64,000 nucleotides of DNA from Ulva prolifera (lineage: Eukaryota; Chlorophyta; Ulvophyceae; Ulvales; Ulvaceae), in contig CM041198.1 of assembly GCA_023078555.1 (NCBI GenBank), forward strand, positions 1,407,800 to 1,471,799, given 5' to 3'. A model generated the notes under the pieces. It saw only the letters and a program-made list of their open reading frames with translations, was not told where the DNA came from and searched no databases. Numbering within the stretch: position 1 is the first letter of the stretch; each line of letters opens with the position of its first letter. Positions 1 through 64,000 of the stretch are shown piece after piece. The translations under genes were made by a program, and so were the position numbers.

Positions 1-318
1 GTGCGCTTGAGCCACGACTGCATCGCTGCCAGATCTCGTACTTCACAGCCGCAGGCCGCGCTCCGCGGAGCTCCGAAGTCGAGAATCCCTATTGACTGCA
101 TCTTATAGCATGTGATCCCAACGAGGGTGATGTATCGGGGTTGAAGTCGCTATCGCGGCCTTCAATGGCGGTGCGTTGCCGTTCCTCGGCCGAATTCCTA
201 ATGGCCAGCTCTATGGCGCCTCTCAGGTATAAAAGCTGAGACAGAGCGCCATCTGAATGACACTCTCAACATCTTTTAGCCGCTACAATAGCACCGGACT
301 CGCATCCACTCGGACAAA
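1..318 (+). promoter_or_regulatory. Promoter and 5' UTR of GDE-family gene 1
   Basis: A TATA box (TATAAAA) lies at 228-234, 91 bp upstream of the proposed start codon. The segment is collinear with 11780-12060 upstream of gene 2, sharing the GGTATAAAAGCTGAGAC core and blocks such as GATGTATCGGGGTTG and TATCGCGGCCTTCAATG. Conservation of an untranslated block around a TATA box in two paralogs argues for a real core promoter. The transcription start is inferred to lie about 30 bp downstream of the TATA box. Confidence 0.65.
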
Positions 319-2233
319 ATGTGCGCGCCTCGTCTGCTGACCACCTGCCAGTGAATGAAGAGGTGTCCAATCCATCGCGACGCATTAATGCGTCAATTGA
401 CACGCCGTGATCATCATTGGCGAAATGCATCACAACCACTGAGTGTAGGCATCATGCGCGCATCTTGAAGCTGTCAATCTCTGCTGAGCATAGTGCTGGT
501 TGTAGCAGGGTGCAGTACATGATTTCCTGGTGACACATGACTTCTTACACAGTGCTGGGTCACTGTCAGATACTCCAACACGTCAATGTATCGAAGACCG
601 ATGATTGGAACCCATGTGCAGCTGTTTCTGTTTCACAGAGTGGTCCTCAGTAATCAATATTGCAGCTGCAATATTGATTAATGGTGTGGGGCTAGCCCCA
701 CACCATTCCATCCGGAATGTTGTTCTGTCATGTTGCAAGGTATGTGAAGACAAGATGTAGGTGCACAGGCACCGGCAGCATGCATGCATGTGAATGCTCT
801 GGCTGCCTGTGCAGGATGTACGCTGCAGCCGCAGTTGGCCTGATGATGGCCGGAGCCGTGTTGGCCCGCGAGCCCTCCAGCGCCGCCCTGGCCACCTCCT
901 CCCTGCCCAGCCGCGGCCTGCTTACCAAGGCCCCGGTTGTAGGCGACAATAACGGCGACGAGGGCGACGAGGGCAACGAGGGGGTTGCTGGGTTCTTTGC
1001 AAGCTTTGATCGTGGCGATGAGGGCAACGAGGGCGACGAAGGCGATGAGGGTAACGAAGGCGATGAGGGTGACGAGGGTGACGAAGGCGCTGTGCCGGAT
1101 GAGGAAGGTACTGAAGGCGACGAGGGCGATGAGGGCGACGAGGGCGATGAGGGGGACGAGGGAGACGAAGGCAATGAGGGAGGCAGCAGCTCTGAGACGG
1201 AAGAGTCCACGGTATCCCGGGTCGAGTGTACCGCAGAGGCCAGCGCCGAGTCGTTCTCCGCTATGGAGAATGCCCACATCTTCGTCATCGCGGAAGTGTT
1301 CACCCAGTTCTGCCGTGACGACTTTGAAGACTCCTCTGCGGCGGCGGTCGCCCTCGCCGCCTCCGACTCTGCGCGGGCCTTTGCCCGCGCCGTGGTGTCC
1401 ACTCAGGCATCCTGCGTTTCCACTGGTAAGGCCTTCGGTTGTGCCTCCGCGGCTGCCCTGGCCGAGGCGTGGGCTTCCGCGAGCGCCGAGGCGCATGCGA
1501 CCGCCGTGGCCGCCTCTGCGGAGCAGTGCGAGTGCCTCGCCAAGTCCCAGGCGCTATCCGTCGGCTCAGCATCCACCTTCATTACCCTGGTGGCTGATGC
1601 CTTTGCCCGCGCAGAGGTGACCGCGTGCTCTGAGGGTGATGCCGAGTCCTTCGCGACCGCCTTCGCAGACTGCTCTGCGCTCGCCTACGCCACCGTCTTC
1701 ACCAGGGCTATCGCCGAGGCGTTCCTGGAGGGCGACTGCTTCACCAGCGAAGTGAGCACCCGCATCGTCGCCGAGATCGGAGAAACCTTCGGCGTCATCG
1801 AGGGCTGCGAGCGTGATGACTTTTCCTTCGGTGACGCCCTGGGCTCCAACGACGGCTCCACCGCTGAGGGCGTATGCTCCTTCCCCCACTTGCTGTTACA
1901 TCCACGCTGTGGTTCATATGTATCACAATTGCGTGCGTCCCTGTCAAGCTGCATCGCCCGTGCATGCCTGTCCAGCTGCGACCATCAAGGAACACGTGAT
2001 GAGCTCCAAAGACAGGGGGACAGTCTCGTGATCTGATCCCTGTGCTTGAGCAATTTGACAGGCCTGTGGCTGTGGCCCCCCTGAGGGCGCTGCAGCAGCT
2101 GTTCTGTAAGTTCACCCAACCCGCGCAGCCCGTCAACGCCTGATCATCACTGTGTGCATATGTGTGTACACATGCATATGCGCGATTGCCTAGCCATGTC
2201 CATATGGACATTGGACACTGAGGACACGAAGGT

Positions 2234-2264
<31 letters not shown>

Positions 2265-2448
2265 GTGACACAATTCTGTGGTCAGATGACATTCATTACA
2301 CTCATCATTACGACCAGGCAACAGGTGAATATGGTGTGTCAGCAGCGATCACTTTGTGGTGCCATCCTCGCTATACTTGACTCTGTGTTTCTGTCCGCAG
2401 GTCGCCGACCATAAACACGGTGGCGTGGTCGTAGCCCTAGTCCGCTGA
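319..2448 (+). CDS. GDE-family gene 1: secreted collagen-like acidic, Ala/Cys-rich protein (spliced)
   Basis: Three exons are proposed: 319-350 (ATG TGC GCG...), 815-1871 and 2401-2448, joined by GT-AG introns 351-814 and 1872-2400. The product is about 378 aa. The residues MYAAAAVGLMMAGAVLA form the signal-peptide core. Next comes a (Gly-Asp/Asn-Glu)n tract, broken by a conserved GVAGFFASFDR-type spacer and a short GAVPDEE break. The C-terminal domain is Ala-rich and predicted helical, with ten cysteines including a Cys-Glu-Cys pair, and ends near EGCERDDFSFGDALGS. Glycine at every third residue is the collagen rule, but prolines are almost absent and every X-Y is acidic, so any triple helix would need cations. 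Codons within the repeat vary synonymously, which argues against a pure microsatellite. Without splicing of intron 2 the main exon reads on to 2036. The role is unknown; a cell-wall or extracellular-matrix protein is an inference. Confidence 0.7.
651..706. repeat. Two directly abutting perfect palindromes inside intron 1 of gene 1
   Basis: Bases 651-680 form a perfect 30-bp palindrome centred on CAGCTG. Bases 681-706 form a perfect 26-bp palindrome centred on GGGCTAGCCC. They touch without a spacer. The equivalent intron position in gene 2 (near 12380-12420) has no such structure, so they arose after the duplication. Confidence 0.9.
2235..2271. repeat. Poly-C tract (37 bp)
   Basis: An uninterrupted run of C lies within intron 2 of gene 1. 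Comparable C or G runs occur at 10166-10181, 15753-15782 and 37659-37683. Exact lengths are likely to be unreliable in any assembly. Confidence 0.9.
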
Positions 2449-3001
2449 CCACAAAGGCTAGATCTTGGAGGCTTCAGGACGTAAAGGCATGCGACCGGGA
2501 CGCACGAACTGCCGTCTTGTGGAGCGTGCCTCTCTGTGCCGCCTTGCCCGGCACAGGCGTTTTTGGCTGAGAGGGCAGGTTGGCCGTCCTCACTCCAGTG
2601 GGTGCCTGATCAGGTGCATTCGCAGCCGGTGCGGCCACGTGGAGGATGCATATGGCGCCTTGATGTAAATGTAGACTTGCTACCCCTTGAGGGAGCTCGG
2701 CAGTCCAATCTGGTGTAATTTCAGTGGTGCAACTTTTTGGTGTTTTGTTACGGCAGACTTGAGTAGGAGTAGTGTTGCTTGATCTTTAGTGGAGGTGTCT
2801 GTGAGTGGATCACGGCAGCGACAGTGCAGTGCCGTTGCCATGCCTTGCGCATCTCTCCTAAGGGCACTCATGTGGCATGAGTGGTGTAACTGGACAGTAT
2901 ACAACTTGAAGCCGAGTCTCAACTTTGTACAGCAGGCGGTTGCTGGCTCACGATGCGCTGGGCTGACATATGCATGGTCACCAGGCCACATAGCATGGCA
3001 C
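2449..3001 (+). other. 3' region of gene 1
   Basis: No gene is seen. The stretch is collinear with 14176-14650 downstream of gene 2, sharing a GGCTTCAGGAC block and a GGTGCGGCCAC block. TGTAA at 2714-2718 matches the green-algal poly(A) signal and would end the transcript shortly afterwards. Confidence 0.5.
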
Positions 3002-3137
3002 TGTGTCTTTTGCTGCGCCGGTGCTGGGGTTTTTTTTTGGGCGTGGTGGGTGTCGCGTGCGTGGGTGTCTGTGTGTTTGCTTCGTTTGTTTGCTTCTTCC
3101 GCGGTGCTGCCCGCCTTGCTACCTTTGTCCTTGTAAC
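3002..3137 (+). mobile_element. LINE-i 3' tail, 5'-truncated insertion
   Basis: The insert ends in the family signature GCCTTTGTCCTTGTAACACA-like tail and is flanked by a 14-bp target-site duplication, ACATAGCATGGCAC, at 2988-3001 and 3138-3151. It contains only 3' UTR sequence (T/G-rich, GCGGTGCTGCCCGCCTTGCT block) with no coding remnant. The tail has no poly(A). Confidence 0.8.
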
Positions 3138-3984
3138 ACATAGCATGGCACAGCAGCCGAGCGGGACCAGACCTGATATATAACACAGTAGCCACAACAC
3201 AGTAGCCAGCCATCATAGCTGCTCGGACACAAGCAGCTCGGCATCGGTGCGCTCCAGACAGGCCGTGACGGCTATCTGTGCAATAAAAAAAAAAGTTGAG
3301 CACCGAAACCGTCACTAGGGACACCCGGTGCGCACGGGCTCCCAGAACCTGCTTCTGCTTCACCGCGGGCATGATCGGCCTCGCGTACTCTGACTGGCTG
3401 TGGATGACGTGCTACAGCAGCAGTTTCACTGCGATGCGCTGCAGCCTGCACACTCTCAGTGTTTCACAGTCGAGGCAGAGGAAGCACGGCAGCAACGCCG
3501 ACTCTGCAACAGTGCAAGGCCCTGGGAGCCCTGCATAGCGAGCCGGGCAGCCTGTAGCGTGCAGAGAGCGACCATGGTCAAAGTGCCTCCTGGGAACGGC
3601 GATGCATGCATGCAGGTGCACGCGAGGCAGCACTGACGACTTGCAGTGCCTGTCCGTCACCGTTCCCCACCCTGAGCCCTCATCGATTCGCGCCACGGCG
3701 TGCTGTCATGATCACACCCTGACACTCGACCTTGCGTCCGGCGACTGCTCCCCGCGCCGGACAGGGCGGGGGATGTAGGTGGCGCAGAGGGCGACGCGGG
3801 GCAGTGAGCCACTCAAGTCACACGAGAATTTAGTTGTATGATTTACATATGAACGGGCGGAAGGGGGTCATCGTGTGAGGGTGTCTCAAGGACGCAGGCG
3901 GAGAGGCAGCCTAGGTTGCACCTCAGGGACGTCACGCAAGACGGGAACAGGGCACACGTAAGCCACCGCCGGTTCTCTGCGCGG
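3138..3984. other. Intergenic sequence with duplicated 3'-flank blocks
   Basis: No gene is supported. Around 3530-3640 the sequence resembles 14980-15090. The block at 3868-3945 (CTCAAGGACGCAGGCGGAG and following) resembles 15498-15575. Both pairs extend the segmental duplication that carries genes 1 and 2. Confidence 0.5.
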
Positions 3985-4082
3985 AAAGCACCGCCCACAC
4001 TCTGCTTCCCGTTCACGTGAACGGGCAGCAGAGTGTGGGCGGTGCTTTGAATTCGCGGGCGGGGTACCCCGCCCGCGAATTC
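3985..4082. repeat. Paired abutting palindromes, 64 bp and 34 bp
   Basis: Bases 3985-4048 form a 64-bp inverted repeat with no spacer, centred on GTTCACGTGAAC, with a single mismatched pair. Bases 4049-4082 form a perfect 34-bp palindrome, from GAATTCGCGGGC to its complement, centred on GGGGTACCCC. The two abut directly, as the pair at 651-706 does. No coding function or known element ends were recognised. Confidence 0.9.
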
Positions 4083-7062
4083 CGGCACCTCCACTTGTCC
4101 TTGCCCACATGCATGCGCAAGAAGGCCCCCGCGCACGCATGCCAGCTGAGTGCGCCAAAAGGGTTAGTGAGAACCTGGCAGCAGCTTTCAGGCGATGTGA
4201 CGGGACATGCATGCTTCGTGTTCGGCCGGGCTACACAGTCGACGTCGACGCGTGGATACTTCCTGTCTGAAGCTTGATGCAAGGATCTGGCCGTAACTTG
4301 GCCCGCAAGCACAGCTTTCAACACCGAAGTTGTGCATTCACATGGTCAGAACACTGGCATCATACAAGTGCTACACGAGCTGCCAAGACGGCTGACCCTC
4401 CCGCGAGGCCTTGTTCGAACGGTGATCACGCCGGCCACATGCATCGCGTTGTCCCGTCGCCACCCCTCGCGCATGGTCGCACGGATGGCCCTGCACACAG
4501 GCGGCCGACGGGCTGCGTACACATTCAGTGCCCCAGCGCAAGGAATGATGCTATGTGCTCTGGCATCATGTTCATTGGTGATGCAGGGCAGCGCGCCCTC
4601 AGGCATGCATTTCGTTTCCGGACGTGTATACACCCTTGACAGATATCCAGTAGTATCTACCTCTAGAGAGATCTACCTCGAGGTATTACAGAAGAGTGAA
4701 CGAGAGAAGACAAATACTACAAACGGATCCCCATCTACAGATAGCAGGCCGCGTGAGCATGAGCTTGCTGGACATCAGTCAACAAACCCACAGCGAGACC
4801 ACAGGAAGATCCCGAGCTGGGCCCAGAGCCACACATGTAGATCTGCCCACAGCGTGTGACACATTCACCGGAACGCGACGGCTCCATTTGCAACAAAGTC
4901 CTCGGGTGTCCCAGGCCACTGACGGGGCAATGCACAGCCCACAGCACGTGCTGCGGGCTGCCAGCCCAGTGCCCAGGCCTCCAGCTGCAAGAGAAGCACA
5001 TGTACACACAGCATATCCAACAGCATGCCTCGGGCCTGTGAGCCCATGCATCGGCACACACCTCCGGTGGCGCCCATCGCTGCACCGATATATACAGCAC
5101 CCCGCCAGGAGGACGACGAACCACACGACTCGTGTTCGGAACAGCCCGCAGAGCGCAGCAGGAGAGCGGCAGCCACCTAGGATTCGAGCTTGAATCCGCC
5201 TGAACTCAGGGCCAAGTCACAGCGAGCACCCGCAAACAGCACCCGCCTCCGCCCGACAGGAACCCAATGAATACGCACCCACACACCCCCGCGGGTCACC
5301 ACACACTATAGTATAGCTAGCCACCCCCGGGGGACATGCACCCACACACCCCCGGTACCCCCACCACACCCACACACTCGTCCCCGCTCGACCCCGCAAC
5401 TTCAAGTTGCGTGGCACCCCCGCGTCTGCACGCAATACAACCACGCCACCCGCGCGGCCGCAGCGGCCCAAGCTGGCAGCCCGGCCGGCGCCAGCCCAAT
5501 GCGCAAGCCGGCGCGGGCCTGTGAGCCCATGCATCGTCAAGCGCCTCCAGTGGCGCCCATCGTCCAGGCGTCGGTGTGTTACACGTGCACGTAGTTGTTG
5601 TGTATGTCTGTTTCCGTTCACTCGCCTGTGACACGGCGACAGCCTGAGTACGCCACGACGTCACTGGCTTCGCCAATGTAAAATATGTACGCGTCTGCGT
5701 TGTTGTCCACCGCAGAGCTGGAAGCGCTGTGTCAGCTTTGCGAGCCAATGGCACTCCGACAGCTGTGGAGTCCACAGCCTTGTGAATACATATATATAAC
5801 CCTTCGACATGTGCATGCCGCCAAACCAGTCGAGCAGCCGCCATGCATGTCGGTCGGTTCGGGGACTGCCAGCAGTTCCCGCATCTACAGCCGTACACGC
5901 ATGATATATTGATTCTGGACCAATGGCAAGGTCTGGTTCACAGACATCGCTCGTTGCCACTGCCCCCGCATGCATGCATGGCAAGCCGGGCACAGATGTC
6001 CGCATCGATGGCGGTGATGGGGAATTCACACCGGGGGACACCACACGTAGGCTGCACAGTCATGTACATACCCATATGGGTATGTGAAGAACAAATCACG
6101 CGAAGGGGTCACGGTGGAGGCCTCCTAGGAGGCATAGCTGTGTACCGCAGCTGCAGCTGCAACCACAGAGCAGATCCGCATCGGGGGAGCCGTGCATGCA
6201 TATCGCACGCCAAACCCTTTGCAGACGCACACGGCACTCTCTGAAGTAGTACTAGTGCTCCCTCCGAGAGGGCTTCTGGCAGGTGGGACGTGCACGTGGC
6301 AAAGGTGAAGCCGCGAAGCAGGTGTACATGCACTTGCAGACATGTACACCCTATGCACGGCCATGTGTGGCCATGTGTGGCCATGTGTGCTGCGGAAGCA
6401 GCGGTAGTTGTATTAGTTGATCGCACAGTGCGGAGTGGTGATGCACAGTGCGAAATGGTAGTCAGGCGTGTGGTGCTTCCTGTGCACACAGGTGTTGCAT
6501 GCTGCCTGCGCCCTGACTCAGTGAGAGCGAGGAAGTCAGTGAGTGTGATCATGCCCACCCCCGCTCTCACCTGTGCCATTTGCAGATTCGCAAGGCCCGC
6601 TCATGCATGCGGCCAGGGTGCCTGCAGGCGCGTTCAGCGCAGGGGACCCTGTGCGGCTGGCCGGGGGTTGTAACCCTATAGCCCTACATTAATGTTAATA
6701 TTAAAACATAGAGCCCCTGGGTACACTGACGCCCACCTGCGCGTGAGGCCCGTTAGCATGTCGTTCATGCGGGCATCTCTTTTGATGCAGTACATATGCC
6801 TGGCATTTTCAAGTTGAAACTTGCAGTTGATCGATCTGCCAGTGGCGCACCGCCATGCACCGGCCTGTGTCCTTGCATCTTGTGCTCCGTGGCAATCCAG
6901 TGATATGGCCGCTATACCATTGGATTGCCACATGCTCAGTTCATATATACATGGGCGTCTCAGCTGAGGTATGGAAGAGCCTCTGAGTGGACTCTGACGT
7001 TGGGCCGTCTCTGTACAGAGACATGTTGGCTGCCGGGCGCCCGGTGTAGGCTCCCCGGGCGT
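4083..7062. other. Intergenic region without a supported gene
   Basis: Open frames here are short and unsupported. Items seen: a LINE-ii tail remnant on the minus strand near 4684-4716; a direct repeat pair at 5034-5072 and 5515-5553 (GGGCCTGTGAGCCCATGCAT and following); perfect palindromes CATACCCATATGGGTATG at 6067-6084 and GCCTCCTAGGAGGC at 6120-6133; a triplicated GGCCATGTGT motif near 6360-6390; and a quasi-palindrome near 6889-6931. Confidence 0.45.
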
Positions 7063-7070
7063 GTGGCCAT

Positions 7071-7353
7071 CACTGCTGGATCCCTTTGCAGCATTTCCAG
7101 GTCTGCCACCCAGAAATTAGACCTGAACATTCAGAATTGCAATTGGTACATATGATCGGGCCCGTGTGTGTGCTGGTGTGTGGGTGTGTGCTTGGCGGTC
7201 TGCGGATCTGTGTCGCTTGCTTCGCCGGTGATGGGTGAGATGTTCGTGGGTGTCTTGGTGTTTGCTTCGTCTGCTTGCTCCTTTCGCGGTGCTGCCCGAC
7301 TTGCTGCCTTTGTCCTTGTAACACATATGATCGGGCCCGGTGACCAGACACTG
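7071..7353. mobile_element. hAT-like MITE interrupted by a LINE-i insertion
   Basis: The 8-bp direct repeat GTGGCCAT at 7063-7070 and 7354-7361 flanks sequence homologous to 9411-9512 and 22094-22195 (CAGCATTTCCAGG, TGCCACCCAGAAA, GATCGGGCCCGGTGACC blocks). An 8-bp duplication is typical of hAT elements. Removing the LINE at 7165-7322 and one target-duplication copy leaves an element of about 110 bp. No transposase is encoded. Confidence 0.65.
7165..7322 (+). mobile_element. LINE-i 3' tail inserted in the MITE
   Basis: A 17-bp target-site duplication, ACATATGATCGGGCCCG, is present at 7148-7164 and 7323-7339. The insert is 158 bp of LINE-i 3' UTR ending TTTGTCCTTGTAAC. It is younger than the MITE it splits. 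Confidence 0.8.
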
Positions 7354-7699
7354 GTGGCCATGGAGGCCCGGGGCTGGTTTCGTCAAGGCTGCAGCAATTG
7401 CAATCGGTGGGCGCGTCGTGTACGTACATGTGCTACGTATGTGCTACGTGCCATGTAGTCCTGAGGCCTGGGGGTCTGGTTCAGAGATTGTGTGCATGCA
7501 GTACATGTACATGTATGCTGTGTATGCTGGTGTGGTACGTCCATGTACATGGATAAATCTAAAGGCGTATGCTGATGTGTGCGATGTTGTACGAGCTTGT
7601 GCCTCTCGGCTATGGACGGTGACATTCCAGAGTCCACTTACCCCAGACCAGCTAAAGGGACAGTCCACTGGGTGGACTATTGTTATAGCCTGTCTCTAC

Positions 7700-7917
7700 A
7701 TATGTGTGTTACAAGGACAAAGTCGGAGGGGCCGGTAGCACCGCCAGGACAACGAGCAAGCACGCGAGCCTGCAACCTGCTGAAGCCTGTCTCTACGTCT
7801 GTGTGTTACAAGGACAAAGCAAGCGAGCCAGGTATCACCGCAAGCAAGAACCAGGGGAACCGCACACCACGCAACAAGCCACACGCAGCACACACCAAAA
7901 CAAGTCTGTGTGACAAA
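7700..7917 (-). mobile_element. Two successive LINE-i tails, minus strand
   Basis: The first insert (about 7709-7783) lies between copies of AGCCTGTCTCTAC at 7687-7699 and 7784-7796. The second (7806-7917) lies between TACGTCTGTGTG copies at 7794-7805 and 7918-7929. Both begin GTTACAAGGACAAAG, the reverse complement of the LINE-i 3' end. The second insertion used the target duplication of the first. Confidence 0.7.
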
Positions 7918-8070
7918 TACGTCTGTGTGACCCGGGTCAGGAACTGCAGTGGTGGAGCTGGAGAGCTAGCTGGAGCATTCTGCCACTGACGACGCCCCAC
8001 CTACCCGCAGTGCATACATCTCCTGGCCTTCCTTGCATGCGTGCTATGTTTACACTTGGCATTTGCCACG

Positions 8071-8100
8071 GTGCTGCCCGCCTTGCTGCCTTTGTCCTTA
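8071..8100 (+). mobile_element. 30-bp LINE-i insertion
   Basis: Only the last 30 bp of LINE-i (GTGCTGCCCGCCTTGCTGCC and the following ten bases) are inserted. They are bracketed by a 19-bp target-site duplication, ACACTTGGCATTTGCCACG, at 8052-8070 and 8101-8119. This is an extreme 5' truncation with otherwise clean target-primed hallmarks. Confidence 0.8.
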
Positions 8101-8119
8101 ACACTTGGCATTTGCCACG

Positions 8120-9060
8120 ACGTCGCCGATTGAATAGCGCCTTGCATGCGACGACGAGCTGGATTCGTAAGCATTCGGTGGCCTCTCGTGCAGCATAGCT
8201 CTGTGCGACCAGCCGTTAGAGTGAAACGAGAGAGATGAAACGATGACCGTTTCATCGCGTTGACATTGCGCGTGCAGCCCATGCACAGCTGCAGGCGGCA
8301 AGCTAGGTCCTTCAAGGTGCTGCCATAATGCACGTGTTTCAGACATGCGAAGCAACGAAGTGGATGCTCGAATATTGTCGCCTCGATGCTTCCCGCACCA
8401 CGCGCGAGTTGAACAGTTCATCGGCTGCGCAGTCACTAGCCAACAGGACACGACATCGGCTGCAGCATAAGGGAGCTCCGCGCGAATATTGAATCCATCC
8501 AGTTATATTACCATGGCATATCCTGTGATAATGATCTCTAGCGCCCGGCAAATTCAAGCCTGAGCGCGCTTGTATCTTGAGATGTAGCGCCTCGTGCGAC
8601 CCCACTCAAGAAGTGAGTTCATAGCCTGCGCTGCGACTGCGAATTCCAGTCTCAGGTCCATCTTCAGGATATGTATGACGAGGGATCGTGACAGCAATGG
8701 TGATGTGGTGGGCTTGCGATCCCTGCAGTATCCGTGCTAGCGCGAGAGCGTTTCAAGTCAATGCCTTGAGCCTGGTCAAATGGCAGCAGGCTTGGTCCCT
8801 CTGAAGCACACAAGCGTGAACGCCGCACTGGCCTAGTGTCCTTCCACACGCAACAAAAATGATGTGAAACACATGGCGAGACCATGGTCTCGTGGATGAG
8901 ACCAGGCCTCATCCACAAATTGCTCCAGATATGTCATGTATGCCTTACACTGGGTCATATGGTCAAATATTGGGATGCATCAATGCACAGGAGGAAGGCA
9001 CAGGCGTCCCAGACGATTGTCAAGAGCAAAGCTTGTCTCTGTTGAGCATTGCTCAGATGC
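8120..9060. other. Intergenic region without a supported gene
   Basis: No gene is recognised. A 16-bp perfect palindrome, CGAGACCATGGTCTCG, lies near 8877-8892. It is followed at once by an imperfect hairpin, GTGGATGAG...CTCATCCAC, a third instance of neighbouring foldbacks. Confidence 0.4.
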
Positions 9061-9070
9061 TTGGAAGGGT

Positions 9071-9235
9071 GTTACAAGGACGCAGGCGGCGAGGCGGGCA
9101 GCACCGCGAAACTAGCAAGCAGCGCAAGAATACAAACACCGACGCACCCGGGCCAAGCCACATCAATCAACCAGTGCCCCCAACTGGTGACACACACCCC
9201 CAGACCACCACACACCCACACCCACACACACACTC
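9071..9235 (-). mobile_element. LINE-i 3' tail, minus strand
   Basis: The insert begins GTTACAAGGACGC (the reverse complement of the LINE-i end) and carries C/A-rich 3' UTR sequence. A 10-bp near-perfect target duplication, TTGGAAGGGT / TTGAAAGGGT, lies at 9061-9070 and 9236-9245. Confidence 0.7.
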
Positions 9236-9410
9236 TTGAAAGGGTACATGCTTCATGACTTGCCATGCCTTGGCCACGTATGCATCTCTGAGACATGCTC
9301 GCCATGGTGCATGGTCCGCACCCATCTCTTCCAGAGGTTCGCCGTACCCAGGCAGCGCCATCGATGAAGGAGTCGCAAGCCTCTCTTTCAGCACAAACAT
9401 ATGCATGCTG

Positions 9411-9512
9411 TAGTGTTGGGTTGCTTTGCAGCATTTCCGGGGCTGCCACCCAGAAACTAGACCTGCAGATACGGAATTGTTCTATGTGATCGGGCCTGGT
9501 GACCAAAAATTG
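9411..9512. mobile_element. hAT-like MITE (102 bp)
   Basis: A perfect 8-bp target duplication, GCATGCTG, lies at 9403-9410 and 9513-9520. The left end TAGTGTTGGGTTG is loosely inverted at the right end. The interior matches the copies at 7071 and 22094. It is non-coding and must be mobilised in trans. Confidence 0.7.
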
Positions 9513-9520
9513 GCATGCTG

Positions 9521-10194
9521 CAGGCACATGTGCCAAGAAGAGGCAGCTCCAGGGGGGCGGAGGCGAGCTGCATCCTCCGCTCTGATATCATACTTTTATA
9601 TATATCATATGGGGCGACAGTCACACACACATTGCTTGCTCCAAAGCAGCGCTGGTGCCGATCGCCCAGCCTCAGGCATCCCGACCCCGCACAGTTCCTT
9701 CGTTGCTGGCTGCAATGCAACAGAAGGGTCCAGATGCATGTGATGCTCCATGTGGGGGTAGGCTCGGCAGACCGCGGCGCCTGCTCGTGCCTCATTGCAA
9801 ACATTCTTCTCCTTGCCGCGGCCTGGGAGTCGACTCCCAGGATCCCCAGGGGCGGGCCCGCCGCTAGGTGTGTGGAGCACCCTGTTGCAGAACCAAGCCC
9901 CCCTCTCATCAGCCAGGTGCGTCAGATTTAGCTTCAAATCCACTTGAAGTCTGGTTTGCCGGCTTAGACACGGCTACCCGTGTGGGCCGCATGCTGTGAA
10001 CGTACGGCGACACTGCATACGCACGCAACGTGAACGCGTACGCGTTCGGAACAAGCTGCCAACCGCCAAGCTGTGGCGCGTAACTATTGCAGCTGACAGC
10101 GGAAACCGTTCGGACCGGGCGTCGCCTTGTGTACATCACAGCGTGATTACCTCGAGTCTGAGGGAGGGGGGGGGGGGGGGGTCCACGCCCTCAG
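9521..10194. other. Intergenic sequence with short palindromes
   Basis: No gene is supported. A perfect 18-bp palindrome, CTGGGAGTCGACTCCCAG, lies at about 9824-9841. GGCGGGCCCGCC lies a few bases downstream. A G-run occupies 10166-10181. Confidence 0.4.
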
Positions 10195-10850
10195 CAGTGC
10201 AGCCGTCGGTGGAGCCTCCGAAGGAAAAGTGGTCGCCCTCGCAGCCCTCGACGGTGCCGGAAAAAAGCCGCTGGTCTCGATTCTGGGCCGTGGCCGGGGC
10301 CGCAGGCTCCCTGCGGGAACGCCGATGAGATCTCTGCAACGGCCTTGGCCCGGACTGTGGGACCCGCACAGCAGTGTGTGTACGCGGGGCTCATGCATTG
10401 CTTGGGGGTGACCGTCAGGGCATGGGCATGCAGCCCTCGAAAAAAGGGTGATCGGTATCGTCGGCAGGCGACACCTCCCCCAGAACCTCGGCTAGACGGC
10501 GGGCGGGAATGCGAATATGCACTGCAATCTCCCTCCAGTGGCAATGCTGGAGATGTGGGTAGCAGCGAGCGCGTGGACCAGGGGGGGCTTCGGGGCCGGC
10601 GGGGGCGGCGAGGGTGTCGGCGATGCGGCAGCTGCATCTTTGTGAAATCAATGTAGAAGAAGTGGCTGCAAAGAGGGGCTCGTGGGCCTGCAGCACTGTT
10701 GCGAAAGATGTGAGATTGGCCTGGCTGGTGCAGGTCACTGTTGTATCGGTGGTGCTGAAGGTTGGCGGTGCACCATCATGAGGCTATGGAATGGAAAGCG
10801 TCGCCCTCGTCGCCCTCATCGCCCTCGTCACCCTCGTCTTGAGATTGGTG
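10195..10850 (-). pseudogene. Decayed GDE-family copy (gene 8), minus strand
   Basis: Reading the minus strand, about 10850-10790 encodes four Asp-Glu-Gly triplets. About 10370-10195 encodes pieces alignable to the family C-terminus: RAKAVAE (family RAIAEAF region), IETSGFF, GTVEGCEGDHFSF and GSTDGCTAEGV. These pieces fall in different frames, and the middle of the domain is not recognisable. It is the only family member on the minus strand. It is best read as a dead copy rather than a new gene. Confidence 0.6.
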
Positions 10851-10908
10851 TCAGGGCTTTTCAAGAGGAAGTGCAGCGGGCATGCAAGCAGCCGATGCTG
10901 CACGACAC

Positions 10909-11095
10909 ATGTGACAAGGACAAAGTAAGCAAGGCACCGTGAGCAACAACCAGGAACCAGGGGAATTGCACACCGCGCAACCAACCAACCAGCCAGCCAG
11001 CCAGCCACGCACGCAGCACACACCAACACACCCACGCAACGTCAGCACCCGCGCCGGCCACAGCCACACAGCCACAGCAGATGTTGCGTGACAAG
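10909..11095 (-). mobile_element. LINE-i 3' tail, minus strand
   Basis: The stretch from GTGACAAGGACAAAG to the C/A-rich block CACCAACACACCCACGCAAC and GTCAGCACCCGCGCCGGCCA matches the LINE-i 3' UTR seen at 29385-29515. A CCAGCCAGCCAGCCAG microsatellite lies inside. Target duplications are not clear. Confidence 0.55.
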
Positions 11096-11779
11096 GATAG
11101 AGGCAGGTGGAACTGCAGGCAAGAGTGGGAATTGAAGGAACAATCAGACTCCACCAGGCTGGTCGTTGAACATGAAGATTGCAGATAGGCACTGTTGTTC
11201 TGGCCCAGGTGAGATTGCTGCTGTGGACGTGTTTGCTGGCAGGCACCACACTTCCTCCTCCCTAAAAACTGGCCGTGATCGTATGTCTCGAGGACATGCT
11301 GCTGCTCATCCTTGCGAGGCCATGGAGGGATAAACATCTCCTGAGGTCACAATCACTGTCACTTAACGCGGGGTCAGCGCACCCATATTGGAATGGCGCG
11401 CCAAGCGTTACGTGGACGCGCTGTATTTGTAAGCATCCGGCGTGCCTGCTTCCAGGGCTTCCTGTGCGACCAGCCGTGAGGGATGGCGAAGGCACAACGC
11501 GATGCAGGTGCACGTCTTGAACGAGGGTACACAGCGCTGCAGGCCGTGCATGGTGTCTGCAAGATGCCGATCTTCTGGACATGTGATTCAACAACTTCAG
11601 CGCCGCAAGCTAAACTTGTGGGTCGATGCCTCTTGCATACAGCACTGCCGTGTAGTCCAGGCAAACATGAAGCGCGCATATGTCACCGCATCGCCCAGGG
11701 CAGCTTGCAGATGCACAATACGCGGCTCTGTGGACTGTGGCTGTCGTCTTCCCACCCATTCATCAGCAGCGCGCTTGAG
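11096..11779. other. Intergenic region without a supported gene
   Basis: Only short, unsupported open frames are present. It precedes the duplicated promoter block of gene 2. Confidence 0.4.
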
Positions 11780-12060
11780 AAACGTCTGCATCGCTGCCAG
11801 AATTCGTACTTCACAGCCCGCGCTCCGCGGATCTCCGAAGTCGGGAAGCCCAATCGCCTATATTTTGCAACATATGATCGCAACGAGGGTGATGTATCGG
11901 GGTTGCATTCGCTATCGCGGCCTTCAATGACGCTGCGTTGTCGTTCCTCGCGTGAAGGCCAGCGTCTCAGGTATAAAAGCTGAGACAGAGCGCCGTATAC
12001 TGCACCCACCCAACGTCTCAAACGTCATAATAGTCCCTCAGTCAAATCCAGCCGGAGAAA
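11780..12060 (+). promoter_or_regulatory. Promoter and 5' UTR of GDE-family gene 2
   Basis: It is homologous to 20-318. The TATA box TATAAAA is at 11972-11978, inside the shared block GGTATAAAAGCTGAGACAGA, 89 bp before the ATG at 12061. Confidence 0.65.
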
Positions 12061-14175
12061 ATGTGCGCACCTCCCCTACTGACCATACCTGCCAGTGAAG
12101 GACGGGGTGCTGAACCATCGCGACATATTCATTGACGGATTGCATCATACCAGCAGAGTGTAGACGTAACGCGTGCATATTTAAGCTGTTGATCTCTGCT
12201 GCGCATAGTGCTGGTTGTGGCAGGGTGCAGAACATGAATTCTTACCAGCACATCCCCTCTTACCAAGTGCTGGGTCGCGACGCAACTGTCAAACATCGCA
12301 AAACGTTACTTTGTCGGAAAGATATTTGAATCCGCGTGCAGCGAGCCGTTGCTGTTTCACAAGTGTTTGTTGGCTGGACTGATGGCAGCCCACAAAGTAG
12401 TAGCACCACCCAGTATGTTATTCTGCTATGTTGCGAGATGAAGCCAAGGTACAGGTGCAATGTTCATGCAACATGCAACATGCAAATGACTGCTCTGGTC
12501 GCCTGTGCAGGATGTATGTCGCAGCTACAGTTGGCCTGATGATGGCCGGAGCCGTGATGGCCCCTGAGCCCTCCAGCGCCGCCCTGGCCACCTCCTCCCA
12601 GCCTGGCCGTGGCCTGCTCACCAAGACACCGGTCGAAGGCGACAAGGACGGCGACGAGGGCGACGAGGGCAACGAGGGGGTGGACGGAGTCTTTGCAAGC
12701 TTTGATCGTGGCGACGAGGGCAACGAGGGCGACGAAGGCGATGAGGGTAACGAAGGCGATGAGGGCGACGAGGGTGATGAGGGTGCTGTGCCGGATGTGG
12801 AAGGCACTGAGGGCGATGAGGGGGACGAGGGCGACGAGGGCAATGAGGGCGATGAGGGAGACGAAGGCGACGAGGGAGGCAGCAGCTCTGAGACGGAAGA
12901 GTCCACCGTGTCCCGGGTGGAGTGTACCGCACAGGCCAGCGCCGAGTCCTTCTCCGCCATGGAAAGTGCCCACGTCTTCGTCATCGCGACCGTGTTCACC
13001 GAGTTCTGCCGCGATGACCTCGAAGACACCTCTGCGGCGGCGGTCGCCCTTGCAGCGTCCGACTCTGCGCGGGCATTTGCGCGCGCCGTGGTGTCCACTC
13101 AAGCCTCCTGCGTGTCCACTGGTAAGGCCTTTGGTTGTGCCTCCGCGACTGCCCTGGCCGAGGCGTGGGCTTCCGCCACGGCTGAGGCGCACGCGACCGC
13201 CGTGGCCGCCTCTGCGGAGGAGTGCGAGTGCCTCGCCAAGTCCCAGGCACTGTCAGTTGGATCAGCATCCACCTTCATCACCCTCGTGGCGGATGCCTTC
13301 GCCCGCGCAGAGGTGACCGCGTGCTCTGAGGGTGATGCAGAGTCCTTCGCAGCCGCCTTTGCAGACTGCTCTGCGCTCGCCTACGCCACCGTCTTTACCA
13401 GGGCTATCGCTGAGGCGTTCCTGGAGGGCGACTGCTTCACCAGCGAGGTTGCCACCCGCATCCTCGCCGAGACGAGCGGCGTGTTTGGCGTCATCGAGGG
13501 CTGCGAGCGCGATGACTTCTCCTTCGGCGACGCCCTGGGCTCCACCGCCGGCTCCACGGCTGAGGGCGTACGCTCCTTCCCCCACGTGATGTCACATTTT
13601 CACGCAGTGACTCAAAAGAAATCATGATTGCATACAACCCTCCGTGCAGCTGCATCGCCCATCTGTGACTGTCTGCAAAAAGTCAAAGAACGTAGATCGC
13701 GCTCCACCCGTCCGGGCACAGTCTCGGGCTCCTGCTCCGTCGTTCTGCTGCTTGTGCCGCGCTCGTTCGCCTGACGGGGCAGGCCTGTGGCTGCAGGCAG
13801 TTGTGGTGGCGGCCCTGAGCTCAGCTGAGGGAGCTGCTGCAGCTGCTCCTGCAAGTGCACTCAACCCACGCAGCCTGTGGATCCTGCCATGATCTTTGCC
13901 CTCATCTTCCTGTGTGTATGAAAATATGCCATATCGATAGGGATGACCACAGGGATCCTGATAAGCCCAACGTCCGAGATCCATGTGCTATTCTGTGGTT
14001 CGGGCGCTGTATAGAAGCTTTTTATCGTCACATGACAAGGGCCCTGCTGTACTGCACGGGAACCCCCTGCAGGCGACTGTGGTGGATCTACGATCACTTT
14101 GTGGTGTCAACGTCTCCCCACTGTAACTGACACTGTTTTTCTGGCGTGCAGCAGGCTGCTGACCACGTGCCATAG
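12061..14175 (+). CDS. GDE-family gene 2: secreted collagen-like acidic, Ala/Cys-rich protein (spliced)
   Basis: It is collinear with gene 1. Exon 2 is 12511-13567 (1057 nt, the same length as in genes 1 and 3). The last exon is 14152-14175 or 14155-14175 (a NAGNAG acceptor) and encodes (Q)AADHVP. The first exon starts ATG TGC GCA CCT at 12061, but it carries two extra bases relative to gene 1. With the conserved GTGAA donor at 12095 the junction is therefore out of frame. Translation may instead begin at the exon 2 ATG (12512), giving MYVAATVGLMMAGAVMA as signal peptide and about 359 aa. The Gly-Asp/Asn-Glu tract, the GVDGVFASFDR spacer and all ten cysteines are kept, so the body of the gene looks constrained. 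Function is unknown. Confidence 0.65.
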
Positions 14176-15200
14176 AGCCCAGGGGCTTCAGGACTGCAAG
14201 GCAAGACAGGCCACCAGAGCCTGGCTCTCGATGCTGCCTTGCCGGGCACAGGGAGTCTTCACTGGAAGGGTTGCTTCGGCGTCCTCGCTCCAGTGGGAAC
14301 CTTCTCTGCTGAATTCGCAGCTGGTGCGGCCACATGGAGGATGACGACTGGATGCAACTGTAAATTCATTGTCCCTTGGGGGAGTGTGGCCGTCTAATCT
14401 GAAGTGGACTCGTCTTTGTATCTTTTTGGTAGAATTAGTGTTAGATGTTTTGGAGCGGGGGTGTCAGTTCGTGAGACTCAGTTGTGCTGGTTCAGTTTGT
14501 TGCCATGCCTTGTGCAGCTCTGCCAAGGGCGCACATGTGACATGGGTAGTGTAAATGAGCAGTATACATCGTCTCATCCATGCACAGCATGCGTCACGAT
14601 GTTCGTGTCTCATGTCGTGACATTGTCACAAGGGCACAAGTCATAACATGGCACAACAGCCAAGCAGAAGCCGATCGTACCACTCACCGTCACGTACTCA
14701 GACACAATCAGCTGGCCACTGTTGCACCGGAGCAGTGTGTACCAGCAGGCGTTGCAGATTGTCCATGTCATGCGAGTTGAGCGCAGGAGCCATCATCAGT
14801 ACAACTCCCAGAGTCTGATTCACCGCAGCCACCTACACTCACTGACTGCTTGTGACTGATGTGCTGCTGTAGCGTCTCTCTAACCTGCGATCAGCTGCCG
14901 TGTGCACGCTCTTAGTTGCCAGAGTTGCAGTTGTGTCAGATGTGTGAGTAGCTCGGATACACAGCTATGCAGAGTCCCCCAAAGCCCTGCATATAGGAAG
15001 AAGGGCAGTGCTCATCCAGCGATCATGATCACAATCTGCCTTGGACAAGGCAATGCATGCACATGGCCGTGGCTTCTGAAGCAGCGCTGATGCCTCATGC
15101 GGGCACGTGCCCGTCCCCCAGTACTGCCCGACCCTTACTGCTCCCCACCCCCCAAGGCCCTCTGTGGCAGCACAGATATCCTGTGCCTCAATCTCAGAGG
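14176..15200 (+). other. 3' region of gene 2
   Basis: It is homologous to the gene 1 3' flank (2449-2760 and 3530-3640). TGTAA at 14359-14363 is the likely poly(A) signal. No other gene is seen. Confidence 0.45.
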
Positions 15201-15221
15201 ACCCAGCTGTTGCGAAAGGCC

Positions 15222-15342
15222 AGTGATCAGACCGCTCTACCACTGGGCCCTTGGTCTTATCACTGGACTTTCACACCCTCAGCGATCCGTCACGGATCAT
15301 CCGTGCCAAGGCTAGCCACGACACCCGGGTGTCATGGCTAGC
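15222..15342. repeat. tRNA A-box-like repeat and palindromes
   Basis: On the minus strand the sequence CCCAGTGGTAGAGCGGTCT resembles a tRNA D-arm/A-box. It is flanked by the inverted pair CCAGTGAT(C/A)AGACC. A 32-bp quasi-palindrome at 15311-15342 (GCTAGCCACGACACCC and its complement, one mismatch) follows. A similar module lies at 31295-31371. It could be a tRNA-derived SINE relic; no complete tRNA folds. Confidence 0.4.
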
Positions 15343-15752
15343 CAAGGCTGAAGTCAGGCCTCAATTCAAGCCTTGCAGCTGGCGGCCGTCCTGCGTGTTG
15401 ACCAGGGTGTAGGAGCCCGGCGGCGACGCGGAGGCGGCGACGGGCGGCGGCGGGGAGCAGCGCGCCACTCATGCCAGATGCGTAAGCGGTGGGAGGTCAC
15501 CGTGTGAGTGTGCTGCAAGGACGCAGTTGGAGAGGCAGCGTAGGTTGCACCTCAGGGATATTCCTGAGGTAGGATGTGTTATGTGGCATGCACAACGAGA
15601 ATTCAGACGCCGCACACGCTGGCCACCGGTACCGCCGGCACTCTGCGGAATGCCTCACCTACACACTGATGCCTGTTAACGCCGCCTGCGCACTCCATCA
15701 TCTCCACAAACCCATGCCCGCACGCACGCATAAACAAAGCCCCCGGTCAAAG

Positions 15753-15784
<32 letters not shown>

Positions 15785-17999
15785 CTAGCAAACACACTCC
15801 CGGACCCTGCGCAGGGGGCCTGTAGCCGCCAGCCCCGACACCCACTCGTCTACTAGCACCGCGGCTTGTCAGGGCCATGCAACTGGCTGGACGTCCCGGC
15901 CGCGGCGTGGTGAGTTTGGAAGCTGTGTCGGCGTGCGATGCCTGTGGCGTAAGCGTTATTGATGCTGCACTACTAGTAGTACATGTACCAGGGTTTGAAT
16001 GTACATGTGTGTTGCGAGGATAAAGGTGGCGAGGCGGGCAGCACCACGACGGCAGCAAGCACACACACCCAGCAACCCGGTCCAACGCACACTTGAATAT
16101 ACATGAAAATGTGTGTCTGTGTGTGACAGTGCTTGACTATACATGAAAGTGAGTGACTGCGTGTTACGATGCCGGCCAGCTGCATGTAATTGTTCTGGAC
16201 TACACGGAATATTGCTTGACGTCGACTTCTTGCCAGTGGCCGCATATTTTGACCTGGAACCAGGCCTGCACGAATGTGATAGGGCTAGGTGCTGCACACT
16301 GGGTGGCCTGCAGGCCTGCAGCTGGCTTGCTTGCTTTGTCCTGTAGCACACACTGTGTGACAAGGTAACATTGAAGGCGGCGAGCTCGAGGCGGGCAGCA
16401 CCGCCAAATCAGTAAACAGCACAAGAACACAACTAACAAGCCCATATATATAGCACAGTGCCGCTCGCAGCAGAGTGCCACATGGGGGTGGTGCTTCTGT
16501 GATTAGGCTGCGCAATTTGTCCAGTGCAATGCCCGTACCTATGGCTCTCTGGTTTGTTACTTGAACCATAAGTTGCTGCATGCCTGGCTGCGGGGAAGTT
16601 GCCCTCATGTGGTGAAGCAGCACACAGGACACGTGCGCCGCCATGCCGCCACAGTCATACTGCATACAGCCATACTGGATACAGCCATACTGGACACATG
16701 CTGCCACATGCCGCCACATGACCTCAGATTCAGAATATGCCCCTCAGGCTGACACAAAGGCTCGCTACGCTGCAGCCGGCAGATTCACTATGTTGCAGCC
16801 GGAATGTCAGCGAGTCTGATCAGATCATCAGTGACTTGAGTTTGCTTGTGAGAACCGTATGTGACCATGGCACTGGCCAGGTCGGTGTACCTATCGGCAT
16901 TGCGCCAGCCTGCCTGGCGAATGTCCCCCGCTGCCCGCTTGCAGTGCCCAGTTCATTGTCGATGTTCACATGTCTCAGGCTGCAGCAGCTGCACTGCTGC
17001 TTCCCACATGCCCTGTGTTACCAGGCCAAAGTCAGAGAGGCTGCCAGTCGTAGCACCGCCTGGCCAGGAATCTGGAAAGGCTGTGGTGGTGCTACCTGCC
17101 TCTCCCACGTAATCCTTTTGGCACATGTGCTGTCAGGCACCGAAAGCGATCAGTCGCCTTGCTGGTATGGCTCCGCGACCTATTTCTTGCATGCCTCTGT
17201 GTTATTGCAATGTGTGAGCTGAAGGCTGGTGGCATAGGCTACCCCGTCCCTGGATCGAAGAGTGCAGGGGAACCAAGGCGACTCCAAACGTTCGAGAGTG
17301 CACCGAATGTGACCGTCAGTTGGTTGCCTGAATACCGGTGCACCGCGGTGGCCTGCTCACTGCCTAGGCGTCGACAGAGACACTGCCCATGTGCACCGGT
17401 GGGCCCATGCGTGGGCGGATGGTTATGCGCCTGCTTGCATGGCCATGCACGCGGGAGCATACCACTTTGCATGACAGTTTCTGGAGCCGTGCTGTGTATG
17501 AACTTGTAAGCATTCGGACTGCCGTATGCCGTGTTCACGGCTGTGCGATTGCCCATGTGGCCTCACGAGGCTTGCCGTACGTGATAGATGGCGATCGCGA
17601 AGGGACCACGCGACCCAGCCGTGGCGTAGCCCAGGCGACCGTTGCTACATCTGGGCGCAGTCCGGATATGATGTGAGTGCACAGATCTACTGTGCGATGT
17701 CTGTAGTGGTCCGAGTCGATGCTCCTCCGACGTTGGCCTGTTCATTGTTGCACAGCTGCAGGCGACCGTTGAGAACGTTGGGCCATCAAGAGGGCCGATG
17801 GCGTGTGTAAGTTACTAGCGTCATGTCAGTGTATAGCATGAGCTCAGGACACAGTCAATGTTGTAAGCTATACATGTGGCAACGGCCCCTTGGGCGAGTG
17901 TGCTGATGACAAGTCGATCGACGTTGTGCTAGGTCCAAGGTGAAGCACGCTCTTGTCGAAAACCGTGATTTGGGCCCTACATACAGCTGTTGTCAAGTT
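15343..17999. other. Intergenic region with LINE-i relics and a poly-C run
   Basis: No gene is supported. It contains the 15498-15575 block shared with 3868-3945, a C-run at 15753-15782, LINE-i minus-strand relics near 16012-16095 and 16330-16440 (GAGGCGGGCAGCACC blocks), a tandem CAGCCATACTGGATA repeat near 16660-16695, and a further decayed LINE-i tail near 17018-17100. Confidence 0.4.
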
Positions 18000-18363
18000 C
18001 CGCGCTATGGCCCTCGAGTGGAAGATTTTCTCTTTGAAAGTCGCGGCACAGCGTGCGCGTGCCGAGTCGCATGTGCCGCTGGCAGCTGCATGCGCAGCAA
18101 GAAAGCCCTTCATACCTTCATATCCCGCGCTCCGCGATCGAACAGCCTCGTCACCAATCCGAGGATGCTTGATATTTACCGAATGGGGATTGTCATCGCT
18201 GTGGGAGCCTTCATGGCGAGGCCGGAGTTCTCCATGAAGTCCTGTGTCACTGCTGTACACAGTATAAAGCTATCAAGGCTAGCCGTCGCAGTGGCGTACC
18301 GCAAATTCAATTTCTGCCCGCGAATTTGCTGCATCACACTTCTCAAGGCCGTAATTCGGAGTC
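18000..18363 (+). promoter_or_regulatory. Promoter and 5' UTR of GDE-family gene 3
   Basis: TATAAAG at 18263-18269 lies 95 bp upstream of the proposed ATG (18364), the same spacing as in genes 1 and 2 (91 and 89 bp). Otherwise the sequence is diverged from those promoters. Confidence 0.5.
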
Positions 18364-20486
18364 ATGTGCGTGCCAGATTGCTTCCCGGTTCACTGGTGAC
18401 AGCTGCATGTGGCCACTGAAACGTGTGCTAGTGCCATCAGCAGGAATGGCATCAGCAGTGACCATCACTGTTTTGAGACCATGCTGCATGCAGCTCAGCT
18501 GCACTGCATCCCCTGTTTGCCTTGCACCCTTGGTGATGGTGCACTCATGCTCATGCTCTATAGATGCTCATGCTCCAGCTGGTATGTCCTTGAGTGCAGA
18601 CCATGCTGCTCACGAGTCATACTTACCGTGATTCATCACCTGTTTCCCACAAAAGCAGTTGAATGTAAATCGTATGTGTACAAGAAACATGTGGTGCTGT
18701 GGCGTCCCAACCCCTACACAGTCCATCGTATCACATGCAAATGTCCTGACCATGTAAAACACTGTACAAGGGTATGCCTTTGCATACTCGATGCCGTATA
18801 GACACTGTCTACCTTGACAGTGCTGCTTTGTGCAGGATACATGCTGCAGCTGCAGTTGGCCTGATGATGGCCGTGGTGGCCCCCGAGCCCTCCAGCGCCG
18901 CCCTCGCCACCCCCTCCCAGCCCGGTCGTGGCCTCCTCTACAAGACCCCAGACGATGGCGAGAGGAACGGCGATGAGGGTGACGAGGGAAACGAGGGGCT
19001 TGACCACTTCTTTGCAACCCGCGGTGACGAGGGCGATGAGGGAGATGAGGGTGACGAGGGCAACGAGGGCGACGAAGGGAATGAGGGGGATGAAGGCGAT
19101 GAGGGCAATGAGGGCGATGATGGTAATGAGGGAAACGAAGGCAATGAAGGGAAAGATGGGTATGAGGGAGATGAGGGAGACGAAGGCAACGAGGGCGACA
19201 CTTCAGTCAAATCCGAATTGGCAACATTGTCTTACGTTGAGTGCGTCAGCCAGGCCACTGCTCAGTCTTTCTCAGCCATGGAGGATGCCCACGTTGCTGT
19301 CGTCGCCGCCGTGTTCACCGAGTTCTGCCGCGATGACTTCGAGGCCACCTCTGCGGTGGCGGTTGCCCTCGCCGCCTTTGACACGGCTCTCGCGCTTGCC
19401 CGGGTGATTGTCGACACCCAGGCTGCCTGCGTGTCCACCGGCAAGGCCTTTGGTTGTGCCTCCGCGACCGCGATGGCCGAGGCGTGGGCTTCCGCCACCG
19501 CCGAGGCGCACGCGACTGCCGTCGCCGCCTCTGCGGAGGAGTGCGAATGCCTCGCCAAGTCCCAGGCGCTGTCCATCGGCACCGCGTCCACCTTCATCAC
19601 TCTCTCGGCTGAGGCCTTTGCCCGCGCCGAGGTGACCGCATGCTCCGAGGGCGATGCCGCCTTCTTCGCGGCCGCCTACGCAGACTGCACTGCGCTCGCG
19701 TACGCCACCATCTGGACGAAGGCCATCGCCAAAGCGTTCCTGGAGGGCGACTGCTTTTCCAGCGAGCTCGCGACTCGCGTCTCTGCGGCGACCAGCGGCG
19801 AATTTGGCGTGCTTGAGCGCTGCCAGCGTAAGCCGATACCCATCATCAAGAACGATTCCGTGGGCTCAACCAACGGCTCCACTGTCGAAGGGGTCCGTTC
19901 CTATATATCGCCGTCGACATCATAAGCTGCGGCATCCAATTGCAAGCTGTGTATCATAGCAGCCGCCAACTCGTGCCAGCTGCCAGGAATTTTGGTCAAA
20001 CGGGTTCTTTTTTGGTTTTGTTTTCGGGTTTGCGGCCTCTCACATTTTGCTCATCTGTGCTTGCTGCTGGTTGCGAGGCGATGTGTCAGGTGTCCGCTTG
20101 CACATGTCTTGGTATGCCCCAGGCTATGCAATGTGCCATGGCTATGTGCGGCTGCAATCATGGCGGACGCTGGTGGGGCTCTGCCTGCGACCAGCTCTGA
20201 AATTGCCTTGTCGTGAGTCCGTCCCATCCACGACATTCTCTGGCATTCTGCTCAGTCATAACAGTACGAGTGTGTGATCATGTCATCACAATGCATCTGG
20301 GCTGACATCATCAACGTTTCACTGGATGTATTTGTTGTCCTGTACATCCAACGGTCAGAATGTGTGCAATGAGACGCCTATATATGCTGCTGTGGGCGCA
20401 TGGAAGCTCCCTCCGAAACGAGGCCGAGCACTGCACACAGGTGACACCTGTTCTCTGTGCTGCAGCAGGCCGCTGAGCACATCTAG
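18364..20486 (+). CDS. GDE-family gene 3: diverged secreted collagen-like acidic protein (spliced)
   Basis: Exons are proposed at 18364-18395 (ATG TGC GTG CCA...TG), 18836-19892 and 20466-20486, the last encoding QAAEHI or AAEHI. The family ATG at the start of exon 2 is ATA here, so translation must begin in exon 1. The 32-nt exon joins exactly in frame (TG plus G), giving MCVPDCFPVHW before IHAAAAVGLMMAVVA. The Gly-X-Glu tract is longer in Asn-containing triplets and includes KDGYEG. The ten-cysteine Ala-rich domain is retained, but the C-terminal DDFSFGDALGS motif is replaced by RKPIPIIKNDSVGS. The donor after exon 2 (GTCCGT) is weak, and unspliced reading would stop at 19925. Exon 2 is again 1057 nt despite several internal indels. 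Confidence 0.65.
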
Positions 20487-21792
20487 GCGGCATGCCAGCA
20501 AGAGCCATGTCAAGGCATCGTATACTATAGCGTCAGAAGCCTGAGGATGGCCTGCACACACGCTGCTCCAACGTGTGCACACATCGGAGCAGCGTACTTC
20601 TTCTTCGTAACAGATGCATCTTGGCACAGCATCACGCTTTGGTTGCTGACAACGGGGCTTCTTCTGCGTCTGCTGAGAGCAGCAATTCTGGGTGGTGCGG
20701 GCCAGATGGACTTGGCTGCCGGTATGTGGATGGCCGACAATGTACATGTACAGAGTTGTGTGAATGCTTCAATATGTATGGATGCTTGTGCCCCATAGCG
20801 GCCTGCGGTTTGCAAATTGGGCCCACCACCTGGTAGACCGTGGATGTTTGTGGCGACTGTTGTACACTAGTGCGTATGATGATCAGAGCTCGACTGGTGT
20901 CCGGAAGAATGTACATGTGGAATTGTGTAACACACCATTTAGGAGTCGACACCAGGGACCCACTTTTGCCAGTGGGTGTTTCTACGCATCATGGCTTGCC
21001 GAGGTCACACAGGGGACATCGGCAGCCAGAGATGCAATTGTCAGTCACCGCAAGCGAATTCCGCAATGCCGTGATATGTGCATGGACAGAAGCATTACGT
21101 AAATGAAACACATCGCTGCAAAGCTCTAGCTGCCTCGAAAGACTTGCATGTAAACCAATGCAGTCGAGCTCGATGCGCAAGCACCAAACACAGTGCCAAC
21201 GGACAGTGCGGAATCGAGTCAGCGAGGCAGTCGCAGTCCTCTTCAGAGCTGCGACAGCGGTCATGTGCGCCGCCCATGACTTGACAACATGCCTGTGCCA
21301 GCCTCAGGGAGTCCTGGCGGGGTCGCAAAGGCAGCGGAGACGTTGCTGGAGTTGGCTCAGCTGCATGGGGGCAAGTTACAGGCCAGTGACATGCCCGCTC
21401 GACTACTGATTTCTCTCGCCGCACCGTCCAGCGCTGGCCATGCGATGGCCGCTACTGAGGCATGTTGTAGGCAGGGGTTTTCAGGCACAAACAAAAAATC
21501 AAGTGGGGCGACACGGGAGCAACAGCAGTGGCGTGATGAGCCCTTCCTGGCTGAGACCACGTGAGGTGGCATGGGAGTGTCGCTGGCGGCAATCGACTGT
21601 TCATGTGGATACACTTGTTTCAGCAGATGCCGAGCACTTGTCTTCGGACTCATTATGAACACAGCAAAGCGAGCGGAGCACGTTCCCAACGCCCCGCTCT
21701 TGAAACTGAAGCACAGCAGCAGCATGATATCCTGCTCAGCACTGGCAGCATGCGTCTGGTATAGCCTCTCGGCCCGTCTGTGGTGACTGTAC
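20487..21792. other. Intergenic region without a supported gene
   Basis: No gene is recognised. A hairpin with 10-bp arms (ACGCTGCTCC / GGAGCAGCGT) lies near 20559-20600. A short plus-strand stretch near 21310-21450 has coding-like composition (Leu/Ala-rich) but no other support. Confidence 0.35.
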
Positions 21793-21987
21793 CGGTGCCT
21801 GGAGCGCGAATCGGTCGCGCTGCGCGAGCCGCGAGTCGAAGCGCCGCAGCGCGGCCTCCATCTGCTGCCGCTGCACCTTGTACAGCTCGAGGCGGTCGAC
21901 CGTCTTGCGCAGCGCCTCCGACGCGATGCGCAGGTCAGCCTGCAGGCCGTCCCGCTCCGCCACCAGCGCCGCCGATGCGCCGCCGTC
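21793..21987 (-). CDS. Candidate internal exon of a coiled-coil protein
   Basis: On the minus strand a 195-nt block (65 codons, phase 0 at both ends) is bounded by an acceptor (GTGTGTGCAG, cag at 21988-21990) and a donor (GTACAG at 21792-21787). The peptide is Leu/Glu/Arg-rich with heptad-like spacing, for example VAERDGLQADLRIASEALRK and LELYKVQRQQMEAALRRF, as in coiled-coil proteins. The strong third-position GC contrasts with the surrounding repeats. No neighbouring exon of the same gene was identified, so it may be a stranded exon, a gene fragment or part of a gene with long introns. I cannot name the family. Confidence 0.4.
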
Positions 21988-22093
21988 CTGCACACACCCA
22001 CCCACGCTCGTTCTCGTTCTCGCCCTGCGGATGTGCATCACTGCACGCGCCGCCGAGCCCCAAACAAGACCCTCGCGGGACTCGTGCATACAG

Positions 22094-22195
22094 CAGTGTT
22101 GGGTCGTTTGGCAGAATTTCCAGGGCTGCCATCCGGAAACTAGACCTAAATATCCGGAATTTTGACATATGATCGGGCCCGACGACCCGACACTG
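22094..22195. mobile_element. hAT-like MITE copy
   Basis: The terminal inverted repeats CAGTGTTGGGTCGT and ACGACCCGACACTG are the clearest of the three copies. The interior shares the AATTTCCAGGGCTGCC and CATATGATCGGGCCCG blocks. Flanking 8-bp duplications were not matched, so one side may have mutated. Confidence 0.6.
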
Positions 22196-22329
22196 CTGGA
22201 CACAGTGCGTGACACATAAGGGGCTCCTTGAAGCGATGCAGTTGCAGGGGGCAGAGCAAAAATGACATGCCGTTGCGGTGATGTGCTATCATTTCGCTTC
22301 CCAGGCGCATCACTCGCGCCTGGCTTCAA

Positions 22330-22680
22330 CACACAGAACGGCAGATATCTGGTGCACCCCGTCCCACAGTCCCAAAGGCCGCACGTGCGTACCCAGAGCC
22401 GCGGAACCCACCCCGCCGATCAGCTGGCCCCAACCCGCACACCACCCCGCTCACCTGAACACCCGGACCACCAATCGATATCCCTGAACCCAAGCCCATC
22501 CGTGCCAAACCCCCCGGTCGCGCTCCCACGGCAGGCCACACGCAAACGTACAGCAAGGGCGCGCCCTTGCCGCGGCGCCAAAGCAAGGCATGCCGAGCGC
22601 AAAGCCGGCCATGCGGGCGAACGGCAAGCCAGTGCCGCCATCGCCACAAAGCGGACGAGCATTGGAGTTTGACACAGTGA
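22330..22680 (-). mobile_element. LINE-i 3' UTR fragment, minus strand
   Basis: Its reverse complement resembles 28990-29200 (GCGTGGCCTGCC and GCGGGGTGGTGTGC blocks) in the LINE-i 3' UTR. No coding remnant is seen. Confidence 0.4.
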
Positions 22681-22689
22681 TGTGGTCTA

Positions 22690-23067
22690 GTGGCCACGAG
22701 GGCTGCGATGTGCACCATGTGGCCACATGCATGTTGCGAAGCGGGCTTTTGGGAGCACACGACGCTTGTTCCGGGCATTCGCGATGTATCGGACAGCGCT
22801 CGTGTGCTGTAATGCGGCCATTGCCACCTGGTCTTGCTGTGTATCGGTGTACATTGCAACATGTCTTCGACGTTCGGTGGGCTGCAAGTGTGTACTTTGT
22901 AACTACACAAGGACGCGCTCGGTCAACGTTGACAACGGCCCGCTCTGGCACTTTCAGATGGTGCATAGGACCTTCACATACGCCTGTGTGGCTTTACCTG
23001 CGCATTTTACTTATGCTGACAGCGGTTATGCGACCTTGCCGACGTGATGTGATGGCTGTCACGGTGA
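22690..23067 (+). repeat. Duplicated upstream segment of GDE gene 4
   Basis: GGGAGCACACGACGC, CGGACAGCGCTCG, the AGATGGTGCATAGGA-type block and GACGTGATGTGATGGCTGT recur at 33050-33530. The last two also recur at 38095-38205. The three copies precede GDE pseudogenes 4, 5 and 6, showing those genes were duplicated along with at least 2 kb of upstream DNA. Confidence 0.55.
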
Positions 23068-24964
23068 CAGGGGGTCATGCACTCCCGCTAAAGGGTGGGG
23101 CCAGGAAGGGCGCGCAAATTCGACAGCGATTTTGACTGATTGGCAAGCTTTTGACTATTGTTTACGTCTAATGCACAATCTGGGAGGTCTAACTCGTACG
23201 ATTGGGGAAACCCGTATTCGCCGATCAGGCTTCTTGGGTTGGGGAGAATCGCCATTTGGGGAGCGCGGCTCCCCAATCCTCCCCGATCCTTCCCAATCGC
23301 ACAGCCGCTTGCCCAATCCTTCCCAAAACATCTCTGTGTAGGCTATATTTGCATTTAGGAGCCCCTGGAGGGTGGCGCCTGTTTCTATGCCCCCGCCAGG
23401 TGCTCATGTGGTGACGTTTTGGTCTGAATTCAGACCACTTAAGTCTGACCATCATGGCACTACGTCCCGGAACTCAATGTGTACACACTTGTGTGATACC
23501 TATTTAAGGCATGAAATATGTACCTCAGTTCAACATACATCCTCTCCCGTTGGAGCACGTCTCAGCTGACAGACAGCTGTGCATGATTTGTTGTCATTCA
23601 CCATCGCATCACTCTGCTCATCCAGGTCAGAGCTCTTCAATCAATTTCAGTCACTTGTATTTAGAGCTATGAGTTACAATTCTGCGGACTGTATGATCGC
23701 AATGTAGCATCGCTATCACTGCCAATGAGCAGCCTCGATGGCACCCATATACCATATCCGGCTGCATTTAGATACGATGCTGCCAATCGACATTGTCTGA
23801 TATAAAAGTAAGAGTCGTCCGCGCCATATGCACGTGTTGGGTGCTTGTAATCGAAGGTGTCACATCCGTTGAGCTGATGCCTCTTTGATAAGGCAGCTGC
23901 AATACACTGTAGCCCAGTGTGGATGTGCGCTGGTGTGGATTCGTTGCTGACTGAAGCGGGCTACCAGATTGTCTAACCAGCCATCTCCTCGGTGTCGTGT
24001 GGACATCAATTGGAAAAAAAGACGGTGGTTCAGAGCAGTTGCAATGTGAAGGCCTCCGTGCAGGTGGAGAGCTGGAAATAGTTCGCAGATCGTGCAGCTC
24101 ATGAATCAATGCTTACTCCACTGAATCCCTGGACTGCCCTGTGTAGCCTCATCGTTGTATAGTGGGAGGTGGTGAGTAGGCTCGGTGAGTCTCTTGCAAC
24201 ATGTGCATTTTCAGTACATGCACCATATGTGTCCAGTCTTTCGCAAGGAGGCTACATGAAAGTTTAGCATATTTTAGCTGATAAGTCTCCGGCGTATCCG
24301 TGGAATGATTTTATGTGTTGCAGTTGTGTCGCGTTGCGAATGATCACCGCATTCTGCTCTCACCGATGCGCAATTCATCAACCCAGATTACCAGCAGGCG
24401 CTACTGTCTGGCAAAACTGCAATATGTTACCGCATGGTCCTATCGCAGATTAATCTGGCATTACCATTGCTGGTGCATGCGCGCGCAGGCACTTGGCACC
24501 TCACGGGATCACGTTGGTAACCTTTGTATGCCACACGCACATACATTCAGCACACTATAATTTAACAATTGACAGCCAGATAACCGCTAGCCGGCGATGG
24601 TCAGACAGGTTCACGGCAGCCCAACGTCGTTACACATGGTGAGGTCACCCACGCACACAACGAAAATGTACCAGGTACCAACAGAAGCAACAAAATCGTG
24701 TGCTGTATGTCATTTTTGATGTTCTCCGTGCACTGGACACGATGCCACGCGATTGGGGAACAAATAAGCGCGATTGGGGAGAATCGCCCGTTCTCGCTGA
24801 AATGGGGCATCGCGTTGGGGAAGCTCCCCAACGCTGGGATCAACCTCCCAGAGTGCCCAAACAACATAGACAATACTCAAATGCTTCCCCAATTTGGCAA
24901 ATTCGCTGTCGAATTTGCGCGCCCTTACTGGCCCCACCCTTTAGCGGGAGTGCATGACCCCCTG
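23068..24964. mobile_element. Non-autonomous DNA transposon with long terminal inverted repeats (hAT-like)
   Basis: The left end CAGGGGGTCATGCACTCCCG is matched by its reverse complement at the right end. Homology of the arms continues for about 100 bp with few changes and, more weakly, for about 250 bp, including paired hairpins (TTGGGGAGC-GCG-GCTCCCCAA near 23258; GCGTTGGGG-CCCCAACGC near 24813). The uninterrupted locus at 33510-33560 represents the empty site. CTGTCACG and CTGTGACG on the two sides may be an 8-bp target duplication, with four extra bases on the left. No transposase frame is present in the 1.9 kb. Confidence 0.65.
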
Positions 24965-25245
24965 CTGTGACGCTGCTGCGGAGGTCGTGGCCTACCCCAC
25001 GATAGAAGCCATCGCTGCGATCACCAGCTCCTGGTGCAGCTGCAGCGTCGACCAAATCTGCGATAGGTCAGCTCCGATGAGAGTCATGGGCTTCGCGCAC
25101 CCCACGCCTGCGCATGCCCGTGGCTAGTGGACGCATGGCTGTCGACGCCTGCAGAAGCGCAGTCGCGGGAGCTGCCTGTGTCACTCTGCAACACTACTAT
25201 GTTGCGGCATATCTAATCTCAGGCCTCTGATTGGTGCAGATCAAC

Positions 25246-26830
25246 ATGTGCGATCCCTGTGGCTGTGCTGCTTGAGCACACACTAGCAACTGCAGCTTGT
25301 GCTGGCGTCGTGCATCCCCCCATCGTATCCTCGTCAGTAGCTTGCTGAAGCCAGTACATTGTTTCCCGTGTGCAATCTATCTTCTTCTTACACACTCCTT
25401 GCACCTTACTTCTTGCTGAATCATCTGACAGGGCAATCCGGGGTCCTGTGTTGTTTGGCCCAGGCCTGCAGTATTACTACACTCTGGCTTCTACGATGTA
25501 TGCCATCTCCGACTTGAATTTCTGAGCACACCGCAGGATGTACACCACAGCCGGAGTTGGGTTCATGCTGGCGGGAGCCATGATGGCGCTCTTGTGTTGC
25601 CCTGCCCATATTCTCCCACCTCGGCCGTGGCCTCCTCAACAGCGTCAATGGCATTGCGGGTGATACGGGCATCGAGGGTGATGGAGGCGACGAGGGCAAC
25701 GAGGGCCTAGACTTCTTCCTCTTCACCCCCCCTTGGACCGTGATATCGGCGACGAAGGGGACGCGGGCGATGAGGGCAATGAGGTTGACGAAGGCGATGA
25801 GGGGAATGCAGGTGACGAGGGAGATGAGGGCAACGCAGACGACGACGGTGACGAGGGCAATGAGGGTGGCGAGAGCCCCGTCTTCCCACAGGAATGCAAC
25901 ACCAAAGGCGCACTCATGTCATGCACCACCGAAGCAGGTGTCTTGCGTGCTGCCCTGCAGCAGTCCCACGAGCACTTCATCGGGGCCACCCTCTCGGACC
26001 TCTGCCGCGGCCACGACCCGGCTACAGCCACGCTTGAGGCCACAGTGCCGGCACTCACCTTTGCGTGCACTCTGGCCAACGCCCAGAACCCCTGCTCTGA
26101 TCCCTGCCACCGGTTTGGTTGCGCCTCCGTGAATTTTACGGCAAAGGCGTGGGCCGACCATCTGCTGCGATGTGCACCGCCGCCGTCGTCGCCGCCGCAG
26201 CGGAGGGCTGTCACGGAGCTGCCACAACGGAGCTGCCGCCGTAGCGGAAGGCTGTCACGGAGCTGTCACAACGGAGCTGCCGCCGCAGCGGAGGGCTGTG
26301 ACTGTCCCACAGACGCGCCTTTGCTGGCTATTGCCGCTGAGGCTGCGTCGGTTCACCTCACGGAGGACGCGTTCGTCCGTGCCCGGGAGTTTTCGTGTGG
26401 TGCGGATGGCATGCCAGCGGCAGCTTTTGGCTCGCTCGGGTGCTGCGGTCGCAGCGACTTCTCCTTCAGTGACGCGCTGGGCTCCTGAGTGTAACACGTG
26501 CGCTGCTGCCCTCTCCATGGGGATCACCCGTGAACCTGTATGCCCTGCTGAGTTGGAGCATACAAGATAGAACCTGCTGGCATGAGTCAAGATCAACACC
26601 TTCTTGCAGCGGGCATTAGGGGCATCAGGCTCACCCCGTGCTCCCTGTGAATTTTGTCACAATTCAATAGGCCGAGAATGCAAAGTGGCGGCACGGTTGC
26701 TGTCTGTAGCTGCGGCACACTATCAAGTGCTTGTTCTAGACCTGACAGTTCTAGATCTGACACTGCAGCTGTCGTCGTGCAGCCTGCAGCTGATGCCATC
26801 GAGGACGCCTGTGCGGCATTCAAGGCCTGT
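25246..26830 (+). pseudogene. GDE-family gene 4, decayed
   Basis: Exon 1 starts ATG TGC GAT CCC but has an in-frame TGA at codon 10. Exon 2 begins after CCGCAG near 25536 (MYTTAGVGFMLAGAMMA). It shifts frame in the signal region and again at a C-run (25722-25733) within the Gly-X-Glu tract. The collagen-like part includes GDA and GNA triplets. The Ala/Cys domain is interrupted by a GC-rich tandem repeat of CGGAGGGCTGTCACGGAGCT units (about 26200-26300). It has also lost about 50 residues around the EGDCF segment and stops at SFSDALGS. A remnant of the last exon (ADAIEDACAAFKACV) follows CTGCAG near 26787. Confidence 0.7.
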
Positions 26831-28185
26831 GTAGCAGTCCAAAGGTTAGGGCTTGTGTGGGCGGGGCGGCGTGTGGGATTGGCTCAGGCACCCGCGAATG
26901 TCACATCAGGCGCCCCCCTGCTCGAAGAACTCGACCTGTCGCAGCTGGCTTCGGGGTAGGTTTGGGAGATGTGCACTCGGGGAGCTGTGGCACACGCTGA
27001 TGAGCTTCTGTGCACATGCTGCGTGTGCCTGCTAGGACGCTGCCAGTGCCTAGGCGATTCGTGCACGGTTCTGTGTATGGCTGTTCTTTCTCACTTTACT
27101 TGTTGCCGGCTTGGCCGAATGGAGCCTGCGCGCCGCAGAAGTGTGTTGGGAGGTACTCTGCTCGGTAATTGTTGTCCAGACTCGGTGGACATTTCGGAAT
27201 GATGTAATCCAATGGTGTAGCGGCGATGTCACCCAGGCTGTCGCGTGCGACCCTGAGTATTGCTCGTTGCAGTGCGTATCATGTTCTGCATGTGTTGTAG
27301 CAGCTTCAGCAAATTTAATTTTCCCAGGATCAGGGCCAGGCTGCATCTGGGCATGAATGCATAGTGATGAGGCCTAGGGTCGCCCCTAGGGTCGCACGGG
27401 TGGCGTGATAGATATCAATACATACTAATCATAAATACATTTCCATAATCATACGCCGTACTTCATTAAAAGCATGGACATGTAACGCATAACGCTGGGC
27501 TTTCTAGGTTTTCAACCATGTGTGGTTAATCATGATTGTCATATGCATGACCATGGCGACAGACCCAACAACGATTAGATTTTTTAGACCCGGCCCCATG
27601 CAACGCTGGCCTAGATGTGCCTGCTTTCAATTGAGTACGGTATTTATACAAAGGACAGAGGCCTGGCATGGAGCCGGTTTTGAGAATCCACTCGCAAACC
27701 CACTCACTCATTCGCGGCATGCATCTAGCTGCTGGTTCCTGCCCGTCTACAATGAACCAGGGCGATCGGCCGCTGCCATGAAGATCGCAGCGAAGACGGC
27801 AGTTCTTGGCCCATCGGCCTCGGGGTGCGTGGGCACCCGCTGAACCTGCATCAGGCGCAGCTCAGCTGTGGCCATGGTGTCCAGAGTCCATGCTGCGCGG
27901 CGCCAGCGGGCGCTATGGGTCTTGCGTGCGCTGGTTGGCCATGGGGGGCCGTGGCGTGCACCGCGTAGCCAGCACACACTTGCTTGGCAACATCACAGCC
28001 ACCGCTGGCCATCCGGTTGATGGCTGTGTTCTTTCCTTGCCCGCTGGTTCCGCAGTGCTGCCCACTTCGCCGCCTTGTTTCTTGTCACACAGCAGCTCGG
28101 CGGGTGTCGCAATGCTCAAGCCAAGCATGCATATGTGCCCTATAGGTGATGGTAGCTACCATATGTGGAGGTTAACCAACAAACT
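26831..28185. other. Intergenic region without a supported gene
   Basis: The first 130 bp continue the family 3' flank, alignable to 35830-35935 and 62530-62600. CCTAGGGTCGCCCCTAGGGTCGC is a short repeat near 27370. A decayed LINE-i tail (GTGCTGCCCACTTCGCCGCC) ends near 28092. No gene is seen. Confidence 0.35.
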
Positions 28186-28189
28186 TGAA

Positions 28190-28535
28190 CGTTCATCGGT
28201 CAGTTGGGGGATGTGGCTGACTGCTAGTGGGCGCATCCCCACAGGCACGCTTGTCCAATGGGCGCTGCGGGTTCTGTCAGTGTCGTTGCAACAGGGCAGT
28301 GCGGAAATGTATCGGAAGTCTGGGCTTGTCATCTCTCATGAGCAGGGGTTGCGGTTTGATGCGGGCCTCCATGATGGACGACGCGATCCTGCCGGACTGA
28401 GGGGTGGGTGCGGTTGTAGTGTGATTGTTTATGAATGTGTTGCTGTTGATTCGGATGAGATTCGGTTTTGGTGTTTATCTTTTACCGTTCACTCTCAGAA
28501 AAGGCTTTTGTGAATACTACGTTCACTCTTTTGCA
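28190..28535 (+). mobile_element. LINE-ii 3' end, 5'-truncated, decayed
   Basis: The stretch encodes WALRVLSVSLQQGSAEMYRK, SGLVISHEQGLRFDAGL and a frameshifted end, followed by the family tail GTTGATTCGGATGAGATTCG. The terminal GTTCACTC motif is duplicated at 28488 and 28521. Relatives are at 57139 and 60322. The region is the C-terminal part of a non-LTR retrotransposon polyprotein. Confidence 0.65.
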
Positions 28536-28856
28536 ACTCTGATGTGCATGTGTGCCCAGCACTCCTGAGTGCGGGCATGGCCTGCAGCTGCCACGCGTAC
28601 GCACACCGAGACGCTGACTGGCAGCTTGCGAGTCATTCCGGGGCCACAGATGGCACCAGAGTGGCTCATGTTGCAAGTGGTTGGCCTTGCACGGGGACCA
28701 CAATTGAGATGTCATGAGCTCCATGCAGGCCTAGGTGGGCGCTGTCGTAGTGCCGCTGACTTCCAAAAAAGAGAACAACACTAGACATGTGGGCCCAAAA
28801 CCGAATCCCATCCGGATCAACAGCAACACACACATAGACACAAGATCACACTCGGG

Positions 28857-29675
28857 AAAGGCAGTTTGATGGGGCTGGCATTCCCGTCCAATGACCTCAC
28901 GCCGCTCACAGGCCACCCGGCCTGAGCGGCGCTGCGCGCCCTCCCGGGTTGCCTGATGGGCGGTCATCGCTGCGTGCGCTCGCGGCCTCGTCCGCTTCGT
29001 CGTAGTGGCAGCCATGGCGTGCCGCGCTTTGCCGCTGTCCTCCCCGTGCGTCTGCGCGTGGCCTGCCATTAGGGCGCAGCCAGGTGGTGTGGGCAGGCTG
29101 GGCTGGACTTTGGGGGGTTGCGGGTGTGGGTCTGCGGGTGGGCGGGGTGGTGTGCAGGGGCAGGGCGGTGTGGGTTGTGCTGGAGGAGGCGGGGGCCTCC
29201 CCGGGGCGGGGGTTGTTGTGGGGTTTCGCTGTTTCTTTGCTCGGCGGCCTTGGCTGCATGTGCTTTCTTTCGGGGCTCTTGCGCCTGGCTAGTGGGCGGG
29301 GTGCGGGTGGGGGTGGGCGTGTGGGTGTGCTTGTGGGTGTTGGGTGTGATGCTTGTGAGTGTTTGTAGGTGTGTGGGTGTGTGTTACAAGGACAAAGCAA
29401 GCGAGGCAGGTAGCACCGCAAGCAAGAAGTAGCGGAAACGCACACCACGCAGCAAGCCACACGAAGCGCACACCAAAACACCCACGCAACGGCAGCACCC
29501 GCGCCGAACACAGCGAGTGTGTGGGTGTGTGGCTGTGGCCGGCGCGGGTGCTGGTGGTGCGTGGGTGTGCTGGTGTGTACACATGTGCTGCGTGTGGCCC
29601 GCTTGTTGCATGGTGTGCGGTTCCCCTGGTTGCTGCTTGCGGTGCTACCTGCCTTGCTTGCTTTGTCCTTGTAAC
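28857..29675 (+). mobile_element. LINE-i insertion within LINE-ii
   Basis: The target duplication CACAAGATCACACT / CACAAGATCGCACT flanks the insert (about 28843-28856 and 29674-29687). The 5' part encodes the LINE-i C-terminus (FPSNDLTPLTGHPA, stop at 28924). A T/G-rich 3' UTR and the GCTTTGTCCTTGTAACACA tail follow. It is itself interrupted by a minus-strand LINE-i tail at about 29385-29515. Confidence 0.7.
29385..29515 (-). mobile_element. LINE-i tail nested in LINE-i
   Basis: It begins TTACAAGGACAAAGCAAGCG, the reverse complement of the LINE-i end, and is bounded by copies of GTGTGGGTGTG at about 29372-29382 and 29517-29527. It forms a foldback with the host LINE-i tail at 29516-29680. 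This is the third level of nesting. Confidence 0.65.
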
Positions 29676-30164
29676 ACAAGATCGCACTACAACCGCACCC
29701 ACCCCTCAGTCGGGCAGGATCGCGTCCTCTAGGCCTGCCTCATACCGCAACCCCTGCTCACGAGAGATGACAAGCCCAGACTTCCGATACATGTCTGCAT
29801 CGCCCCGCTGCCAGGACACCGACAGCACCCGCGGCGCCCACTGCCAATGGACAAGCGTGCCTTTGGGGATGCGCCCACTAGCTATAGCAGCAGCCACATC
29901 CCCCAACTGGCCGATGAACCTTATAAGGTTCATAGATTCGTAATTACGGCAGCCTTTCCATGAAGCCGCACGATTCGACGGCGACCGGAACAAACCGGAA
30001 CGCAGCATGATCAGGCACATCCCGCCGGAAGCGGTCCCGCTTCCTGTTCTCCTCCCGCTCCGCCGTCGCCCCCGTCTCCTGTGCCGCAGCGGCCACGTAT
30101 GAGGCCGCCGGCGCACGCGCGACCATGACGTCCACAGCAGCCATCTCTACTGGCAGGCGCGGCA

Positions 30165-30167
<3 letters not shown>

Positions 30168-30195
<28 letters not shown>
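30168..30195. repeat. (TA)n microsatellite
   Basis: A 28-bp AT/TA run lies within the decayed LINE-ii coding sequence. Confidence 0.9.
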
Positions 30196-30198
<3 letters not shown>

Positions 30199-30270
30199 TA
30201 TGACCACAACCGTAGTGCGAGTGCTGCTTAGTACTAAGCTTAGTAGCCGGGCCACGCGTGGCCCGGCCAC

Positions 30271-32910
30271 ACGGCCACAAAAGTCTTTTCAAAGTTGATG
30301 GGCTCGTCTGTTCCCGTTCGGTCCGACCGAAGAGTCTTCTGGAATGCTCGCATGCAGGAGGAGCTCCTAGGAGCTAGCGCTGTGGACCTTCGATAGGGGA
30401 GCGGGCTGCAGAGAGAGAGACGTACAGGATTCGTGTGGCAGCACAAACTTCTCTGGGCTGTGAGAATGAGTCATGCTAATATTGTAGTCAAATGTGAGGT
30501 GCAGCAGTGGCTGCCTCATTGACTGGTTGTCCTCTATTAGTGTTGCATGCACACGTGAGACGGACAGTGAAGACTCATGAAAACGAGTCAACACACACGC
30601 ATGCAGGCAGATGCCTGGCATGATGCGTGACACGACGCGTACGCAGTCGTGTGAGAGCACCACACATCCTATGGTATAGTATGATGTGATGGTATGAATG
30701 ATTTGGTAGATCTGAGCTCCACAGAGCCCGAGTGTTGTGCTCTGTACACCATGGTGTGTGCGTGGAAGTGGTATATATGCAGCCGTGCACTCTGTAGCAG
30801 ACATCTTGTCTGAACAGAGAATGCACAGGTATGCACATCCAGCTACGGTAGTTTGGACTGCATGTTGTGTTCGTGTGCTGAGTGTCATTGTGAGAACTAT
30901 GGGTAGCATAGAGTTCATAGAACAGATGCTGCAGGTGCTGTGTATGTATTGAGCAAAGGCTAATACAACAAGTGACAGATCACCTCTTTATTCCCACAGG
31001 TGAGACAACTTAGCACATGTAATCTTGTCTGAACAGAGAATGCACCGGTGCTGTGTATGTATTGATCACACAGAGGCAGATCTGCTCGAGCAAAGGCTAA
31101 TACAACAACTGACAGATCACCTGTTAATTCCCACAATTCGAGCTCCGAGCCAGAATCTTCAGCAGTAGCACAGCACATGTACGTGTGCGCGGATAGCGAC
31201 GATTGGTAAGATTTTAAACTTGAACACCCGGGTTGAGCGGGTTGAACACCCGGAAACTTGAACACGTGTACCCGGTACCCGGGTGTGGCAGTCCAGTGAT
31301 AAGACCGCTCTACCACTGGACCCTTGTACGTCGCGACGTGCAGGGGTCCAGTGGTAGAGCGGTCTCACTACAAGGATGCCAGACAGGTGATAATGTGCAT
31401 TTCGGCGACACATTAGCGGCTAAACACTGTGAAAGCAGTGTCGTGATGTGGATGAAATGTTCGGAGAATGCCGCTCCGGTGTGTGTGAGCTGCACACTTT
31501 ACGTCCTCGTGGGACTGGAATGTGCCATGTGCTAGGAACGGTCGAAGCGCTTCCAATGTTGCAGATGTACACTTTGGCATGACGAGTGGGTGAGCTGTGC
31601 TCGATGCACGTTGGAGTGTGCACGCGAGTACAGGAGATGTGCATTTTGGCGTATGCACGTGGGCCGGAAAGATGTGCTTGTCGAGTACAGCTCGCGCATG
31701 GCGTGTACACCTTCATAAAAACCAGGCATCAATGACACATTCCAAGCACTCTTCTTGCGGAAGTGTACACGCTGGGTGGAGGCATCGTGTACTGTTTCCC
31801 ACTCGATGATGTACAGTCGGTGCACTCGTCATGCTCAATTGCAAGTCACCGCTGTAGTTGATTTATCTATAAGTTTAAACAGTACGGGACGGGTTCTGTA
31901 TGTACACTTACATGTTGATGTCTGTGTGCTGCCGACGATTGTCACCTCCAGCACACTGCAACATTACCCGGCCCTGCGGAACATGGCGCAGTCAAGACAG
32001 TTATACATTATGTGCACTTACTACCGCTGATCATGCGGAAAGGCTATGCACAGTGTTTGGCACGCTGCACAGGCAGCTGCACTGCGCGTGCCAACACTGC
32101 ATCAAAGTTGTTGACCACCGCACGATAAGACAGCAGCGACACCGACGACCAACGTATACCAGATACGTCGCTGCTGAAACAAGCCTGTTTCAGCAGGCCT
32201 ATTGTGCTTTATGATTGTCTTGAGCAGGGCTGAGCATGAGGACGTGTTCACTGCGGACGATACGGAGCGTACAGCTGCAGATACAATGTCTACATCGTGC
32301 ATCGATCCCCAGTCACAGTACAGCAAAGTATTGCTTGCTGTCAGCTGCTGCCAGTGCACAGCATATGTGCATCGTGCCTTCACAGCACTGGCCGACGGCA
32401 AGTAGCGCTAGCCTTAAGTCGCAGATTGACACTGCACGATCACAAGCATTCGATATTATGCGATTCCAACCGCAAGAGATATCACTGTAGATGAGAGCAA
32501 TTCAATCGAAGTAACAGTGCATTGAGCGGGTTTTCTCACGTCTACCGACGTTCAGCTGGCACTTGTCGTCCGCGTTGACCGTCAAATCAACAACTATCGT
32601 GAGTTGAAACAATGGCTCAAGCTTTGAGCTTGCTTAGACGTATGCTATGCGCTACGTTTACGAGCACAATCAGTAGGCCACACTTCGGCGAACAAACCAG
32701 CACTGGCGTGATAAGATCTTATCACTGGACTGCCACAAAACGGGCCCTCCTGCAACGGCACGGAATGCTCACATAGCGATGCGACGGGTGACGTCCTCCA
32801 TATGCTTGGTATTGGTGCGACACAGTACTGACTGTGGCGGCTTTACGCAAGAGTGAACGGAAGAAAACATCGCGGTGTTCCAGTGGCCATGGGTGCTGCT
32901 CTGTGGCCAT
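30271..32910. other. Intergenic region without a supported gene
   Basis: There is a direct duplication: GGTGCTGTGTATGTATTGA, AGCAAAGGCTAATACAACAA and CTTGTCTGAACAGAGAATGC recur between 30805-30985 and 31022-31135. A tRNA A-box-like palindrome is at 31295-31371. Spaced repeats of GATGTGCATTTTGGC / AATGTGCATTTCGGC occur at 31390-31660. Base composition is less GC-rich than in the gene blocks. No coding signal is seen. Confidence 0.4.
31295..31371. repeat. Quasi-palindrome whose arms are tRNA A-box-like
   Basis: AGACCGCTCTACCACTGGAC and its near-complement GTCCAGTGGTAGAGCGGTCT face each other across ACGTCGCGACGT. On the minus strand a TGTTCAAGTTTCC stretch about 50 bp downstream of the A-box resembles a B-box. 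A matching module is at 15222-15260, and a part at 32705-32740. It may be a head-to-head pair of tRNA-derived SINE heads. Confidence 0.4.
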
Positions 32911-32922
32911 ATGCATGCTGTG

Positions 32923-33036
32923 TTTAACAAAAAAGTACTATAGGGAGAATGAAAGGGAGAAAACAAACACTGAAACCGAATCTCATCCGCATCAACATCA
33001 AAACACACTCACACGAACACAACAACCACACTCACA
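32923..33036 (-). mobile_element. LINE-ii 3' tail, minus strand
   Basis: A 12-bp target duplication, ATGCATGCTGTG, lies at 32911-32922 and 33037-33048. The interior is the reverse complement of the LINE-ii end (CTCATCCGCATCAACATC; GGGAGAAAACAAACACTGAA). A second minus-strand tail fragment (AAGAGTGAACGGAAGAAAAC) lies just upstream at about 32848-32870. Confidence 0.75.
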
Positions 33037-33240
33037 ATGCATGCTGTGATCCCAACTTTGGGAGCACACGACGCGCGTTCTGTGGTTTCGCGATGCATCG
33101 GACAGCGCTCGCATGCCATAATGCCCTCACCGTTTCTAACTGCTTCCTCTGCTTGCCGTGCATTGCTGCACATGGTTCCCGGCGTTCGGTGGGCTGCAAG
33201 TGTGCCGCTTGTAGCTACGTGAGGACGCGCCCAGCTGGGT

Positions 33241-33294
33241 GCTTACTCTTTGGTAACAGTGGCTGGGCCCAGTCACTGTTACTAAAGAGTAAGC
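33241..33294. repeat. 54-bp quasi-palindrome
   Basis: GCTTACTCTTTGGTAACAGT and its complement flank GGCTGGGCCCAGTC with two mismatched pairs. It lies in the duplicated upstream block of gene 5 and is absent from the corresponding position near 22915. Confidence 0.85.
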
Positions 33295-33436
33295 GCCCGG
33301 TCAACGTCAACCGCCGCCCGGTTTGACATGTACAACTGATCATGAATATGCATATGGTGCATAGGATCTGCACGTACGGCCGCGTGGCTGATGCATATGC
33401 TACGCATTTATGCCAATTGTGGTAGTTTTTACGCGG

Positions 33437-33490
33437 CCTGAGATTCGGTTTCAGTGTTTGTTTTCTCCCGTTCACTCTTTTGTAAAAAAG
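33437..33490 (+). mobile_element. LINE-ii tail fragment
   Basis: The block GAGATTCGGTTTCAGTGTTT followed by TTCTCCCGTTCACTCTTTTG matches the LINE-ii 3' end. The flanking TTTTTACGCGGCCT repeats at about 33426-33439 and 33491-33504 form the target duplication. Confidence 0.7.
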
Positions 33491-34526
33491 TTTTTACGCG
33501 GCCTTAACGACGTGATGTGATGGCTGTGGCGCTGCAGCGGAGGCCTACCCCGCGGTTCAAGCCATCGCTGCGATCGCCAGCTCCTGACGCATCTGCTGTG
33601 TCGACCATAACCACGATAGATCGGCTCCGATGAGAGTATCATGGGACTTATGCATCTGACGGCTATCCATGGCTAGTGGCCGCATGGGTCTCAACGCCTA
33701 TACAAGCGCAGTCGCGGAGCTGCCTGTGCCACTCTCCAGCATTATGATGTTGTGGCATAGCTGATCTCAGGTCTTGCTTTCATTGAGGCAGATGAACATG
33801 TACATGTGCGATCCCTGTGGCTGTGCTGCTTGAGCACACACTAACGACTGCAGCTTGTGCTGACCTCGTGAGTGTTCCATTGTATACAATGTCACAGTAC
33901 GGTATCCTGATCACTGGCAGTAGCTTGCTGACGCCATGCATATGGTGCTGCATCACACATTCTTTTTTTTGGGCTCCCGGCGTGCAGTCCATCCTGGTCA
34001 TACCCACTCCTTGCACCCAGGCACTATCATCTGACATTGCAACTCGGGCTTCTATGTTGTTTGGCCCACTGGCAGGTCTGCAATCAATCCAGCGGGTACA
34101 GCCACATTGTGGTTTTTTTGGTACATGATATATCTAGCATGAGTCTCGCCACGGACTGCATGCAGGATGTGCACCGCAGCGGGAGTTGGCTTCATGATGG
34201 CTGGAGCCATGATGGCCATGGCTCCTCACCAGGTGCACCAGGATCTCTGGTGCCGCCCTGGCCCCAATCTCCCGGCCCGGCCGTGACCTGGCCGACAGCA
34301 ATGAGGGCAACGAGAGCATTGAATTCAATCTATTCCTTGGCTATGGCGATGAGGGGACCGAGGGGAGTGAGGTTAATGGGGGTGACGAGGGCTATGAGGG
34401 AGGGCAATGAGGGCGACGAGGGCGACGAGGGCAACGAGGGTGGGTAACGAGGGTGACGAGGGTGACGAGGGTGACGAGGGCAACGAGGGGGATAAGACTG
34501 ATGAGCTTCACCTATTCAACACTCCC

Positions 34527-34642
34527 AAGGGAGCGTGGCCACCTGGTGAGCTTCATGTCTGTTGCGTGGGTGGCTGGGGGTGTACTCTGCTAGCTTGGTG
34601 CTGCCCGCCTCAATCGACATGTTGCACCTTGATCCTTGTAAC
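34527..34642 (+). mobile_element. LINE-i tail in GDE gene 5
   Basis: The 17-bp duplication ACCTATTCAACACTCCC / ACCTATTCAATACTCCC lies at 34510-34526 and 34643-34659. The insert ends CTTGATCCTTGTAAC, a diverged LINE-i tail. Confidence 0.75.
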
Positions 34643-34705
34643 ACCTATTCAATACTCCCGATCAACGCCTCATCTGCACTCATAGACCCTTGAATGCCTC
34701 CGGAG

Positions 34706-34776
34706 TGTGTGTGTATGTTGTTGATTCGGATGAGATTCGCTTTTGGTGTTTGTCTTCTCCCGTTCGCTCTTCTGTA
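34706..34776 (+). mobile_element. LINE-ii tail in GDE gene 5
   Basis: TTGATTCGGATGAGATTCGC, then TTCTCCCGTTCGCTCTTCTG, the LINE-ii 3' end with three or more substitutions. Target duplications are not clear. Confidence 0.65.
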
Positions 34777-35825
34777 CTACCCGACCCGTTTAGTAAACAC
34801 CGCTCCCCAGCCTCCACTGGCGTCCTCGCCGCAATGCATTGAGCCCAATACAGCGTCATCGCAGCCAGCTTCACTGAGCTCTGCAATGAATTCTCGTGCA
34901 TCTCGGCGGCAACATACAGCCGCCGCGGCGGCCGCGTAGCCGGCGCTCGCCTGCTCGCGCGCCCTCGCCTCCGTCCATGCCCCTTGCACCACCAGCTGCC
35001 CGCCGTTCAGCTGCGACTCCGCAGCGGCCACGGCCCGGGTGCAGGGGTGGGCCGACGCCGCGTCGGCTGCGCACGCTGCCGTCATCGCCGCCGCGACGGA
35101 GGCCTGTGGCTGCCTCTATGACGCGCCCCTGCTGGCTGTTGCCGCTGAGGCAGAGTTCATCAGGCTCACTGAGGACATGTTTGCAACGGCTGCGTTGAAA
35201 TGCGCTGAGGCCAACCGGTGTCAGTTCGAGGGTGCGTACATAACCAGCGCGGAGTTCGCATACGCCACCGTCTGGACCAAGGCCATCGCCGAGGCGTTCC
35301 TGAAGCCGACTGCTTCACCAGCGAGGTCACCACCCGCATCGTCGCCGAGATCCGCGGCACGTTCGGGATCGTCAAGGGCTGTGGGCGCAATGACTTCTAC
35401 TGACGCATCAGGCTCCACTCACGGCGCAACTGTGCAAGACGTATGTGGCTACTCTTTCAATTCTGACGGCCTCATGCTTGTACTTGTTTGACCTGGGGTT
35501 TTGACTCAGCGTGTTCGGTGTTCCCCATCTGAGATCAACGTCTAGATCTACGACAGATTGCAATGAGCTCATTGCAGCGTAGCCGGACGCCTTCGTGCTC
35601 AGGCTATGCTTCCGATGACATACATTAACAAGAGAAGACGAGCGTAGAAAGCGTCTGCGCTGCTAGCTGCACGGCTGCCGTGCACGCAAGTCCAAGCAGC
35701 GGCGTACTATACTGTTCAATTCTTGCGCTGTCACTGCGGCCTTTGTCATGCTGCAGGCTGCTGACGGCATCCGGGAGGCACAAGAGCTGCTCCTGAGGCC
35801 GGTGCGGCGCACAAGGCCTGTCTAG

Positions 35826-36260
35826 AATTCAAAAATCTAGCAATGCAGTGCAGAAGTCTAAGGCTTGTGTGTATAGGTTGTGGTGTGGGATAGGCTGAGG
35901 CATTCGCAAACAGTACATCAGGCACCACCCTGCATAGAGATGTGTTACGTGTTGCAGCTGACCTGCGGCTACACTTGAACAAGACTCAGGGATCTCACGA
36001 TGTGGCATACAATAAAACTGGCTGCTGTGCAGTACACGCTCGGTGTACCTGCAAGACCGCTGCCAGTTTGTATGATATGTGTGCACGGTTCTGTGTGTGG
36101 CAATTCTGCGATACTTCAGTGTTGTTCAACCTGGCTGCATGCAGCCTGCTCACCCGCAGATGTGTGCTGGGCTGTACCACACCTTGTACTTGTTCCCTGA
36201 ACAGGGTGCCCATGTCAGACTGTGGCAATCCAGTGGGGGTCCCGCAACATGGACTGGTGG
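35826..36260. other. 3' flank of GDE gene 5
   Basis: It is homologous to the 3' flanks of genes 4 and 7 for the first 110 bp. No gene is seen. The LINE-i target site begins at 36261. Confidence 0.4.
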
Positions 36261-36274
36261 CACATCGGACCTGG

Positions 36275-37619
36275 CCCCGTCCCCCACCATCCCGCAGCCT
36301 GCTCCAGCATGCCCCAACAGCGCGACGCAGTCCCCCGCGGCCGACCACCCCGCAACCTCCCCCGCCCCCGCCGCGGTCGCGCCCGCTCTCTCCCATGGCG
36401 CCCAGGCACCCTCTTCCCTCACGTACGCGGCCGTCCTTGCGTCCTCCTGTGCTGCCACAACGGCGACCGGTGCCGACGCCCCCGCTGGTGCGGCCGCCCC
36501 CCACACCGCGCAGGCGGTGCCGCAAGCACCGCAGCAGTCGGTCCCAGCACCAGCTGCCCCGTCGCCGGCTGTGCCCCGGTCCCACAGACCCGCACAGCGG
36601 GGCGACATCCTCGCCTTCTTCGGTCATCGGCGACGTGTGCGTCACCCACCTGCTGGCTTCCTCGAACGTCAGCGCCGCGGCGCTCCGCGACGGTGCCTCG
36701 GCAGAGGCCGCCGACCGGCGCAAACGCGAAAAGTACGGCCGGGCCGGCGCGGGCGCGTTCACGCTGGTCCCGCTGACGCATGAGACGTACGGCCGTGTTG
36801 GCCCGGCCGCCTTTGCATTCCTCAACAGGCTTGCTGATGTGGCTGCAGGGTCTGGCGCGGGCTCTCGGCGGCGTTTCCTGGAGAACGCAATGCGCGATCT
36901 CTCGACGACGCTCTGTCGTGCAGTGGCGCGCCAGGTGCGCGCCGCAGCTCCGCTGATGGCACGTCACGCGGGCAAGGCAGTTTTGGCGGGACTCACAGTC
37001 CCGTCTGATGACCTCTCGCCGCTTACAGGCCATCCGGCCTGAGCGGTGGGGTGCCCCTCGGGCGCCCTGTCCGCTTGACGCCACCGACCTGTGGCCTCTG
37101 ACTCCAGCTAGGCCGGGTCCGATGGGTGTGCGGGATGCCTTCGTTGACATGTGCAGGGACTGCGGAGACGGCTTGGGCGATGCAATGTCCTGGGTGCGGT
37201 GCGGCGTGGGCCGGCGAGGCTGCGCGGCGGTGGGCCGGGCTGGCGTGGTGTGCTGTGGCTCGGTGGGGTGGGGGTGGGTCTTGGGGCTAGGGCGGCCCCC
37301 GGCAATCGGGCGGCCATGATGGGCGGCCTCTGGCAGCATTGTGTTGGGTTTGGCCCTGTCGTGCGGCGGCGGGCGTTGTGGTGTTGGTGGTTGTGATGTT
37401 GTGTGTCGGCCGTGGGGTCTGTGCGTGCGTGTGTGGGTTTGGGTTTGTGGGTGTGTGGGTGTGTGCTTGGCGGTCTGCGGATCTGTGTCTTTTGCTGCGC
37501 CGGTGATGTGGTTTTTTTTTTGGGCGTGGTGGGTGTCGCGTGCGTGGGTGTCTGTGTGTTTGCTTCGTCTGTTTGCTTCTTTCGCGGTGCTGCCCGCCTT
37601 GCTGCCTTTGTCCTTGTAA
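36275..37619 (+). mobile_element. LINE-i, 5'-truncated, with C-terminal coding region and full 3' UTR
   Basis: The longest LINE-i copy. A 14-bp target duplication, CACATCGGACCTGG, lies at 36261-36274 and 37620-37633. The 5' part codes an Ala/Pro-rich linker and RGDILAFFG. After a one-base frameshift comes GDVCVTHLLASSNVSAAALR, then FTLVPLTHETYGRVGPAAFA, FLNRLADVAAGSG and a Leu-rich end. The stop follows LSPLTGHPA at 37039-37042. The R-G-D...D-V-x-V-T-H pair resembles the metal-binding acidic residues of restriction-like endonuclease domains in non-LTR elements (inference). A T/G-rich 3' UTR of 577 bp ends GCCTTTGTCCTTGTAAC. Reverse transcriptase is missing through truncation. Confidence 0.75.
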
Positions 37620-37658
37620 CACATCGGACCTGGAGTGTCCCTCTTCGTAGCGTAAGCG

Positions 37659-37683
37659 CCCCCCCCCCCCCCCCCCCCCCCCC
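37659..37683. repeat. Poly-C tract (25 bp)
   Basis: A pure C run 26 bp downstream of the LINE-i target duplication. Confidence 0.9.
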
Positions 37684-38498
37684 GGCAGCCAATGAGTGGA
37701 TTGTCATGGAATTCCTCTTCCCTTGGGGAATCCGCTGTGTGCTGTGAGGACTGTCGCCAGTCCCCATGCAGCATGCAGCCGCATTCCACCATATGGATGC
37801 AGGCCTTCAAGTTTGTCCACCATATGCATGCAGGCCTGTATCGTTCTCAGACGGAAGGCGAAGAGGCATGTTAACAATTTAGCCACCTGTCTACCTGTAC
37901 ATATGACTCCTGCCCCCTGCCCCTTGTGTGCCCTCCGCCTTCAAGTTGAAGCCGTCTTTAAGCCGCCCCAGCCCCAGGGCCGCCCCAGCCCCAAAACCCC
38001 ACCCCACCCCCAGAGCCACAGCGCACCCACCCGGGTGGGTCCAAGATAGACAATTGTAGCTACGCCCGGTACACGTTGACCAGCGCAGGCTCAAACTGTT
38101 TCAGATGGTGCATAGGAACTTCACGCACGCCTGCGGGGCTTTGTTTACGCATCTGGGCCGTTCCACGGTAGCCTTTAAACAACTTTGACGATGTGATGTG
38201 ATGGCCGTGGCCTTGTGATGTGATGGCCGCGCAAGCCGTGGCGAACCCCGTGAGTCAAGCCATCCATTGCTGGGGTCGTCAGCCTCTATTGCATACTGCG
38301 ATGTCGTCATGTCGACGAGGACTGCGACAATTCAGCTCCGATGAAAGAAGTATGGTCTTTGCGCACCTAACGACTGCCCTGGGCATGGCATTCAACGCCT
38401 ATAGAAGCGCATTCGCGGCGCTGCCTGCGCCGCTGTAACACATCATCGGTCTGCAGTAGAGACTATCTAAAATACGCGTCTCATTCGTGCAAATCAAT
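37684..38498. other. Duplicated upstream segment of GDE gene 6
   Basis: No gene is seen. From about 38095 it is collinear with 22955 and 33345 (AGATGGTGCATAGGA, GATGTGATGTGATGGC, TCAGCTCCGATGA), the shared upstream block of the later GDE copies. Confidence 0.45.
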
Positions 38499-38766
38499 AT
38501 GTGCGATCCCGGTTGCTGTGCTTCTTCAGCACACACTATCAGCTGCATCCTGCCTGGCTGGTGACTGTACGTTGACATCCCTTGCACCTCATGTCTTGCT
38601 GTTTCATCTGGCAGCGCAACTTGTGTACCATGCAGTTTTGTTTAGGGCAGCATGCTGCAGCCGAGCCAGTCAGTGCCACTGTACTCTGGGTGCTTTGACA
38701 CAAGTTGTCCCCAGCTGGATTTGGTCAGTGGTTTGCAGGATGTGCGCAGCAGCTGCAGTTCACTAG
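38499..38766 (+). pseudogene. GDE-family gene 6, truncated to the signal exon
   Basis: Exon 1 (38499-38560, ATG TGC GAT CCC GGT...) is open, unlike the same exon of genes 4 and 5. It ends at a GTGACT donor. Exon 2 starts at 38739 after GTTTGCAG and joins in frame (TG plus G). The result is a 29-residue peptide ending WMCAAAAVH before TAG (38764-38766). Sequence beyond is unrelated. The rest of the gene was lost, probably in the rearrangement that brought the Copia block beginning 100 bp downstream. Confidence 0.6.
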
Positions 38767-38866
38767 GAGAATGGTGACGTGGTGGTGAGGAAGGTGCGAG
38801 AATGGTTTGAGGAAGAGTGGCGGAGGCCTGGCGGAACCCCGGGAACGGCGAAAGGACCGTTGGCGG

Positions 38867-39215
38867 TGTCGGAAAGGCTATCCTTTGTCAGGTCAGACAC
38901 GCAGTCTTTACGTCAAGTCAGGAGACCAGCATCTCATACCTGCTGCGCACAGAGGTAGAACCAGAGAGATGCAAGGGGAGACAGAGTACAGCTAGTACCG
39001 TGAAACAGTAAGAATAATGGTTACAGATCTCAATGTGCACACTCCTATTTGCACACTGAACACTCAAGGTTACGCCGGGAAACCCTCGCAGGATCTCCCT
39101 CACTACATCGAGACAATCCTGGCTGGCGGCTTACCCCTACACTGGATCCGCGGATCGCCCGTGCATGGGTGCACCTGTCACCACGCTGCTGCCCGCAGGC
39201 GCATGCATTGTGACA
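38867..39215 (-). repeat. 3' LTR of Copia A minus copy
   Basis: 349 bp, starting TGTCACAATGC and ending CCTTTCCGACA on the minus strand. It is homologous to 55997-56353. The 5'-TG...CA-3' ends are present. Confidence 0.85.
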
Positions 39216-39230
39216 CTCCCCCATAAACCC

Positions 39231-40102
39231 TGCTAAGTCTCCACTAGCTAGAGTTTATTACGAACTTCCTGCAAAGCAGGTCCGGGCAGCACTTTGGTAA
39301 ACACATCTGCTAACTGATCAACAGTGCCTACCCATGCTACCTTAAGTTCATCCATCTAGACATATTCCCGCGCTCGCAAGTGGCGCACACGAATGTGCTT
39401 GGATCTGTCAGAGGACACAGCATTCACCGCCAAAATATTGGCACTCTTATTATCACCCCAAGTGGGGTACAGAGTCGGCTTATGTGGGACAAGCTTCACA
39501 TCGAGAAGCAATTGCTTCATCCACATGAGCTCGTTGGCTGTTGCGCTCATCGCAATGAGCTCAGCCTCTGTTGTATCCCCAGCCACTATACTCTGCTTCT
39601 TCGGACGCCAGAGAACACAGTTCCCATACACCCGAATAATCATACCAGACACACTCTTTAGATCCGCAGAATTCGCAAAATCTGCATCTGAAAAAGCCTC
39701 TAGTAAACACCCGTGTCCCTCAGAGCCTACAAATTTTATTCCTAGATTTTTCGTGGACTGTAGGTATCTCAGGACATGTTGCACGGCAGACCAATGTTCC
39801 TTCAGACTACTAGACATGTGCCGGGCCAGGGCATGTGCCACATAGCTCAGGTCAGGTCGTGTCACTCCTGCAATATACTGGATGCTTCCTACATCACTCA
39901 TGAACATGGAATGCTCAGCAGCACTGGCTTTCTCCAGGTCAGGATGCTCTTTCACACTCCTTAGCTTATTGCCGCGGCACTAATGGAGTGGGAGATTTAC
40001 GACAGTCAGACATACTGTACTTGTCCAGCAAGTTCTGGATTTTGTTGCGTTGTGTCATTGTGATTGTTTTGGCCTTTCGATCACGCGTGATCTCAGTGCC
40101 AA
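39231..40102 (-). pseudogene. Copia A minus copy: end of reverse transcriptase and RNase H
   Basis: It encodes GTEITRDRKAKTITMTQRNK, the LSYVAHALARHMSSS region and the RNase H blocks DADFANSADLK, TEAELIAMSA and WGDNKSANILAV. Relative to the plus copy there is CAA to TAA plus a base shift near 39965, a 9-nt insertion (YPT) before WGDNKS, and CGG to TAG after REYV. The protein is broken in at least three places. Confidence 0.8.
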
Positions 40103-40625
40103 TGTGGTGAAACCAGGAGTTTTCAGGAGAATCATAAGCATGGCTCAATAGGAGACTGCTGTGTGAGGGAGCTAGAAGCTAGCATATCAAGAGGTGGTTG
40201 TACGCATGGTTGCTGTACACGTGCTCGACACGATCCCTGAGATAAAGGGACTCAGAAAGCGGGAGCGTTTGTTGTTTTGCACATAGGTAGACATTATGTG
40301 TCTGTGTGCTTTTTTGCATATAAGCCTTGTGTTGACTCCAGTAGGACATCTTGTCTATTGGAGTTAAACACAGGTATGGTGTCCTCTAGCTGACATGCAT
40401 GGATATGTGGTTGGTTTGTGCTTGTGGACACATAGTCTGCTGAGTTGGTATAACTCATCATGTTGAATGCAGGCTGCATGAATCAGTGAGTACTCTAGAG
40501 GGAGATACATTCACAGCAGCTGTGTTCTTTCACAGGTATACTTCTACTTAGTGTATACCTCTGTAATCTTGTCTATTGGAGTTAAACACAGGCTGCATGA
40601 ATCAGTGAGTACTCTAGAGGGAGAT
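40103..40625 (+). repeat. Solo LTR of Copia B, left part (plus orientation)
   Basis: It starts TGTGGTGAAACCAGG, runs through the LTR including the internal 117-bp duplication, and ends at GAGGGAGAT where the second B element entered. The remaining 28 bp are at 44838-44865. It is more diverged from the B LTRs (for example GATCAT versus GATGCT-type changes) than they are from each other. Confidence 0.8.
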
Positions 40626-41172
40626 TGTGAAAGAACACAGCTGCTGTGAGTGTCTCCCTCTAGAGTACTCACAGATTCATGCAGCCTGTGTTTAACTCCA
40701 ATAGACAAGATTACAGAGGTATACACTAAGTAGAAGTATACCTGTGAAAGAACACAGCTGCTGTGAGTGTCTCCCTCTAGAGTACTCACAGATTCATGCA
40801 GCCTGCATTCAACATGCTGAGTTATACCAACTCAGCAGACTATGTGTCCACAAGCACAAACCAACCACATATCCATGCATGTCAGCTAGAGGACACCACA
40901 CCTGTGTTTAACTCCAATAGACAAGATGTCCTACTGGAGTCAACACAAGGCTTATATGCAAACAAGCACACAGACACATAATGTCTACCTATGTGCAAAA
41001 CAACAAACGCTCCCGCTTTCTGAGTCCCTTTATCTCAGGGATCGCGTCGAGCACGTGTACAGCAACCATGCGTACAACCACCTCTTGATATGCTAGCTTC
41101 TAGCTCCCTCACACAGCAGTCTCCTATTGAGCCATGCTTATGATTCTCCTGAAAACTCCTGGTTTCACCACA
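40626..41172 (-). repeat. 3' LTR of Copia B
   Basis: 547 bp, TGTGGTGAAACC to TTCTTTCACA. A stretch beginning CTGCATGAATCTGTGAGTAC and ending at TTTCACA occurs twice, 117 bp apart. The TATA-like CATATAAGCC motif is shared with the Copia A LTR. Confidence 0.9.
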
Positions 41173-41186
41173 GCCCCCCTGAATCA

Positions 41187-44100
41187 TCAGACTGATTCAA
41201 TCTGAGAGATCTGCATTCCCAGCGCCTTTGCTCCTGCCTCCTGCTTCGGGCCTGGAAGCGCCTTGGTGAGGATGTCAGCCTTCATCTCCTCTGTCTTGAC
41301 AAACACTGCTTCAATGTCTCCTTGCATCACACGGTGGCGGACAAAATGAAACGCAATGTCTATGTGCTTTGTCCTACCAGCTGCTCCTGGAGTATGCTGC
41401 TTCATCAAAACAAGGGCGGACTGGTTGTCCCCATACAGTCGAATACGCTGCATCTGCCCACTCAGCTCAGCCATGAGCTTGCGAACCCACAACACCTCCT
41501 TCACCGCTGCAGCTGCTGCCACATACTCAGCCTCACATGTTGAGCAAGCTACCACAGTCTGCAACTTGGATTTCCAGACCACAGGACCACCATGCATGAG
41601 TACAACTGCACCTGAGGTGCTCTTTCTAGAGTCAGGCTCACCAGCGTAATCAGCATCTGTGTATGCCTCTACAGCGGGCATACCACGCTGATACACAATG
41701 CCCCTATCAAGCGTACTAGCAATGTACCGCAGCACACGCTTGGCAGCTTTCCAATGCACATCAGTTGCAGTTGCCACAAAACGACTCAGTACACCACATG
41801 CATATGCAAGATCAGGCCGAGTGTTCACAGTCAGATACAGCAAGGACCCAACAAGCTCAGCGTATGGAGTCTCATCACCGAGAGGAGTGCCTTCATGTCG
41901 CCCCAGATGTGTGTTTGCCTCCAGCGGTGTGGTGACCGCTTTGCTGTCAGACATGCCGAAACGCTCCAGCACATCACGGGCATACTTCGGCTGACCCAAC
42001 CAGATCTGCCCTAGCTCACGGTCCCTCCGAAGCTGCAGACCCAGGAAGTAGGTGACCTTCCCGATGTCCTTGATCTCAAAGGCGCCGGCGATTGCCGCCA
42101 AGGCTGCCTGAACCATCTGCTTCCTGCCGATGATTATACCGTCGTCCACGTAGATCAGAATGTAGACTCGCCGCTGCCCTTTACCTTTGTAGAACATGCA
42201 TGGGTCCGACTCCGATGCAGTGAATCCGAGACGGGTGAGCTCGCTCAGCAGCTTGGCGTGCCAGGCACGCGCAGCCTGCTTCAGCCCATACAGAGCTTTC
42301 CGCAGTCTGTATGTGCGGCCGCCGAATGCCTCCGGCATCCGAACGTACACCTCGTCGGTCGGGTCAAGCTCCCCATTCAGGAAAGCTGTTGCCACATCAA
42401 ACTGATGCAGCTCAAAATCATGCTCCGCAGCGTGTGCGAGCATGACTCGAAATGTCGCTTGCTGAGCAGTGGGAGCAAAAACTTCTTCGAAGTCCATGCC
42501 CTTGCGCTGCAAGCACCCCAGCACTACCAGCCGGGTCTTGTACTTGTCAACTGCTCCAAACGCATCGCGCTTGATTTTGTAGACTGGTTTCATCGGCAGA
42601 ACCCTCTTTCCCATTGGTACTTCAGTCACGAGGTCCAGAACCCCCTTCTCAATGATGGATGTCCACTCTGCGTCCATGGATGCACGCCAGAGCTCCGCAT
42701 CAGGTCGGCCAAGCGCCTCCGCAGTCGTCTTCGGTTCATCTGTCAGCCCGTCCGCAGCGTACGCATACGCATGGGGTTGAAATGCATCAGGTGCACGCCG
42801 CTCCCGTCTGGGGTACCTGTGTGCTGGTATCTCTTCTACGGGTGGCGCGCCCGCATCACCGTCATTGTCGGGGTCTTCACCACCATCGGCGTTGCCGTCA
42901 TCACCAGCATCACCACCACCATCGTCGCCAGCATCTTCATTGCCGTCATCACCAGCATCGTCGTCGGAGTCTTCACCGTCCGAGTCCTCGGCATCACTGG
43001 CAGCTTCCAGTGGTGGCATGTCCGCATACATGTCTGGCTCTCCAAGATTAGGAGCCATCAGGTCTTCACCGGTCTCTGAGCCCACCGGCTCTGCATCTGC
43101 GGGCATCATCTCGCAGTTCATTTCATACACACGCCCACGCTTCTGTCCTGTGAGGATGATGCCTCCTTTAGCGTCCATGATCTCACATCTGTCACCCTTC
43201 TGGGTGCACTCATGAGCTGCTTCAGTTGCCAGGAACCCTGATAGAAGGTTCACTGTCATGCTCGGTACCCATAGCACCGAACGCAGCAGCACCAGGCCCG
43301 CTGGGCCTCCATCCAGCCACACTTCTCCTTCTCCCATGACATCGTGGCACTCACCACCTCCCAGAACCACTCGCTTGGTGCTGCTAGGTCTCATGTCACG
43401 AATCACATTGCGATTGTGTACAATGTGGTGAGAAGATCCGCTGTCGTAGAGCAGAGCATCAGTGCTTGCCCCGGCGGCCATTGCCATCCCCTCGGATGGA
43501 TGTGCAGCTTGTGCAACCATTGCTGCTGCCGGCCGCGGGCGATCCTCAGGCTTCACCTTCGGTTGCCGACAGTCCTTCTGGATGTGGCCTACCTTCCCGC
43601 AGTTGAAACATTTCCGCGTCTCTTTCCGCTTCTTCTGGCCCTCGGCGTTCATCGCCTTGCCATCTCTGTTCCCAGCACTCTGCTGAGAACTCTCCACCAG
43701 TCTGACGGCAGCCTTCAGCTCCTTCATGACCTGGTTGAAGCCTGCGCTCACATGCTGTGTAAGCATCATGACCAGGGACCCCCTCTCTGGAGCCTCCTTT
43801 AGTCCACGCACGAGCGCATTCGCGGCCAGCTGATCCGCTGCCGCGAAGTCGGTGTCTTGAAGCTTCTCAAGAACCTCAAGCACCCTCTCTGCATACCGCG
43901 TGTATGCCTCCGATGAGCCTTGCCGAATGTCATTCAGCTCGCTCACCAAGAGCGGTTGCCGAAGCTCCTGCTCCGCCTCGTATTCAGCACGCACTTGCTG
44001 CCACGCCGCCATGGTGGTGGCTGCACGGTCAATGATGCGCGCCAGACCTCTGTCTTCGACGCAGAGCAGCATCCTGCTCCGGACCTTCGCGTCCGCCATC

Positions 44101-44258
44101 ACTTCCTGTTGTGCAGCCATGTCTGGCTACTCTGTGAGCCAGCCCTCCACTCCCATAGTAGTCAAGGATGCCCGGAACTGTGCAACCCACAGCCGGTAGT
44201 CCCCACCCCGCTTCAGCTTGCGGACGGCATGGAGAGTGCTGCTTCGTTGACCTTCCAT
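41187..44258 (-). CDS. Copia B Gag-Pol polyprotein without integrase, one amber codon
   Basis: The first ATG (44258) opens MEGQRSSTLHAVRK...GDYRLWVAQFRASL. This is the start of a Copia Gag and ends at TAG (44129-44127) after 43 codons. The same frame reopens at ATG 44120 for 977 residues to TGA. In the 977-residue part: Gag capsid region 1-150; CCHC knuckle CFNCGKVGHIQKDC 171-184; protease DSG at 226-228; an acidic Asp/Gly linker about 375-424; reverse transcriptase from about 465 with YVDD at 657-660; RNase H with YTDADYAGEPDSRKSTSG, CEAEYVAAA and YGDNQSAL. The HHCC zinc finger and DDE core expected between protease and reverse transcriptase are absent, with no frameshift. The amber codon may be read through, bypassed by re-initiation, or be a fresh mutation. 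Confidence 0.85.
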
Positions 44259-44273
44259 TGCGCTTAACACAAT

Positions 44274-44285
44274 GAGCCCATAACC
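44274..44285 (-). other. Primer-binding site of Copia B (half-tRNA type)
   Basis: GGTTATGGGCTC directly follows the 5' LTR. It is complementary to the anticodon stem-loop of initiator methionine tRNA (around the CAU anticodon) rather than to a tRNA 3' end. Drosophila copia is known to prime from an internal cut in initiator tRNA at a GGTTATGGGCCC site. Confidence 0.75.
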
Positions 44286-44832
44286 TGTGAAAGAACACAG
44301 CTGCTGTGAGTGTCTCCCTCTAGAGTACTCACAGATTCATGCAGCCTGTGTTTAACTCCAATAGACAAGATTACAGAGGTATACACTAAGTAGAAGTATA
44401 CCTGTGAAAGAACACAGCTGCTGTGAGTGTCTCCCTCTAGAGTACTCACAGATTCATGCAGCCCGCATTCAACATGCTGAGTTATACCAACTCAGCAGAC
44501 TATGTGTCCACAAGCACAAACCAACCACATATCCATGCATGTCAGCTAGAGGACACCACACCTGTGTTTAACTCCAATAGACAAGATGTCCTACTGGAGT
44601 CAACACAAGGCTTATATGCAAACAAGCACACAGACACATAATGTCTACCTATGTGCAAAACAACAAACGCTCCCGCTTTCTGAGTCCCTTTATCTCAGGG
44701 ATCGCGTCGAGCACGTGTACAGCAACCATGCGTACAACCACCTCTTGATATGCTAGCTTCTAGCTCCCTCACACAGCAGTCTCCTATTGAGCCATGCTTA
44801 TGATTCTCCTGAAAACTCCTGGTTTCACCACA
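44286..44832 (-). repeat. 5' LTR of Copia B
   Basis: 547 bp, identical to the 3' LTR except one base. The TATA-like motif is at 44616-44611 on the minus strand. Confidence 0.9.
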
Positions 44833-44870
44833 GAGATACATTCACAGCAGCTGTGTTCTTTCACAGCCAA

Positions 44871-47800
44871 GTGCCCAAGACAGGTCACCTAGATCTCTGC
44901 CTTCAAATTTCGTGAGAATGACACTGATGATTTCCTGCAGCCCCGCGGAGCAACTGAAAATGAATAAGTCATCTACCCACAGAAAAATGAGACATCGAGC
45001 AGTTGTTCTGACATACAGTCCAGGATCACTTTGTGCGCACACAAATCCCAGTTCAGCCAAGACCTTTACTAAAGCTTTATGCCACTCGCGAGCGGCTTGC
45101 TTCAGGCCATACAGAGTCTTATGCAATTTCCATACACGTGCTGTCCCGTCTGTAAAGTACGGGGGCTGTTCAACGAAAACCTCTTCCTCCAGGTCACCGT
45201 TAAGAAAAGCACACTGTATGTCTATATGCCTAATCTCCAAATCCTCCTGAGCAGCAATGGACAGCAACACACGCAGTGTCGCGTAACTACCGACAGGGGA
45301 CCAAGTCTCGAAGAAATCTATCCCTTCTACCTGGGAGAAACCACGAGCTACATAACGTGCCTTGTAACGCTGAATCTCACCAGCGGGTCCGCGCTTGATC
45401 TTGAACACCCTCTTGCCCGAGATAGCTTTCTTACACGCAGGCAGATAGCACAACATAAATGTCCCGTGCTCACCCAGTGCTTCCACCTCCTCCTGCATGG
45501 CACGCAGCCAAGCATCCCTGTGTGGACCCGCGAGTCCTTCCTTCATAGAAGGCAGATCAGGGTCGGAAGGCTTCTGCTTCCTGGCGGTAGCTGCTCTGCG
45601 CGACCCACGACGCTGAGCACTGTGCTGCTCATCAGACTCCCCATGCTGATGCTTCAGGCCTGCACCGGACACTCCACAGTCAGCCGCGGCTGATGTGTCC
45701 TGATTGCAGCCTGGAGACTTGATGTCAGCTACTACTGTTTCACTACTAGCAAGATCAGAGCCCGCGGGCTCATGCACAGCAGCTACATCCACAGCCAAAG
45801 GAACAAGGCGTCTACGTACAAGAGGATTGATTTTTATGCGGGGAAGAGCAGCTGGAATGGCTCTTACCTCATCAGGCAAATCAACCCCGACAGCGGCAGA
45901 GGGGGCAGCCTGGATCTCTCCCTCTAATTCGGATCCGGACTCCATCTCAATTTCATCTGGCTCATCCTCCCAGGAAGGTCTCAGCCCCTCAGCCCCTCGC
46001 AGGGGCTTAGCTACTGCTCCCGCGCCAGATGCTGAGGCCGCAGCCGAATTACTCCCTGATCGGACCCGCTGAGCCTCGCGATTCTGATGAGCCGCAGCCC
46101 GTTCATCATCGCTGATGGTGTACTCCTCCATCTCATGTGCATCGTCCTCACTGTAGATGCCAGGACCATCGTCATCATCATCATCCATCGGATCATCTGC
46201 TGACGGCGGAGACATGGGCAGGACGAATGCAGCTTCGATGCCAGGGTCATGGAGCTGAGCATTGCGAGTCACCACATATTCGACAGTGCGTGCTGGAGGG
46301 GCCCCAGATAGGCGCGCCTGGCCTGGGACCCGAGGTGGGACGTCAACGTCAGGGTGGGCAGCTGCACGAGCAACCGCACGCGTGCGATGCATGGCGTGCC
46401 TGGCCACCTCCGGTGTGTCCCACGCAGGGTCACGCCGGAGCACCTCAGCAGAGGAGCCTGCGCCGAAACGCGGAGAGTACACTGCCTCATCAGGCAGTGC
46501 ATCCTGCCTGAACGTCATGTCCATGACAGGGACCCTACCATGACCTGGGGGGGCGTGCGAGAATTCACGCAGACGTCTCAGCACTCCCCCATCATGCGTG
46601 GAGTCAGTCACAAACGAGGGGACATCACTGTCAGTCACGCGGACACCCTCGTTATCACCCTCAAAGACAACCTGTAGGGAGTTCGCAAACTCTGCAGGTT
46701 CTCTCTTGTCCACAACAGCGGACGCATCGTACTTACGTACGTGCCGGATCATCTGATCCGTGGTGCACATAATCTGCCGCACCACCACAACCCTACCCCC
46801 AGGAACATCCTGGGCGTACACACGCTGCATGCTGGGCCCCAGCCCAGCACCAACCCAGTATGCGACCATACCCCGTGCGGACAACTTCCGCAAGTGATCA
46901 TCCCTAGGATACGCATACACCTCAACCCCCCACGGACGCTGCTGCTTCACCAAATCATGGAACACCTCAACGGAGGTGTCTCTGAAAAAAGCCATGTAGG
47001 GAATAATATCCCTGTCACAAGACCTGGTCAAAAACTCGTCCAGTTCTGTCATAGTGAGCAGCTCCCACTTGCGCTTCTCCTCCTCGCGCAACTTATCCCG
47101 TTCGGCCTTTTTCATGCGCTTATTAGCCCGTTCAGCCTGCTGTACATCCGCAGCTGTATTGGCAGCATTGGCAGCTTTCTGGGCTTTCATCATTGTTGCT
47201 AGTTTGTCATGGTACAGCGCCGAGCACGGCGTGAGATTGTGACCATGGACGACACTAGCAAGGCATTCAATCCACAGGAACAGAGGAAGACCGCTCGCAA
47301 GCAGTGCAGCTCGGACTGCCTCAAAGGCAATACCGATCCTCCGCTCGATCATGCCATTACAGCGATGATCAGCTGTGGGGGTGGTGCGATGTGTGATGCC
47401 ACGACGCTGGATCCTCGAGGTAGAGCTTTAAGGCCTCAACCATGAACTCCCCCCCTTTGTCGGTGTGAAGGATGCGCACACCCGGTTCACCTGGCTTCAC
47501 CACATTCACCCGAATACGCTCAATGATGTAAGAGATCATGGCCGCAGCCTCACTCTTCTTACGCAGACCGACAATGAAAGTATAACGCGTGAAGGCGCAC
47601 ATCACAAACAGAACATATTTCACACCGCCGATCCCAACTGGAGTGATGGGACTAGCCAAATCAGCATGCAATTGCTCGCCAGGTTATTTCGTCTGGCCTA
47701 AGAGCTCACGATTATTGGCTGAGATTTTGCCCGCGGGCACTTTGCCAATTCTGCAGCCGTGACAACGATTCCCCATTGGCTCGGGGTCAACTTTCAAATT

Positions 47801-48409
47801 CAAATCACCATAAAATTCACCATTTGACTGCATACGCTTCAAGACCCAATTTGACTGGTGAAAGGACAAATGAGCGAGGAATGCAGGTTCCAGCAAGTAA
47901 GCATCATGTGGGACCTCAGCTCCCCCAGCACTGGGGCGCTGCAGGTCGATTGCCGCAGCAGCCACATGACACCACTGCTGTTGATCCTTCACAACAGAGG
48001 TTGGACTGCTCTGGTCAGACCAGACCACTCCCCCGTTGACAGGATGACCCTCAAGAACAGGCTTCTTGACGGAACACATTTTGAAAGCAAAGACACGACA
48101 CTTGTCCTCGTCCAGCTCCTGGTATTTGGACGCATCCTCAATACCAGTCGCCATATCTCCGAGACCCGGGACATACAACACACTCCTACGCGTGTCTAAG
48201 TAGATCTGCTCATGACGAAGACCCATAGTACTCAGTATGTTGTATGGACACTCAGGAGCATAGTACACACCCGGGATTTCCACATCCAGAGGATGCTTAT
48301 TCCCATGCTCATCCACATAAGTGCCCAGGTTCACCTGAATGGTCCCCCTGCCCATAATGGGGATGTTGCCTGGGGATGTTGCCCCGCGGGATTGGCAGTC
48401 CTCTGGCAC
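44871..48409 (-). pseudogene. Copia A minus copy: integrase and reverse transcriptase
   Basis: Fragments in order on the minus strand: 48409-47684 (pre-integrase, HHCC zinc finger), 47671-47369 (integrase core to the second catalytic Asp), 47352-44871 (end of integrase, long linker, reverse transcriptase to SWALG). Breaks relative to the plus copy are a duplication-type frameshift near 48375, TAC to TAA near 47692, and a 7-nt insertion near 47420 (CTCGAGGATCCAGCG). Reverse transcriptase then runs into the B insertion at 44865. The palindrome found in the plus copy is absent at 48289-48318, where the frame reads straight through. Confidence 0.85.
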
Positions 48410-49569
48410 CGACCGTACTCAGTGAACATGTCGCGATTGCCCACAATGTGAATGTCAGAACCGCTATCAATGATAAAATTCCACGGTGCCAATGCATCAT
48501 GATCCGGGAACTCTTCAGGCAGTTCTACATCACAAACATCTTTGGCCGCGGCCTGTTTGCGCTGGGGGCAGTTCGCACGCAAGTGTCCCTTCTTCTTGCA
48601 GAAGAAGCAGGTCCTGGTCTCCTCGCGAGGAGCCTTGCCAGCGTCGAGCGCGGCAACTGCAGGACCGTCGCCTCGCTGCTGATTGCGCCAGCCTTGGCCT
48701 GGTTTGCCCGCGGGCGGACCAGACCTAGCCTGCAGCCGCTGCTGCTTGAGCAAATCAGCATGCTCAGTCAAACGTGCAATGATGACATGGGGGGAGGAGT
48801 GTTAGACTTCGCCGCGCACGGCATTGAACTCCTCCCCCACTTCTAAAAGTTTTAATCGGAGCCATCGCTGGCCCACATCGGCACCTAGTGCCTCCAATTG
48901 AGTGTACACACTCATCACTTCACCACAGTAAGACCCAACGTCTCTATTTCGCTGTGATAAAGAGTTGAAGCGACTCCACAGTCTGTGGATCTCGGCTTCA
49001 GTGCTAGGCCTATACTTAGCAGTGGGATAGGCCCATGCCTCACACAGATGTGACATGCGATAGACAGTGGTCCTATCCGCGTCAGGCAAAGACATAAGGA
49101 CTTGAGTCCTCGCTCTAGCGTGGACACGCTGTTCGTCCGCGGACGGTGTGTGCTGCAACAGATGATCTAACTCGAACTGTCCTAACCACAAAAAGACTTT
49201 CTGCTCGTACGCAACGAAGCTTTCGGTCTTAAAATTCCACTCAGGCAATTTCCCTTTGGATAAATCAGGCTCGTTACGTCCCCGAGATGCACGCAGCGCT
49301 TCGGTCAACGTCTCGAGTGTGATGAATGACTCATTGTGACCATGATCGTTCACAACATGAGAGGAAAAGGGCACCTGCTGGCTGCTATGCCCAGTCTGGG
49401 AAGAGGGACGTGGTCGGATAACTCGTCCGCCACGAAGTAACATGCCCGCGGGCTGTTCTCCTTCAGGGAGCTGCTGGTCAGCGTCCCTGTTGACGAATGG
49501 CTGCTGATCAGCCTCGTCCTGCCTCTCCTCGCGAGGAGAGTTGGCGTTGGAGCGATCGGAGTTAGACAT
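48331..49569 (-). pseudogene. Copia A minus copy: Gag, nucleocapsid knuckle and protease
   Basis: Gag starts at ATG 49569 (MSNSDRSNANSPREERQD) and is open for 255 codons to TAA at about 48804-48802. The frame continues after this stop as HSSPHVIIARLTEHADLLKQ to the CCHC knuckle CFFCKKKGHLRANC and the protease motif FIIDSGSDIHIVGN. The TAA between capsid and nucleocapsid is shared with the plus copy. Confidence 0.8.
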
Positions 49570-49860
49570 CGTGCAGTAGGACGGACGGTAGTTTGCAGCA
49601 CGCAACGACTAACCGATGGGATGGCTCGCAAGCCGACAGGTTGAGAAAAAGAGCGAACGCATTCGCTTTTCCCAGCGCTGATCATTATAAACAAGCTTCT
49701 CGAATTGTATCTAATAACAATATGCTACGAGATCGCTTAATGACGCCTGCGCTTATGACCGCGGTCTGAGCGCCGGCAGAACAGTGGAATGCCCGCCGTG
49801 TCTGCGCACAGACTTTGGCCGACGGCTTCCTGAACAAGAGCGTAAAAGACATAGCGCAAA

Positions 49861-50010
49861 CTATCATCGATACCATGTCAGAAAGGTTATCCTTCGTCAG
49901 GTCAGACACGCAGTCCTAACGTCAAGTCAGGAGACCAGCATCTCATACCTGCTGCGCACAGAGGTAGAACCAGAGAGATGCAAGGGGAGACAGAGTACAG
50001 TTAGTACCGT
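49861..50010 (-). mobile_element. Truncated 5' LTR (U5) and primer-binding site of Copia A minus copy
   Basis: Bases 50010-49876 (minus) match the last 135 bp of the A LTR, ending CTGACA. TGGTATCGATGATAG follows at 49875-49861. The first seven bases fit the TGGTATC start common to initiator-Met primer sites of Copia elements. Base 50011 begins plus-copy leader sequence (TGCGAGCC, tandemly repeated), so this is the inversion junction. Confidence 0.75.
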
Positions 50011-50081
50011 TGCGAGCCATTGCGAGCCATCCCATCGGTTAGTCGTTGCGTGCTGCAAACTACCGTCCGTCCTACTGCACG

Positions 50082-50849
50082 ATGTCTAACTCCGATCGCT
50101 CCAACGCCAACTCTCCTCGCGAGGAGAGGCAGGACGAGGCTGATCAGCAGCCATTCGTCAACAGGGACGCTGACCAGCAGCTCCCTGAAGAAGAACAGCC
50201 CGCGGGCATGTTACTTCGTGGCGGACGAGTTATCCGACCACGTCCCTCTTCCTAGACTGGGCAGAGCAGCCAGCAGGTGCCTTTTTCCTCTCATGTTGTG
50301 AACGATCATGGTCACACTGAGTCATTCATCACACTCGAGACGTTGACCGAAGCGCTGCGTGCATCTCGGGGACGTAACGAGCCTGATTTATCCAAAGGGA
50401 AATTGCCTGAGTGGAATTTTAAGACCGAAAGCTTCGTTGCGTACGAGCAGAAAGTCTTTTTGTGGTTAGGACAGTTCGAGTTAGATCATCTGTTGCAGCA
50501 CACACCGTCCGCGGACGAACAGCGTGTCCACGCTAGAGCGAGGACTCAAGTCCTTATGTCTTTGCCTGACGCGGATAGGACCACTGTCTATCGCATGTCA
50601 CATCTGTGTGAGGCATGGGCCTATCCCACTGCTAAGTATAGGCCTAGCACTGAAGCCGAGATCCACAGACTGTGGAGTCGCTTCAACTCTTTATCACAGC
50701 GAAATAGAGACGTTGGGTCTTACTGTGGTGAAGTGATGAGTGTGTACACTCAATTGGAGGCACTAGGTGCCGATGTGGGCCAGCGATGGCTCCGATTAAA
50801 ACTTTTAGAAGTGGGGGAGGAGTTCAATGCCGTGCGCGGCGAAGTCTAA
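50082..50849 (+). pseudogene. Copia A plus copy: Gag capsid region, one nonsense codon
   Basis: ATG 50082. TAG at 50253-50255 replaces the CAG of the minus copy after 57 codons. The frame then continues from 50256 to TAA at 50847-50849. The capsid part contains LPEWNFKTESFVAYEQKV and VYRMSHLCEAW. Upstream the leader carries a duplicated TTGCGAGCCA. Confidence 0.8.
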
Positions 50850-50879
50850 CACTCCTCCCCCCATGTCATCATTGCACGT

Positions 50880-51332
50880 TTGACTGAGCATGCTGATTTG
50901 CTCAAGCAGCAGCGGCTGCAGGCTAGGTCTGGTCCGCCCGCGGGCAAACCAGGCCAAGGCTGGCGCAATCAGCAGCGAGGCGACGGTCCTGCAGTTGCCG
51001 CGCTCGACGCTGGCAAGGCTCCTCGCGAGGAGACCAGGACCTGCTTCTTCTGCAAGAAGAAGGGACACTTGCGTGCGAACTGCCCCCAGCGCAAACAGGC
51101 CGCGGCCAAAGATGTTTGTGCTGTAGAACTGCCTGAAGAGTTCCCGGATCATGATGCATTGGCACCGTGGAATTTTATCATTGATAGTGGTTCTGACATT
51201 CACATTGTGGGCAATCGCGACATGTTCACTGAGTACGGTCCGTGCCAGAGGACTGCCAATCCCGCGGGACCAGGCAAGATCCCCATTATGGGCAGGGGGA
51301 CCATTCAGGTGAACCTGGGCACTTATGCATAA
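50880..51332 (+). pseudogene. Copia A plus copy: nucleocapsid and protease, ended by a palindrome-borne stop
   Basis: It is in the same frame as Gag across the shared TAA. CCHC knuckle CFFCKKKGHLRANC; protease WNFIIDSGSDIHIVGN. TAA at 51330-51332 is created by the left edge of the 60-bp palindrome. The frame resumes at 51363. Confidence 0.8.
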
Positions 51333-51391
51333 GAGGATGCTTATTCCCATGCTCATCCACATGTGGATGAGCATGGGAATAAGCATCCTCT
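51332..51391. repeat. 60-bp perfect palindrome created by inverted duplication
   Basis: The 30 bp 51362-51391 (part of the original coding sequence) are preceded by their exact reverse complement 51332-51361, centred on CCACATGTGG. The sister copy has only the right-hand arm (minus strand, 48318-48289), so the left arm is an insertion. Confidence 0.95.
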
Positions 51392-54300
51392 GGATGTGGA
51401 AATCCCGGGTGTGTACTATGCTCCTGAGTGTCCATACAACATACTGAGTACTATGGGTCTTCGCCATGAGCAAATATACTTGGACACGCGTAGGAGTGTG
51501 TTGTATGTCCCCGGTCTCGGCGATATGGCGACTGGTATTGAGGATGCGTCCAAATACCAGGAGCTGGACAAGGATAAGTGTCGTGGCTTTGCTTTCAAAA
51601 TGTGTTCTGTCAAGAAGCCTGTTCTTCAGGGTCATCCTGTCAACAGGGGAGTGGTCTGGTCTGACCAGAGCAGTCCAACCTCTGTTGTGGAGGATCAACA
51701 GCAGTGGTGTCATGTGGCTGCTGCGGCAATTGACCTGCATCGCCCCAATGCTGGGGGAGCTGAGGTCCCACATGATGCTTACTTGCTGGAACCTGTATTT
51801 CTCGCCCATTTGTCCTTTCACCAGTCAAATTGGGTCTTGAAGCGTATGCAGTCAAATGGTGAATTTTATGGTGATTTGAATTTGAAAGTTGACCCGGAGC
51901 CAATGGGGAATCGTTGTCACGGCTGCAGAATTGGCAAAGTGCCCGCGGGCAAAATCTCAGCCAATAATCGTGAGCTCTTAGGCCAGGCGAAATACCCTGG
52001 CGAGCAATTGCATGCTGATTTGGCTGGTCCCATCACTCCAGTTGGGATCGGCGGTGTGAAATATGTCTTGTTTGTGATGTGCGCCTTCACGCGTTATACT
52101 TTCATTGTCGGTCTGCGTAAGAAGAGTGAGGCTGCGGCCATGATCTCTTATATCATTGAGCGCGTTCGGGTGAATGTGGTGAAGCCAGGTGAACCGGGTG
52201 TGCGCATCCTTCACACCGACAAAGGGGGGGAGTTCATGGTTGAGGCCTTAAAGCTCTACCTCCAGCGTCGTGGCATCACACACCGCACCACCCCCACAGC
52301 TAATCATCGCTGTAATGGCATGATCGAGCGGAGCATCGGTATTGCCTTTGAGGCAGTCCGAGCTGCACTGCTTGCGAGCGGTCTTCCTCTGTTCCTGTGG
52401 ATTGAATGCCTTGCTAGTGTCGTCCATGGTCACAATCTCACGCCGTGCTCGGCGCTGTACCATGACAAACTAGCAACAATGATGAAAGCCCAGAAAGCTG
52501 CCAATGCTGCCAATACAGCTGCGGATGTGCAGCAGGCTGAACGGGCTAATAAGCGCATGAAAAAGGCCGAACGTGATAAGTTGCGTGAGGAGGAAAAGCG
52601 CAAGTGGGAGTTGCTTACTATGACAGAGCTGGACGAGTTTTTGACCAGGTCTTGTGACAGGGATATTATTCCCTACATGGCTTTTTTCAGAGACACCTCC
52701 GTTGAGGTGTTCCAGGATTTGGTGAAGCAGCAGCGTCCATGGGGGGTTGAGGTGTATGCGTATCCTAGGGATGATCACTTGCGGAAGTTATCTGCACGGG
52801 GTATGGTCGCATACTGGGTTGGTGCTGGGCTGGGGCCCAGCATGCAGCGTGTGTACGCCCAGGATGTTCCTGGGGGTAGGGTTGTGGTGGTGCGGCAGAT
52901 TATGTGCACCACGGATCAGATGATCCGGCACGTACGCAAGTACGATGCGTCCGCTGTTGTGGACAAGAGAGAGCCTGCAGAGTTTGCGAACTCCCTACAG
53001 GTTGTCTTTGAGGGTGATGACGAGGGTGTCCGCGTGACTGACAGTGATGTCCCCTCGTTTGTGACTGACTCCACGCATGATGGGGGAGTGCTGAGACGTC
53101 TGCGTGAATTCTCGCACGCCCCCCCAGGTCATGGTAGGGTCCCTGTCATGGACATGACGTTCAGGCAGGACGCACTGCCCGACGTGGCAGTGTACTCTCG
53201 GCGTTTCGGCGCAGGCTCCTCTGCTGAGGTGCTCCGGCGTGACCCTGCGCGGGACACACCGGAGGTGGCCAGGCACGCCATGCATCGCACGCGTGCGATT
53301 GCTCGTGCGGCTGCCCACCCTGACGTTGCGGTCCCCCCTCGGGTCTCGGGCCAGGCGCGCCTATCTGGGGCCCCTCCAGCGTGCACTGTCGAGTACGTTG
53401 CGACTCGTAATGCTCAACTCCATAACCCTGGCATCGAAGCTGCGTTCGTCCTGCCCATGTCTCCACCGTCAGCAGATGATCCGATGGATGATGATGAAGA
53501 TGACGGCCCTGGCATCTACAGTGACGACGATGCAGATGAGATGGAGGAGTACACCATCAGCGATGATGAACGGGCTGCGGCTCATCAGAATCGCAAGGCT
53601 CAGCGGGTCCGAACAGGGGGTAATTCGGCTGCGGCCTCAGCATCTGGCGCGGGAGCATTAGCTACGCCCCTGCGAGGGGCTGAGGGGCTGAGACCTTCCT
53701 GGGAGGATGAGCCAGATGAAATTGAGATGGAGTCCGGATCCGAATTAGGGGGAGAGATCCGGGCTGCCCCCTCTGCCGCTGCCGGGGTTGATTTGCCTGA
53801 TGAGGTAAGAGCCATTCCAGCTGCTCTTCCCCGCATTAAAATCAATCCTCTTGTACGTAGACGCCTTGTTCCTTTGGCTGTGGATGTAGCTGCTGTGCAT
53901 GAGCCTGCGGGTTCTGATCATGCTAGTAGTGAAACAGTAGTAGCTGACATCAAGTCTCCAGGCTGCAATCAGGACACATCAGCCGCGGCTGACTGTGGAG
54001 TGTCCGGTGCAGGCCTGAAGGATCAGCATGGGGAGTCTGGTGAGCAGGACAGTGCTCAGCGTCGTGGGTCGCGCAGAGCAGCTGCCGCCAGGAAGCAGAA
54101 GCCTTCCGACCCTGATCTGCCTTCTATGAAGGAAGGACTCGCGGGTCCAGACAGGGATGCTTGGCTGCGTGCCATGCAGGAGGAGGTGGAAGCACTGGGT
54201 GAGCACGGGACATTTAGTTTGTGCTATCTGCCTGCGGGTAAGAAAGCTATCTCGGGCAAGTGGGTGTTCAAGATCAAGCGCGGACCCGCTGGTGAGATTC

Positions 54301-54806
54301 AGCGTTACAAGGCACGTTATGTAGCTCGTGGTTTCTCCCAGGTAGAAGGGATAGATTTCTTCGAGACTTGGTCCCCTGTCGGTAGTTACGCGACACTGCG
54401 TGTGTTGCTGTCCATTGCTGCTCAGGAGGATTTGGAGATTAGGCATATAGACATACAGTGTGCTTTTCTTAACGGTGACCTGGAGGAAGAGGTTTTCGTT
54501 GAACAGCCCCCGTACTTTACAGACGGGACAGCACGTGTATGGAAATTGCATAAGACTCTGTATGGCCTGAAGCAAGCCGCTCGCGAGTGGCATAAAGCTT
54601 TAGTAAAGGTCTTGGCTGAACTGGGATTTGTGTGCGCACAAAGTGATCCTGGACTGTATGTCAGAACAACTGCTCGATGTCTCATTTTTCTGTGGGTAGA
54701 TGACTTATTCATTTTCAGTTGCTCCGCGGGGCTGCAGGAAATCATCAGTGTCATTCTCACGAAATTTGAAGGCAGAGATCTAGGTGACCTGTCTTGGGCA
54801 CTTGGC
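51363..54806 (+). pseudogene. Copia A plus copy: integrase and reverse transcriptase
   Basis: About 1150 codons open. Residues from Met 51363: integrase HHCC finger H149, H153, C185, C188; catalytic D219, D286 and E322, with the second and third acids spaced by 35 residues as in the DDE family; a long linker rich in Asp/Glu and Ser/Ala (about 400-920); reverse transcriptase with KARYVARGFSQVEGIDF, QCAFLNGDLEEEVFVEQPP, LYGLKQAAREWHKAL and the active-site LWVDDLFIF. The frame is cut at SWALG (54806) by the B-derived insertion. The domain order integrase before reverse transcriptase is the Copia/Ty1 order. Confidence 0.85.
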
Positions 54807-55119
54807 TGTGAAAGAACACAGCTGCTGTGAATGTATCTCTGTGGTGAAACCAGGAGTTTTCAGGAGAATCATAAGCATGGCTCAATAGGAGACTGCTGTG
54901 TGAGGGAGCTAGAAGCTAGCATATCAAGAGGTGGTTGTACGCATGGTTGCTGTACACGTGCTCGACGCGATCCCTGAGATAAAGGGACTCAGAAAGCGGG
55001 AGCGTTTGTTGTCTATTGAGCCCCTAGACAGCGTTTGTTGTCTACTGAGCGTTTGTTGTCTACTGAGCCCCTATTGAGCCATGCTTATGATTCTCCTGAA
55101 AACTCCTGGTTTCACCACA
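54807..55119 (+). mobile_element. Collapsed Copia B insertions with filler DNA
   Basis: The target duplication TTGGC lies at 54802-54806 and 55120-55124. Parts in order: 54807-54839, the end of the outer solo LTR (inverted) up to ATCTC; 54840 to about 55012, the start of the inner B 5' LTR (TGTGGTGAAACC and following); about 55013-55069, filler built from repeats of GCGTTTGTTGTCTACTGAG; 55070-55119, the other end of the solo LTR. About 4.4 kb present in the minus copy is missing. Confidence 0.8.
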
Positions 55120-55979
55120 TTGGCACTGAGATCACGCGTGATCGAAAGGCCAAAACAATCACAATGACACAACGCAACAAAATCCAGAACTTGCTGGACA
55201 AGTACAGTATGTCTGACTGTCGTAAATCTCCCACTCCATTAGTGCCGCGGCAACAACTAAGGAGTGTGAAAGAGCATCCTGACCTGGAAAAAGCCAGTGC
55301 TGCTGAGCATTCCAGGTTCATGAGTGCTGTAGGAAGCATCCAGTATATTGCAGGAGTGACACGACCTGACCTGAGCTATGTGGCACATGCCCTGGCCCGG
55401 CACATGTCTAGTAGTCTGAAGGAACATTGGTCTGCTGTGCAACATGTTCTGAGATACCTGCAGTTTACGAAAAATCTAGGAATAAAATTTGTAGGCTCTG
55501 AGGGACACGGGTGTTTACTAGAGGCTTTTTCAGATGCAGATTTTGCGAATTCTGCGGATCTAAAGAGTGTGTCTGGTATGATTATTCGGGTGTATGGGAA
55601 CTGTGTTCTCTGGCGTTCGAAGAAGCAGAGTATAGTGGCTGGGGATACAACAGAGGCTGAGCTCATTGCGATGAGCGCAACAGCCAACGAGCTCATGTGG
55701 ATGAAGCAATTGCTTCTCGATGTGAAGCTTGTCCCACATAAGCCGACTTTGTGGGGTGATAATAAGAGTGCCAATATTTTGGCAGTGAATGCTGTGTCCA
55801 CTGACAGATCCAAGCACATTCGTGTGCGGCACTTGCGAGTGCGGGAGTATGTCCGGATGGATGAACTTAAGGTAGCATGGGTAGGCACTGTTGATCAGTT
55901 GGCAGATGTGTTTACCAAAGTGCTGCCCGGACCTGCCTTGCAGGAAGTTCGTAATAAACTCCAGCTAGTGGAGACTTAG
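55120..55979 (+). pseudogene. Copia A plus copy: end of reverse transcriptase and RNase H
   Basis: Open from the insertion to TAG at 55977-55979. GTEITRDRKAKTITMTQR, then ASAAEHSRFMSAVGSIQYIA; RNase H DADFANSADLK, TEAELIAMSA, WGDNKSANIL, and RSKHIRVRHLRVREYVRMDE; C-terminus VRNKLQLVET. Undamaged apart from the upstream insertion, in contrast to the minus copy. Confidence 0.85.
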
Positions 55980-55996
55980 CAGGGTTTATGGGGGAG

Positions 55997-56353
55997 TGTC
56001 ACAATGCATACGCCTGCGGGCAGCAGCGTGGTGACAGGTGCACCCATGCACGGATGGTCCGCGGATCACAGTGTAGGGGTAAGCCGCCAGTCGGGATTGT
56101 CTCGATGTAGCGAGAGAGATCCCGCGAGGGTTCCCCGTCGTAACCTTGAGTGTTGAGTGTTCAGTGTGCATATAAGCATGAGCACACTGAGATCTGTAAC
56201 CTTCATTCTTACTGTTTCACGGTACTAGCTGTACTCTGTCTCCCCTTGCATCTCTCTGGTTCTACCTCTGTGCGCAGCAGGTATGAGATGCTGGTCTCCT
56301 GACTTGACGTAAGGACTGCGTGTCTGACCTGACGAAGGATAACCTTTCTGACA
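55997..56353 (+). repeat. 3' LTR of Copia A plus copy
   Basis: 357 bp, TGTCACAATGCATACG to CCTTTCTGACA, preceded by the polypurine run TATGGGGGAG. A TATA-like GCATATAAGC lies at 56169-56178. Confidence 0.85.
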
Positions 56354-57125
56354 ATGCAATGTGCATCAGCTATCAAGGCGAGACAGGACACCACGTGGAG
56401 GCACCACGTACGCAGCTAAATGATACATGTATACACTCGAAGGATTGCAGCCCCAACACAACGCACTCAAACAAGGAACGCGCCGGATAATTCTCTAAGC
56501 CCTCACTGCTGTCGACATATTCCGGTCCTCTTAATCCTTTGGCTGCCTTGTCTTACATTTTTGATCCCATGCATGCTTATAGACGCCCTGCGGGTACTGG
56601 CTAGGTCAAACTTGGACGCACGTGTGCACACACAAATTCGATGTTTGGGCGCCTGCTTGTTGCCAAGAAGTCAATGTCGATGGCAGCAGTGCATGTAAAC
56701 TTTGTTCGCCGAGATTTATGCAAGTCGCGCCGCGCGAGAGTGTTCGGTACTGTCCAGCCATAGTCAATCTAGAACATACTCCATATGTTTGCTCTCCACA
56801 ATGGAAGCACTTGGTATAGGATCGCACCACCTCCATGCCATGCGGTTTTGCTTGATGTCACGATCCCATGGCCGGCTCGAAATAACTTCCACGTGAGTGT
56901 GTGTTCCTCAGGTAGGCTACGTAGGTATACCGGAAGATGCTGATACCCGTGACCTGCGAAAACACACCTGGTCAACAACCGATGGTGCACGCAAATGCGA
57001 GGCGCACCACAATGATCTCGATCGAGCAGCAGAGAAGCAAGCGTAGATAGGCTCCAAGTAACAGTACTGCTTACGCGTACTCTAAGAATGTCAGTTTGTT
57101 TGAGACACGGAGTCGGACGGAAATC
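56354..57125. other. Intergenic region without a supported gene
   Basis: No coding signal or recognisable repeat. The sequence just outside the LTR (ATGCA) does not match the left outer flank (GGCGG at 38862-38866). Confidence 0.4.
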
Positions 57126-57138
57126 ACCTCCAGCAGCT

Positions 57139-57512
57139 TGCCGCCTTCCGGTTTGTTCCGTTTGCGATCGAATCCTGTGGCTTCATGGGCAAGGCTGCCG
57201 TGAGGTTCGTCGGTCAGTTGGGGGATGTGGCCGCTGCCAGTGGGCGCATCTCCAAAGGCGCGTTTGTCCAGTGGGCGCTGCGGGTGTTGTCGGTGTCATT
57301 GCAGCGCGGCAATGCGGATATGTATCGGAAGTCTGGGCTTGTCATCTCTCGGGAGCAAGGGTTGCGCTATGATGCGGGCCTGGAGGACGCGATCCTGCCG
57401 GACTGAATGTGAGTGCGGTTGTGGTGTTCGTGTGTGTGTGAGTGTATGTTGCAGTTGATTCGGATGAGATTCGGTTTCAGTGTTTGTTTTCTCCCGTTCA
57501 CTCTTTTGTAAT
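57139..57512 (+). mobile_element. LINE-ii, 5'-truncated insertion
   Basis: A 13-bp target duplication, ACCTCCAGCAGCT, lies at 57126-57138 and 57513-57525. It encodes AAFRFVPFAIESCGFMGKAA, VRFVGQLGDVAAASGRISKG, WALRVLSVSLQRGNADMYRK and ends EDAILPD (stop at 57404-57406). The 3' UTR ends GTTCACTCTTTTGTA. This is the best copy of the LINE-ii C-terminus on the plus strand. Confidence 0.85.
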
Positions 57513-57525
57513 ACCTCCAGCAGCT

Positions 57526-58614
57526 GCTCTGCAAGCAAGGTGAACGTGGTTCATGCGATCGGGCGCCATCGCACATCCGAAGCTACAACATATCCAAAGC
57601 TACAGCATACAGCTACAGCATATATGATATACGAAGTAGTTCTAAACTGGTGGCAGGCGCCATCTCGAACACAACAATGTGTGCGCCTCGACCATCGATA
57701 TCGGCACATCAGCTGCGTCTTCGACGCCTTCGCAAGGAAGTGATGTCCACGACAGCGCCGTCAGACATATACAAACGTCACACCTTGCAGCATACTTCAA
57801 TTGAGCATGTCGGAAGTTGAGCAGCGGCGATGACGCCTGCGGCTGCTGCTTGCTAACAATTAGACGCCAGCCCGGGAGTGAACGACCCGCCTACGATTCA
57901 CACCACATTATACAATAATACCCACAGACAGAGATTGTAGAAGACTTCATGCGCTCTTTCCAACCAGATACGCCGCAATGGTCATGTCGGTGCGACCGCA
58001 CACGCAGTACGGATGTCATGGCTAGCACTCCAACGCATTGAGACAGCACAACGAATTGATAATACATTTATGCTCACTGATGCAATGTTTAGGTTTTAAC
58101 AGCTCACATATGGAGATCGCGCCTGGAATGGCGAGCGTTACCGCCACACATCGCATGCACGCATGCATGCAAAAACAGCATCGCGGTGAGTGTGGCGTTA
58201 GTGGACCCAGCCATGCACGCAACCCAAACAGCCCCAGGCATCCATTACACAGATCTCATGGTGCCTCCTGGCGCTAGCATGAACCCCGGATGATTGGCGA
58301 CACCGAAAGCAGAGACACAACGGCAGTATTAGCCATACATATGTACGTGGTAAAGTAATAAAATCGTTTTAATGGTTCCGATGCAAGACAAGTCGGGCAA
58401 AAATGTAGTATATGCACCGCTGCTGCAGTACCGTTGAACGTTGTACCAATGTGGGTGTGCATGCGTGTTTGTGCGGGTGGGCACCATGTGTCGCGTGGCC
58501 TCCCCCCTCTCAGATGGCAGAGGCCCATAGTATGGCTGTGACGCAGCATGCTACAGCAGCAATGGCTCGGCAATGTATTGGGATGTCGGCAAAAGTGCGT
58601 CCTCTGCCTCATCA
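57526..58614. other. Intergenic region without a supported gene
   Basis: A short CTACAGCATA repeat lies near 57595-57625. Nothing else is recognisable. Confidence 0.4.
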
Positions 58615-59352
58615 CGCAGAGCAGAGGGGGTGAGAGTGATGCTGCCCATCGCTGCCGCAGCACAGTGGCACCTGGTTTTTCTGTGCTGTTACCCCCTCTA
58701 CCCCCCCACGCAGTGCTGCGGGGATGACAGTGATGCTGCCCATCGTTGCCGCAGCACAGTGGTGCCTGGTGTTTCTGTGCTGTTACCCCCTCTGCCCTCC
58801 CATGCAGTGCAGCGGGGTTGACAGTGTTGCTGCCCATCGTTGCCGTAGCACAGCGGCACCTGGTTCTTCTGTGCTGTTACCCCCTCTGCCCCCCCCCACG
58901 CAGTGCAGCGTGGTTGACAGTGTTGCTGCCCATCGTTGCCGTAGCACAGCGGCACCTGGTTCTTCTGTGCTGTTACCCCCTCTGCCCCCCCACGCAGTGC
59001 AGCGGGGTTGACAGTGTTGCTGCCCATCGTTGCCGAAGCACAGTGGCACCTGGTTTTTCTGTGCTGTTACCCCCTCTGCCCCCCCACGCAGTGCAGCGGG
59101 GTTGACAGTGTTGCTGCCCATCGCTGCCGCAGCACAGTGGCACCTGGTTTTTCTGTGCTGTTACCCCCTCTGCCCCCCCCACGCAGTGCAGCGGGGATGA
59201 CAGTGGTGCTGCCCATCGCTGCCGCAGCACAGTGGCACCTGGTGTTTCTGTGCTGTTACCCCCTCTGCCCCCCCACGCAGTGCAGTGGGGATGACAGTGG
59301 TGCTGCCCATCGCTGCCGCAGCACAGTGGCACTTGGTGTTTCTGTGGTGTTA
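58615..59352. repeat. Minisatellite, about eight units of 93-97 bp
   Basis: Units begin near 58615, 58708, 58801, 58898, 58992, 59086, 59181 and 59275. The core reads CACGCAGTGCAGCGGGGTTG, then CTGCCCATCGTTGCCG, then a GTGCTGTTACCCCCTCTGCC block with a C-run. Unit length is mostly 94 bp, not a multiple of three, so the open frames that cross it rotate and are not evidence of a protein. Confidence 0.9.
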
Positions 59353-59354
59353 TA

Positions 59355-59376
59355 AGAGGGCATAATTATGCCCTCT
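59355..59376. repeat. 22-bp perfect palindrome at the minisatellite edge
   Basis: AGAGGGCATA and its complement TATGCCCTCT meet at AT. It directly follows the last, partial repeat unit. Confidence 0.85.
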
Positions 59377-60321
59377 GCCCCCTTCATGTCTGGGTGCTGC
59401 CACTCCAGGGTCAGGCTGACCATCGCCATAAAGACAGGCCACAGCGCCCTCACCACGTGGGTGCACCCACACCAGAAATGTCATTACACGCTATACAAAT
59501 TGATCGCAAGCAGTATTCGTGCCACATGCTGTACAGCTTCAGCTAGCCTCCGTGCATGTCAGGACAGTACCAGAGAAATACAAAGAGAGTCGATACAAAT
59601 CAAATAGAAATACATGAGTCGATATCGGCGCCGACTGGTTACTCCGGACGCTTATACTAGCTCAATGAATTGGCTTACAGTGCTGTGAGAAGATGCTCGG
59701 TTGGTACCAGACTCGCTCCAGAGATCGTTGATGCACCATGGCGAGATGCAGTGCTCGTGGGCTCTCCATCGGCACTGCAGTGGTGACTAGCGCATGCATT
59801 ACTCGACCCCGCAATCACAATAGAGTGACCCCGTAATGGTCGGTGTGGCACCGACCATTCCACGACGTTGCTGACTGGGCACATGTGCATCGATTCAGAT
59901 CGGAATGGACGGTGCCACACCGACCACTCAGCGACAGGAGCAGTTGTCTCCTCCAGTCCATACTTGACCACCTAAAGGAGAGTAGCTCCAACTTGTCAGG
60001 CACGTCCTCGTCTTACGTGTGCATCGGATCTGCAGGCATGAGTGCTCAATCCTTTTCAATATCCTATGGTGTACGTCTTCTCCGTTCACTCTTGTGTAAA
60101 CTTGTTCCAGCTTAGACGGCTGGACCTACATGGGCGCAGCTTCTTTGATGTTTGTCTTCATCCATGTACTCGGTTGTAACAATTTTTACATGTGCGCTGC
60201 TGCGTCCGCTTCAGTACGCAATGCTTTCCAGTGTTTTTTATCTGCGGAGAATGATTGGCCTGTCTCGCGCTATGGAAGAGCGCACACATTCCTGTGAGCG
60301 CTGTTGCCCAGGAAGTCATCT
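59377..60321. other. Intergenic region with an inverted repeat
   Basis: A perfect 17-bp inverted repeat, TGGTCGGTGTGGCACCG, lies at about 59836-59852 and 59908-59924. A short LINE-ii tail piece (CTTCTCCGTTCACTCTTGTG) lies near 60076-60095. No gene is seen. Confidence 0.4.
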
Positions 60322-61150
60322 TTACAAAAGAGTGAACGGGAGAAAACAAACACCGAAACCGAATCTCATCCGAATCAACAGCAACATACACTCACCCACA
60401 CACGAACACTACAACCGCACTCACAACTCAGTCCGGCAGGATCGCGTCCTCCAGGCCCGCATCATACCGCAACCCCTGCTCCCGAGAGATGACAAGCCCA
60501 GACTTCCGATACATATCCGCATTGCCGCGCTGCAATGACACCGACAACACCCGCAGCGCCCATTGGACAAACGCTCCTTTGGAGATGCGCCCACTGGCAG
60601 CGGCCACATCCCCCAACTGACCGACGAACCTCACGGCAGCCTTGCCCATGAAGCCACACGATTCGACCGCAAACGGAACAAACCGGAACGCGGCATGGTC
60701 CGGCACGTCCCGCCGGAAGCGGTCCCGCTTCCTGTCCTCCGCCCGCTCCGCCGTCGCACCCGTCTCCCGCGCCGCAGCGGCCATGTATGAGGCCTCCGGC
60801 GCATGCGTGACCACGACGTCCACGGCCGCCATCTCCAGGCGCGGCATGACCACAACGACGTCCCCGCGGCGATTCAGCTCAACACCCGCGCCCCTCGCGA
60901 GGGCACGGTAGAGCGGCTCCAGGGCAGACTGCAGTCCGGCGTAAGAGGCGACCAGGCGCAAGGCACGAGCCAGGTTATCATGGCCCAGGAAGCCATAGGA
61001 CATTCCGCGGCCGCCAAGGAAGCCATAGGACATTCCGCGACCATCGTTCCTTGTGAAGCATACGGATGCGGGCGGAAGGTCGAGAGCCTCATAGGAACGT
61101 TCCTCTGTCAGCGGAACGCCTACGGTTCCGCGGCGGAATGTCACCATTCT
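60322..61150 (-). mobile_element. LINE-ii C-terminal fragment, minus strand, at the 5' edge of GDE gene 7
   Basis: Longest LINE-ii coding fragment. It encodes RALARGAGVELNRRGDVVVV, then AAVDVVVTHAPEASYMAAAA, RKRDRFRRDVPDHAAFRFVP, FAVESCGFMGKAAVRFVGQL and the end EDAILPD (stop near 60428). The 3' tail reaches 60322 (reverse complement GTTCACTCTTTTGTAAA). The R-G-D-V and D-V-V-V-T-H residues are as in LINE-i. A 25-bp tandem duplication (GGAAGCCATAGGACATTCCG) lies at about 60989-61040. The 5' boundary is uncertain. It abuts or replaces the promoter, exon 1 and intron of gene 7. Confidence 0.7.
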
Positions 61151-61166
61151 CCTAGTGGTTGGCCTG

Positions 61167-62180
61167 ATGATGGCTGGAGCCATGATGGCCCCCGAATCCT
61201 CCAGCGCCGCCGTAACCACCTCCTCCCGGTCCGGCCGAAGCATACTAGACAGCATGAGTGGCGACGAGGGTGACGAGGGTGATGAGGGCAACGAGGTCCT
61301 CGACGGCTTCATCCGAAGTCACTCTAATCGTGGCAACGAACCTAGCGAAGAGGACACTGAATTTGAAGGGGACAAGGGCGATGAAGGCGACGAGGGAAAC
61401 GAGGGGGACGAAGGCAACGAGGGTAACAAAGGGGATGAGGGTAACGAAGGGGATGAGGCCGACGAAGGCACCGAGGGCAATGAGGGCAACGAGGGTGGCG
61501 AGGGCGATGACCCTTCACCAAGCTGCACTGAACCGCGCGTCAGATGCGTCCCCCGAGCGTCCAGTTTCATCCTAACCGCGCTGCAGCAATCGCATGACCG
61601 CCTCATCGAGACCATCATCTCCGGCCTCTGCGGCAGCAACAGCCCCAGCGTGACCGCGGCTGCAGCTGCCCTTGCAGCCACAGTCCCTGCGCACACCTTT
61701 GCTGGCATTCTGGCTGATGTGAGCACCCCTTGTCGCAATAGCTGCCAGCCGTTCAACTGTGCCGCCGCGACGGCCACCGCGCAGGCATGGGCTGACGTGA
61801 CGTCTGCATCGCACGCAGATGCCGTCGCCGCAGCGGCGGAGGGCTGTTCGTGCCTCACTGGCGCCCCCGCACTGGCCACTGCCGCGGATTCCACGCTCAT
61901 CGAAGTCACAGAGGAGGCGCTTGTCCGTGCTGAGGTTGTTTCGTGTGGTGAGCTTGGCCTCCATACACCTGAGGCCGCATACGTAAACTGCGCTGCGCTC
62001 GCGTACGCCACCGTCTGGACCAGGGCCATCGCCGAGGCGTTCCTGGAGGGCGACTGCTTCCCGAGCGATCTCGCGACCCGCATTGCCGACGAAGTCAGCA
62101 ACTTCAGCAGCTTCGGCGCGCTCGAGGGCTGCGTGCGCAGCGACTTCTCCTTCAGCGACGCCCTGGGTTCCACACCGTAA
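61167..62180 (+). CDS. GDE-family gene 7: collagen-like acidic, Ala/Cys-rich protein, 5' end lost
   Basis: The frame opens at VVGLMMAGAMMAPESSSAA. The CRMYAAA part of the signal, intron 1, exon 1 and the promoter are replaced by the LINE-ii block. ATG 61167 is the first available. The collagen-like tract includes GDK, GNK and GGE triplets, and the spacer is VLDGFIRSHSNRGNE. The Ala-rich domain is a distinct subtype, with a TPCRNSCQPFNC cluster giving eleven cysteines. It keeps WTRAIAEAFLEGDCFPSDLA and EGCVRSDFSFSDALGSTP before TAA. GTAAGA at 62177 could serve as a donor to an acceptor at 62458. The open frame of 338 codons shows little decay despite the lost 5' end. Confidence 0.6.
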   Translation: MMAGAMMAPESSSAAVTTSSRSGRSILDSMSGDEGDEGDEGNEVLDGFIRSHSNRGNEPSEEDTEFEGDKGDEGDEGNEGDEGNEGNKGDEGNEGDEADEGTEGNEGNEGGEGDDPSPSCTEPRVRCVPRASSFILTALQQSHDRLIETIISGLCGSNSPSVTAAAAALAATVPAHTFAGILADVSTPCRNSCQPFNCAAATATAQAWADVTSASHADAVAAAAEGCSCLTGAPALATAADSTLIEVTEEALVRAEVVSCGELGLHTPEAAYVNCAALAYATVWTRAIAEAFLEGDCFPSDLATRIADEVSNFSSFGALEGCVRSDFSFSDALGSTP

Positions 62181-63540
62181 GACGTACGCTGCCGCCCTGT
62201 CCATGGGGACGATTCCCAAGTCTGTGTGGCTTGACGGTCTGGCTCATGGTGTCAAGTCTTATCATCTCTGTTCCGAGATGAAAGTGTCATTGCAGCGGAC
62301 AAAGACTCACCACATGCATCCGGCGGCCGTTGTCAACACGTAACTTGGATGAGAATGTAAAGAGGCTTCACGGCTGCTGTGCAATTCTGTAGCCAAGTGA
62401 ATGAGGCGTCTGCACACTGCCCATTGCTTGTGCTGACACGGCGGTCGTCTTGCTGCAGGCCTCAGATGGCATCTAGGAGGCGGAAGTGCTTCTCCGGAAG
62501 CCTGTGCCACCTGCAAGGCCTGTGTGGCAAATCCAGGGCAGATGTTTGGGGTCGGTGTGGCGTGGGGTAGGCGAAGGTATTGCACCAAGCTGTCCTCTGC
62601 GTAGTGAAGGCTTCACCGTTACAGCTGACACAGAGACCACTCAGGGAGATGTGGCACGCAACGATCAGCTGCTATGCAGCTCGCGCTGGGTGTGCCTGCC
62701 AAATTGTGTGAGATACATGCACGGATGTATTGATGCCATCTTCTTGTCTAGTTACTTTTTGCGTGCAGATTGCTCACCTGCGGATGTATGCGGGGCTATC
62801 CCCTGCAATGTAATTGTTTCGTGAGTTGTGTGAAGGGATTTGGCGTCCAGAGGTGTAGCGGTCATTTCACCTGTATTGCCACGCCTGACATTGAGAATTT
62901 TACTTGAAGCATATTGTCAATTGTGGATTCAGCAGCATTACTGCATTTAATCTCAAGGCCAGGCTGTACCTGAGCTCGGGTGCACAGTGACGAATGCCAC
63001 AAGTGCTACCTGGTTGTCCTGCATTCCCGTAGGGGCGCCTGCGGTGCTGCGTGCTTCTCCGAGTTCGTCCTTTCAGTACATATCTGTGAGCAACCGGCAC
63101 AGGCTGCCATACCCATCAGGTAAATGGCAAGTAGCAACGCGGGAGCAGCGAGAAGGTTGGAACAGGGTCAACAACCCAGCGCAACACACCCGAGCCACAG
63201 CCACCATCCCCCGCAAAACCATAAACCACTTGACACCGGAATCATGTGAAGCACGCATGCATCGTAGGAGCGGAAGCAAGCGCACCCTCACCGTTTCTCA
63301 CCACCCCCGACACCACTCCAACACACTGAATCACGCGTAGAAGTGCCTACACCCCCGCCCAAATTGAAAGCACACCCACATGCCACAGCACCACCCGCGG
63401 CGGTCCCACCCAAGGCGGTCCAGCCAAGCTACCTGCTATGAGTGGCGGCTGCCACTCAAGCAGCGCTATGCATCCCATCCTCCGCAGTTGACAATTCACC
63501 CTCTGGAGCTAGCTGGTCAGCTCAACAACACCCGACTGGA
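62181..63540. other. 3' flank of GDE gene 7 and intergenic sequence
   Basis: A family last-exon acceptor (CTTGCTGCAG ending 62458) is followed by GCCTCAGATGGCATC. A TGTAA poly(A)-like signal lies near 62356. Homology to 26830-26900 continues to about 62600. Beyond that no gene is supported. Confidence 0.4.
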
Positions 63541-63780
63541 AACAGCAGGCTTGCTGATGTGGCTGCAGGGTCGGGCGCTGCCTCCATGCGGTCGGACGGG
63601 ATCTGTTCTCGATGACCCTGTTCGCGAGCTTTGCACGGCAGTATGCTGTGCGGTGGCGCACCGGGTGCACGCTGCTGACTCGCTGGCACGTCACGCTGAC
63701 AAAGCAGAATTAGCACAACCCAAAGTCCCGGTCAACGATATATTGCCCTGTACAGGCCATCTGGCCTTAGCAGCGGGCCG
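63541..63780 (+). mobile_element. LINE-i C-terminal coding fragment, decayed
   Basis: It matches 36822-37050 at the DNA level (GGCTTGCTGATGTGGCTGCA; GCACGTCACGC; TACAGGCCATC) but carries frameshifts and substitutions, so the encoded LADVAAGSG and RHADKA pieces fall in different frames. No 3' tail was identified in the window. Confidence 0.6.
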
Positions 63781-64000
63781 CCCGGCTCTGTCCTCCCACA
63801 ACGTTCATGCTGCTCGGTCTTGCAGCTCTCCTCGGTGGGCCACATTGCGAGCACTTGCTCCGCCTGTCGTGGGGACGACCTACCTGTGGCATGGCCCCGA
63901 TGTGCACATGTGATGTGCACATGTGATGGGGCGCGCTGAGCAGTAGCAGCTTGCGTGTATAGATTGCCTCTTAGACACGGCTCTGCCTTGTGGTGGATGT
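63781..64000. other. Terminal intergenic sequence
   Basis: Nothing recognisable apart from a GATGTGCACATGTGATGTGC direct repeat near 63899-63927. Confidence 0.35.

Follow-up and report, generated by a model that had tools for sequence, protein, structure and literature searches.

Element B, a Ty1/copia retrotransposon that runs from LTR to LTR over positions 40626-44832 on the minus strand of the 64-kb window (the whole stretch of DNA analysed here), has lost its integrase. The reading that we prefer, tentatively and at slightly less than an even chance, is that B is an isolated deletion derivative, which would have been shortened at or before integration and inserted by the integrase of a relative. 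We count in favour of this reading the intact LTR ends, the GAGAT target duplication, the single difference between the 547-bp LTRs, the lack of any integrase model match in the Pfam search of the B frame, and a TAG stop in gag. The features discussed are collected in Table 1.

Table 1. Coordinates of element B, its parts and the elements around it
Feature	Position	Strand	Remark
B 5' LTR	44286..44832	-	547 bp; TGTGG...TTCACA in coding orientation
B 3' LTR	40626..41172	-	547 bp
Target site duplication GAGAT, left copy	40621..40625	.	flank of B
Target site duplication GAGAT, right copy	44833..44837	.	flank of B
B primer binding site region GGTTATGGGCTCATTGTG	44268..44285	-	half-tRNA-Met type
B polypurine tract, G-rich CAGGGGGGC	41173..41181	-	abuts 3' LTR
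First 43 gag codons, from ATG at 44258	44130..44258	-	precede TAG
In-frame TAG stop in gag	44127..44129	-	after codon 43
979-aa open frame	41187..44126	-	rest of Gag, CCHC knuckle, protease, linker, RT, RNase H; without integrase
Acidic linker	42822..43127	-	102 aa, 37 D/E; contains the deletion junction somewhere
S, antisense solo LTR of the B family, larger piece	40103..40625	+	includes one GAGAT
S, smaller piece (33 bp) plus first base of S target duplication GCCAA	44833..44866	+	TTGGC on the A strand
A1, a different copia, host of S and B	38867..50010	-	135-bp terminal repeats 38867-39001 and 49876-50010; PBS TGGTATC
A2, second A copy, head to head with A1	50020..56353	+	without 5' LTR and leader
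S+B remnant in A2	54806..55119	+	S start, GAGAT, first 173 bp of B 5' LTR, 57-bp filler, last 50 bp of S

Assignment of B to Ty1/copia is based on an RVT_2-type reverse transcriptase (RT), a copia-type Gag, a zinc knuckle, LTRs with TG..CA ends and a 5-bp target duplication. The two LTRs are identical at 546 of 547 positions, the sole mismatch being T at 40804 in the 3' LTR and C at 44464 in the 5' LTR. As S and the B 3' LTR both have T at this site, the C in the 5' LTR is derived. The first-pass annotation had reported one difference in 547 together with an intact target duplication, primer site and polypurine tract; all of this was confirmed, with GAGAT on both flanks and both GGTTATGGGCTC and CAGGGGGGC in place. 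The LTR also has a partial internal duplication, in which its positions 1-71 resemble positions 118-188 (40626-40813 and 44286-44473).

The primer-site-like GGTTATGGGCTC directly abuts the 5' LTR of B, and its letters presumably pair with the anticodon arm of a tRNA (half-tRNA-Met). No tRNA genes were found within the 64-kb window. Half-tRNA-Met primer sites are described as the type present in the Osser, Bryco and Gymco-II copia lineages (PMC6317226), and a half-tRNA primer is also described for Drosophila copia (PMC5371799). The GGTTATGGGCTC of B fits the Osser-type primer class, but Bryco and Gymco-II share that class. By type, the primer site of B would be like that of Osser-type copia; unlike B, Osser is described as a complete copia lineage that has integrase (PMC6317226). 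This type of primer site and the composition of the DNA would tentatively suggest a green alga.

No integrase was found in B. Pfam matches above the cut-off in the B frame were Retrotran_gag_2 (1.2e-07), zf-CCHC (1.7e-06), RVT_2 (2.4e-50) and Pol_BBD, with Gag_p24_C below the cut-off, and no integrase model matched the 979-aa frame at E up to 0.1. The same search did find rve in the neighbouring A2, at 32.3 bits versus a cut-off of 32.6. When the linker alone (42747-43130) was searched at E up to 10, two weak unrelated matches and nothing else were obtained. When this DNA was shuffled 200 times by mononucleotides, the longest open run reached 262 codons, far short of the frame. An integrase elsewhere in B is ruled out, as the frame leaves 158 bp on its 5' LTR side and 14 bp downstream.

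The size of the missing part could be estimated from motif spacing, with L001, a copia on a MAG contig that has two in-frame stops, as the reference. From the protease DSG to the RT W..AM motif there are 756 nt in B, 1839 nt in L001 and 2979 nt in A2. The distance from DSG to VYEM in B (315 nt) matches that to the corresponding LYYLEL in L001 (312 nt), and the protease side of B is therefore complete. In contrast, 441 nt separate VYEM from W..AM in B versus 1527 nt from LYYLEL in L001, so that B is about 1.1 kb short relative to L001. Judged from these spacings, the block lost from B would extend from the HHCC finger to somewhere inside the acidic linker. The earlier description of a frame passing from protease through an acidic linker to RT, with the integrase missing but no frameshift, is thus borne out by the Pfam matches, the spacing and the open frame. 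As there is no integrase between protease and RT, B is not an autonomous copia and is at most a derivative of one.

The coding capacity for the retained proteins is not intact either: the frame is open from protease to RNase H, and gag contains the TAG. It had been claimed that B encodes its own Gag, and this claim fails because of the in-frame TAG (44129-44127) after codon 43; unless the stop is read through, B does not plainly supply its own Gag. The Gag Pfam match sets in at position 35-36 of the 172-position profile, which is what a first part lying before the stop would lead one to expect, and the 43-aa piece by itself matched no Pfam model up to an E of 10. An ATG lies two codons past the TAG, and a start there would yield a Gag without its first part. 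Recoding of TAG, or a changed genetic code, was also considered and nothing was found in its favour; all three stops interrupt the A frames and B ends in TGA, which is not decisive.

B lies within S, an older antisense solo LTR of its own family. S differs from the B 3' LTR by 8 mismatches and two 2-bp indels, and A1 in turn carries S within its RNase H region. A 2-bp indel and two substitutions that distinguish S from B recur in both internal LTR copies, a sign of concerted change. A2 has the same S/B junction as A1, indicating that A2 once held S and B and lost most of them in place. The filler in A2 (55013-55069) consists of repeated copies of sequence that flanks the break on both sides, as in templated end joining. 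Neither the nesting of B in S and A1 nor the junction in A2 had been mentioned in the earlier note.

In a repeat-rich, inverted stretch such as this, the assembler might have dropped the integrase segment. A1 and A2 are indeed the arms of a long inverted repeat, and copies of the LTR point both ways. However, the frame is exactly kept across the missing part, and the gap lies inside unique sequence, the interior of B having no second match in the window. We regard an assembly artefact as very improbable.

The fate of A2 shows that such sequences can be deleted in place, and the same might apply to B, which would then have entered full-length with its own integrase and lost the segment later at this locus. 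In A2, its portion of that insertion went in this way: the S/B junction is kept, nearly all of B is lost and repeated filler stands at the break. The deletion in B may therefore postdate insertion. This also counts against the reading that we prefer. In addition, the B linker has short direct repeats, namely identical 12-bp words at 42959 and 42911 and 24-bp tandem units. Unlike in A2, however, neither filler nor a break in the frame is seen at the integrase deletion of B, and the identity of the LTRs (95% interval of divergence, 0.00005-0.010) leaves little time for a later loss, although conversion could mask age. On balance, loss in place seems unlikely.

Possible conversion at the locus is indicated by the comparison of the two A copies. 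Of the roughly 6,000 sites outside S/B, 150 differ between A1 and A2, yet the two copies are identical over the 544 and 134 bp that adjoin S/B, where 19 differences would be expected if differences were evenly spread (Poisson chance about 5e-9, for a block picked as the neighbourhood of B). A second identical stretch of about 800 bp is located at 48531-49333. Identity between the copies is thus patchy: two stretches, of about 540 and 800 bp, are identical, and the sequence around them differs by 2-8%. Over 855 codons, leaving out three with multiple changes and one stop, the comparison gives 32 synonymous and 30 non-synonymous changes (pN/pS 0.30). These comparisons suggest that A1 and A2 may have diverged separately under constraint and later exchanged sequence, carrying S/B along; alternatively, an inverted duplication could have been followed by patchy conversion. 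A TAA in gag is common to A1 and A2 (48804 and 50847, respectively). In element A, the catalytic core of the integrase is also separated from the C-terminal part by about 400 bp (52341-52740) that include a charged, lysine-rich stretch.

The near-identical LTRs of B fit a recent insertion. As there are signs of gene conversion at the locus, which could homogenise LTRs, their identity is not a safe date. The first-pass annotation had concluded that B is very young and so was mobile without integrase: the near-identity stands but the conclusion does not follow, as the deletion may postdate insertion and conversion may have acted. The locus calls for caution wherever LTRs look very young and nested, inverted copies may exchange sequence.

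Under our preferred reading, B would descend from a copia family whose primer site is of the half-tRNA-Met type and in that trait resembles Osser. The integrase might have been lost in one piece, from a point directly behind the protease into the acidic linker and without breaking the frame, most likely at or shortly before the present insertion, by a jump of RT between short repeats or by copying of a spliced RNA. A full-length relative would then have supplied the integrase that placed B in the older S inside A1, and it probably also supplied Gag for packaging, given the gag stop, unless that stop arose later. The 5-bp target duplication and clean LTR ends indicate that an integrase acted when B entered; if the deletion preceded insertion, this integrase was supplied in trans. 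Integration by recombination was rejected, as B has a 5-bp target duplication and lies inverted in S.

Helper pairs in wheat are described as being judged by a shared primer site and shared LTR termini (PMC9744471). No element with LTR ends and a primer site matching those of B was found within the window, where A differs in both. A is the sole other copia in the window, and its primer site (TGGTATC) and LTR ends are not those of B; a full-length relative of B elsewhere should therefore be the helper. Element A itself was rejected as the helper within the window; in addition to these differences, S/B and stops interrupt both A copies. In keeping with our preferred reading, 30-40% of new RLC_Angela and RLG_Cereba insertions in wheat are described as possibly dead on arrival (PMC9744471).

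Several points weigh against our preferred reading. One B copy is visible, so that its isolation is an assumption; a scarless in-frame deletion is also expected in a lineage under selection, though it would occur by chance in one of three cases anyway; and the gag TAG could postdate insertion.

The lineage just mentioned had been the first-pass proposal: a stable set of integrase-less copies that keep protease and RT and use the integrase of full-length relatives; for the present copy, Gag would have to come from these as well. The proposal is consistent with a frame that stays open from protease to RNase H, across the linker and RT, and leaves the other domains recognisable, with a recent insertion with intact ends, and with published parallels among partly coding parasites. 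Against it, B is a single copy, none further having been detected in the viral_contigs or genome_contigs searches, and owing to the gag TAG the present copy supplies no whole Gag. We consider such a lineage doubtful. That B belongs to a living copia lineage which shed integrase alone, with protease, RT and RNase H under selection and the gag stop private and later, is likewise rather improbable; such a partner would make its own cDNA and borrow no more than the integration enzyme.

In viral_contigs, no confirmed relative of B was found with the B polyprotein, the RT core, the B Gag-protease or a 27-bp LTR word as queries; two of the B queries gave 22 and 4 pattern matches, with 0 confirmed. 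The element A stretch likewise had no confirmed relative there. Among 34 pattern matches in genome_contigs, one copia was confirmed (36%), on a cyanobacterial MAG contig, and was taken for eukaryotic contamination. Plasmid records contained four matches to B, all below 60% identity (best 36.3%) and with no B-family copy among them, and phage records contained no match to B. Two records filed as actinomycete plasmids, L002 and L003 (NZ_CP115454.1 and NZ_CP115302.1), carry a copia-like RT about 36% identical to that of B and look like eukaryotic contamination.

B had also been called the mirror image of coding-free non-autonomous elements. This is overstated, as coding non-autonomous LTR elements have been published (RLG_Sabrina_SA, RLG_Quinta and TR-GAG). 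RLG_Sabrina_SA elements are described as "semi-autonomous" wheat gypsy elements encoding Gag-protease (PMC9744471); like B, they keep some proteins of their own and depend on the enzymes of others, but they lack both RT and integrase and number thousands of copies, whereas B has kept RT-RNase H and one copy is seen. RLG_Quinta is described as a Gag-only element with RLG_Cereba as its helper (PMC11302176). It resembles the proposed B in being a shortened relative that an integrase-bearing partner, alike in LTR ends and primer site, cross-mobilises, and differs in coding for Gag and an unknown domain only and in having an identified helper, compared with none seen for B. In the sorghum centromeric CR2-Sb-B elements, integrase is absent or truncated in family members, similar to its absence in B, but these are gypsy elements and their RT is affected too (PMC4079200). 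The copia TR-GAG (AT5TE33540 of ATCOPIA63) is, like B, a deletion derivative with partial coding and a full-length relative; its transposition is reported as shown, but unlike B it encodes Gag only (PMC8704663). SpIREs, L1 copies of spliced RNA, offer a model for an RNA-level deletion that gives a new copy needing protein in trans, although L1 is a non-LTR element and splicing is a hypothesis for B (PMC5860796).

Among the titles and abstracts of the literature matches listed, a scope that takes in few subscription papers, no copia lineage lacking integrase alone was found. B, lacking integrase alone, is a fresh combination of a known sort, that of partly coding, trans-mobilised LTR elements. 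If a lineage exists, cDNA synthesis would be separated from integration in nature, raising the question of whether copia integrase acts on the cDNA of other elements inside shared particles; if B stands alone, it is a defective derivative of the ordinary kind.

The window also contains a family of collagen-like proteins with GDEGDEGNEG repeats (696-2036, 12404-13627, 18750-19925 and 61095-62180). At E<0.01, Pfam PF01391 hits four of five scanned ORFs, two of them above the cut-off, and repeats resembling this family occur near 25766 and 34400. A tandem array at 58601-59352 comprises 8 copies of a 94-bp unit with 93% matches.
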